Assembly (NCBI GenBank): GCA_903866825.1
Contig: CAIPPE010000165.1
Coordinates: 1 to 32,778, forward strand
Source: an uncultured Methylococcaceae bacterium
GTDB taxonomy: Bacteria > Pseudomonadota > Gammaproteobacteria > Methylococcales > Methylomonadaceae
Direction of reading: 5' to 3'
DNA length: 32,778 nt
The first letter of the stretch is position 1. Every line of letters begins with the position of its first letter. A program made the translations under genes and the position numbers. Shown one piece after another: positions 1 to 32,778 of the stretch. The notes below the pieces were generated by a model. It was not told the origin of the DNA and did not search any database. It saw only the letters and a list, made by a program, of their open reading frames with translations.

Positions 1-68
1 CCATTTTTTGTAAGGCTACAAACGTACCAGCCATTCTCGATATTAGTTTTAGTAATAAAAGCTTTCAT
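1..68 (-). CDS. Partial hypothetical protein, cut by the window edge
   Basis: An ATG at 68-66 opens a leftward frame that stays open to base 1, giving 22 codons (MKAFITKTNIENGWYVC and on). It starts two bases after the TAA of the nuclease gene at 71-433, so the two are probably one transcript. The visible part is too short to recognise a family. No Shine-Dalgarno sequence precedes it, as for most genes here. The rest of the gene lies outside the window. Confidence 0.5.
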   Translation of the reverse strand, partial: MKAFITKTNIENGWYVCSLTKN

Positions 69-70
69 GA

Positions 71-433
71 TTAGATAAAGACTTCTTTTGTTTTAGAAGT
101 AAAATATTTTTTAATAATATCACTATTTATTTTTGTTAGATTATTAGTATTTTTTGCTACCATATTATTTAAATCTTTTTTATTTTTAAGATAATAAATA
201 GAATCTCTAATAGGAGTTAAAACAGCTACAGCTAAGATATCAAATTTTTCACCATCTAGCTTAACTGTTGTTTGTCCTCTTAAACTTTTTACTTCAACTC
301 TATATTTATCATTTACTAATAAATCATATCCCATTCTTAACGTTGATACGTCTTTTACCCTATAATTCTTGCTCCATAAACTTTTTTGAACAAGTAATTC
401 AGCCCTTCTTCCTACATCATACGATGTTTCCAT
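71..433 (-). CDS. Small PD-(D/E)XK nuclease-like protein
   Basis: This 120-residue protein has the core of a PD-(D/E)XK nuclease: an early glutamate in an N-terminal helix (E12 in GRRAELLVQ), then an aspartate at the end of a strand (D37 in GYDLLV) and an E-x-K on the next strand (E47 and K49 in YRVEVKS). That order matches resolvase-like and restriction-like members that cut branched or specific DNA with Mg2+. The C-terminal 50 residues are lysine- and asparagine-rich and not recognisable. It is read divergently from the replication genes, from a promoter overlapping the repeat at 470-500. Whether it acts in recombination, defence or host DNA breakdown cannot be told from sequence. The fold is fairly secure, the role is not. 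Confidence 0.65.
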   Translation of the reverse strand: METSYDVGRRAELLVQKSLWSKNYRVKDVSTLRMGYDLLVNDKYRVEVKSLRGQTTVKLDGEKFDILAVAVLTPIRDSIYYLKNKKDLNNMVAKNTNNLTKINSDIIKKYFTSKTKEVFI

Positions 434-469
434 TTATTTAATAATTAATTACTAATAATTCGACTATTA

Positions 470-500
470 CTATAATAGCAATTATTGCTATAATAGCAAT
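470..500. promoter_or_regulatory. Operator-like triple repeat over a leftward promoter
   Basis: Three alternating half-sites, ATAGCAAT (475-482), ATTGCTAT (484-491) and ATAGCAAT (493-500), are spaced every nine bases and form two overlapping palindromes. CTATAATAGCAAT is also a direct repeat at 470-482 and 488-500. On the minus strand the same bases contain TTGCTA (499-494), a 16-base gap and TATTAT (477-472), a plausible promoter for the nuclease gene starting at 433. A bound regulator would block it. Which protein binds is unknown; the ribbon-helix-helix protein at 30801 is one candidate. Confidence 0.5.
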
Positions 501-524
501 AGGTAAAAATATTCAGATACATTT

Positions 525-560
525 CATCGCAAGGTGTCAAATCACCGCAAGTTATCCCCA
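525..560. promoter_or_regulatory. Composite site A: inverted repeat plus AAGTTATCCCCA
   Basis: The stretch has GGTG-N6-CACC flanked by GCAA words (read on the minus strand it begins CTTGCGGTGATTTGAC), followed directly by AAGTTATCCCCA at 549-560. The same 12 bases with a related TGCG(A/G)TGAT element recur at 3808-3849 and 30391-30423, always between genes. TTATCCCCA is one base from the classic DnaA box TTATNCACA. It lies just upstream of the early promoter at 569-596, so it could be a replication-initiator or regulator site. Confidence 0.5.
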
Positions 561-568
561 TGTTAAAT

Positions 569-596
569 TTGCGCGGTAGACGTACGAGAGTATAAT
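569..596 (+). promoter_or_regulatory. Early promoter for the replication operon
   Basis: TTGCGC at 569-574 (four of six matches to the -35 consensus), a 16-base spacer and a perfect TATAAT at 591-596. Transcription would start near base 603 and give a leader of about 110 bases before the primase ATG at 714. The 16-base spacing matches the stronger promoters at 13809 and 30746. Confidence 0.6.
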
Positions 597-603
597 GACT
601 TAC

Positions 604-699
604 ATGCATGAATTAAGTACAGTTAAATTTATCAATTTCAAAAACGGCATCCTGCGAATTTGTAGTAATACCTATTCATGCATCAGGGTGTCGTTTTTT
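604..699 (+). terminator. Attenuator-like terminator in the primase leader
   Basis: Bases 641-654 pair with 684-697 in a 14-base-pair stem (two G-U pairs, none mismatched), and the right arm runs into six T residues at 694-699, the form of a Rho-independent terminator. It sits between the promoter at 591 and the start codon at 714, so it would stop most early transcripts. ATGCATGAAT at 604-613 is the exact reverse complement of ATTCATGCAT at 674-683 in the terminator loop. That pairing would enclose only the left arm, so it could compete with the terminator or form a pseudoknot. A regulated attenuator is the natural reading. Confidence 0.6.
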
Positions 700-713
700 A
701 AGTTTGTAATTTT

Positions 714-2858
714 ATGAATCCTTTAATCAAGCAATTTAAGGACGAGAAGCGATGGTGTAATTGGAAATTTAAAACTATTGGAGATAAGAAAACAAAAGTT
801 CCTTATGCTATTACTGGTAAGCCAGCATCTTCTACCGATTCATTCACCTGGTCAACTTACGAAGAAGCTTTAAACGCTAGTAAGAATGTTGGAATAATTT
901 TTACCCCAGATCAAACCTTGCTTGGAATTGACCTTGATAAATGTCTAAATGATAAAGGGCAAATCCAGCATGAGAATGGCGAGCAGATTGCGGAATTATT
1001 AATCGAGGCTGATACCTACACAGAAACTAGCGTTTCAAAAACAGGGCTGCATTTATTCTTAAAACTTTCTGCTCCACTTCATCTTATTGCAAATCGAAAC
1101 CATAACTTCGAGATGTATACTAGCGGCAGATACTTTGTGTTTACCGGGAATTCTTACCAGGAAGAAAAAGAAGTCAGAACTGTTACTCCTGAAGAAGCCA
1201 CGAAATTATTAAATATCCTAGGTTATCCATTTAATAAGAAAGAAGAAGCTGATCATGTTGCGCCGAAGAACAATATGATTGCCCTGGACGACAACACTGT
1301 GCTTGAGAGAATGTTTAAGTCCAAGAACGGAGACAAGATTAAAAGTCTCTATGACGGAGACATTACTGCCCACGATAAAGATGGTTCAAAAGCAGACATG
1401 GCAATCTGTTCCCACCTGGCTTTCTGGTGCGGTAAAAATGCAACACAGATGGAGCGAATCTGGTCTGCTTCGCCTTTAGGGTCACGCAAGAAAACTCAAA
1501 CTCGCCCTGATTATCGAGATCGTACTATTAAGGCTGCGATAGATAATTGCCAAGAAGTCTATGAGACACCCTCAATGAAGATCGAAAAAGATAATCCAAC
1601 TTTAGACCTTCTATATTTTGTAAATAAAGAAAAAGAAAAGGTCTTTATTCAAAATACTGAAAACATGTGTCGAATCTTACGTTGTCACCCGGATTTTCAG
1701 AACCGCTTACGCTATGATATCTTCAAAAACTGTATTGAGATATTACCAACTGATAATAAATGGCGAACAATTGAAGACAACGACGCTGTGAACTTACAAA
1801 CTGCTATCTCAATTTTGTTTCCTTGTTTCAGCAAAGTCGGTAAAGATATGGTCTATGACGCCCTGATTAAAGTAGCCAAAGAGAATTTTATGGATAGCGC
1901 GAGTGATTACGTTAAATCTTTAAAATGGGACGGTACCAAACGCCTTGATACTTGGCTTAGTACAGTCTATGGTGCCCCAGACGACGTTTACCATCGCGCG
2001 GTAGCCTCAAACTGGCTTAAAGGACTTGTGAAGCGTATAACAGAGCCTGGTTGCAAATTCGACTATGTATTAGTGCTAGAAGGTCCTCAAGGAGCACGTA
2101 AGTCTACTTCCTTAGCGATTCTAGGCGGTAACTGGCACGTTGAGACTGCTATGAGTACCGATACTAAGGACTTCTTTATGCAGTTTCAGGGTAAGGCCAT
2201 TATTGAGTTCTCGGAAGGAGAAACCCTCTCGCGCACAGAGGTAAAGCGTATGAAGGCTATTATCACCATGCAATCTGATAAGTATCGCCCACCTTATGAG
2301 CGAACCAGTCAGGAGTTTCCACGCCGCTGTGTCTTTGCTATGACCACAAACCAGACGGAATACCTCAAAGATGAAACCGGGAACCGCCGCTGGCTTCCTG
2401 TGGCTCTTAAAGTAGAATTTGCTAACACAGACTGGCTATTGGCAAATCGAGATCAATTATTTGCGGAAGCATATTATCGAATAGCAAACCTTAAAGAAAC
2501 AGTTTATGAGTTTCCCCAGGCTGAAACACTGGCAGCTCAGGCAGCAAGAAGAATCCATGATCAAAATGCTGACTTGGTAGCAGACTGGTACTATGAATCG
2601 TTAAATGATGAAAATAGAGAACAAGGCATTACGATCCACCAGGTTTATAAACAAGCGATGAACGGAGGTTTTTCCACCAAGATAATGAGTAAGTATGATG
2701 AGATGAACATCGCTGATATCCTTAAATCCCATTTGAAACTTATTAATAGGCAGACGATGAGGAATGGGGTTAGGGCAAGCCGATGGTATATGGAAGGTCA
2801 AAAGGTCGAGGTGGAAGAAAAAAAGTTAGTATTGAGCGAGATAGATACAAATTGGTAA
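714..2858 (+). CDS. Primase-polymerase fused to VirE-type helicase
   Basis: The 714-residue protein would prime and probably copy phage DNA and unwind it. Residues 1-150 match the NrS-1 phage polymerase type of archaeo-eukaryotic primase: the substrate-loop-like ASSTD (38-42), the metal-binding GIDLD (71-75), TGLHLF with its histidine (110-115) and SGRYFVFTG (137-145). A small helical primase C-terminal segment follows at about 195-280. Residues about 395-565 form the VirE (PF05272) helicase: Walker A GPQGARKS (457-464), Walker B KAIIEFSEGE (494-503) and an arginine-finger-like GNRRWLPV (556-563). It is first in the early operon behind an attenuator. No Shine-Dalgarno sequence precedes the ATG; the leader is U-rich. 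A separate family A or B polymerase is absent from the window, so this may be the main replicase. Confidence 0.9.
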   Translation: MNPLIKQFKDEKRWCNWKFKTIGDKKTKVPYAITGKPASSTDSFTWSTYEEALNASKNVGIIFTPDQTLLGIDLDKCLNDKGQIQHENGEQIAELLIEADTYTETSVSKTGLHLFLKLSAPLHLIANRNHNFEMYTSGRYFVFTGNSYQEEKEVRTVTPEEATKLLNILGYPFNKKEEADHVAPKNNMIALDDNTVLERMFKSKNGDKIKSLYDGDITAHDKDGSKADMAICSHLAFWCGKNATQMERIWSASPLGSRKKTQTRPDYRDRTIKAAIDNCQEVYETPSMKIEKDNPTLDLLYFVNKEKEKVFIQNTENMCRILRCHPDFQNRLRYDIFKNCIEILPTDNKWRTIEDNDAVNLQTAISILFPCFSKVGKDMVYDALIKVAKENFMDSASDYVKSLKWDGTKRLDTWLSTVYGAPDDVYHRAVASNWLKGLVKRITEPGCKFDYVLVLEGPQGARKSTSLAILGGNWHVETAMSTDTKDFFMQFQGKAIIEFSEGETLSRTEVKRMKAIITMQSDKYRPPYERTSQEFPRRCVFAMTTNQTEYLKDETGNRRWLPVALKVEFANTDWLLANRDQLFAEAYYRIANLKETVYEFPQAETLAAQAARRIHDQNADLVADWYYESLNDENREQGITIHQVYKQAMNGGFSTKIMSKYDEMNIADILKSHLKLINRQTMRNGVRASRWYMEGQKVEVEEKKLVLSEIDTNW

Positions 2859-2878
2859 TAATTAATTAATTTAAAAAA

Positions 2879-3169
2879 ATGATAATACAAACAAAAAATG
2901 TTTTGCTGGATTTGAAAGGAAAGCCATTTAAAAGCGACGGAGCCGATTTAACTGTGGGTGAGGCGATTTCAAATATCTTGTCTTATGATAAGACTGCTGG
3001 GAAGTTCAAAGTTTATGCTTTAGCTAAAAAGTTTATGGACCAGGACACTGTTGATCTTGATAAGGCTGATATTAGTCTTATTAAAACTGCTATTGAAAAG
3101 ACTGAAACTTATATCCATAACGCTATTACTGGCGGTTTGATTGAGTTTTTGACTGAAACTAAAGACTAA
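2879..3169 (+). CDS. Small early phage protein of unknown function
   Basis: This 96-residue protein resembles a widespread small phage family that begins with a short beta hairpin (LDLKGKPFKSDG) and continues with helices carrying the segments LTVGEAISNIL and DISLIKTAIEK. Proteins of that type usually sit in replication or recombination clusters and have no known activity. It starts 20 bases after the primase gene, and its last base is the first base of the next ATG (TAATG), which suggests coupled translation with the nuclease. No catalytic motif or membrane segment is visible. Gene certain, function unknown. Confidence 0.75.
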   Translation: MIIQTKNVLLDLKGKPFKSDGADLTVGEAISNILSYDKTAGKFKVYALAKKFMDQDTVDLDKADISLIKTAIEKTETYIHNAITGGLIEFLTETKD

Positions 3170-3807
3170 TGAAAACAACTTTAAAGGTTCCTATTAAAGT
3201 TTCGAGTAAACCAAAATTTGATCCAAAGCGTCGTCAGTCCTGGTCGCAGTTATCTTGCTTCAGTAATCCTGATTATCCTAAATATAGTAATCCTGAGAAA
3301 TGGTATCAATCATATATTCTTGGTAAATGGGAAGATCCAACACCTCAACTTTTATTTGGTGGCATAACTGATAAACGAATTCAGAATGATCCCGACTTCT
3401 TACCCGAATTAGAACGATTCCCAGAAGCACAGCATGAGTTAGACATAATCTACAGCGGTATCGAATTATATGGTCTAGCCGACGGCTACGATTCTGCGAA
3501 CCTTAGACTTAAAGATGATAAGACTGGTGTATCACCTTGGACACAGGGACGGGCAGATAAAACTGGTCAGCTAACGATGTACTGTTTGATTCTATATTTG
3601 CGTGATGGTATTAAGCCGGAGAAAGTAAAGTGTCAGATTGACTGGCTTCCTACTGTGCAAAATGCTGATCTATCAATAGATTTTGTTAAGCCAATTAAGA
3701 TCCATACTTTTTACACAAAAAGAACAATGGTTGATCTCCTAAAATTCATCACCTACATTAAAAAAACAGTTAAGGCGATGGAGAAGTACGCAAACAATCA
3801 TAAATAA
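3169..3807 (+). CDS. RecB/Cas4-like PD-(D/E)XK nuclease
   Basis: The 212-residue protein has the layout of RecB-family exonucleases. It opens with a SWSQLSCF segment (24-31) like the helix that begins RecB nuclease domains. A strand then carries D105 (YGLADGYD), followed by the D-x-K motif D116/K118 in LKDDKTG, and the diagnostic QxxxY motif at Q134 and Y138 (GQLTMYC). It would degrade or trim DNA ends with Mg2+ during recombination or processing of replication forks. None of the four cysteines that mark iron-sulphur Cas4 proteins is evident. It overlaps the preceding stop codon by one base, so it belongs to the early operon, next to the primase and a putative ssDNA-binding protein. Confidence 0.75.
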   Translation: MKTTLKVPIKVSSKPKFDPKRRQSWSQLSCFSNPDYPKYSNPEKWYQSYILGKWEDPTPQLLFGGITDKRIQNDPDFLPELERFPEAQHELDIIYSGIELYGLADGYDSANLRLKDDKTGVSPWTQGRADKTGQLTMYCLILYLRDGIKPEKVKCQIDWLPTVQNADLSIDFVKPIKIHTFYTKRTMVDLLKFITYIKKTVKAMEKYANNHK

Positions 3808-3849
3808 AAGTTATCCCCAGATATTAGTCTTGCGATGATTGACCGCAAG
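3808..3849. promoter_or_regulatory. Composite site B: AAGTTATCCCCA plus inverted repeat
   Basis: AAGTTATCCCCA (3808-3819) begins directly after the nuclease stop codon. Ten bases... later CTTGCG-N9-CGCAAG (3829-3849) forms a clean inverted repeat whose inner bases read ATGATTGAC. Both parts match sites A (525-560) and C (30391-30423), though the order and spacing differ. It opens a 262-base gap that also holds two large hairpins, so this is a candidate origin or regulator-binding region. Confidence 0.5.
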
Positions 3850-3866
3850 TAGTAAGATATGAATAT

Positions 3867-3992
3867 CCTTCATTGATCCGGTGCACAAACAATATTAATT
3901 CGACACATCGGATCATTTAAGGAAAAGTTCATTGAAAGTAGTATTAATAAATTTAAGAATTGGCGTTCAGGGATTTATTATTACTACTTTCA
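3867..3992. other. Two large hairpins in the 262-base early intergenic gap
   Basis: The first hairpin pairs TGATCCGGTG (3874-3883) with CATCGGATCA (3906-3915), with CCTT (3867-3870) pairing AAGG (3919-3922) outside a small internal loop. The second has 20-base arms at 3933-3952 and 3973-3992 with 19 pairs and a 20-base loop. Neither is followed by a strong T run, so they are not convincing terminators. AT-rich DNA with large palindromes next to composite site B could be a replication origin or an RNA processing element. A TATAAT at 4050-4055 could start a short transcript for the next gene, but no -35 match is visible. Confidence 0.5.
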
Positions 3993-4069
3993 GTGCATTT
4001 TAAATAGGTCGAAAATCACTGTAAATAATTAATCACGATTAATAGTAATTATAATCACGAAATAAACAA

Positions 4070-4621
4070 ATGACATTTCTACCTAAAGATACTACGATCC
4101 CTAGCGGATCAAATGGTTATGTAAAGTTTGAGGAAGGAGAGACACGCTTGAGAATTCTATCCGCAGCGCGTGTAGGTTGGGAAGGTTGGAAAGACAATAA
4201 GCCTTTCCGACGTGAGGGTAACGAGAAGAATATTGATGATGATGAAGTTGATATTGATGAGCGATTTACTAAGAAGCCTAAAGTTCGCCCATTTTGGGGA
4301 ATGATCGTTTACGATTATGGCGACGCTCAAGTTAAGTTCTTAACCCTTACTCAGAAGAAGATAATGAAAACCCTAATGGACCTTGCTGAAAGTAAGGACT
4401 GGGGTGATCCTATGGGTTATGACTTGGTGATTACCAAAGAGGACACAAAGCCTGTGTCTTACACAGTTAAACCTATCCCACCAAAGAAAATATCAGCTGA
4501 AGTTCGAGATGCTTTTGATGCTTCTGAACTTGATCTTGATAATCTTTTTGAATCCGATAATGATTCAAAGGATACTAGAGATTTTAACTCAGTCGGTAAG
4601 AAGAAGTCTAAGGGCTTCTAA
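4070..4621 (+). CDS. Putative single-stranded DNA-binding protein
   Basis: The 183-residue protein begins with the pattern GYVKFEEGETRLRILSAA, then GWEGWKDNKPFRR, which is common to phage OB-fold ssDNA-binding proteins of the T4 gp32-like type. The middle holds an aromatic strand segment, RPFWGMIVYDYG, suited to stacking on bases. An acidic region (FDASELDLDNLFESDND) lies near the C-terminus, as in proteins that recruit replication partners, but unlike most such proteins it ends in a basic KKKSKGF tail. It lies in the early operon next to nuclease and helicase genes, which supports the role. The match is by pattern only, so the function is probable rather than proven. Confidence 0.6.
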   Translation: MTFLPKDTTIPSGSNGYVKFEEGETRLRILSAARVGWEGWKDNKPFRREGNEKNIDDDEVDIDERFTKKPKVRPFWGMIVYDYGDAQVKFLTLTQKKIMKTLMDLAESKDWGDPMGYDLVITKEDTKPVSYTVKPIPPKKISAEVRDAFDASELDLDNLFESDNDSKDTRDFNSVGKKKSKGF

Positions 4622-4628
4622 TTTTCTT

Positions 4629-4651
4629 CAGTGCCGGTATACCCGGCATTG
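4629..4651 (+). promoter_or_regulatory. Short GC-rich hairpin after the ssDNA-binding gene
   Basis: CAGTGCCGG (4629-4637) pairs with CCGGCATTG (4643-4651) across a five-base loop, nine pairs including one G-U. It is not followed by a T run, so it is more likely an RNA-stability or processing hairpin that sets the abundant upstream mRNA apart from the small genes downstream than a full terminator. Confidence 0.45.
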
Positions 4652-4668
4652 GGATAAGATTAAAAAAA

Positions 4669-4869
4669 ATGAAACCAATACTAAACAAATGGCAAATAGG
4701 ATTAATGATTAAGAGAGACCTTATGACATGTGATAGAGGCTGGAAAACTTTTGACTTTTGGCTTTTTAAACTTATTTCTTTACCGGGACAAGGAACGATG
4801 CTGCAAAAGAAAAATTATAAAGGAATTAAATTTGGTTTTTATTTTTGGTTGCCAATAGAATCAAAATGA
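4669..4869 (+). CDS. Small aromatic-rich hypothetical protein
   Basis: A 66-codon frame begins after an A-rich leader (TTAAAAAAAATG). The product is basic and rich in tryptophan and phenylalanine (DFWLFKLISL, FGFYFWLPIESK), but it shows no clear membrane helix or known motif. Its stop codon overlaps the next start in the form ATGA (4866-4869). That start-stop coupling continues through several tiny genes and is the main reason to accept it as real. Function unknown. Confidence 0.5.
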   Translation: MKPILNKWQIGLMIKRDLMTCDRGWKTFDFWLFKLISLPGQGTMLQKKNYKGIKFGFYFWLPIESK

Positions 4870-5018
4870 ACCATAACATTAAAAAGAAAGTCTTAGGGTT
4901 ATGTGGCCACGTCTTTATCAGAAAACATAATAACCAAAAGCGATGTCTTAAATGTCAAAAGTTTTATCATTTAGAATTACGACGCCTTAATTACTTAAAA
5001 CACAAAAGAATAATATGA
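4866..5018 (+). CDS. Tiny zinc-finger-like protein
   Basis: This 50-codon gene overlaps the previous stop as ATGA and its own TGA overlaps the next ATG in the same way (5015-5018). The product is very basic and has the pairs C13/H15 (LCGH) and C27/C30 (CLKC), a plausible single zinc-binding knuckle of about 18 residues. Such proteins in early phage operons are often DNA- or RNA-binding accessory factors or host-takeover proteins, but no specific family is recognised. The coupling on both sides supports it as a real gene. Confidence 0.5.
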   Translation: MNHNIKKKVLGLCGHVFIRKHNNQKRCLKCQKFYHLELRRLNYLKHKRII

Positions 5019-5224
5019 AAAACTTACTTACATTTATAGACAAGATACTTAATCCAATTCAAGGTAAATACGATTATCCTTTTATGACAACTTCTGATCT
5101 TGATTTAAAACTTAAAATTCCAGAAATGCCTTATAAATATATAGTAGTGAAAAGATGTATTGAAGAAACAGAGAAAGGATTAAAGTATCAAATTATTTAC
5201 ACACTAAGGTGGTTTAAATTTTAA
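5015..5224 (+). CDS. Small hypothetical protein in the early operon
   Basis: The 69-residue product has a lysine-rich start, then LKIPEMPYKYIVVKRCIEE and YQIIYTLRWFKF, which suggest a small alpha-beta domain with a final strand. I do not recognise a family. Its ATG overlaps the TGA of the zinc-finger-like gene (ATGA at 5015-5018), and the next gene starts two bases after its stop, so it is part of a tightly packed early transcript. Function unknown. Confidence 0.5.
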   Translation: MKNLLTFIDKILNPIQGKYDYPFMTTSDLDLKLKIPEMPYKYIVVKRCIEETEKGLKYQIIYTLRWFKF

Positions 5225-5226
5225 TT

Positions 5227-5382
5227 ATGAAAACTTTAATTATTATTTGTTGCTTCCTAGTTGTAGGATTAAATCTATACATGAGTTACATATTTTATTT
5301 TGCTTCCTGTAAAGATATTCAACAATCTAGGTTTGTTAGTATTTTACAAACACCAGCTAGGTGTATCAACTTCCAAAAATGA
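5227..5382 (+). CDS. Tiny membrane protein
   Basis: This 51-codon gene starts two bases after the previous stop. The product begins with a strongly hydrophobic segment (TLIIICCFLVVGLNLYMSYIF, roughly residues 3-23) that would form one membrane helix or an uncleaved signal anchor, followed by a short basic tail with two cysteines. Its stop overlaps the next start as ATGA (5379-5382). Small early membrane proteins in phages are often host-interaction or exclusion factors; that is only a possibility here. Confidence 0.45.
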   Translation: MKTLIIICCFLVVGLNLYMSYIFYFASCKDIQQSRFVSILQTPARCINFQK

Positions 5383-5519
5383 AACCATTAAAAGCCTACG
5401 CTATTGTTAATAAGAAAAATCCTAAATTAAAGTTTTTAGATATTTTCCCCACTAAAGATGTAAATATTGCTAAAGACGAGAAGATAATTGAAGTAGAAAT
5501 TTATGCCAAACAAAAATAA
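5379..5519 (+). CDS. Tiny hypothetical protein
   Basis: The 46-residue product is basic and soluble-looking (KAYAIVNKKNPKLKF, then a short strand EKIIEVEIYAKQK), compatible with a small beta-rich fold. The gene overlaps the previous one as ATGA and the next gene by 17 bases. Its overlaps with neighbours on both sides and the continuous coupling favour a real gene. No family recognised. Confidence 0.45.
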   Translation: MKPLKAYAIVNKKNPKLKFLDIFPTKDVNIAKDEKIIEVEIYAKQK

Positions 5520-5694
5520 TTTTACAGATAAAAATGTTATCTTTCATAATGAGGAACAAGAACCTAAAAAAGAAGACAATAAATATGACTGTATTTTAGA
5601 ATGTGCTAAATGCGGCAAAACTATTGGATATGGTCTATCAGGTGATTTTAACTGCCTTGAAATTATTTGTGAAGATTGTATTAATTTATGCTAA
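5503..5694 (+). CDS. Small zinc-ribbon protein
   Basis: The 63-residue product has an acidic N-terminal half and then a classic zinc ribbon: CAKCGK, a turn of about 14 residues, and CEDC. Such domains bind nucleic acid or protein partners. The gene overlaps the end of the preceding small gene and the first seven bases of the helicase gene, so it is likely translated together with the helicase and could serve as its accessory factor. No catalytic residues are visible. Function unknown. Confidence 0.6.
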   Translation: MPNKNNFTDKNVIFHNEEQEPKKEDNKYDCILECAKCGKTIGYGLSGDFNCLEIICEDCINLC

Positions 5695-6881
5695 GACCAT
5701 ATCAACAAGAAGCCTTTAAAGCTATTAAAGCTGACATTGATCTACGTGGAGCATCATTAATTGTGATGCCAACAGGTTCAGGCAAGTCGCATCTTATTGC
5801 TGCTGCGGCCACCCTCAAAGCTCCTGTACTTATCCTACAGCCCTCGCGCGAGCTTCTAGCACAGAATAGGGCAAAGCTGGCTTTACTTGTCCCTGAGAGC
5901 GAAATTGGCACCTATTCAGCCTCATTTAAAGAGAAAACTATCCGTAAATTCACCTTCGCCACCATACAATCTGTGTATTTAAAGCCAGAACTTTTTAAAC
6001 ATATTAAATTGGTTATTATTGATGAATGTCATGGACTAGCTCCAAGGGCATTAGGCACAATGTATATGCAATTTTTAGAAGGAATTGGATCACCAAAAAC
6101 GCTAGGTTTTACTGCAACTCCATACCGCCTTGAAATTGGTTATCATCGTCACGACAATGGAGATTTAGAAGCTATGACGATGTTGAAGCTCATCAATAGA
6201 ATGAGGCATAAAAGTCACAAAGAGATTTTTTGGAAAAGAATAATCTATCATATTTCTTATAAGGAATTAGAGGAACAAGGGTATCTTTCTCCAATAGAAT
6301 ATATCCATGAACCACTTTTACCTTATACCGAGATACCAATTAATCAATCAAGAAGCGACTATAACCTTGAAGGATATACTAGGGCGATTGTTGGCAGGGA
6401 AGCAAATATTTTAAATACTATTACTGAGGCAGAAAAACGTTATAAGTCAATTCTAGTGTTTTGTTCTACAACTGATCAAGCTAGGATATTGTGGGCCGCA
6501 GTGAAGGATTCGGGGTTGGTTTTAGGTGATACCGATAATAAAGAAAGAACACAGACTATTGAAGATTTCAAAAATGGAAAGGTTAAGACGGTTTTTAACT
6601 TTGGAACCCTTACGACAGGCTTTGACCATCAGGAGCTAGACTGTGTTCTACTACTTCGCCCAACCCGTTCAATCGTTCTATATAATCAAATGCTTGGTAG
6701 AGTAACTCGAATTGCTCCGGGGAAGACTAAAGGCACTGTGATTGATTTAACTGATACTTGTCACGCTATCGGCAAGATAGAATCATTTGAAATGTACCGA
6801 AATGAAAGGGGATTATGGGATTTAAAAACTGAAAGACACGATAGCTGGCATGATCGTTGCCTTTTCTCCCGAATTATATGA
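5688..6881 (+). CDS. Superfamily 2 DECH-box helicase
   Basis: The 397-residue protein is a compact SF2 helicase that would use ATP to remodel DNA during replication or recombination. Visible motifs are the Q-motif-like RPYQQEAF (3-10), Walker A MPTGSGKS (27-34), motif Ia LQPSRELL, the DECH box (112-115), motif III TATPYR (142-147), motif V FNFGTLTTGFD and motif VI QMLGRVTRIAPGK. The order and the single RecA pair resemble RadD/UvsW-type helicases without long accessory domains. It starts inside the zinc-ribbon gene and its stop overlaps the next start as ATGA (6878-6881), so helicase and resolvase are co-translated, which fits a branch-migration and resolution pair. Confidence 0.88.
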   Translation: MLRPYQQEAFKAIKADIDLRGASLIVMPTGSGKSHLIAAAATLKAPVLILQPSRELLAQNRAKLALLVPESEIGTYSASFKEKTIRKFTFATIQSVYLKPELFKHIKLVIIDECHGLAPRALGTMYMQFLEGIGSPKTLGFTATPYRLEIGYHRHDNGDLEAMTMLKLINRMRHKSHKEIFWKRIIYHISYKELEEQGYLSPIEYIHEPLLPYTEIPINQSRSDYNLEGYTRAIVGREANILNTITEAEKRYKSILVFCSTTDQARILWAAVKDSGLVLGDTDNKERTQTIEDFKNGKVKTVFNFGTLTTGFDHQELDCVLLLRPTRSIVLYNQMLGRVTRIAPGKTKGTVIDLTDTCHAIGKIESFEMYRNERGLWDLKTERHDSWHDRCLFSRII

Positions 6882-7354
6882 GAATTAGAGAATCATCTTA
6901 TTATGCTTCAATCACAAAGCATTACATAGCTAATAAACCTAAAGGATATGATTCAGTCGCCTGGGAAGCTAAAATTACACGCACAAGTTGTTTAAACTTT
7001 AAATGCCTTGCAGATCACCAGGAAGAAAAACTCCTACGCGCAGAAGTTGCTTATGGTGAAAAGATTGCTGATGTTGGTAATTTACAGAAGCCTTTTGATG
7101 GCTGGGTAGTTTATAATGCCTATTCTGTGTTGATCGCTATTTTCTATAAAGAAGGTAATACAACGGTATTTGAGATACCAATTAGAGCCTTTCTAAAAGA
7201 TAAATACCAAAGCGGTAATAAGTCTCTTACACGAAAAAGAGCTGTTGAAATTTGTAGTTCAATTTTAGATATTACCCCAAATCGTTCTAGCCATTCTAAA
7301 CCGCTTACTTCCAACAATGACGACTTGAATCCCAATCAGCTGTCCCAAAGTTAG
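6878..7354 (+). CDS. Holliday-junction-resolvase-like nuclease
   Basis: I take the ATG at 6878, which overlaps the helicase TGA as ATGA, rather than the upstream in-frame ATG at 6857; this gives 158 residues. The protein shows a PD-(D/E)XK core: an early glutamate (E5), the motif WEAKITR with E30 and K32, then LNFKCLADHQEEKL and PFDGWVVYN. This arrangement matches RecU/Hjc-like phage nucleases that cut four-way DNA junctions. The C-terminal 25 residues are serine- and asparagine-rich. The last 50 bases overlap the end of the lysozyme gene on the other strand. The nuclease fold is likely; resolvase is the best functional guess. Confidence 0.65.
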   Translation: MRIRESSYYASITKHYIANKPKGYDSVAWEAKITRTSCLNFKCLADHQEEKLLRAEVAYGEKIADVGNLQKPFDGWVVYNAYSVLIAIFYKEGNTTVFEIPIRAFLKDKYQSGNKSLTRKRAVEICSSILDITPNRSSHSKPLTSNNDDLNPNQLSQS

Positions 7355-7682
7355 CATAAACGTATTCAGCCAATTCTGTGTTATCTTCCCAATTAAAGAC
7401 ATCTTTATTTATATAATCTTTTCCCCAAAGCATTTTAGCGTAATGAATCCAGGTAGAATGAATAAACTGGAAACGGCCAGAAGCAGTAGAGGTAGAATTT
7501 TTAGCTAAGGCATTACCGACAGGGTGATCAACGTCACCTGATTCACAGATTGCTATCTTCACTAGCGTGTCAGGAAGTGGCGCATCAAGATTAATACTGA
7601 TCGGGGCTTGAACAGCTCCAACTGCCACAGTAAATGACAGCAAGAATAGGGCCATAAGCCCCATAGTTGTTATTATTTTCAT
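7305..7682 (-). CDS. Secreted lysozyme-like transglycosylase (endolysin)
   Basis: The 125-residue protein has a signal peptide or signal anchor (residues 1 to about 24, hydrophobic LMALFLLSFTVAVGA), then a short lysozyme-fold domain. The catalytic glutamate is E47 in IAICESGD, and TASGRFQFIHSTW (66-78) is the characteristic substrate-cleft motif of Rpf and SLT-like enzymes. C46 and C123 could form a disulphide. It would cleave glycan strands after export. It follows the holin gene by 23 bases and is the last gene of the leftward block, so holin plus endolysin form the lysis pair. No Shine-Dalgarno sequence is present. Its end overlaps the resolvase gene on the opposite strand. Confidence 0.75.
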   Translation of the reverse strand: MKIITTMGLMALFLLSFTVAVGAVQAPISINLDAPLPDTLVKIAICESGDVDHPVGNALAKNSTSTASGRFQFIHSTWIHYAKMLWGKDYINKDVFNWEDNTELAEYVYANFGTADWDSSRHCWK

Positions 7683-7705
7683 AAGAAAGCCGTTAAGGGG
7701 CTAGC

Positions 7706-7900
7706 TTAGTCACTCAATCCAGCACCAGCCCTAAACGCACTAGCCACCGCACTTCTCTTAACCGCCCAAGCATACAAACCCGAAAGAATACCACCGATAG
7801 TTATCTTCTCCCATGAGAAACCTGCGGATAATACAAAAGGAATGGCTACTAGAAGAACTTGAACTGCTACATGCCCTGCTTGTGTGAATATTGTTTTCAT
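7706..7900 (-). CDS. Putative holin
   Basis: This 64-residue protein has two hydrophobic segments, about residues 11-27 (VAVQVLLVAIPFVLSAG) and 33-47 (ITIGGILSGLYAWAV), then a basic and small-residue tail. Size, topology and position directly before the endolysin gene are those of a phage holin, which would form holes in the inner membrane to time lysis. No sequence motif defines the family, so the call rests on topology and context. It is preceded by an extended -10 promoter and a leader of about 180 bases with several hairpins, which suggests separate timing control. Confidence 0.6.
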   Translation of the reverse strand: MKTIFTQAGHVAVQVLLVAIPFVLSAGFSWEKITIGGILSGLYAWAVKRSAVASAFRAGAGLSD

Positions 7901-7908
7901 AAATTGAT

Positions 7909-8083
7909 TATTACGTTAGTAATGAGGCCCTGCCAAGAATTGCACTTGGCGATTATGTGTCAAGGTAACACACACAATCATCTATTAAGGCCATATCAGG
8001 GTTATAAACTGGATTGTTACAGCAAGCAGTAGAACCCGAACCCTGATTCACTAGAGGCGATACCATTCGACCTCAGAAGTGTT
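7909..8083 (-). ncRNA. Structured leader RNA upstream of the holin
   Basis: Read leftward from the expected start near 8083, the RNA can form five local hairpins. They are GAGG(U)CGA paired with UCGCCUC (8074-8054), AUCAGGGUU with AACCCUGAU (about 8046-7994), a 10-pair stem GAUUGUGUGU with ACACAUAAUC, GCCAAG with CUUGGC, and AUUAC with GUAAU close to the start codon. There is no open frame and no tRNA signature. It could be a cis-acting control element for lysis timing or a separate small RNA. This is inferred from pairing by eye only. Confidence 0.4.
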
Positions 8084-8089
8084 GCTACA

Positions 8090-8098
8090 ATTATACCA
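8090..8098 (-). promoter_or_regulatory. Extended -10 promoter of the lysis genes
   Basis: On the minus strand TGGTATAAT is a perfect extended -10 element. The hexamer 16 bases upstream, GTTCTG, is a poor -35. The same nine bases occur before late genes at 17425-17433, 25064-25072 and 27876-27884. Transcription would start near 8083 and run through the structured leader into the holin and endolysin. A single DnaA-box match, TTATGCACA, lies at 8122-8130. The rest of 8100-8236 shows nothing I can interpret. Confidence 0.55.
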
Positions 8099-8236
8099 TT
8101 TTCCTAGCGTTCAGAACATGGTTATGCACAGGTAGTTAAAAATCATAAAATACTGTATGTCAATGTCATAATATTAAAAGTTTAGACGTCACATATAGCG
8201 TCAATATTAGAAGGACAACTAAAAACCAGCCACAAG

Positions 8237-8258
8237 AATAGCCTCAGACGAGGCTATT
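8237..8258 (-). repeat. Perfect short hairpin behind the HNH cassette
   Basis: AATAGCCTC (8237-8245) and GAGGCTATT (8250-8258) form a perfect nine-pair stem with a four-base loop. On the minus strand it follows the stronger terminator at 8269-8335, and a run of five T residues lies about eleven bases farther on, so it may act as a back-up terminator. Confidence 0.5.
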
Positions 8259-8268
8259 GGGCGTGGAC

Positions 8269-8335
8269 AAAAAGACCACCTACGCCAGAACTTTTAAACT
8301 GCTTATTCAGCAGTTGACTGGTTTCGTAGGTGGTC
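8269..8335 (-). terminator. Rho-independent terminator of the HNH cassette
   Basis: GACCACCTAC (8274-8283) pairs exactly with GTAGGTGGTC (8326-8335). Inside are CCAG/CTGG (8285-8288 with 8318-8321) and a seven-pair hairpin (8297-8303 with 8309-8315). On the minus strand the outer stem is followed by TTTTTG, which makes it a leftward terminator, three bases after the HNH stop codon. It isolates the cassette from the lysis genes, which have their own promoter at 8090. Confidence 0.75.
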
Positions 8336-8338
8336 AAG

Positions 8339-8533
8339 TTACTTTCGACGGCAGATGAAGTGATACCGATAATCAAGATAGTTTTCATTGATTATCTGAC
8401 AGATTGCGTCTGGGTCGTAGTTTTGGAACAATAAGTGCCACGCATTATGAAGGTTCTCAGGAAGAAACGAAATGTTCTCGCTCCTACTGTCTCCCCCTTT
8501 ACTGCGAGGACGTTTATGGTGTTTTGTTTTCAC
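8339..8533 (-). CDS. HNH endonuclease-like protein
   Basis: I choose the GTG at 8533 because AAGGAGGT lies five bases upstream; a TTG farther upstream (8569) has no such signal. The 64-residue product holds an HNH core: KHHKRPRSKGGDSRSEN with the paired histidines, then LPENLHNAWHLLF with the later asparagine and histidines. Stand-alone proteins of this size cut DNA and may act as homing nucleases, packaging helpers or toxins. The cysteine knuckles of some families are missing. It is the last gene of a four-gene cassette whose Shine-Dalgarno sequences differ from the rest of the phage, which suggests separate origin. Nuclease fold likely, role open. Confidence 0.65.
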   Translation of the reverse strand: MKTKHHKRPRSKGGDSRSENISFLPENLHNAWHLLFQNYDPDAICQIINENYLDYRYHFICRRK

Positions 8534-8639
8534 ATTCCACCTCCTTTCTGACAAACCCTTGTCTCTCAAAGGTTAAAATTTCGTGCCAGTAGGCATACCT
8601 GAATCCACAGGCATACCCCATGTAATAAAACAGTTTCAT
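8514..8639 (-). CDS. Tiny hypothetical protein of the accessory cassette
   Basis: A 41-codon frame starts at 8639 with AAAGGAGG eight bases upstream. Its ATG overlaps the previous stop (ATGA, 8636-8639), and its end overlaps the HNH start by 20 bases. The product is aromatic at the N-terminus (MKLFYYMGYACGFRYAYWH) and acidic and basic later, with no membrane helix of normal length. No family recognised. The strong ribosome site and coupling on both sides make it very likely translated. Confidence 0.6.
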   Translation of the reverse strand: MKLFYYMGYACGFRYAYWHEILTFERQGFVRKEVECENKTP

Positions 8640-8815
8640 TTATCCTCCTTTGCTAGTTTCTTGGCGAAGTCTGCACTGCCCCCAGCCTCTATATAGTAGA
8701 GTAGGAGCTCCGAGTTATCAATCGGTAATCTTCCGTATTTCAGAAAGAAATAATACCGATTAAGGTCTGACTGGCTTTCGTTAATTTGGCTACGATTTCT
8801 TTCTGAGATAGTCAT
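8636..8815 (-). CDS. Small hypothetical protein of the accessory cassette
   Basis: I start at the ATG at 8815, which has AAGGAGG at a normal distance; a longer in-frame form reaching 8917 lacks a signal. The 59-residue product (MTISERNRSQ onward) looks like a helical soluble protein with an acidic and alanine-rich end (SADFAKKLAKEDK). It overlaps the end of the preceding gene by 26 bases and the following start by four. Function unknown; I see no catalytic motif. Confidence 0.6.
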   Translation of the reverse strand: MTISERNRSQINESQSDLNRYYFFLKYGRLPIDNSELLLYYIEAGGSADFAKKLAKEDK

Positions 8816-9032
8816 TTGGAATTTCCTCCTTTTCCACTCTGTTTGCGAGCACATCAATAACAAAATCTTCAACTTCATCACAAATGATGCCATTCCAATA
8901 CCAGTTGTTGTAGGCATTGACGACGATCCTTTGTGAACATCTACGTTCTGCGTAACAAAACGCTAGGCCAAAAATACGTTCTTGACAAATGCCTAGCTTT
9001 TCAGCGGCTGACACTACAAGTAATGTATCCAT
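8790..9032 (-). CDS. First protein of the SD-led accessory cassette
   Basis: The 80-residue product begins MDTLLVVSAAEKLGI and has three cysteines in its middle (ICQER, AFCYAERRCSQ), then an aromatic stretch NNWYWNGIICDEVEDF. I do not recognise the family. AAGGAG lies seven bases before the ATG. The 163 bases upstream (9033-9195) hold no gene; a TATAAT word is present in an AT-rich run but has no good -35, so the promoter of the cassette is uncertain, and read-through from the late operon is possible. Confidence 0.6.
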   Translation of the reverse strand: MDTLLVVSAAEKLGICQERIFGLAFCYAERRCSQRIVVNAYNNWYWNGIICDEVEDFVIDVLANRVEKEEIPNDYLRKKS

Positions 9033-9195
9033 ATTTTCTCCTTGGTTTGGTTTTAAAAGAACAATTTAGTTTCACAGGGTAGAGGGTAGAAATCAGAGAA
9101 AAAATATTATATATTTTGGTGTTCTCGTTCGTACCCTCAACACTATGAACCTTACATACTTAATGCTACGCCTTATTTAACTAATTTCTAGTGAG

Positions 9196-10119
9196 TTATG
9201 CACTGTTTAAATTGAGAAAATTCTGAGTTGTCAAATCCACCTTGCCTGAAAGTGGTAATCCATTTTTTAATTGAAAATAAAGTAAGTTTATTAATGTCCA
9301 TCTACCGAAATAATTTGTCGGGTTAGACAATCCTAATATAGTTTGCAACTTTCCAACATCAGGGTCAGTCATGCCGTACTTTAATAACTTAGTGAATTTA
9401 AAACTGTTTGGTATTTCACTATATGTCCAAGCACTCCAGATATAAGGTAGGTAATTCTCAGAAAGAAACTGCGTACCTTCTGCCCCAGCCTGAGAACCCC
9501 AGGAATTTTTGATTACCAAAGTCTTAACTCCATTACGCATTATTGCTCCTCGACAAATAACCCAATGACACCAACATTGTGATATCGGTACTATAGGCAC
9601 AACAGGGTCGGTAGACAACCAAGTACCATTATCATAGCCAGAAATACCAAGGATAACCCCATTATTGTCTCGAACCGCTTCGGCGATACTTTCAATATCT
9701 AAATTAACATAGACAATATTCTTATTAGTCTTGATACTTAAGTTTCTATTCCAAGTAGTATCCTCAAAGGATGCTTCGGTATTAGGGATAGAAGGCACAT
9801 TAGCTTCGGTGGCTATACCCGTATTAGAGATTACATTCCATAGACCTGGTTCAGATGACCCTCCGCCTGGCACAAAGCACAAGGAATAAATAGACTTAGC
9901 CGATTGAGGTATTTTATTGTTTAATTCCTCCTTGTAGGCCGTAGCATTACCCCCACAAGACGAACTTTGTCCTTGGTCTTTAACTACAGGGTCATAACAC
10001 AAAGTTGTTGTTGACCAATCGTAAGGTGTTGAGGACTTACCGACAAAAGGCACTCCTTCGACTTTTGGTGAAGGTATAGCCCCTGTTGGGAATTTCCTGC
10101 CGTCTGTGTGAGTATACAT
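9196..10119 (-). CDS. Papain-like cysteine peptidase with peptidoglycan-binding tail
   Basis: The 307-residue protein aligns with the C1 (papain) family at all active-site positions. VKDQGQSSSCGGNA matches the papain oxyanion glutamine (Q49) and catalytic cysteine (C55), WCHWVICRG carries the histidine (H185), and VIKNSWGSQAG carries the asparagine (N205). Residues about 244-305 look like a PG_binding_1 domain (YGMTDPDVGKLQTILG and the following helices). No signal peptide is visible. It lies directly after fibre-region genes in the late block, so it may be a virion protein that processes a host surface protein or cell wall peptides, or a second lysis enzyme. Papain-like enzymes are uncommon in phages, so the combination is notable. 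Confidence 0.8.
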   Translation of the reverse strand: MYTHTDGRKFPTGAIPSPKVEGVPFVGKSSTPYDWSTTTLCYDPVVKDQGQSSSCGGNATAYKEELNNKIPQSAKSIYSLCFVPGGGSSEPGLWNVISNTGIATEANVPSIPNTEASFEDTTWNRNLSIKTNKNIVYVNLDIESIAEAVRDNNGVILGISGYDNGTWLSTDPVVPIVPISQCWCHWVICRGAIMRNGVKTLVIKNSWGSQAGAEGTQFLSENYLPYIWSAWTYSEIPNSFKFTKLLKYGMTDPDVGKLQTILGLSNPTNYFGRWTLINLLYFQLKNGLPLSGKVDLTTQNFLNLNSA

Positions 10120-10120
10120 A

Positions 10121-10483
10121 TTATCTAAAAATTACCATTAATATTGTTTGAACTACCGCAAAAGCGGCGATTATGGCCGCTGACCATACTTGTATAGTAT
10201 TCTTTATGGTAGCTATCTGAGTGTCATGTAGGTCTGATTTGCCTTCACATTCTCTTATTCTTCTTTCGTGGTCATCATCTTTTTTAAGATGTGTTTCCCA
10301 TTCTTTTGCTGTAGGGGAAGATTCTTCGAGGGTTTTAACTCTTGTATTCAATCCGTCCTTGAGTTCCTTTATATCCTGCACAGCTCTATCAAGAGTAGTT
10401 TGAAGAACAATCTGCGTCTTCTGCATTTCAACCAGAATTTGTCTATCATTAGCACAAAAGGTAAACTCTTTCATCTTACGCAT
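10121..10483 (-). CDS. Coiled-coil protein with C-terminal membrane anchor
   Basis: This 120-residue protein has a long charged helical region (about 15-90, heptad-like DRAVQDIKELKDGLNTRVKTLEE) and one C-terminal membrane helix (IQVWSAAIIAAFAVVQTILM, about 95-117). The layout matches XhlA-like and other holin-accessory proteins. It lies just before the cysteine peptidase gene, so the two may form a second lysis or entry unit. The first ATG (10483) overlaps the previous stop; a second at 10474 follows it by one base and is equally plausible. Family identity is uncertain. Confidence 0.5.
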   Translation of the reverse strand: MRKMKEFTFCANDRQILVEMQKTQIVLQTTLDRAVQDIKELKDGLNTRVKTLEESSPTAKEWETHLKKDDDHERRIRECEGKSDLHDTQIATIKNTIQVWSAAIIAAFAVVQTILMVIFR

Positions 10484-10715
10484 TAATTACTTGTATCAAA
10501 GCGATAGCCGCATTAAGCTGAGCTACTACTGGTGCTACCTGAGCTAATTGACCTTGTAAAGTTGCAAGAGAATAAGCTGTTGGCTTTTCGGTAACAACTC
10601 CTGTTGTTGGGTTAGTTATCTTGGTTATTGCTACGACACAGTCTGTACCTGGTACTAGAGTTAAAGTAGCTTTTGGGTCTATTAATGTTTGCACTTGTGG
10701 TTGCTGATTAGGCAT
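10476..10715 (-). CDS. Small hypothetical late protein
   Basis: The 79-residue product is neutral. It begins with a proline- and glutamine-rich start (MPNQQPQVQTLI), then a short beta region with PGTDCVVAITKITNPTTGVV, and ends in an alanine- and glutamine-rich helix (ATLQGQLAQVAPVVAQLNAA). It follows the fibre gene and overlaps the next gene by eight bases. It could be a fibre chaperone or a tail-tip component, but nothing specific supports either. Confidence 0.55.
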   Translation of the reverse strand: MPNQQPQVQTLIDPKATLTLVPGTDCVVAITKITNPTTGVVTEKPTAYSLATLQGQLAQVAPVVAQLNAAIALIQVINA

Positions 10716-10773
10716 GATTTTTTAATGAATTATTAATAATTTGTCCTTTTGGTGAGGTAGACTAACCATATTT

Positions 10774-13700
10774 TTAAAGAATTATATAATTTAATGTGCT
10801 TGTATCGGTCGTCACTGTTACACCTAATACGGATACTGCGGTAATAGTTAATGTGTTTGTGGTACATACCGCTTTATACATCGCTCCAAGTGTTCCTGAA
10901 GGAGTTACAAGCTGTACAAAGGCTTGATTACTTGAAGTAAGTCCTGAAATGGTTATTGCTTTTGTACCTGATACTAAGGTTGTTGTACCTTTAGTCGTGT
11001 AAAGTAAATAAGTTGAACTATCTACGCCACCATCTGCTTTAAGGAATTGAGAAGAAGTACCCCCTGATTTAACAAAAGAAGCACCTGTGATATTTCCACT
11101 TGTATCTATTGTTGTAAGTCCACCTGCAAAAGAAGCTCCATTACCTTGAAAGTTTGCTACTCCGTTGTAGATGTCTAATTGAGTGTAACCACCAATTGAA
11201 TTTAATGTCCCGTAAATAGAGTCGTTACTAGATAAATTTATTTCATTGTAATTCGGAGCATAAGCACCATTACCAAGAGCTGTGGCGTAGTCTGCTGTTG
11301 CAGTAGCACCATAACCAATAGCTGTGGCGAAGTCTGCTGTTGCAGTAGCACCATAACCAAGAGCTGTGGCGAAGTCTGCTGTTGCAGTAGCACCATAACC
11401 AAGAGCTGTGGCGGAGTTTCCTGTCGCATAGGCACTGTAGCCAAGAGCTGTGGCGGAGTTTCCTGTCGCATAGGCACTGTAGCCAAGAGCTGTGGCGAAG
11501 TCTGCTGCTGCATAAGCAGCATAACCAAGAGCTGTGGCGTAGTCTGCTGTTGCAGTAGCACCATAACCAAGAGCTGTGGCGTAGTCTGCTGCTGCAGTAG
11601 CAGCATAACCAAGAGCTGTGGCGAAGTCTGCTGTTGCAGTAGCACCATAACCAATAGCTGTGGCGTAGTCTGCTGCTGCATAAGCACCATTACCAAGAGC
11701 TGTGGCGGAGTTTCCTGTCGCATAGGCACTGTAGCCAAGAGCTGTGGCGGAGTCTGCTGCTGCATAAGCACCATAACCAAGAGCTGTGGCGAAGTCTGCT
11801 GTTGCAGTAGCACCATAACCAAATTGCTCACTTTCTACATAAGATGGATTAGGAGAGGTTATACCTCCGTTGGCTGTTATGAGACCTGCAAAACTAGCTT
11901 CACCATTGACTTGGAAAGTAGCACCTGTTCCATCATCTGAAGTTGAATTTACTAATAACTGCCTGCTAGCCAAAATATTGACAATATCGGCGTTATTAAT
12001 AAAACCCATTGCTATAGCATTAGCCGAACTACCATAGTTATCATATCTAAAACCAAAATAACCTGCATTATTATTTCCTGCGTCATACCCAACGAAAGGA
12101 GAAACTAGAACCTCTCCTGATGACATATTCGAATTGTGAACAAAACTACCCCAAGTGTAATTATTAGGACTTACAACAGTAATATCTAAAACTGCGGGGC
12201 CATTTCCTGCACCTCCATCACCATTTAAATATAAAGCTGTGGGTGTGTATACAGATGAATTTCCAATTGATGCACCTCCATTACCAAATGGATTAAAAGT
12301 AGATACTATATCTTGATTAGAAAATATCGAAATAGGAATATCACTAGGTGAACCCATAATAAATTCCTTTAAAACTCCACCATTACTTTGAACATCAAGA
12401 ATAGTCTTACCACCATCAGTTGATGAGCCAATGGCCGAAGGATAATAAGTATTAGGAAACTGCGAGCCATGCACCATGAACTGTACAAAGTTATTGTACC
12501 AGCCCCCATCGCCTGAGTTGGAGACAATGAAACCTGCACGTCCTGCTGGATTGCTGCTATCAAATTGACCAAGATTAGAAAACATCGCTCCTGAGTTATC
12601 GGCCACAAGTGTTAGAGTAGTCTGGATATTAGCAAAATAGGAAGCATCACCGAAAGTAGAATAAACACCTACATGAGTTTGCCCATCTATGAGTAAATCT
12701 CCTTCAATGTTCACATCACCTGTAGCACCATCTAAAGTTATAGGAGCTACTTGATAGTAATAATTGTAACTAAAGTTGTATATTACGACACCACCACCAG
12801 TAGTGTCAGTTACAATTCCTGTAGTGTAATCAATCGTGGCGATTGGGCCGTAGGATGAGTCATAAATGTTCCCTGAGCCGTCATCGTATACTGCTCCCGT
12901 ACCTCCATAACTGTCGTTACCACTTATAGAACCAGGGGCAACAGGCTGGTGTGTTGTTGTGAAGTTTGAAGAATAAGGATTGTCTGTGTAGCGAGCAGTC
13001 TTAGTTAGGAAAGACCCCAACTTCATAAATCCATTTAAGTCCAACGTCGCGTTCTGTGAACCATTAAAGTCAGTAGGATTTGTAGGGTCGGCAAATTGAA
13101 TGGCGTTGGGGCCGCCTTGGGGAGAGGAAGAAGCAAAAACTAAAGTATCACTACCATTAATTTTCTGAAAAGAAACACCTGAACCTTGGAAGTCTAATGT
13201 CTTAAACATTCCTTGTTTCTGCCCATTAACTAAAAGTTGAAGTCCTCCGGGACCACCGATCAATCTCTGTGATAAAGATGTAGACTTTCCATTACCTTTC
13301 TCTAAAATTTTTATTCGAGCATTAACATCATCAAACCCTTTGAACACAGAAAGCTCGATCTGCTCATCGTCATCTAGTGCTAGTATTTTTTCTTTAATTG
13401 TCTGTGGTGTTTCAGCTTCATATTCAGGAAATTCTACTTGCATCAAAACTTCATTAACAATAGCTGGATAGTCTATAGTAGGAGTTTTGCCATCTTCAGG
13501 CTGATGAATTTGAGCTAACACAGAAGAAATAATGCGAGGATAATCAACTTCAGGTGTATCACCATCTTCAGGCTGTCTTATCTTCTCCATTATAGAATCA
13601 ATAATCTTTTGTTCATCTACAGGATCAGCATCTTTACCTTTCAATGAAGCTAAAAACTCAGGTGAAAAATTATCAAAAGCTTTTTGTATAGTTTTTGATA

Positions 13701-13815
13701 ATTCATCTATTTTTATTAAAGCTTGAAATAAAGCAAGTTCAGGATCATCTGACATAATGCCAAGTTTGTGCAATATTTCTAACCTCTGTTCGTCTGTTAT
13801 ATTATCTATTGACAT
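10774..13815 (-). CDS. Long tail fibre with YadA-type repeat stalk or head
   Basis: The 1013-residue protein is the largest product. Its N-terminal 170 residues hold repeated acidic segments (KIIDSIMEKIRQPEDGDTP, RIISSVLAQIHQPEDGKTP, AIVNEVLMQVEFPEYEAETP) that probably form a trimeric stalk or attach to the tail. A glycine- and serine-rich beta region follows. Residues about 666-850 are 13 copies of a 14-residue YadA-head-like repeat (type GYGATATADFATAL), which in trimeric adhesins wraps into a left-handed beta roll. The end (GGTSSQFLKADGG onward) is a fibre-like tip. It would bind the host surface. No intramolecular chaperone triad is evident. A rightward promoter overlaps its start codon region. 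Confidence 0.8.
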   Translation of the reverse strand: MSIDNITDEQRLEILHKLGIMSDDPELALFQALIKIDELSKTIQKAFDNFSPEFLASLKGKDADPVDEQKIIDSIMEKIRQPEDGDTPEVDYPRIISSVLAQIHQPEDGKTPTIDYPAIVNEVLMQVEFPEYEAETPQTIKEKILALDDDEQIELSVFKGFDDVNARIKILEKGNGKSTSLSQRLIGGPGGLQLLVNGQKQGMFKTLDFQGSGVSFQKINGSDTLVFASSSPQGGPNAIQFADPTNPTDFNGSQNATLDLNGFMKLGSFLTKTARYTDNPYSSNFTTTHQPVAPGSISGNDSYGGTGAVYDDGSGNIYDSSYGPIATIDYTTGIVTDTTGGGVVIYNFSYNYYYQVAPITLDGATGDVNIEGDLLIDGQTHVGVYSTFGDASYFANIQTTLTLVADNSGAMFSNLGQFDSSNPAGRAGFIVSNSGDGGWYNNFVQFMVHGSQFPNTYYPSAIGSSTDGGKTILDVQSNGGVLKEFIMGSPSDIPISIFSNQDIVSTFNPFGNGGASIGNSSVYTPTALYLNGDGGAGNGPAVLDITVVSPNNYTWGSFVHNSNMSSGEVLVSPFVGYDAGNNNAGYFGFRYDNYGSSANAIAMGFINNADIVNILASRQLLVNSTSDDGTGATFQVNGEASFAGLITANGGITSPNPSYVESEQFGYGATATADFATALGYGAYAAADSATALGYSAYATGNSATALGNGAYAAADYATAIGYGATATADFATALGYAATAAADYATALGYGATATADYATALGYAAYAAADFATALGYSAYATGNSATALGYSAYATGNSATALGYGATATADFATALGYGATATADFATAIGYGATATADYATALGNGAYAPNYNEINLSSNDSIYGTLNSIGGYTQLDIYNGVANFQGNGASFAGGLTTIDTSGNITGASFVKSGGTSSQFLKADGGVDSSTYLLYTTKGTTTLVSGTKAITISGLTSSNQAFVQLVTPSGTLGAMYKAVCTTNTLTITAVSVLGVTVTTDTSTLNYIIL
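11275..11820 (-). repeat. Thirteen tandem 42-base repeats in the fibre gene
   Basis: The repeats encode units such as GYGATATADFATAL, GYSAYATGNSATAL and GYAAYAAADFATAL, thirteen complete plus a partial GNGAYAPN unit. Several neighbouring DNA units are nearly or fully identical (for example the two GYSAYATGNSATAL units at about 11401-11484), so unequal recombination could change copy number and the length of the fibre. They also create an artificial Met/Leu/Gln-rich frame on the same strand, which I do not accept as a gene. Confidence 0.85.
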
Positions 13816-13836
13816 TTTATTTGCTTGCGGTATAAT
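13809..13836 (+). promoter_or_regulatory. Consensus sigma70-type promoter pointing against the late operon
   Basis: A perfect TTGACA (13809-13814), 16 bases, and a perfect TATAAT (13831-13836). The -35 overlaps the start codon of the fibre gene on the other strand. Transcription would begin near 13843, only about two bases before the ATG at 13845, so the message would be leaderless or almost so. Confidence 0.75.
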
Positions 13837-13844
13837 ATCTAATT

Positions 13845-13976
13845 ATGTTTGAATCAATTATCGTTTATCTAATTCTTGGCTTTATTATTGGTTTCCCCCA
13901 AGCAACTATCGTTTTTGGTGTTCTATTTGCTTGGTTTTTCATATCTATTTACATAAATCGTAATAAAACTATTTAG
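13845..13976 (+). CDS. Orphan 43-residue membrane protein with its own promoter
   Basis: In the 153-base gap between two leftward late genes, a rightward frame encodes 43 residues. It contains two hydrophobic segments separated by a short turn (SIIVYLILGFIIG, then TIVFGVLFAWFFISIYI) and a basic end (NRNKTI). A perfect promoter precedes it by eight bases. The end overlaps the last eight bases of the leftward neighbour. Independent promoter, opposite direction and small membrane product are features of phage moron genes, of small exclusion or toxin proteins, or of antiholins. No family match is recognised. No terminator is visible, so its transcript may run antisense into the 592-residue protein gene. 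Reality fairly likely; function unknown. Confidence 0.6.
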   Translation: MFESIIVYLILGFIIGFPQATIVFGVLFAWFFISIYINRNKTI

Positions 13977-15747
13977 TCTTAGCTTTATTTTCTAACTGTC
14001 TCAAAACCTTACCTTCTGGGTTAGAAAATCTATCTTGTATAAACTTCAACCAAGTACCAGGCTTTGTGATATCTAACGCGCCAACACTTTTTGCGTTCTT
14101 CAATGTTTGATCTAACAATGAAGCGACACGCGGATCATGCGCTACTTCCATAGCAAATTTTGCCATATTTAGATGATCAAATATTGGAACACCTGTTGCA
14201 TTTTGTACTCGCTCCAATAGATTTCGAGTAGATGATACCGGAGAGAAAGCCTGTTTTGCCACAGAGGCTGCATTTTTATAATTATCTCCAACTTTATTAT
14301 TTAACTCATCATACATTTCTTTAAGTGGCCCATAAGTTGCTTTAGCTTTAGCAAATGCCTCACCACCAGTAGTTTTAGCTGCATCATTTAATTGATGAAC
14401 GAACTGAGATACCACACTCTGTGTGGGAGTGCTTATTGGTTTTGGTCCGATTCCTTTAGCGGCTTCAAGTTTATTTTGAAGGTTACTAATTTCATCTTGA
14501 ACTTCACTAAGAGAGTTTTTACCGTCTTTAATTCTATTTAATGTGTTGTAAGCTGCATCTACTAGATTTCTATCAGTAGCAGTTTGAATTCTTGAAGTTC
14601 TACCAGGAGCATCATAGATATTACCTGATACAGGTTCCTCATTAGTTGCGCTAATACCCTTTGTATTTTGATCAAGACCTTTTATAAAGTCCATTGATTC
14701 TTTTAGTGAACTAAATTTAGAAGGAGAAAGACTATCACCATGGATAGAACCAAGCCTTTCTTGCATTAAATTATTTAAGGTAGATTCAGCGGCAGTATGG
14801 TCCACAGATAATGCGCCGTTCTTGGCTAGTTCGTCATTCATCGCTTTACCAGCAACATCAAGAAGCCCGGGTGTACCTGTAGGATTTTTTAAAGCAGTAA
14901 GAGCCGCTTTAATCTGTGTAATTCCAGCAGTTTCATAAGGAGTAGCAGAATTAGTTTTAGTCGCTGTTCTTGCTTGATCTAAATAAGTTTTAAGGGTATT
15001 AGCTAAATTTTTTGCTTCAGCTGGTGTTGCAGTTTCAATCATATTCTGAATACGAGCGTCTAGTGGAGTAGCCATATCTGAAAGCTTATTAACAACAGGC
15101 GCAGCAACATCAACGGCTTTATCAACAATAGCTCCGGGCACAGCCTTTACTGTGTTTACGGCACTTTTAGCAGCGCCAACAGTAGTATCTACAGCTCCCT
15201 TAGCAGCATCAGTTATTTCTGGTGCTTCTTTACCACCAGCTAAGGTCGCGCCAATAGTCAAAAGGTTTGGTAGGTCCTCTGTAATACCTGGATATTTCAT
15301 AACCATTTGCTGAATCAATGGGTGACTAGCAATAGAGTTAGCAATAGGATCAATAATAGTTTTGTTTAAAAAATCTCCAACATTTCCACCAGTTCCAGCC
15401 ACAGGTGAATCGGCTAAGTATTTTTGTCCAGCTGAAAGGGGAGCCAATATAGTATTTATGCCACCAGCGGCTTCTTGTCCGGCTCCACTAATTAAATTAT
15501 ATGCTCCTGAACTCAGACTTTTGCTATTTGCTCCGTTCTGAGTTTGAGTAAAACCAGACTTAATCTGGTTAATACCATTCATAAAAGAATTTTTTAAATT
15601 ATCCCAATATGATGGAGTTGCAGGAGCCGCAGTTGTATCAGGCGCAGTAAAAGTATCTAGCGATGGTTGCGCTGGTGTATTAGTTGGTGGAACCAATGTT
15701 GGAGCTTGGCTTGAAACAAAAGATGATAGAGGTGGTAATGTTGCCAT
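13969..15747 (-). CDS. Putative internal/ejection virion protein (592 aa)
   Basis: The protein has a proline-, threonine- and alanine-rich start, then a small-residue-rich zone with membrane-like or amphipathic patches (LIQQMVMKYPGITEDLPNLLTIGATLAGG). A long helical region follows (about 230-500, with NEISNLQNKLEAAKG-like coils) and the protein ends in a basic tail (KVLRQLENKAKTK). Large alanine-rich helical proteins in tandem near the tail genes of short-tailed phages are usually internal proteins ejected into the host. It starts one base... after the 552-residue protein's region ends, so they are probably partners. No enzymatic domain is visible. Assignment is by composition and position. 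Confidence 0.5.
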   Translation of the reverse strand: MATLPPLSSFVSSQAPTLVPPTNTPAQPSLDTFTAPDTTAAPATPSYWDNLKNSFMNGINQIKSGFTQTQNGANSKSLSSGAYNLISGAGQEAAGGINTILAPLSAGQKYLADSPVAGTGGNVGDFLNKTIIDPIANSIASHPLIQQMVMKYPGITEDLPNLLTIGATLAGGKEAPEITDAAKGAVDTTVGAAKSAVNTVKAVPGAIVDKAVDVAAPVVNKLSDMATPLDARIQNMIETATPAEAKNLANTLKTYLDQARTATKTNSATPYETAGITQIKAALTALKNPTGTPGLLDVAGKAMNDELAKNGALSVDHTAAESTLNNLMQERLGSIHGDSLSPSKFSSLKESMDFIKGLDQNTKGISATNEEPVSGNIYDAPGRTSRIQTATDRNLVDAAYNTLNRIKDGKNSLSEVQDEISNLQNKLEAAKGIGPKPISTPTQSVVSQFVHQLNDAAKTTGGEAFAKAKATYGPLKEMYDELNNKVGDNYKNAASVAKQAFSPVSSTRNLLERVQNATGVPIFDHLNMAKFAMEVAHDPRVASLLDQTLKNAKSVGALDITKPGTWLKFIQDRFSNPEGKVLRQLENKAKTK

Positions 15748-15748
15748 A

Positions 15749-17407
15749 TTAATTACTATTTAGCCAAGCTTGTATCTTGGCATCTGAATATCCAGCTTTT
15801 TTAGCAGCGTTATAATCGAAAGCTTTTCCACTTTTCGTTGTGTTCATATTTGAGGCATTTGCGACTGAAGCAGCATAATTCGTAACATAATCATCTGCAC
15901 TCGTTACCCCTCTATTTTTCAAAGTCGTCACTGTAGCATTACGCACAGAATTGTAATTAGTTAGTTGAGAATTATACATTTGAGAAGCAAGTTTTTTAAT
16001 AGAAGTGACAGCGTCAGGAGATAATGTGCCTGTTGCAGCAAATGTCTTTTCAAATCCTACTAATTTATTGTAAATCCCACTTTGTAGAGAGGTTGGATCA
16101 ACAGCATTCAAAGCACCTCGAAGTGATGAAGAATTAGGACTAATCATGTGAGCAATCGAGGTCAACAACATTGTCTGTTGAGTTGGATCAGTTGTGCCAT
16201 TTGGAATACTAGCAATATTTTGATATTCACTTGCTGTTTCTTGAAATCCTTGAACTTGTTTATTTGAAGCAAGTTGAGAGTTTGCATCATTAACAATCGT
16301 GTTTTGTTGAGGTGTAAGCTGACCAGCTGTCAAAGCCATGTCTTGTCTAGTCTTAGCAGCACTGGCATTAGCTTCAGCAATTTGAGCTTGCTTAAGCTGA
16401 ACGTCAAGAGGATTTTGTTTTATGTTAGCAGCAGCAGCAGATAGACTTGCATCGTCTGTTGAAGTTGCAATCGCAGAAGCAGTTTTAAAGTCACCTTGAG
16501 CAATAGCTGCTTGAGCATAAGTTTGTTTTGATTGCTGAAAATCAGCATCTTTCTTAGCAGCAGCAGCAATTTCATCTTGCTTATCTTGTAGAGCTTGAGT
16601 TTGATCAGCATTAGCAAATTGCATAGCCTGATTAATTTGATCAGTCTGATATTTATAAGTTGCTGCATTATCATCAGCAGTAAGTTTCATTAATGTATTG
16701 ATGTTGTCTGTAGCAGTTGTAAGATTTCCTTGTGCGGCATTTAATTGAGCAGTTAAAGGCAAAGTTTTAATTGCTGCCTCTCGATCAAGTTCGGCCTGTT
16801 GACCACCAATAATAGCTAAAGGCACACCAGTTTGATTTCCATTAAGTGAAAGTTTAGCTGCATCAGTTTGAGCTTTGATAGTATTTATCGAAGCCGTAAG
16901 ATCATTAACAGCTTTTTGTTTTCCAGCAATATCATTCTGAGTTTGTAAATTATTATATGTAGTAACTTCACTTGTTGGAGCAGTTGGAGTAGTAATACCT
17001 AGACCAGAAAGATAACCTTGGAATCTCTGGCTTAAAGTTTGAGCTGGTGGAGTTGTGGGTGTTGGAGTTATAACTGTGCCGTTAGAACCAGTACCAGTAG
17101 AACCAGTCCCGGTATTTGTACCTGTACCAGTTGGAGTAACAGTATTTGTTCCAGTAGGTGTTGTCGCCCCTGTGATGGCACCAGTTGTAGCGGCACTATA
17201 ATTAGGTGCTGTTGGTGGTGTCGGTAAAATAATGGCTGGTGTTGGTTTTAGACTTGAAGAATTAATCGAACCTGTAGCAGACGGTACCGCGACGATCTGA
17301 CTTGCATTAGTAACTTTTCCTAAGTCTACAGAATCGCCTTGACTTAAGGCATTATTAGTTGCGGTAGCGATTGCCTGACTGTTTGCGTTTGCTGTAGCTT
17401 GATCCAT
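15749..17407 (-). CDS. Putative internal/ejection virion protein (552 aa)
   Basis: The N-terminal 130 residues are low-complexity threonine, glycine and proline (for example TPTGTGTNTGTG and TPTTPPAQ). From about 160 to 370 there is a long alanine- and glutamine-rich coiled-coil region, and the C-terminal 150 residues are a helical domain ending in DAKIQAWLNSN, which resembles a small C-terminal anchor seen in phage proteins. It lies beside the 592-residue protein with one base between them. An extended -10 promoter at 17425-17433 lies just upstream. It resembles ejection or needle-like proteins of podoviruses, but this is inferred from composition and context. Confidence 0.5.
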   Translation of the reverse strand: MDQATANANSQAIATATNNALSQGDSVDLGKVTNASQIVAVPSATGSINSSSLKPTPAIILPTPPTAPNYSAATTGAITGATTPTGTNTVTPTGTGTNTGTGSTGTGSNGTVITPTPTTPPAQTLSQRFQGYLSGLGITTPTAPTSEVTTYNNLQTQNDIAGKQKAVNDLTASINTIKAQTDAAKLSLNGNQTGVPLAIIGGQQAELDREAAIKTLPLTAQLNAAQGNLTTATDNINTLMKLTADDNAATYKYQTDQINQAMQFANADQTQALQDKQDEIAAAAKKDADFQQSKQTYAQAAIAQGDFKTASAIATSTDDASLSAAAANIKQNPLDVQLKQAQIAEANASAAKTRQDMALTAGQLTPQQNTIVNDANSQLASNKQVQGFQETASEYQNIASIPNGTTDPTQQTMLLTSIAHMISPNSSSLRGALNAVDPTSLQSGIYNKLVGFEKTFAATGTLSPDAVTSIKKLASQMYNSQLTNYNSVRNATVTTLKNRGVTSADDYVTNYAASVANASNMNTTKSGKAFDYNAAKKAGYSDAKIQAWLNSN

Positions 17408-17424
17408 GTTGTTTTATTGTTGTT

Positions 17425-17433
17425 ATTATACCA
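17425..17433 (-). promoter_or_regulatory. Extended -10 promoter for the ejection-protein genes
   Basis: ATGGTATAAT on the minus strand contains the extended -10 TGGTATAAT. It lies 18 bases before the start of the 552-residue protein gene, inside the gap after the 74-residue gene. No good -35 is seen. With a start site near 17418 the leader would be about ten bases. Confidence 0.5.
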
Positions 17434-17439
17434 TTAATT

Positions 17440-17664
17440 CTAAAAATACGGAATGTACTTAGTCACACCATTTATGACAATTGCGATTCTTCCAGTTGAT
17501 GCGCCTGACGCAATTGAAGTGTTATCAGTAGGGTACATATTTGGTCGTCGAAACATCACTGGAACGTTAAAAACTTCTCGATTTGAGAAACTATTTTTTG
17601 TAATAAGGTTCTTTAAAGCTTGGACCTCATCTCGAAGCTGTTGAATTTCGTTTTTATCCTCCAT
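17440..17664 (-). CDS. Small virion-associated protein with coiled-coil start
   Basis: The 74-residue product begins with a charged coiled coil (MEDKNEIQQLRDEVQALKNL) and then has a beta-rich half with GRIAIVINGVTKYIPYF at its end. That last pattern is common in short phage tail proteins. The start overlaps the end of the 513-residue gene by 11 bases, so the two are translationally coupled. It may be a small trimeric adaptor or plug. Function not known. Confidence 0.55.
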   Translation of the reverse strand: MEDKNEIQQLRDEVQALKNLITKNSFSNREVFNVPVMFRRPNMYPTDNTSIASGASTGRIAIVINGVTKYIPYF

Positions 17665-19195
17665 ATACGTCGGTTGTTACTTCTGCCTTGCCCTTATAGC
17701 CCAATAATACGGCACCTCCGGCAGAAACTATCCTAAATGTTATCTCATTTAAGTCAGGGAAATTACTGCCATCAGGTTCATTAATTCTGGCAATATGTGA
17801 ACACTCACCAATATTAGAGTGAACATACATAGTGGTCCAGGCTGTTTGCCCCTGGATTCGGTAATACACAGAGATTGATTGACCCGCTAAAAGTGGTTCG
17901 CAGTAAGTAGCAAAGGCTATAAGCTTTTTGGACACAGAAATGTCGCCACCATTGTAAGTAATGGTTTCAATTTTTGCTGTTGAGTAAGCAGTCGGCAAGC
18001 TTGTGAAAACAGAAGTATGAGTTGAATCAGTATAAGAGGAATAAATAACGTATTTCCCGACATATAAACAGCCCCAGATTTCGCCAGTCTCATTTCCATT
18101 GATCGCATCAACTGTGAACGAAAGAGGTGACGAAGAATCTCGTCTACCAAATTTTACAATTCCATACTTATAGGCATGATTGCTTCCTGTATCAAAAGTA
18201 AACTGACAAGGAAAGTAAGCAATATTGTTTTGAACTCTTATATTTAGATTATAAGTTTGTGAGCTTGTTTGGAAAATTGCACCTATACTATCCTGGCCTT
18301 TTATTGTAACTAATGGGCGGATTGATCCAGTATAGTGTTGAAAGATTAATGACTTACTTGCAAAACTTGTAGCTGTTGGAAGATCAACACTTTCAGAAAC
18401 AACCAAAATGCCACCTTCAAGATTTGCTACGCCTTTTACTTTTCCCACCCCACAGTCTATCTGGTCTGTGATATCCACAGATGAGTAGTCCCAAAGAAAT
18501 GAAACACTATTCTTATTTATATCATTTGAGTAACAGCCAAGTGTTAAATAGTTTGCATACTGACAAAGGGAAGAAAGGGTGTATTGAATTGGAACCAAGC
18601 CCATAGCTTGTAAGCTTCCAGCTGTAGTTAATTTCATCAATTGAGGTGTGCCGCTATTATCTATAATTCCAAAATAGATATTGGCATCTTTGCCCATTGT
18701 TAAAGGAGCCGTAATCGCCTGAGCAGTATTTTGTCCGCTTGCAGCATTTGGGAAAGTTGCAAAGGTAAGAGTAAAGCTTCCCGTTCCACCACCAGTGTTA
18801 TGAAATTTAGCTACTTTATTATTATTATAAATCCAGTAAACATCATTACCCACAGTTAAGACGCCAGCTTCAGTATTAGCATTTGAGAAGTTTCCAGGAA
18901 AAACAGAAGCAGACCAAGTTTGAGAAGTGCTAAATGGAGTAGCCAGATACATCAACTGTGTAGCTCCAAGTCCCCAAATTGCTGAATCATAATTATCATA
19001 AGCAAAAGCACTTAAGTTATATGAGTTGGCATAATTACCTCCATCTTTTACGATAGAGTAGTTTGGAGCAAGCCTATTCATGTCAGAACGATTATCAAAA
19101 TTCTCCATATAGGCAAAGATATTTTGGTTCTTCAAACTTCTCCTTATATCAGGCGTCATACCTCCGTCAAATTGTAGTGAAAAGAATTTTTCCAT
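17654..19195 (-). CDS. Putative tail hub/nozzle beta-propeller-like protein
   Basis: The 513-residue protein begins MEKFFSLQFDGGMTPDIRR, and its body is repeated beta blades (for example DSAIWGLGATQLMYLA, GNDVYWIYNNNKVAKF, DANIYFGIIDNSGTPQLMKL, NYLTLGCYSND). The repetition of aromatic and glycine pairs about every 45-60 residues suggests a beta propeller, as in gp10-like tail stabilisation or nozzle proteins of short-tailed phages. It ends in an immunoglobulin-like segment (QSISVYYRIQGQTAWTTMYV). It lies between the fibre-like and ejection-like genes. I am fairly sure of the beta-rich fold, less so of the exact tail part. Confidence 0.55.
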   Translation of the reverse strand: MEKFFSLQFDGGMTPDIRRSLKNQNIFAYMENFDNRSDMNRLAPNYSIVKDGGNYANSYNLSAFAYDNYDSAIWGLGATQLMYLATPFSTSQTWSASVFPGNFSNANTEAGVLTVGNDVYWIYNNNKVAKFHNTGGGTGSFTLTFATFPNAASGQNTAQAITAPLTMGKDANIYFGIIDNSGTPQLMKLTTAGSLQAMGLVPIQYTLSSLCQYANYLTLGCYSNDINKNSVSFLWDYSSVDITDQIDCGVGKVKGVANLEGGILVVSESVDLPTATSFASKSLIFQHYTGSIRPLVTIKGQDSIGAIFQTSSQTYNLNIRVQNNIAYFPCQFTFDTGSNHAYKYGIVKFGRRDSSSPLSFTVDAINGNETGEIWGCLYVGKYVIYSSYTDSTHTSVFTSLPTAYSTAKIETITYNGGDISVSKKLIAFATYCEPLLAGQSISVYYRIQGQTAWTTMYVHSNIGECSHIARINEPDGSNFPDLNEITFRIVSAGGAVLLGYKGKAEVTTDVYGG

Positions 19196-19202
19196 AATAT
19201 TT

Positions 19203-19865
19203 TTATATTCCTACTCCTAATAATGTTCTGTACGCTGGATGTGTTGCTGGCACTAATGGATAAGCTAATCCTGCTCCACCATTGTAAAGTTGTGAAACTT
19301 CCGTTGCTGTTAAAGCCCTAGTCCATACAGCACATTCATCAATTAATCCTGAGTACCAACTTGCCCCAGCATTTGCTCCGAAATACCATTGAGTTCCACA
19401 GGTTAGTGCGTTAATCGTGCCTGTGTATGCAACATTGTTTACATATAAAGCAGAAGATGCGCCGTTAAATACGGCGACGATGTGGTACCAGTTACTTGCA
19501 GAAACGGTAGTCGAAGACGTGATGCTGTCACCACCAGAACCATTGTAAGTGCCAACTTGAACATGGCTACCTACGTCAAGGTTTATATCGTAGTTTTGGT
19601 TATTACCAGCATTACGAAATGCCATAATGTAAGTTCCCCCTATAGGTTTAATCCAGGCTTGTAATGAAAATGGTTGACTTAATGAACTTCCACCAGTTCC
19701 AGAGAATTGAGCAGATGTACCATTAAATGATGCACCATTATTTATTTTTCCAGCAACATAAGTAACATTAGAGTTTGTTAAAGTCACACCACCAATAAGG
19801 TCGCTAGCATTGCCAGAACTTTCATCAAACTTCCAATAGTTTATTAAGTTAGTAGTTAAAGACAT
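19203..19865 (-). CDS. LamG/concanavalin-like carbohydrate-binding virion protein
   Basis: The 220-residue protein shows the LamG/Laminin_G_3 pattern: INYWKFDESSGNASDLIGG (8-26, an acidic loop near a calcium site), NNGASFNGTSAQFSG, FSLQAWIKP, SNWYHIVAVFNGASSALYVNN and GLIDECAVWTRALTATEV. This jellyroll binds sugars or surface ligands. In the late block between tail genes it is likely a tail or capsid-attached adhesin. A short C-terminal extension (PAYRTLLGVGI) may join it to the virion. The gene lies seven bases after the end... of its neighbour's start region and is tightly packed. Domain call is strong, ligand unknown. Confidence 0.8.
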   Translation of the reverse strand: MSLTTNLINYWKFDESSGNASDLIGGVTLTNSNVTYVAGKINNGASFNGTSAQFSGTGGSSLSQPFSLQAWIKPIGGTYIMAFRNAGNNQNYDINLDVGSHVQVGTYNGSGGDSITSSTTVSASNWYHIVAVFNGASSALYVNNVAYTGTINALTCGTQWYFGANAGASWYSGLIDECAVWTRALTATEVSQLYNGGAGLAYPLVPATHPAYRTLLGVGI

Positions 19866-19867
19866 AT

Positions 19868-20584
19868 TTATGCACCTGTAAATCCACTCGCTGACACAAT
19901 CACATTTGCACCCGTTGTAACATCAGCGCAGTAAAGTGCGGTGGCAAGTGTTGGTTGTTTTAGTGGGATTGGGAAACTAATTGAAAAACCGCCTCCAAGT
20001 GGAGCTGCGTAACCTTCATAAATTGTCGTACCTCCATTTCCATCTTGAATAGAAACAAATGTTCCGACAGTGGCATGAGAGTTTGTTACAAGCAATTGAG
20101 TAATGTAATTTCGTAGACCTGTTGTCGGTGCGGCAAGAAGTGAAGTCGAGGTTGTGCCTGTCATAGCAGCAGTCACACCTGAAACGTAACTTGCTGGTGC
20201 AGCAAATGGAGTAACACCTGCAAATCCTATTGGGCCAGCTGATCGGGGGCGATCATAACTTGTGCCATTATACAAACGATTAACTACAGACAAGATACCG
20301 GCAACAACCCCATCACCCCAAGCCGTATCGTCCTTGATGTTGTTTTTTGTTCCTGAGCCAGTTGATCCAGCCACAGAAACGCTGTCAGTTGTTCCTGGTG
20401 TATCTTGACTAATAATTGACTTATCAACCATCGGATTCGCTACTGTGCCTTTTTCAACACCAGCAGAATCAGAAGGAACGGCACGTTGAAGTTCTACAAG
20501 ATTTCCACTTTCTGTAATCTCATATGTTCCTATATTTTTCCCTAATCCTTCCGTTGTTGATATTTTTGATGTTGTTCCTGTCAT
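19868..20584 (-). CDS. Virion structural protein with C-terminal beta-sandwich
   Basis: The 238-residue protein has a polar N-terminal half with GEKG-like and serine-rich stretches, and a C-terminal beta domain (RNYITQLLVTNSHATVGTF, SIQDGNGGTTIYEGYAAP, NVIVSASGFTGA). This domain type recurs in many phage structural proteins that decorate tails or capsids. It follows the LamG gene's upstream side with two bases between genes, in a run of virion genes. No enzyme motif. The exact place in the particle is unknown. Confidence 0.5.
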   Translation of the reverse strand: MTGTTSKISTTEGLGKNIGTYEITESGNLVELQRAVPSDSAGVEKGTVANPMVDKSIISQDTPGTTDSVSVAGSTGSGTKNNIKDDTAWGDGVVAGILSVVNRLYNGTSYDRPRSAGPIGFAGVTPFAAPASYVSGVTAAMTGTTSTSLLAAPTTGLRNYITQLLVTNSHATVGTFVSIQDGNGGTTIYEGYAAPLGGGFSISFPIPLKQPTLATALYCADVTTGANVIVSASGFTGA

Positions 20585-20585
20585 G

Positions 20586-21659
20586 TTATTCTTTAATTAA
20601 ATTAGTTACGTTTGATAAATTTTTAGGACCACTACTGTAAACTATTTGCGGTCCACTTGAGAGTATCTCACCACCTGAATAGTTTGAAGTTCCAAATCCC
20701 ATATACTGTCCTGCTACTGCTAAAACATTTTTTACAGTCTTTTGTAAATTAGTCACAGTTGAGATAATCTTTGGAGAATTAGTAGGCTGTTCATGTTTAA
20801 ATCCTGAAGCAGTTGCAAATCGTCCAGCGCCATTTGTGACATTCTCAGTAATGGTGGCAGTAAATAATTTCCCGGCAGTAATAGTTCGTCCAGCACCCCT
20901 TGTTACGTAATCTGAGATTGTTCTACCATAACTCATTAATCTCGCTACAGTTTCAAAGCGAGATGCCCCGTTCTTTACATTGTCAGTAATTGTGGCTGTA
21001 AAAGTTTGAAGGTTTGCAGAAAGAACAAAAGCGTCCATCGTCCAATATGCTGTGTAGCCAGTCCAACTTGGAGCTTCTATTCCAGGTGTTACAAATTCTT
21101 GATACATAACTCCACCAACATTTGTTGCGTGAGCTAATGTATATCCTGATCCTGGTGTTGATCCAATACCCATGTTAGAAGAAATAACAATATCGTAAGG
21201 ACTAAGAGTTGTGATTGAGGCTGAAGGATTCGTTGTTGGTACATTATAAGCTCCGTTATAGCCGAGGTTCCCGGTATAACCAAGCATACTATTCCAAGTC
21301 ATAGCTACAATGTTTGCGCTTGATGGTCCTCCAAAACCTGCTGGATCATAGTAAGTTATTTGGAATTGGTTTGTGCCACTTGGAGGATTTGGCATACAAA
21401 ACCATGAGATACATTCAGGTGCAGAATTACCACCTCGAAGGTTATCAATATTGGTTAGTGGAATTCCATTATAAGTTGCACCTTGAAGTTGTGGAGCGGA
21501 ACTTAAGGCTGAAATAGTTGATACTCCAAAAATAGCATAACCATTTGTCAAAGAAGATAGGGTAAAATTACAATTAACATAGTAATGATAATTTACGCCT
21601 GTCCCACCTCCACCAGGAGAAGTATTTATTAAATTATCTACTAATGTTGCTCTACCCAT
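20586..21659 (-). CDS. Virion protein with internal repeats, tail-fibre-like
   Basis: The 357-residue protein starts with an aromatic beta region (YHYYVNCNFTLSSLTNGYAIFG and similar; about 20-215) that resembles a carbohydrate-binding or Ig-like domain. It then has internal repeats: FTATITDNVKNGASRF, ISDYVTRGAGRTITAG and FTATITENVTNGAGRF (about 218-285), spaced by about 35 residues. The C-terminal 60 residues are serine- and glycine-rich. Such shaft repeats are typical of small phage fibres. It neighbours the 179-residue tail protein by four bases. Specific function unknown. Confidence 0.45.
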   Translation of the reverse strand: MGRATLVDNLINTSPGGGGTGVNYHYYVNCNFTLSSLTNGYAIFGVSTISALSSAPQLQGATYNGIPLTNIDNLRGGNSAPECISWFCMPNPPSGTNQFQITYYDPAGFGGPSSANIVAMTWNSMLGYTGNLGYNGAYNVPTTNPSASITTLSPYDIVISSNMGIGSTPGSGYTLAHATNVGGVMYQEFVTPGIEAPSWTGYTAYWTMDAFVLSANLQTFTATITDNVKNGASRFETVARLMSYGRTISDYVTRGAGRTITAGKLFTATITENVTNGAGRFATASGFKHEQPTNSPKIISTVTNLQKTVKNVLAVAGQYMGFGTSNYSGGEILSSGPQIVYSSGPKNLSNVTNLIKE

Positions 21660-21663
21660 TTTT

Positions 21664-22203
21664 TTAAAGATTAATTGTCCAAGTCAATGCAAATGTGTCT
21701 CCGGTATTCATAACTGGGGGTGCCCCTACATTTGATTCGTACTGAAGATTGCCCCCAGAAATAGCATCAAATAGTCCTACAGAGTTTACTGTGACTGGAC
21801 CAGAACCAGTTAAAACAAAACTATAAGTAATTGAATATGAAGCAACACCATCTAAAGTAGTAGGAGCTGTATACGAACCCACTGTTCCTAGAACGCGAGC
21901 TAGTCCAGCCACAGATGTTTCGCCAGTTAATGTTGTATCGGTCTTAGCTGGTGTCAGAGTAGTTGTTGAAAGTGCGAGATAAAGAGGTGGTAGTGGAGAT
22001 GTAATACCACTTTGAGATGCTCCTGTCATTAACGAAGCAAGGGCAGCAGCACCTTTGTCTGTTCTTGCATTATAGACAGTGGATTTTTGTCCTGAAGTTT
22101 CGCCAGCCTTAATATGCTCAACAGTAACCTGATTGAACCCTGATAATCCTAACCCCATTCCTACTCGCGCTCCAACCGTTGTGTGTAATAATTTTTTAAT
22201 CAT
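21664..22203 (-). CDS. Tail-associated beta protein
   Basis: The 179-residue protein starts basic (MIKKLLHTTVGARVG), then has a helical stretch NARTDKGAAALASLMTG and a beta-rich body that contains PPLYLALSTTTLTPAKTDTTL and ends FALTWTINL. The LALSTTT...T.L pattern, a hairpin followed by strands, is often seen in phage tail and fibre proteins. It is followed by the repeat-containing protein and preceded by the adaptor gene. Assigned as structural by context and pattern only. Confidence 0.5.
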   Translation of the reverse strand: MIKKLLHTTVGARVGMGLGLSGFNQVTVEHIKAGETSGQKSTVYNARTDKGAAALASLMTGASQSGITSPLPPLYLALSTTTLTPAKTDTTLTGETSVAGLARVLGTVGSYTAPTTLDGVASYSITYSFVLTGSGPVTVNSVGLFDAISGGNLQYESNVGAPPVMNTGDTFALTWTINL

Positions 22204-22208
22204 ATTTT

Positions 22209-22961
22209 TTAATAAAATGCTACTTGTCTACCTTGTAATTGAGGTCGTTCATCTTTTGCGCGTCCACCATAATAAGCATCAATCTGTGCTTCCATTGTTG
22301 TTACCTCATACAGTAATCCTGTAAAAGCACCATTTCGTAGACGTCCCCCGGCTTGAGGTAAGCCTTTTGAAGCGGCATAAGTGTAGGCCGCTTTGATCAC
22401 AAGATAGCGATGAAAAAGACCGACAAATCCCGGCATTTTAGTTGTGTCTGTAACAGTAAAGTATTGAGATTCTCGATTGATGAAAATCTTAATACCTTTT
22501 GGCATATCATAATTTGGAATCAAGTCTAAAAAGATACTATTTCCAGTTTTATCATAACAAACTGGAATACCCGCAACATTTCTTTCATCAATTAAACTTG
22601 TTGGTCCATCTGATTGTTGATCAACTGGATCAAGTTCATGGTAAATATTATCAGGCCATTTTGCCATTACTTTGTAAAAGTCCAAAATAACATTTCCAGT
22701 ACCATCTTTGATGAATGAATACTGTCTTTGACCATTCACAATGTCTAGATAGATTACTGGCTCGTCTGTCTGGTTATTATCGTCATACTGCCAATTCCCA
22801 GAAGCTTTAAGAGCAATAGCGGTAACATCATCAATCGCGCTATTTATATCAGCAACTTTATCAGCTATTGGATAAGTTGAAGCGTTCGTTCCAAGTCGCT
22901 TGTCAATAAGTTCGACAATCCCAGCCCTTGAAGTTGATCCTGTTGAAAATTGTAATGACAT
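22209..22961 (-). CDS. Putative head-to-tail adaptor protein
   Basis: The 250-residue protein has an N-terminal helix pair (RAGIVELIDKRLGTN and KVADINSAIDDVTAIALKAS), then a beta region DEPVIYLDIVNGQRQYSF, and a long helical end (FHRYLVIKAAYTYAASKG and LYEVTTMEAQIDAYYGGRA). That layout resembles adaptor (gp4-like) proteins that attach below the portal in short-tailed phages. It is the first gene after the coat protein, as adaptors usually are. The match is by layout rather than residues, so alternatives such as another connector or tail-completion protein remain. Confidence 0.5.
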   Translation of the reverse strand: MSLQFSTGSTSRAGIVELIDKRLGTNASTYPIADKVADINSAIDDVTAIALKASGNWQYDDNNQTDEPVIYLDIVNGQRQYSFIKDGTGNVILDFYKVMAKWPDNIYHELDPVDQQSDGPTSLIDERNVAGIPVCYDKTGNSIFLDLIPNYDMPKGIKIFINRESQYFTVTDTTKMPGFVGLFHRYLVIKAAYTYAASKGLPQAGGRLRNGAFTGLLYEVTTMEAQIDAYYGGRAKDERPQLQGRQVAFY

Positions 22962-23024
22962 TTTTTGTTTTCTTATCCCAGCCTCCCTTTAAGGAGAGAG
23001 ACTGAAGAAGCAAACAAACCAAAT

Positions 23025-23867
23025 CTAGGCAACTGTTACGTTGAAAAGAATAGGCTTTACGTTATGCCAAACCTTACCCTTGAAGTCTACACGACTGATA
23101 ACACCAATACCGGAAACGTTAAGAGGATCTTGTGTAACGACAATCTGACCATAGGTAGATTTTACGATACCAAGGTGATAACAGTTCTTAACACCAGCGA
23201 TTAAGTGACCAGCTGTAAGCTTATTAGATGAGAAGTGCTGTACATTCATGTAATTGAATCCCTGAGATGTACCGTCCTTCAAAGCTCCATCAGCAGTAGA
23301 GAAACCGTTTGCCTGAACAAATGCTTCCAAAAGCTCAAAGTCAGCAGGTCTCCATACAATGAAGTAACCCTCGCGTTCTGCAACTGATTCTCCATTTGCG
23401 ATACGAACTTCACGCTTGATACCACGAATGATATCGTCAACGTTTGCAGCAGAAACAGTGATGTTTCCAGCAGCTCCACCAATCTTTGTATTGTCAAAGG
23501 TCGTCATAGAAGCGTAATCAGCAAAAACCGCTGTTTCGATAGCTTCATTCAAAAGAACACCCTGTGATCCAGCTTTTTGCATCTGGGAAACATAGGTGGT
23601 CTGAGCCAAATCAGCTCGGTCAATGATCTGAGGCAAGATTTTGAAAGTGTTAATAGCGATGTTTTCATCGGTAGTAACGATATCTTGCATTGTGTAAGCG
23701 GTACCACGTGTACCGGACTGAACAGTAGCGTCAGTTTCATATGGATTGTGAAGCACAGCCATGTCTGTGTACTCTACGCGGCAAATAATTTTCCACTTAT
23801 TTGGTTCCGCAAGACGCTCCTGGATTTTAACAGCCCAGTCTTCAGCGTATACGATTGTATTACTCAT
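23025..23867 (-). CDS. Major capsid protein
   Basis: The 280-residue protein has the composition and layout of a P22/N4-type coat protein with an HK97 fold. A spine helix is suggested in the region LNEAIETAVFADYASMTTF, an insertion-like loop around DNTKIGGAAGNITV, and a beta-rich end GQIVVTQDPLNVSGIGVISRV, LFNVTVA. It lies directly after the scaffold gene and in front of the adaptor, the usual place. The leader has a perfect 16-base palindrome, ACTTGAT-AA-ATCAAGT (about 23882-23897). There is no Shine-Dalgarno sequence even for this gene, which should be the most translated. Confidence 0.8.
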   Translation of the reverse strand: MSNTIVYAEDWAVKIQERLAEPNKWKIICRVEYTDMAVLHNPYETDATVQSGTRGTAYTMQDIVTTDENIAINTFKILPQIIDRADLAQTTYVSQMQKAGSQGVLLNEAIETAVFADYASMTTFDNTKIGGAAGNITVSAANVDDIIRGIKREVRIANGESVAEREGYFIVWRPADFELLEAFVQANGFSTADGALKDGTSQGFNYMNVQHFSSNKLTAGHLIAGVKNCYHLGIVKSTYGQIVVTQDPLNVSGIGVISRVDFKGKVWHNVKPILFNVTVA

Positions 23868-23909
23868 TAATTATAAGATTAACTTGATAAATCAAGTCAA
23901 AATTATAGA

Positions 23910-24491
23910 TTATTTAACTACGTTTTGAGATGTAAAGACATTCGTAGAAGATTCTTTTTTGATTCGAGCATTAACAACTTTAGTTCTTAATTCTCGTTCA
24001 CTAGCGGGTGGCAATTCGCCTTTTGCGAGCCAATATTCCACAGAATCTTTCGCGGACTGAGCTGAACGCTTTGTGCTTCCTGGAATTGCTTCCGAAGTAG
24101 CTCGAGCGTCTCTAAGTTCTTTAAGTTCAGCCTGGAAATATTTACTTTCCAAAACATCGTCTAAAGACTTGCCAGTATTTTTCATTATATCCTCAACAAG
24201 TGCAGTTTCATCGGACCCTTTGACGCCATTGGCAATCAAGAAAGCCTTTTGACCATAATCTAGTTCCTTTGACTTGTTTGAGCGCGCTTCAGGCTTTGGC
24301 TTTTCTTCCGCAACAGGAAATTTCTTGTTGTGTTGTTCAAGCTGTCGCATTAAGCGAGCACGTTTTGCTTCAGGAGTTTCGACGACTTTTTCGTCTTTAC
24401 CTTTAGCACCTTCACCCTCACCTTCTCCTTCACCTTCACCTTCACCAGGCTTAGGGACGATTACTTCTTCTGATCCGTTGTCATTTGACAT
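23910..24491 (-). CDS. Scaffolding protein
   Basis: This 193-residue protein is very charged and helical, with the patterns AKRARLMRQLEQHNKKF, KELDYGQKAFLIANGV and ESKYFQAELKELRDARATS, and no conserved domain. Position directly before the coat gene and the composition are those of a scaffold that guides capsid assembly and leaves later. The N-terminal part has a run of alternating glycine and glutamate (about 18-28, EGEGEGEGEGEG), written in DNA as a short CACCTT/CTTCAC simple repeat at about 24415-24450, which could change length. A proline/lysine segment then joins it to the helices. Confidence 0.7.
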   Translation of the reverse strand: MSNDNGSEEVIVPKPGEGEGEGEGEGEGAKGKDEKVVETPEAKRARLMRQLEQHNKKFPVAEEKPKPEARSNKSKELDYGQKAFLIANGVKGSDETALVEDIMKNTGKSLDDVLESKYFQAELKELRDARATSEAIPGSTKRSAQSAKDSVEYWLAKGELPPASERELRTKVVNARIKKESSTNVFTSQNVVK

Positions 24492-24575
24492 AAAATGATA
24501 ATTGTTTAGTCACTTTGAAAGTGTGATAACTTATCCTGAATAATTCACTTTTGTTAGGTGCGATAACCATTAACA

Positions 24576-25019
24576 CTAACCTCTTGCGACGTAGTATTGA
24601 AATACTCCTTCAATCGCTCCGGCAGTAACAGTAGCAGTTGCGATAGTAACTGTGATTGATCCTTGAGCTGAAAGCTTAACTGGTGTTGCGAAAACTGGTA
24701 CAGCGTTTATCAAAGCGTTTGATGAAAACGATGTGTAAGCAGTTGCAGCAAGTAAAGCAGTAGCTGAAGAACCAGCATCAGTACCAACAGCGACAGTAGC
24801 AGAACCTCCTGAAGTAAGAGCAGTAATTGAATTCAAAGTACCAGCCACAATGACTGCGTTCTTTGGAAGCATAACTGTTTTCTTGGGTGTGATTGTCGAA
24901 ATTGCTCCACCATCAACTGAAAAGTCGTAATAGAAACGAGCTGTAAAAAGTTCACCCAAACCATGTGATGTTCTTTTTGACAAACCTTTCTGGCTTAACG
25001 TAATTCTTGATGATCCCAT
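24576..25019 (-). CDS. Capsid decoration-like protein
   Basis: The 147-residue protein is beta-rich with repeated small residues: TPKKTVMLPKNAVIVAGT, GSATVAVGTDAGSSATALLAA, SAQGSITVTIATATVTAGA and GVFQYYVARG at the end. This pattern is common in phage proteins encoded between portal and scaffold that decorate the capsid or form head fibres. An extended -10 promoter (25064-25072) lies upstream, so it may start a separate late transcript with scaffold and coat. The 84-base gap downstream (24492-24575) holds small inverted repeats only. Confidence 0.55.
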   Translation of the reverse strand: MGSSRITLSQKGLSKRTSHGLGELFTARFYYDFSVDGGAISTITPKKTVMLPKNAVIVAGTLNSITALTSGGSATVAVGTDAGSSATALLAATAYTSFSSNALINAVPVFATPVKLSAQGSITVTIATATVTAGAIEGVFQYYVARG

Positions 25020-25063
25020 ATATTTAAGAAATTATTTTTAATTAATATTAATTTTACGACCTA

Positions 25064-25072
25064 ATTATACCA
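25064..25072 (-). promoter_or_regulatory. Extended -10 promoter before the decoration/scaffold/coat genes
   Basis: On the minus strand the gap between two decoration-like genes contains GTGGTATAAT, an extended -10. The start would be near 25057, 38 bases before the ATG at 25019. No good -35 is visible; the hexamer 16 bases upstream is GTTCTA, nearly the GTTCTG seen at the lysis promoter. Such an extra promoter would raise coat and scaffold expression. Confidence 0.5.
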
Positions 25073-25078
25073 CAGAAT

Positions 25079-25357
25079 CTAATCGTAGAACACTGTGCAA
25101 TCCACAGTTCCTCCGACAGTGACATAACAACCAGTGGTAAAATCCACGCCTCCGATATTTCCGGCACTTGCGCCAAAGAAATATGTTTGACCCGCAACTG
25201 GTGTAAATGTATTTATCATAACCGTACCCGACGCAGTAAGACTATCCCAGACTTTAAGAGTTGGACTTCCTGAAGCTGAAGCGATGAACAATCCAAACAT
25301 CTGACCTGGACGTGACTTTATCTGACCCGACGCTGTTAATTCCATGTATTTTGCCAT
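25079..25357 (-). CDS. Small beta-rich capsid-associated protein
   Basis: The 92-residue product is a neutral beta protein (KSRPGQMFGLFIASASGSPTL, VMINTFTPVAGQTYFFGAS, FTTGCYVTVGGTVDCTVFYD), close in style to the larger decoration-like protein next door. The end of the protein, with two cysteines in strands, closes a small beta sandwich. Probably a decoration or head-fibre protein; not recognised by family. Confidence 0.5.
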   Translation of the reverse strand: MAKYMELTASGQIKSRPGQMFGLFIASASGSPTLKVWDSLTASGTVMINTFTPVAGQTYFFGASAGNIGGVDFTTGCYVTVGGTVDCTVFYD

Positions 25358-25372
25358 ACGAATTTTTTATTA

Positions 25373-25696
25373 TTATATAGCTGGATTCTCCTGTTGAATT
25401 GGAGAAATCACAGCTGGTTTGTAATCTTTTAATTTTTTCAACCCATTTTCGAGAAACATTATACCTTCCGATGTTGCTCTTAAATCTTGACCCAAAATCT
25501 CATTACTAATTCCAGGATTTGAAGCTAGTGAAAGAGCATAATTTTGTAATGGATCAGAATTTACTCCTGGCTTTAGGACACCATTGTAATATATCCCAGC
25601 CAAAAGAACTTTCTTAACTGCTTCAAACATAACCGTATCTTCAACAAAAAGACCTACCTTAACTTTTTCCTGATCATTTAATATTTTATCTATCAT
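25373..25696 (-). CDS. Small helical protein downstream of the portal
   Basis: I start at the ATG at 25696, one base after the portal stop, rather than an in-frame ATG at 25726 inside the portal gene; this gives 107 residues beginning MIDKILND. The protein is helical and acidic in part (DQEKVKVGLFVEDTVMFEAVKKVLLAG, EGIMFLENGLKKLKDYK) with a polar end. Its position between portal and head proteins suggests a head-assembly or head-completion factor. No family recognised. Confidence 0.55.
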   Translation of the reverse strand: MIDKILNDQEKVKVGLFVEDTVMFEAVKKVLLAGIYYNGVLKPGVNSDPLQNYALSLASNPGISNEILGQDLRATSEGIMFLENGLKKLKDYKPAVISPIQQENPAI

Positions 25697-25697
25697 A

Positions 25698-27533
25698 TTA
25701 TTTATTTTGATTAATATTATCTCCACCTCCGGCTCCCATCATCTTATTCATCATGTCGTTCATTGGTGATGGAACTGCACCAGGCATAGGAGCTGAAGAA
25801 GTTGGTGCGCCAGCATTAGTTAAACCAGAGAAATCTAATGGATCAAGACCAGCTGATTCAAGTATCTGATTAAATAGTTTTGCGATAGGGGGATTTGCAA
25901 GTATCTGAGGATTTGCAATAACAGTTCGGAAGATGTTTGTAAGCTTATCGCTCATACCTGATAGATTTTTCTGCTTACCAGCGATATTCATTTCTACCTC
26001 AACTGGAATTTCTGAGAATTCCTCTTTCATTATCTCCATGAATCTCTTACTGTCTCCTTTCAGTAATGAAGCTTTTAAGTTTGTCTTAATAGTTTCAAAC
26101 TGAGCTGGATCAACAACCTCTCCCGGCTTCATTGTGGATAACTTGTTGATAATCAACTCATTAACGTAATTGGTTACAGTCTGTTCAGCAACCTGTTGCA
26201 TCTCATCTAAACTTAATGTTTCAGAAAAAGTTTTTCCACCATTCATATCAGCCACAAGAAAGCCCAGAATCCAGTCTCGATAAACCTCTCCCCAAAATGT
26301 AGCTAACTTACCTCGTAGATCATCATGGCGTCCCATTCCTTCCTGGACGTTAAGTGCCTCAAGTTGAAATGGTGTACCAGAAGTTGCTGGTTTTCCTAAT
26401 AGAGCATCATCAGCTGATCCAGTTGTCCTCGCGTGCTGTTCCCATTGTTCAACTGCGCTATTAAATGCCTGTATATTTTGTGGAGTTAAATTAACTTGGC
26501 CCAATGTCTTACCTTCAGCTACAGTTAATATCTCACCTGTTACCAAATTCTTTGTCTTATTGCGAGTAGCAAATGATTCGTCGTTTGTCTGTAATAGCAT
26601 CAAAGCAGCTGCATCAAGCATGTCCTTTATCTTAATCTCAGAGTAGTTAGTCCAAATCTGAGACTGGAACAATTCCTCAATACCAGAAAACCCGCATGCG
26701 CGTCCGTAAACTTCATCGCGGACAATTGCTTTAAAGATTGATTTCTTTTCCTTCCCCTTAAACAAAGTAATACCTTGTTTCTCTCCCTGCTCATTTTCAT
26801 AAAAAGTTACATAATGAGCTTGTCCAATATAATTCGATTCCTCCATGTACTGATCATCTTCATTGTCAGAATTCAACCAAGTCTCCGGGAAAATTCCATG
26901 AACTTCGTAAACCTCAATATACTTTCCGGGTGTTTTGCTTCTTTCTTTATCTTGAGTATTTGATGCCTTGGTTGCTTGAGACATAACAATGGCTTCATCA
27001 ACTTTATCTTTGAACCATTTCTGCTCAAGTAACTGATCAATTGAAAAAGCATGTTTAATCGCAATTGGACCAGAAAGGATATCGGTCTGATCACAGAAAG
27101 CTAGCGACGGCAACTTAATTACTTCAGGTCGGGTATTATTTACCTTCTTCAACAAAGTTAATCCGTAATCAACATAACTTTCAACCGATTCATCAATACA
27201 GGTATCAAGGTTGTTCTTTCTAGCCCATTGAGGATTATATTTTCGTACTAAAAACGATTTGTAGTATTCATCAGGATTATCAACATAAGGTTCGATGTCT
27301 TTTACATTAAAGCCTTCTGAACGATAAGCGACATTAAGAATCGGACGCATTATGTTCTTGTAAGGACGAGAATTATCATCAGGTCCTTTAGTAAACTTTG
27401 AATTCTTCGCCATCAAGCACTTTTGAATATGCTCGTACATATTCCATTCCCAATTATCAGCAATAGGAACTCTAGCGGTCTTAAAGTTTGCTTCTTCCTC
27501 TAAGATGTATTTAAAGATTGAGTTATACGCCAT
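25698..27533 (-). CDS. Portal protein
   Basis: The 611-residue protein occupies the portal position: terminase, one small gene, then this gene, then scaffold and coat. It shows portal-like features: a long N-terminal helical/beta region with PILNVAYRSEGFNVKDI, conserved YVDYGLTLLKKVNN, a region QSQIWTNYSEIKIKDMLDAAALMLL that fits the clip/stem part, then PQNIQAFNSAVEQWEQHARTTG and a proline/glycine-rich C-terminus with helical barrel segments (LTNIFRTVIANPQIL). The dodecameric ring would be the entry for DNA packaging. No tail tape measure follows, consistent with a short tail. Call by position and layout. Confidence 0.75.
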   Translation of the reverse strand: MAYNSIFKYILEEEANFKTARVPIADNWEWNMYEHIQKCLMAKNSKFTKGPDDNSRPYKNIMRPILNVAYRSEGFNVKDIEPYVDNPDEYYKSFLVRKYNPQWARKNNLDTCIDESVESYVDYGLTLLKKVNNTRPEVIKLPSLAFCDQTDILSGPIAIKHAFSIDQLLEQKWFKDKVDEAIVMSQATKASNTQDKERSKTPGKYIEVYEVHGIFPETWLNSDNEDDQYMEESNYIGQAHYVTFYENEQGEKQGITLFKGKEKKSIFKAIVRDEVYGRACGFSGIEELFQSQIWTNYSEIKIKDMLDAAALMLLQTNDESFATRNKTKNLVTGEILTVAEGKTLGQVNLTPQNIQAFNSAVEQWEQHARTTGSADDALLGKPATSGTPFQLEALNVQEGMGRHDDLRGKLATFWGEVYRDWILGFLVADMNGGKTFSETLSLDEMQQVAEQTVTNYVNELIINKLSTMKPGEVVDPAQFETIKTNLKASLLKGDSKRFMEIMKEEFSEIPVEVEMNIAGKQKNLSGMSDKLTNIFRTVIANPQILANPPIAKLFNQILESAGLDPLDFSGLTNAGAPTSSAPMPGAVPSPMNDMMNKMMGAGGGDNINQNK

Positions 27534-27861
27534 GTATTAAGATTTTTATATTCTTTACTAAAAAGTTGATTGAAGTCTCGCTGCTTAACAACTGTTTGAT
27601 CTTTGGAATCATGTAAACCTTCTCTGTCTTAGCACCAGTTTCAAGATCAGTTACACGCAAAATAGCCTTTGTCTTGTAGACAGGGCGTTTGAAACTTTTA
27701 AAGACAGCAACAAGATCATTAGTCTTAGCGACTAAGACTTCATTGTTTACATGAATTTCGACTTCATACTTATATGATTCAACGACAGGCTTAACTGCCT
27801 TAACTTTTACTTTAGGAGTGACGACTTTCTTTTGCTTAACAGGAGTTTTTTTGGTTGCCAT
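27523..27861 (-). CDS. Small basic protein between terminase and portal
   Basis: The 112-residue protein has a very basic, proline- and valine-rich N-terminal tail (about 1-28, KKTPVKQKKVVTPKVKVK) and a small beta-rich domain (YKYEVEIHVNNEVLVAK, PVYKTKAILRVTDLETG, EKVYMIP). It overlaps the portal start by 11 bases. An extended -10 promoter lies just upstream. The tail could bind DNA or a capsid surface. No family recognised; function unknown. Confidence 0.55.
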   Translation of the reverse strand: MATKKTPVKQKKVVTPKVKVKAVKPVVESYKYEVEIHVNNEVLVAKTNDLVAVFKSFKRPVYKTKAILRVTDLETGAKTEKVYMIPKIKQLLSSETSINFLVKNIKILIHGV

Positions 27862-27875
27862 TTTTTATTAACATA

Positions 27876-27884
27876 ATTATACCA
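27876..27884 (-). promoter_or_regulatory. Extended -10 promoter before the portal transcript
   Basis: On the minus strand ATGGTATAAT contains the extended -10 TGGTATAAT, 15 bases before the ATG of the 112-residue gene (start 27861). Start site near 27869 gives an eight-base leader, nearly leaderless. It lies in the 47-base gap after the terminase gene. The -35 is weak. Confidence 0.5.
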
Positions 27885-27908
27885 TGAAACCTACAATCCG
27901 CACAATAG

Positions 27909-29477
27909 TTAAACTGCTGGATTTGTGGATTCTTTTCTTTGCCAAATTGTCGGCTGTTCAGTCGGCTTTACTGCCTTCGCAGTTGCTCGGTCTTTCATCT
28001 GCCAAGCGATTGCACAGGCGATAAGAAGGTCAAAGTGCCGAGTAGCCAAGCGTGCGTCAGGTTCACTATCTATCAAATCGTTTCTTGTGTAACTTTTAGC
28101 TTCATTAATAAGGTCAAGGTCATTTAATTCAATCAAACCGTCCTCAATAGCTAACTTTAAAGACGAAAGCATTTGTCCTTTAGTCAAAGAGTTTGTATTC
28201 CAGCCATAAATCGTAGGCGGTGGTGCATTGACCTTAATCTCTCGGCCTTTTGTCTTATACAAATTAGCACCGAGTTGCTTGGCCTTTAGAATTGCTGCAT
28301 CATACTTATTATTTTCCACGGCTTGTAAACATCCGCCAAAACGATTGCCCTGCGTATAAATCTCATCGCCAAATGATTCAGGTTGAATCATATTATTTTT
28401 AAACGTTCCGACAACTTGGGCTGGGATAGTATCAAAATCAATAAAAGCCGAAGTTGAACTATCTAGTCCGACACCTCCGGCAACGTCATGACCAGAGGCA
28501 ATTCGATGTCCAGCTTTATACTCCCGGAATATCTTAAATTCACCAAGCGTTTTGATTGGCTGTAGAATTGGCATCGCCTCTAGCTTTTGACGATCAAAGT
28601 AAATATCTTTTGAAGCATTAGGCTTACACAAACGTTCACCCTCAAAGTCATCGTCGTCCTCTCGCATCTTTGCAATGTCAGATTTTGAATAACGTTCCCA
28701 TGTTGGATTACCTTCAGCATCCTCAATAGGCCAAATATCTACCACCTTTGATGATGATGATTTTGTAACAAGCGTGTGGACGTTACCCGATTCAGAGAAA
28801 TAGTTGCAAGTATAAATTGATGAACCACCAAGAGCCAATCCAGTACGTGCTTCTTCCATGTTGTCCCAAATCTTACGAGTTAAAAGTGCCGAACGAATTG
28901 TAGTCTTAGTCTCAAAGTCGTCGTACCAATCAAAATCAGACTTAGCATCATCCATAATTTTACCTCGCTGTTCAACTCCGATTTGTTTTGCAAGCACCTT
29001 GATACCTGTTGAAGTCGTGAACGATCCCATACGTTCCTCGCGCTTAATCTCTGTCTTCTCAAACGTTTCAGGATAAAGAGCACGAATCTTAGGCTGGATA
29101 AGCATATTGTAAATATCAGTCACAGACTGTTGCGAGTTATCTCCGTCAGAAGATAAGCAGCGAATAAACCGACGTGTCTTGTCTCGGTCATTTAAAATAG
29201 CAAATGATATAAAAAGTTTTGTACGAGCAGTTTTAGCCGCACCTCTAAATGCCACATCAACATATTGTGCTATCTCGCCTCGATACGCTTGGAGATTGTG
29301 CAAATCCATATCTGCGTGCTTTGGTGCATCAGGACTTTTAAAGTATTGAGGAAAAAACTTACGTGACCACAAATTGAACTTTAGAGCGATAATCTCGTCT
29401 GAATCAGTTTTTTTAAAACCAAATAAAGATCGTAATTCTTTAGGATTATCGTTTTTTAGGATTTCTTGTAATTTCAT
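27909..29477 (-). CDS. Terminase large subunit
   Basis: The 522-residue protein is the packaging motor and nuclease. The ATPase part has a Walker-A-like FRGAAKTART (77-86; RGAAKT with K82, T83), in the unusual form used by several terminase families, and a Walker B region DWYDDFE (183-189) with adjacent acidic residues. The RNase-H-like nuclease has D331 in GHDVAGGVGLDSS, E388 in QAVENN and D483 in RHFDLLIACAIAW. All three acidic metal ligands are present, so it should be active. It lies between the small terminase and the portal genes, overlapping the small subunit by 32 bases. Confidence 0.9.
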   Translation of the reverse strand: MKLQEILKNDNPKELRSLFGFKKTDSDEIIALKFNLWSRKFFPQYFKSPDAPKHADMDLHNLQAYRGEIAQYVDVAFRGAAKTARTKLFISFAILNDRDKTRRFIRCLSSDGDNSQQSVTDIYNMLIQPKIRALYPETFEKTEIKREERMGSFTTSTGIKVLAKQIGVEQRGKIMDDAKSDFDWYDDFETKTTIRSALLTRKIWDNMEEARTGLALGGSSIYTCNYFSESGNVHTLVTKSSSSKVVDIWPIEDAEGNPTWERYSKSDIAKMREDDDDFEGERLCKPNASKDIYFDRQKLEAMPILQPIKTLGEFKIFREYKAGHRIASGHDVAGGVGLDSSTSAFIDFDTIPAQVVGTFKNNMIQPESFGDEIYTQGNRFGGCLQAVENNKYDAAILKAKQLGANLYKTKGREIKVNAPPPTIYGWNTNSLTKGQMLSSLKLAIEDGLIELNDLDLINEAKSYTRNDLIDSEPDARLATRHFDLLIACAIAWQMKDRATAKAVKPTEQPTIWQRKESTNPAV

Positions 29478-29787
29478 TTATAAAAGTGAGTAAGGCGTCT
29501 TGAGCAATTTTATCTGTAGATGAATCTGGTACTAAATCTTTACCTCCTTTTCCATATATTTCGCTAGGCTGAACAGACTTACCAAAAGCCCGGTCAAGTA
29601 ATTCTTTTGTAGCCATAACATCACCTGTTACAGCTTTATTTACCAATGCTTCAAAAATAGCTGGCATATAATCGCCAATTCTATTAGCAATATATTCGCG
29701 AGCTTTTTCAGCTTCTAATGTAGAAACGCCTTTCTTGCGTCCACCCTTCATTCCATTTTTTCTTGCTTGTTCAGGAGTACATGCCAT
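29446..29787 (-). CDS. Terminase small subunit
   Basis: I start at the ATG at 29787 (MACTPEQARKNG), because the alternative at 29802 is a TTG without signals; this gives 113 residues. The protein has a helical DNA-binding start (TPEQARKNGMKGGRKKGVS), then a long helix pair EAEKAREYIANRIGDYMPAIFEALVNKA and VMATKELLDRAFGKSVQ. The motif (K/R)ELLDRAFGK is common in small terminases that recognise packaging sites and regulate the large subunit. It directly precedes and overlaps the large subunit gene. Confidence 0.8.
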   Translation of the reverse strand: MACTPEQARKNGMKGGRKKGVSTLEAEKAREYIANRIGDYMPAIFEALVNKAVTGDVMATKELLDRAFGKSVQPSEIYGKGGKDLVPDSSTDKIAQDALLTFINEITRNPKKR

Positions 29788-29810
29788 ATTGGTATAAACC
29801 AAAAAACCTA

Positions 29811-30206
29811 TTAGTTTTTTATTAGTTGTAATGCTTGGCTGTATTCTACCATATTTCCGTACATTTCGGAAGCCATACCTTTTGCAATTACATGGAGATA
29901 TCTGAAACGTAGATTTCGATCAGTATGAAGTTCACAGAATCTTTTGTACTGATTCTGGTAAGCTGGGATTTCTTGATCCAATCGAAACTCTTTATCAGTT
30001 AAATATTTCTTCCACCACTTAACAGGACCACCAATGTTTTCTTGTTGAATCGAGTGAGTTGCTTCATGGTGCATTAAAGCGCTATCTACAATTCCATAAG
30101 GAGCGTAAATAACTTTTCCGTAACAGAACATTGGTTTCTCACCTTCGAGATTAAATACCTTTCGTATCTCTTTTATATTTGGCGGCCAAGTCTTAATTAT
30201 GTCCAT
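29811..30206 (-). CDS. Zincin-like metallopeptidase-type protein
   Basis: The 131-residue protein contains HEATH (47-51, HExxH) in a helix, followed by SIQQENIGGPVKWWKKYL and, 28 residues on, DQEIPAYQNQYKRF with E79 as a possible third zinc ligand. That is the gluzincin layout. Compact proteins of this type are encoded near terminases in many phages, often as unknown proteins. It could process virion precursors or be a degenerate peptidase. The gene overlaps the previous one by 14 bases. Zinc site likely, substrate unknown. Confidence 0.65.
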   Translation of the reverse strand: MDIIKTWPPNIKEIRKVFNLEGEKPMFCYGKVIYAPYGIVDSALMHHEATHSIQQENIGGPVKWWKKYLTDKEFRLDQEIPAYQNQYKRFCELHTDRNLRFRYLHVIAKGMASEMYGNMVEYSQALQLIKN

Positions 30207-30372
30207 GTTTTGATAACTTAGCTTTAAACATTTTCACAGAGTGAAGTTTGCGTTGCTCCTTTGTCATTTTCTCATTCTTCAACTTCGCCAAATTTCTCAT
30301 TGTCTCAATCCTGGTAGCAACTGGAATTTTAGCCCACATTCTTTTGCTGGCTGCGGAACGTTTAGTGATCAT
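30193..30372 (-). CDS. Small basic protein at the start of the late operon
   Basis: I take the ATG at 30372; an upstream GTG at 30390 also is in frame. The product has 59 residues, mostly basic and helical (ITKRSAASKRMWAKIPVATR, NLAKLKNEKMTKEQRKLHS), and resembles short DNA-binding helical modules such as those in homing nucleases, though no full family can be named. It is the first gene of the late block and overlaps the zincin gene by 14 bases. Possible DNA-binding or terminase-accessory role. Confidence 0.5.
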   Translation of the reverse strand: MITKRSAASKRMWAKIPVATRIETMRNLAKLKNEKMTKEQRKLHSVKMFKAKLSKHGHN

Positions 30373-30390
30373 TACCACAAATAATAACAC

Positions 30391-30423
30391 GTGCGATGAT
30401 CGGTCGCAAAGAAGTTATCCCCA
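30391..30423. promoter_or_regulatory. Composite site C at the head of the late operon
   Basis: TGCGATGATCGGTCGCA (30392-30408) is an inverted repeat with arms TGCGA/TCGCA, followed by AAGTTATCCCCA (30412-30423). Both parts match sites A (525-560) and B (3808-3849). Here the site lies just upstream of the first late gene. The next stretch, 30424-30690, has AT-rich tracts, palindromic CTATATATAG (about 30598-30607) and CACGTG words at 30388 and 30453, but no gene. Confidence 0.5.
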
Positions 30424-30699
30424 TAAATTACTAGTCCTCCGCAACAATTAACACGTGGTATAGAAAAGGGACTAGCACCACTTTCTATCAACCAGTTAAG
30501 CCCTCTTTCTATATTACTATACCTACTATATAAATATATATAAAAGAGTAGAGAGGATAACAGCAGACAGTCAACACAGTGGCATATACACCAGGGACTA
30601 TATATAGGCGTTTTGGGTAGTAGGTCTAGTAATTTCTAAAAATACGTTCGTGTTAAGCCATATTTCACTACTATACGGGGGTATTTTTCACTTAGTAGG

Positions 30700-30792
30700 A
30701 GTATACCAAAAGTATACCACATGTTGATAAATAAGGGTTTTTTGGTTGACACGTAGTCTACTTTTGGTATACTAAAGGTACCTTTAAGGTAC
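30700..30792. promoter_or_regulatory. Divergent promoter/operator region of the regulator gene
   Basis: Rightward: TTGACA (30746-30751), 16 bases, TATACT (30768-30773), with an extended -10 GG-TATACT and start near 30780. Leftward: two extended -10 words TGGTATACT (minus strand, 30700-30708 and 30711-30719). CTTTTGGTATACT occurs exactly at 30761-30773 (plus) and 30712-30700 (minus). Over the expected start lies a perfect palindrome AAAGGTACCTTT (30774-30785), then AAGGTAC. This is a natural site for a ribbon-helix-helix repressor to control both directions. Confidence 0.6.
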
Positions 30793-30800
30793 TTTACAAA

Positions 30801-31004
30801 ATGGCAAATATATTACATTCTATGCGAATTGAGGGTGAAACACGTCGAAAATTTGAGTATATTAGGAAATTTTTAGAGACACATTATGGACGGCAGACAA
30901 TGGCCTCAACTTTTAGACTTTTGATTGAAAATAACTATGAAAAGATGTTAAAAGTTACTCAAGATGAAGCTTTAAAAAAACAACCAAGTAACGAAATAGA
31001 ATAA
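30801..31004 (+). CDS. Ribbon-helix-helix-like transcription regulator
   Basis: The 67-residue product has the layout of a MetJ/Arc-type RHH protein: a short strand (LHSMRIEGE), helix A (TRRKFEYIRKFLETHYG) and helix B (TMASTFRLLIENNYEKML), then a charged tail. Such proteins bind paired operators as dimers. The gene is alone in its direction, starts 27 bases after a strong -10 covered by palindromic operator-like repeats, and ends at a clear terminator, all of which fit an autoregulated phage repressor. It is read divergently from the late operon, so it may set the early/late switch. Fold assignment is by pattern. Confidence 0.6.
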   Translation: MANILHSMRIEGETRRKFEYIRKFLETHYGRQTMASTFRLLIENNYEKMLKVTQDEALKKQPSNEIE

Positions 31005-31005
31005 C

Positions 31006-31039
31006 AGAAAAGCCCTAGCATTTACGCCGGGGCTTTTCT
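31006..31039. terminator. Bidirectional terminator between convergent genes
   Basis: AGAAAAGCCC (31006-31015) pairs perfectly with GGGCTTTTCT (31030-31039) across a 14-base loop, followed by TTTACC on the plus strand. On the minus strand the same stem ends in TTTTCTGTTATT. It lies between the stop of the regulator gene (31004) and the end of the leftward gene at 31040, and would stop both transcripts. Confidence 0.85.
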
Positions 31040-31294
31040 TTACCCTTTATGAGCTGTACGCAGATCGTGGTCATCACTTTCTTCAATCTCAGGATCAAAC
31101 ATCTGTTCATACTCAATCATCGCCTCTTTCGGATTAAATTCTAAATCTTTATTAGCGCCAGCGACTATCTTTCTAGCCTGATCAAACGTATATATTCCCG
31201 CATCTACTCTAAAATTTGTATATCCTTCTTCTTCACCACTCCACCACATTTCATGTTCAATGGACCAGATCAACCATTTATTGTGATTTTTCAT
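31040..31294 (-). CDS. Conserved small phage protein (WLIWS...GYT type)
   Basis: The 84-residue product has the pattern WLIWSIEHEMWWSGEEEGYT, then AGIYTFDQARKIVAGAN and EFNPKEAMIEYEQ, which is a recurring small phage family. Its function is not known; it is usually encoded among early accessory genes. It is the last gene of the right-hand leftward string and ends at the bidirectional terminator. An acidic C-terminus (DPEIEESDDHD) follows. Confidence 0.6.
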   Translation of the reverse strand: MKNHNKWLIWSIEHEMWWSGEEEGYTNFRVDAGIYTFDQARKIVAGANKDLEFNPKEAMIEYEQMFDPEIEESDDHDLRTAHKG

Positions 31295-31303
31295 ATCTTA
31301 TTT

Positions 31304-31609
31304 CTACCCACCTAATATTTTGTTAATATAATCTTCTAAGACATAGTGGACATTTTCGCATCCTGTTATTTTGTGTAATTGATTTTCCTTTTCTTTTTGT
31401 ACCACTTTCGCCAACTCCCTTATAGCACTCTCAAACCTATCGAGCCGTTGGTCGGTGGGGGAAGGACTAAACTGAATTCCACAAGTGCAGTAATGACCAC
31501 AAGCAGGGCAACCACTTCCTTGTGGCGATTTTTCGGGATGACAAACTGGGCAAACTAATCTATATTGGTCTATTTCACTTCCACATTTTTTGCAATTATT
31601 CATACTCAT
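31304..31609 (-). CDS. Multi-zinc-ribbon protein with coiled-coil tail
   Basis: The 101-residue protein has two to three zinc-binding knuckles in the first 50 residues: CKKCG...CPVCH and CPACGHYCTCG. A helical segment follows (about 55-80, DRFESAIRELAKVVQKEKEN). It could bind nucleic acid or a host protein. The start overlaps the stop of the 140-residue gene as ATGA (31606-31609). Function unknown. Confidence 0.6.
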   Translation of the reverse strand: MSMNNCKKCGSEIDQYRLVCPVCHPEKSPQGSGCPACGHYCTCGIQFSPSPTDQRLDRFESAIRELAKVVQKEKENQLHKITGCENVHYVLEDYINKILGG

Positions 31610-32028
31610 TTATCTGTTAGGTTGTTAAGGGGATAGTTAAGGGAATTAAAAGTTGATAAGGCGTGTTCTTTGAAGTGTGCCTGCCCTCGAATGAAAGCAA
31701 CATTTTCCTCGTCTGTTTCATTTTTAGTAATTCCATCGTCTTTACATATTGGTAATACTTCTATTTCCTCCCTCACCTCCTCCCGTCCCTTCGTGATGCC
31801 GAGGGTATAAATGTCTGAAAATGTATAGCCAACTAAGCGACAAAACGCTTCTTTGAATAATCGAAAATCTCGGTAGTCAGCAATAGCATCTTCTAAAGGA
31901 CTGAAGATAATTGAAAAATCTCTATTAAAAGCCTCCAACAATTTCTCTAAGGGGTCATTTTTCATAGTAGGTGCATTAGTAATAATTCCGTCTGTGGGTT
32001 CGCTTAGGCTAAATGGATTGTTTCTCAT
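31606..32028 (-). CDS. Hypothetical protein of the right-hand small-gene string
   Basis: The 140-residue product has a polar start (MRNNPFSLSEPTDG), a helical centre (LEKLLEAFNRDFSIIFSPLEDAIADY) and an acidic segment REEVREEIEVLPICKDD. No motif is visible. It follows the tiny membrane-protein gene by two bases, and its stop overlaps the next start, so it is coupled in the string. I do not recognise a family. Confidence 0.55.
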   Translation of the reverse strand: MRNNPFSLSEPTDGIITNAPTMKNDPLEKLLEAFNRDFSIIFSPLEDAIADYRDFRLFKEAFCRLVGYTFSDIYTLGITKGREEVREEIEVLPICKDDGITKNETDEENVAFIRGQAHFKEHALSTFNSLNYPLNNLTDK

Positions 32029-32030
32029 AT

Positions 32031-32123
32031 TTATTTATTAAAATAAGAACTAGTAAGTAGCAACATTATAAAGCCAAAAGTGTATATGACTACAAATCCT
32101 ATTGTTATTATTTTGTTGTCCAT
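32031..32123 (-). CDS. Tiny single-span membrane protein
   Basis: A 30-codon leftward frame encodes MDNKIITIGFVVIYTFGF and a further LLLTSSYFNK, one membrane helix with short flanks. It starts four bases after the stop of the 62-residue gene and ends two bases before the next gene, which places it in the coupled string. Very short; accepted only because of packing and the uniform hydrophobic run. Confidence 0.4.
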   Translation of the reverse strand: MDNKIITIGFVVIYTFGFIMLLLTSSYFNK

Positions 32124-32127
32124 ATTT

Positions 32128-32316
32128 TCATTTTGTTTTGCCCTTGGTAGGGAGATTATAGGTAATGGTTATTTCAACAAACTCACTATGTTCTACCATT
32201 CTTTCTCCTATAGTTGGCTCATCTCGTCTTACCACCCAAAACTGATTATCTTTAAAATGCTCAAACATATACTTTGTAGCCCACGCCTTCACCTTCCTCT
32301 CATTTTTGGTTTTCAT
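32128..32316 (-). CDS. Small hypothetical protein; gene duplicated at the window end
   Basis: I start at the ATG at 32316, which overlaps the preceding stop as ATGA, instead of an in-frame ATG at 32364 that lies inside the upstream gene. The 62-residue product (MKTKNERKVKAWATKYMFEH and on) is basic at the start and then mixed, with a pattern DNQFWVVRRDEPTIGERMVEHSEFVEITITY that suggests a small alpha-beta domain. Its first 15 codons recur in inverted orientation at 32734-32778. No family recognised. Confidence 0.5.
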   Translation of the reverse strand: MKTKNERKVKAWATKYMFEHFKDNQFWVVRRDEPTIGERMVEHSEFVEITITYNLPTKGKTK

Positions 32317-32350
32317 ATAAGGATTATAAAATAAACTACTAATAAAATTA
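32272..32350. repeat. Left arm of a 79-base inverted repeat
   Basis: These 79 bases are the exact reverse complement of 32700-32778, with 349 bases between the arms. The arm covers the start of the 62-residue gene and the end of the 44-residue membrane gene, not a natural gene boundary. The other arm ends at the last base of the window, so the true repeat might be longer. Confidence 0.9.
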
Positions 32351-32447
32351 CAATCGGGACACATAGAAAAATTAGTTCTAAATAATCACCTTCTTGTTCT
32401 GCAACATTATTGTAAGCTTTTCTTAAATATTCGTATTCTTTATTCAT
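32313..32447 (-). CDS. Small membrane protein
   Basis: A 44-codon frame begins at 32447, overlapping the previous TGA as ATGA (32444-32447), and ends at 32313 with another ATGA overlap. The product has an acidic, tyrosine-rich N-terminal helix (MNKEYEYLRKAYNNVAEQEG) and a strong C-terminal membrane helix (LIFLCVPIVILLVVYFIIL). It is short but coupled on both sides, so likely real. Possible membrane-anchored exclusion or regulator protein; no family known. Confidence 0.5.
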   Translation of the reverse strand: MNKEYEYLRKAYNNVAEQEGDYLELIFLCVPIVILLVVYFIILI

Positions 32448-32698
32448 TTTTTTGTTTGGTTATAAAATTCTCTCCTCTCTTTATACCCTTTTTTAATTCC
32501 TTCACTATGTTTTTTGCGTGCTTCTGGGTCTATTAATCTATGTTTTTTACAGGTTTTGGAAGTAGGTAATATTCTAACTTTACAATATGGGCAATAATTA
32601 AAAGGAATAAATTTAACTTGGTCAGTTACTTTGGAATAATTAGGGTCAGGGCGTCCTTTAAACATAAATCCTTTAAATATCTCTTCCTTCATTTTCAT
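32444..32698 (-). CDS. Small zinc-binding-like protein
   Basis: The 84-residue product has an aromatic N-terminal part, then NYCPYCKVRILPTSKTCKKH, a C-x2-C plus C-x2-H pattern that can hold zinc, and a very basic helical end (EGIKKGYKERREFYNQ). This layout resembles small nucleic-acid-binding proteins and HNH-like relics, but no HNH residues are complete. It is the first complete gene of the leftward string near the window end; the inverted repeat begins two bases upstream of its start. Confidence 0.55.
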   Translation of the reverse strand: MKMKEEIFKGFMFKGRPDPNYSKVTDQVKFIPFNYCPYCKVRILPTSKTCKKHRLIDPEARKKHSEGIKKGYKERREFYNQTKK

Positions 32699-32699
32699 T

Positions 32700-32778
32700 T
32701 AATTTTATTAGTAGTTTATTTTATAATCCTTATATGAAAACCAAAAATGAGAGGAAGGTGAAGGCGTGGGCTACAAAG
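32700..32778. repeat. Right arm of the 79-base inverted repeat, at the window edge
   Basis: Exact reverse complement of 32272-32350, running to the last base. The match stops at 32700, where the next bases differ (T opposite the C at 32351). A contig end of this form is common when an assembler folds back on its own sequence or stops at a k-mer shared with an internal site, though a true duplication or invertible segment is not excluded. Confidence 0.9.
32734..32778 (+). CDS. Partial inverted copy of the 62-residue gene
   Basis: Fifteen codons from an ATG at 32734 (MKTKNERKVKAWATK) repeat the start of the gene at 32128-32316 in the opposite orientation and run off the window end. Because the copy is perfect at the DNA level and includes part of the upstream gene out of context, it is more likely an assembly fold-back than a second functional gene. 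Confidence 0.3.
   Translation, partial: MKTKNERKVKAWATK

What the first reader, a model, noticed from the sequence alone, without database searches (positions are those of the whole stretch)
13809..13976. Promoter and tiny membrane gene aimed against the late operon
A perfect TTGACA-16-TATAAT promoter starts almost at the ATG of a 43-codon two-helix membrane protein, placed exactly in a 153-base gap between two leftward structural genes. The message would be leaderless. This has the signs of a moron: own promoter, opposite direction, membrane product. It might exclude other phages, tune lysis, or act as an antisense regulator of the ejection-protein gene it runs into.
Basis: partly seen in the sequence, partly recalled or inferred. 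Interest (0 to 1): 0.75.

Follow-up and report, generated by a model that had tools for sequence, protein, structure and literature searches.

The report
Backward tiny membrane gene in phages
A very small membrane-protein gene, read backwards against the virus's structural genes from its own promoter, sits at one fixed spot in many uncultured phages and may keep rival phages from injecting their DNA.

Summary
In detail: TTGACA-16-TATAAT at 13809-13836, 8 bases, then the ATG of a 43-codon hydrophobic ORF (13845-13976) in the 153-nt gap between a leftward ejection-position gene and a leftward fibre gene. Alone it is not far beyond chance: 20% of shuffles of this T-rich gap give such an ORF.

Relatives settle it. 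Of 39 distinct contigs (window included) with a gap at this junction, 31 have an antisense 19-57-aa hydrophobic ATG ORF. In gaps up to 400 nt it is 20 of 25, against 3.3 expected from shuffles, 2 of 25 on the sense strand, and 6 of 125 other gaps. Promoter-like sites peak with the -10 box ending 6 nt before the ATG. In the window's capsid subgroup, 9 of 9 junctions in view have it. Three homologous peptide pairs differ most at third codon positions. Thirteen further contigs leave no gap.

So this is very likely a real, leaderless, fast-evolving microprotein gene. P22 sieA, whose inner-membrane product blocks DNA injection, has the same place, strand and private promoter. Best mechanism (inferred): SieA-like exclusion by a non-homologous micro-membrane protein. 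The antisense-regulator idea is weaker.

The parts
13809..13814 (+). -35 hexamer TTGACA, inside the first codons of the leftward fibre gene
13831..13836 (+). -10 hexamer TATAAT, ending 8 nt before the ATG
   Evidence: spacing peak in relatives
13845..13976 (+). 43-codon leaderless-type ORF for a hydrophobic micro-membrane protein
   Evidence: counterpart ORFs in 30 of 38 other gap junctions
13969..15747 (-). 592-aa gene in the position of the last ejection protein; its 3' end faces the ORF
   Evidence: gene order; weak PHROGs tape-measure hit E 2.8e-6; no significant BLASTP match to the other ejection-position proteins
10774..13815 (-). 1013-aa fibre gene with YadA_head repeats, divergent from the ORF
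   Evidence: PF05658 E 4.5e-34; first 300 aa match those of L214 (E 1e-6) and L064 (E 2e-7)

Best explanation
13845-13976 is a real gene for a tiny integral membrane protein. A sigma70-like promoter pointing away from the fibre gene starts its message at or within a few bases of the ATG, so it is translated as a leaderless mRNA and can be made by host RNA polymerase as soon as the DNA is in, independently of the late operon on the other strand. The peptide sits in the host's inner membrane and disturbs the conduit that ejection proteins of a superinfecting related phage build there, closing the infected cell to competitors. This is the model proposed for P22 SieA, whose gene has the same place, strand and private promoter. 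Shown here by sequence: promoter and ORF, position-specific recurrence, promoter-to-ATG spacing, protein-level conservation in three pairs, identity of place with sieA. Inferred: transcription, translation, membrane insertion, exclusion, conduit target.
For: Position-specific recurrence: 31 of 39 gap junctions; gaps up to 400 nt 20 of 25 against 3.27 expected, sense strand 2 of 25; other gaps 6 of 125 antisense and 8 of 125 sense; antisense ORF plus promoter score of 8 or more 13 of 25 against 0 of 125, Fisher p 2.7e-15 and 2.8e-12. Promoter: score of 9 or more of 12 at 4-9 nt in 13 of 31 against a shuffle mean of 0.93, maximum 4 in 300; peak at 6 nt. Protein-level selection: differences at codon positions 1-2-3 of 11-5-18, 10-6-13 and 16-5-21. 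Place and strand of P22 sieA; its role, membrane location and link to ejection proteins: PMC10883804. The gene before the junction in relative L203 is 32.5% identical to a 'putative ejection protein' of Pseudoalteromonas phage H6/1, which is followed by a tailspike gene.
Against: No expression or function data. 13 contigs have no gap at this junction, 8 of 39 gap junctions lack the ORF at the threshold, and L226 (83-101 nt) and ctMEh928 (171 nt) lack it too, so the gene is not essential. The window peptide has no significant match to SieA (E 5.1) and is about a quarter of its length. Peptide similarity follows neither ejection nor fibre similarity overall (p 0.90 and 0.56), where a matched target pair might predict it. 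The window's 592-aa protein is named by place only and does not match P22 gp16 significantly (E 0.12). Host unknown; no integrase hit among the 27 window proteins scanned (not all ORFs), so this may be a virulent phage, unlike P22.
Confidence: 0.45

Rival explanations
1. A real early micro-membrane protein with another role: it acts on the host membrane or a host defence during takeover, and lies here because the ejection-fibre junction tolerates insertions.
For: The same evidence for a real gene; peptides at the junction are mostly unrelated in sequence; some junctions also hold longer antisense genes, such as a 140-aa gene in L109, a 130-aa gene with an N-terminal hydrophobic stretch in L040 and an island in L038.
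Against: The almost uniform hydrophobic character and size of the peptides, and the sieA coincidence, suggest one membrane role rather than random cargo.
Confidence: 0.35
2. Antisense or non-coding RNA: the promoter makes a short RNA against the end of the ejection gene, or its transcription interferes with the late operon; the ORF is incidental.
For: The transcript would run convergently into the ejection gene; P22 has an antisense RNA, sar, in the same general region; the minus strand of the gap folds better than shuffles (z -2.7).
Against: The predicted + strand RNA folds no better than shuffles (z -0.59); the -10 stands at leaderless distance from an ATG; codon-position pattern in three pairs; hydrophobic ORFs in 20 of 25 against 3.27 expected.
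Confidence: 0.1
3. A lysis protein (pinholin- or antiholin-like) read from the other strand.
For: Size and hydrophobicity would fit a pinholin.
Against: It lies apart from the lysis-like genes (endolysin-type match at 7305-7682; by eye a holin-like 64-aa ORF at 7706-7900), on the strand opposite to the late genes, with a constitutive-looking promoter. Not tested directly.
Confidence: 0.05
4. Chance: T-rich non-coding gap with an accidental promoter and open frame.
For: For the window alone, 20% of gap shuffles give a TM-like antisense ORF and 11 of 300 window shuffles hold a perfect promoter.
Against: Recurrence at one junction in 31 of 39 contigs against 6 of 125 control gaps, with promoters at a set distance.
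Confidence: 0.05

Closest known systems
P22 SieA superinfection exclusion (PMC10883804; record NC_002371)
   Same: Gene between the last ejection-protein gene (16) and the tailspike gene (9), on the strand opposite to the late genes, right after gene 16, with its own promoter; membrane product; highly diverse types at one conserved place
   Different: SieA is 164 aa; these are 19-57 aa with one or perhaps two hydrophobic stretches, no sequence match, leaderless-type promoter spacing, directly beside the fibre gene in most short gaps; exclusion not shown
Phage morons (own promoter, often membrane or exclusion genes)
   Same: Extra gene with its own promoter inserted between late genes, in most but not all relatives
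   Different: Fixed place and strand in many divergent phages; far smaller than most described ones (recalled)
Leaderless phage messages such as lambda cI (named in PMC9031893, passages seen)
   Same: RNA start predicted at or near the AUG
   Different: Here it recurs for one tiny gene at one place, in phages whose genes lack Shine-Dalgarno-like motifs

Membership tests
SieA (P22-like superinfection exclusion) | Gene between last ejection gene and tailspike/fibre gene | tested here: met
   against P22; the ejection naming of the window gene rests on gene order
SieA (P22-like superinfection exclusion) | Opposite strand to late genes with own promoter | tested here: met
   promoters are predictions
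SieA (P22-like superinfection exclusion) | Sequence similarity to a SieA protein | tested here: not met
   BLASTP of the window peptide against P22 SieA, E 5.1; only P22 SieA was compared
SieA (P22-like superinfection exclusion) | Inner-membrane protein | tested here: inconclusive
   Hydropathy only (17-residue mean 2.3); helix in AlphaFold2 model
SieA (P22-like superinfection exclusion) | Blocks DNA injection by related phages via ejection proteins | not testable with these tools
   Needs a host and phage
Phage moron | Own promoter, present in some relatives and absent from others, between genes of another transcription unit | tested here: met
   31 of 39 gap junctions, 13 contigs without gap; promoter scores
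Leaderless gene | -10 box ending about 6-8 nt before the start codon | tested here: met
   Window 8 nt; peak at 6 nt in 31 ORFs; of the 18 scoring 8 or more, 16 lie at 6-8 nt
Leaderless gene | Mapped RNA 5' end at the AUG | not testable with these tools
   No RNA data
Described phage or defence protein family | Profile match in Pfam, PHROGs or PADLOC | tested here: not met
   Window peptide: Pfam none at E 1, PHROGs best E 0.25, PADLOC none at E 10

The most novel reading that the evidence does not exclude
A large group of uncultured phages carries, at the P22-sieA position, a quickly replaced class of 19-57-aa leaderless membrane peptides made at once on entry, each closing the cell to phages with a matching ejection conduit: exclusion reduced to one or two membrane helices, at one fixed genomic place with arms-race turnover of the peptide.
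Probability: 0.35. Interest if true: 0.85.

Novelty: new variant of a known kind. Interest (0 to 1): 0.74.

Why it matters
It points to a gene class that standard annotation tends to miss (too short, wrong strand, no Shine-Dalgarno motif) yet recurs at one place in a broad phage group. If the SieA analogy holds, injection blocking can be done by a peptide of 20-45 residues, and the sieA position would be a general place to look for exclusion genes in short-tailed phages, perhaps virulent ones too. That makes the membrane step of DNA ejection testable with minimal peptides.

Tried and rejected
Close relatives of the window for a direct frame or dN/dS test: none found by near DNA search of the phage collection or with the ejection-position, tail and capsid proteins singly in viral contigs. 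The first search for the ejection-position protein in 18 records gave nothing. The peptide in cultured phages: one chance-level match, E 7. RNA element: the + strand does not fold unusually (z -0.59); the - strand of the gap does (z -2.7) and was not followed. Direct repeats around the gap judged weak and left. Peptide similarity against ejection or fibre similarity: 465 pairs, no overall link. The last viral scan, with an ejection alignment, gave no new contig. Cultured or named relatives: Pseudoalteromonas phage H6/1 has no gap between ejection gene and tailspike; Podoviridae sp. ctMEh928 has 171 nt at this place without a hydrophobic antisense ORF. Tail-protein and two further ejection-protein searches of the phage collection gave no match.

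How the junction set was made: by gene order and by eye, on loci that were themselves capped lists (80 of 158 relatives kept, 80 of 127). Left out: contigs that end before the junction is complete (for example L062, L066, L074, L089, L092, L097, L102; L160 and L167 were looked at) and duplicate contigs (L199 = L198, L076 near L075, L080 = L078, re-fetched copies). L226 and ctMEh928 were examined after the count and are reported apart as negatives. Fourteen of the 39 gaps are longer than 400 nt (11 of 14 positive) and have no shuffle control.

Full report
WHAT IS THERE. The window is contig 165 of a 4.28-Mb, 345-contig genome bin and reads as a phage genome: rightward replication-type genes (714-2858 VapE-like primase-helicase, 5688-6881 DEAD/ResIII helicase) and leftward late genes (terminase 27909-29477, weak PHROGs hit E 6e-4 and about 27% identity to annotated terminases; capsid 23025-23867, PHROGs E 2.9e-8; fibre 10774-13815 with YadA_head repeats). 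25698-27533 is portal-like by place and size only; it had no family hit. The reported promoter and ORF are exactly as described. The gap is 153 nt. The -35 hexamer falls in the first codons of the fibre gene, and the ORF's last 8 bases overlap the end of the 592-aa gene.

BEYOND CHANCE? For the window alone only moderately: one perfect promoter, with 11 of 300 shuffled windows holding at least one; a TM-like antisense ORF in 20% of shuffles of this gap, because the strand is 48% T. The ORF's codons fit the phage's codon use better than its own bases shuffled (0.2% of 500 shuffles reach it, stops dropped).

RELATIVES. No near relative was found in the phage collection by DNA, and the 592-aa, tail and capsid proteins singly found none in viral contigs. 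The terminase gave 31 loci; alignments of a tail protein gave 80 of 158 and 80 of 127 relatives and of the capsid 35. The late gene order is broadly shared: tail protein, further tail or neck genes, two ejection-position genes, junction, fibre. Naming the last gene before the junction an ejection protein rests on L203, whose protein is 32.5% identical over 53% of its length to 'putative ejection protein' gp19 of Pseudoalteromonas phage H6/1, which is followed by the tailspike gene. The window's own 592-aa protein has no significant BLASTP match to the set, only a weak PHROGs tape-measure hit, and is placed by gene order.

THE RECURRING GENE. I list 39 distinct contigs, window included, with a junction gap (76 nt to 2.7 kb), and 13 with -1 to 40 nt between the two genes. 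An antisense ATG ORF of 18-60 aa with a best 17-residue Kyte-Doolittle mean of at least 2.0 is found in 31 of 39; the sense strand has one in 6 of 39. In gaps of 400 nt or less it is 20 of 25, where shuffles predict 3.27 and the sense strand has 2 of 25. In 125 other gaps of 76-400 nt between same-strand neighbours in the same loci it is 6 antisense and 8 sense, no antisense one with a promoter score of 8 or more, against 13 of 25 at the junction; Fisher p 2.7e-15 and 2.8e-12. Without the window: 19 of 24. The eight misses are L047, L059, L095, L103, L118, L130, L163 and L179; L095, L103 and L130 have weaker hydrophobic ORFs there. Two junctions seen later also lack it: L226, from a contig of a MAG named Methylobacter, and ctMEh928. 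In the window's capsid subgroup 9 of the 9 contigs whose junction was in view have it: window, L188 (same record as L035), L194, L196, L198, L200, L202, L203, L214.

PROMOTERS. Scoring -10/-35 matches at each distance from the ATG gives a peak when the -10 ends 6 nt before the ATG (mean 6.32 of 12; the other distances from 0 to 30 range from 3.94 to 5.52). Scores of 9 or more at 4-9 nt: 13 of 31, shuffle mean 0.93, maximum 4 in 300; scores of 8 or more: 18 of 31, shuffle mean 4.57, maximum 11; 16 of these 18 lie at 6-8 nt. The other 13 have no good promoter at that distance, though L158 has a strong one 12 nt away. The ORF for each contig was the most hydrophobic one; for L117 and L120 the next internal ATG fits a promoter better. 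The spacing predicts a leaderless message; no RNA data were available.

PEPTIDES. Three pairs stand out as homologous by shuffle test (z 12.4, 9.4, 8.7 among 528 pairs of 33 peptides): L172/L046 (shared RLPK.F.D end), L196/L214 and L120/L182. Differences at codon positions 1-2-3 are 11-5-18, 10-6-13 and 16-5-21, the pattern of selected protein. Caveat: pairs were found by protein similarity, which itself favours second-position identity, and the third was compared only over its aligned segment. Most other pairs show no clear similarity, and peptide similarity does not track ejection or fibre similarity overall (p 0.90 and 0.56). There is no profile match of note. AlphaFold2 gives one long helix for the window peptide, so one versus two membrane passes is open.

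COMPARISON WITH P22. In NC_002371, gene 16 ends at 13313; sieA lies on the other strand at 13336-13830 with its promoter at 13861-13891; then come orf59a, mnt, arc and ant, and tailspike gene 9. The SieA paper PMC10883804 (outline and abstract; passages; [quoted passage not shown] The gene here has the same place, strand, private promoter, membrane character and diversity. It is not a SieA by sequence. I therefore propose 'works like SieA' at moderate confidence, and do not file it as a member.

HOST. Shine-Dalgarno-like motifs precede 1 of 29 window genes (2 of 29 at a control distance) and 16 of 381 genes in 23 relatives (control 40 of 381), against 28 of 85 (control 5) in 15 contigs of the bin. 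So the phage's host probably translates without that motif and is probably not the bin's organism; leaderless initiation would fit such a host. The host itself is unknown.

IN PRINT? Searches of the paper library for leaderless phage small membrane proteins, antisense ORFs at tail fibre genes, leaderless or Shine-Dalgarno use with phages, exclusion by small proteins, morons in opposite orientation and conserved microproteins (listings seen) showed no description of this gene. Most subscription papers and all bioRxiv preprints are outside that library.

Noticed in passing
window, all genes; 23 relative loci: Shine-Dalgarno-like motifs are nearly absent upstream of genes (window 1 of 29; relatives 16 of 381, below a control distance with 40), unlike 15 contigs of the bin (28 of 85, control 5); the phage contig may be misbinned.
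   Followed up: partly
L038 1553-4232 (same record as L064): The junction holds a roughly 2.7-kb island of antisense small genes with further promoter-like sites, not only the 38-aa peptide.
   Followed up: no
L040 junction (16906-17682 of the reversed locus): An antisense 130-aa gene with a hydrophobic N-terminus and a 26-aa hydrophobic ORF lie at the junction; no PHROGs match for the 130-aa protein.
   Followed up: partly
L196, L198, L200, L202, L203, L214, L172, L046, just before the ATG: G-rich letters (GG within a few bases of the ATG) recur between the -10 box and the start codon, a possible second start signal.
   Followed up: no
window 13816-13990, minus strand: The sense strand of the gap folds better than shuffles (z -2.7, 4 of 200 shuffles as good), with a hairpin at the end of the 592-aa gene.
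   Followed up: no
window 714-2855: Primase-helicase with a VapE-like domain and an NrS-1 polymerase-like HBD domain.
   Followed up: no
L095 and L096 junctions: Two phages 78% identical over 9 kb have unrelated antisense peptides at the same junction, which suggests replacement of the peptide gene.
   Followed up: partly
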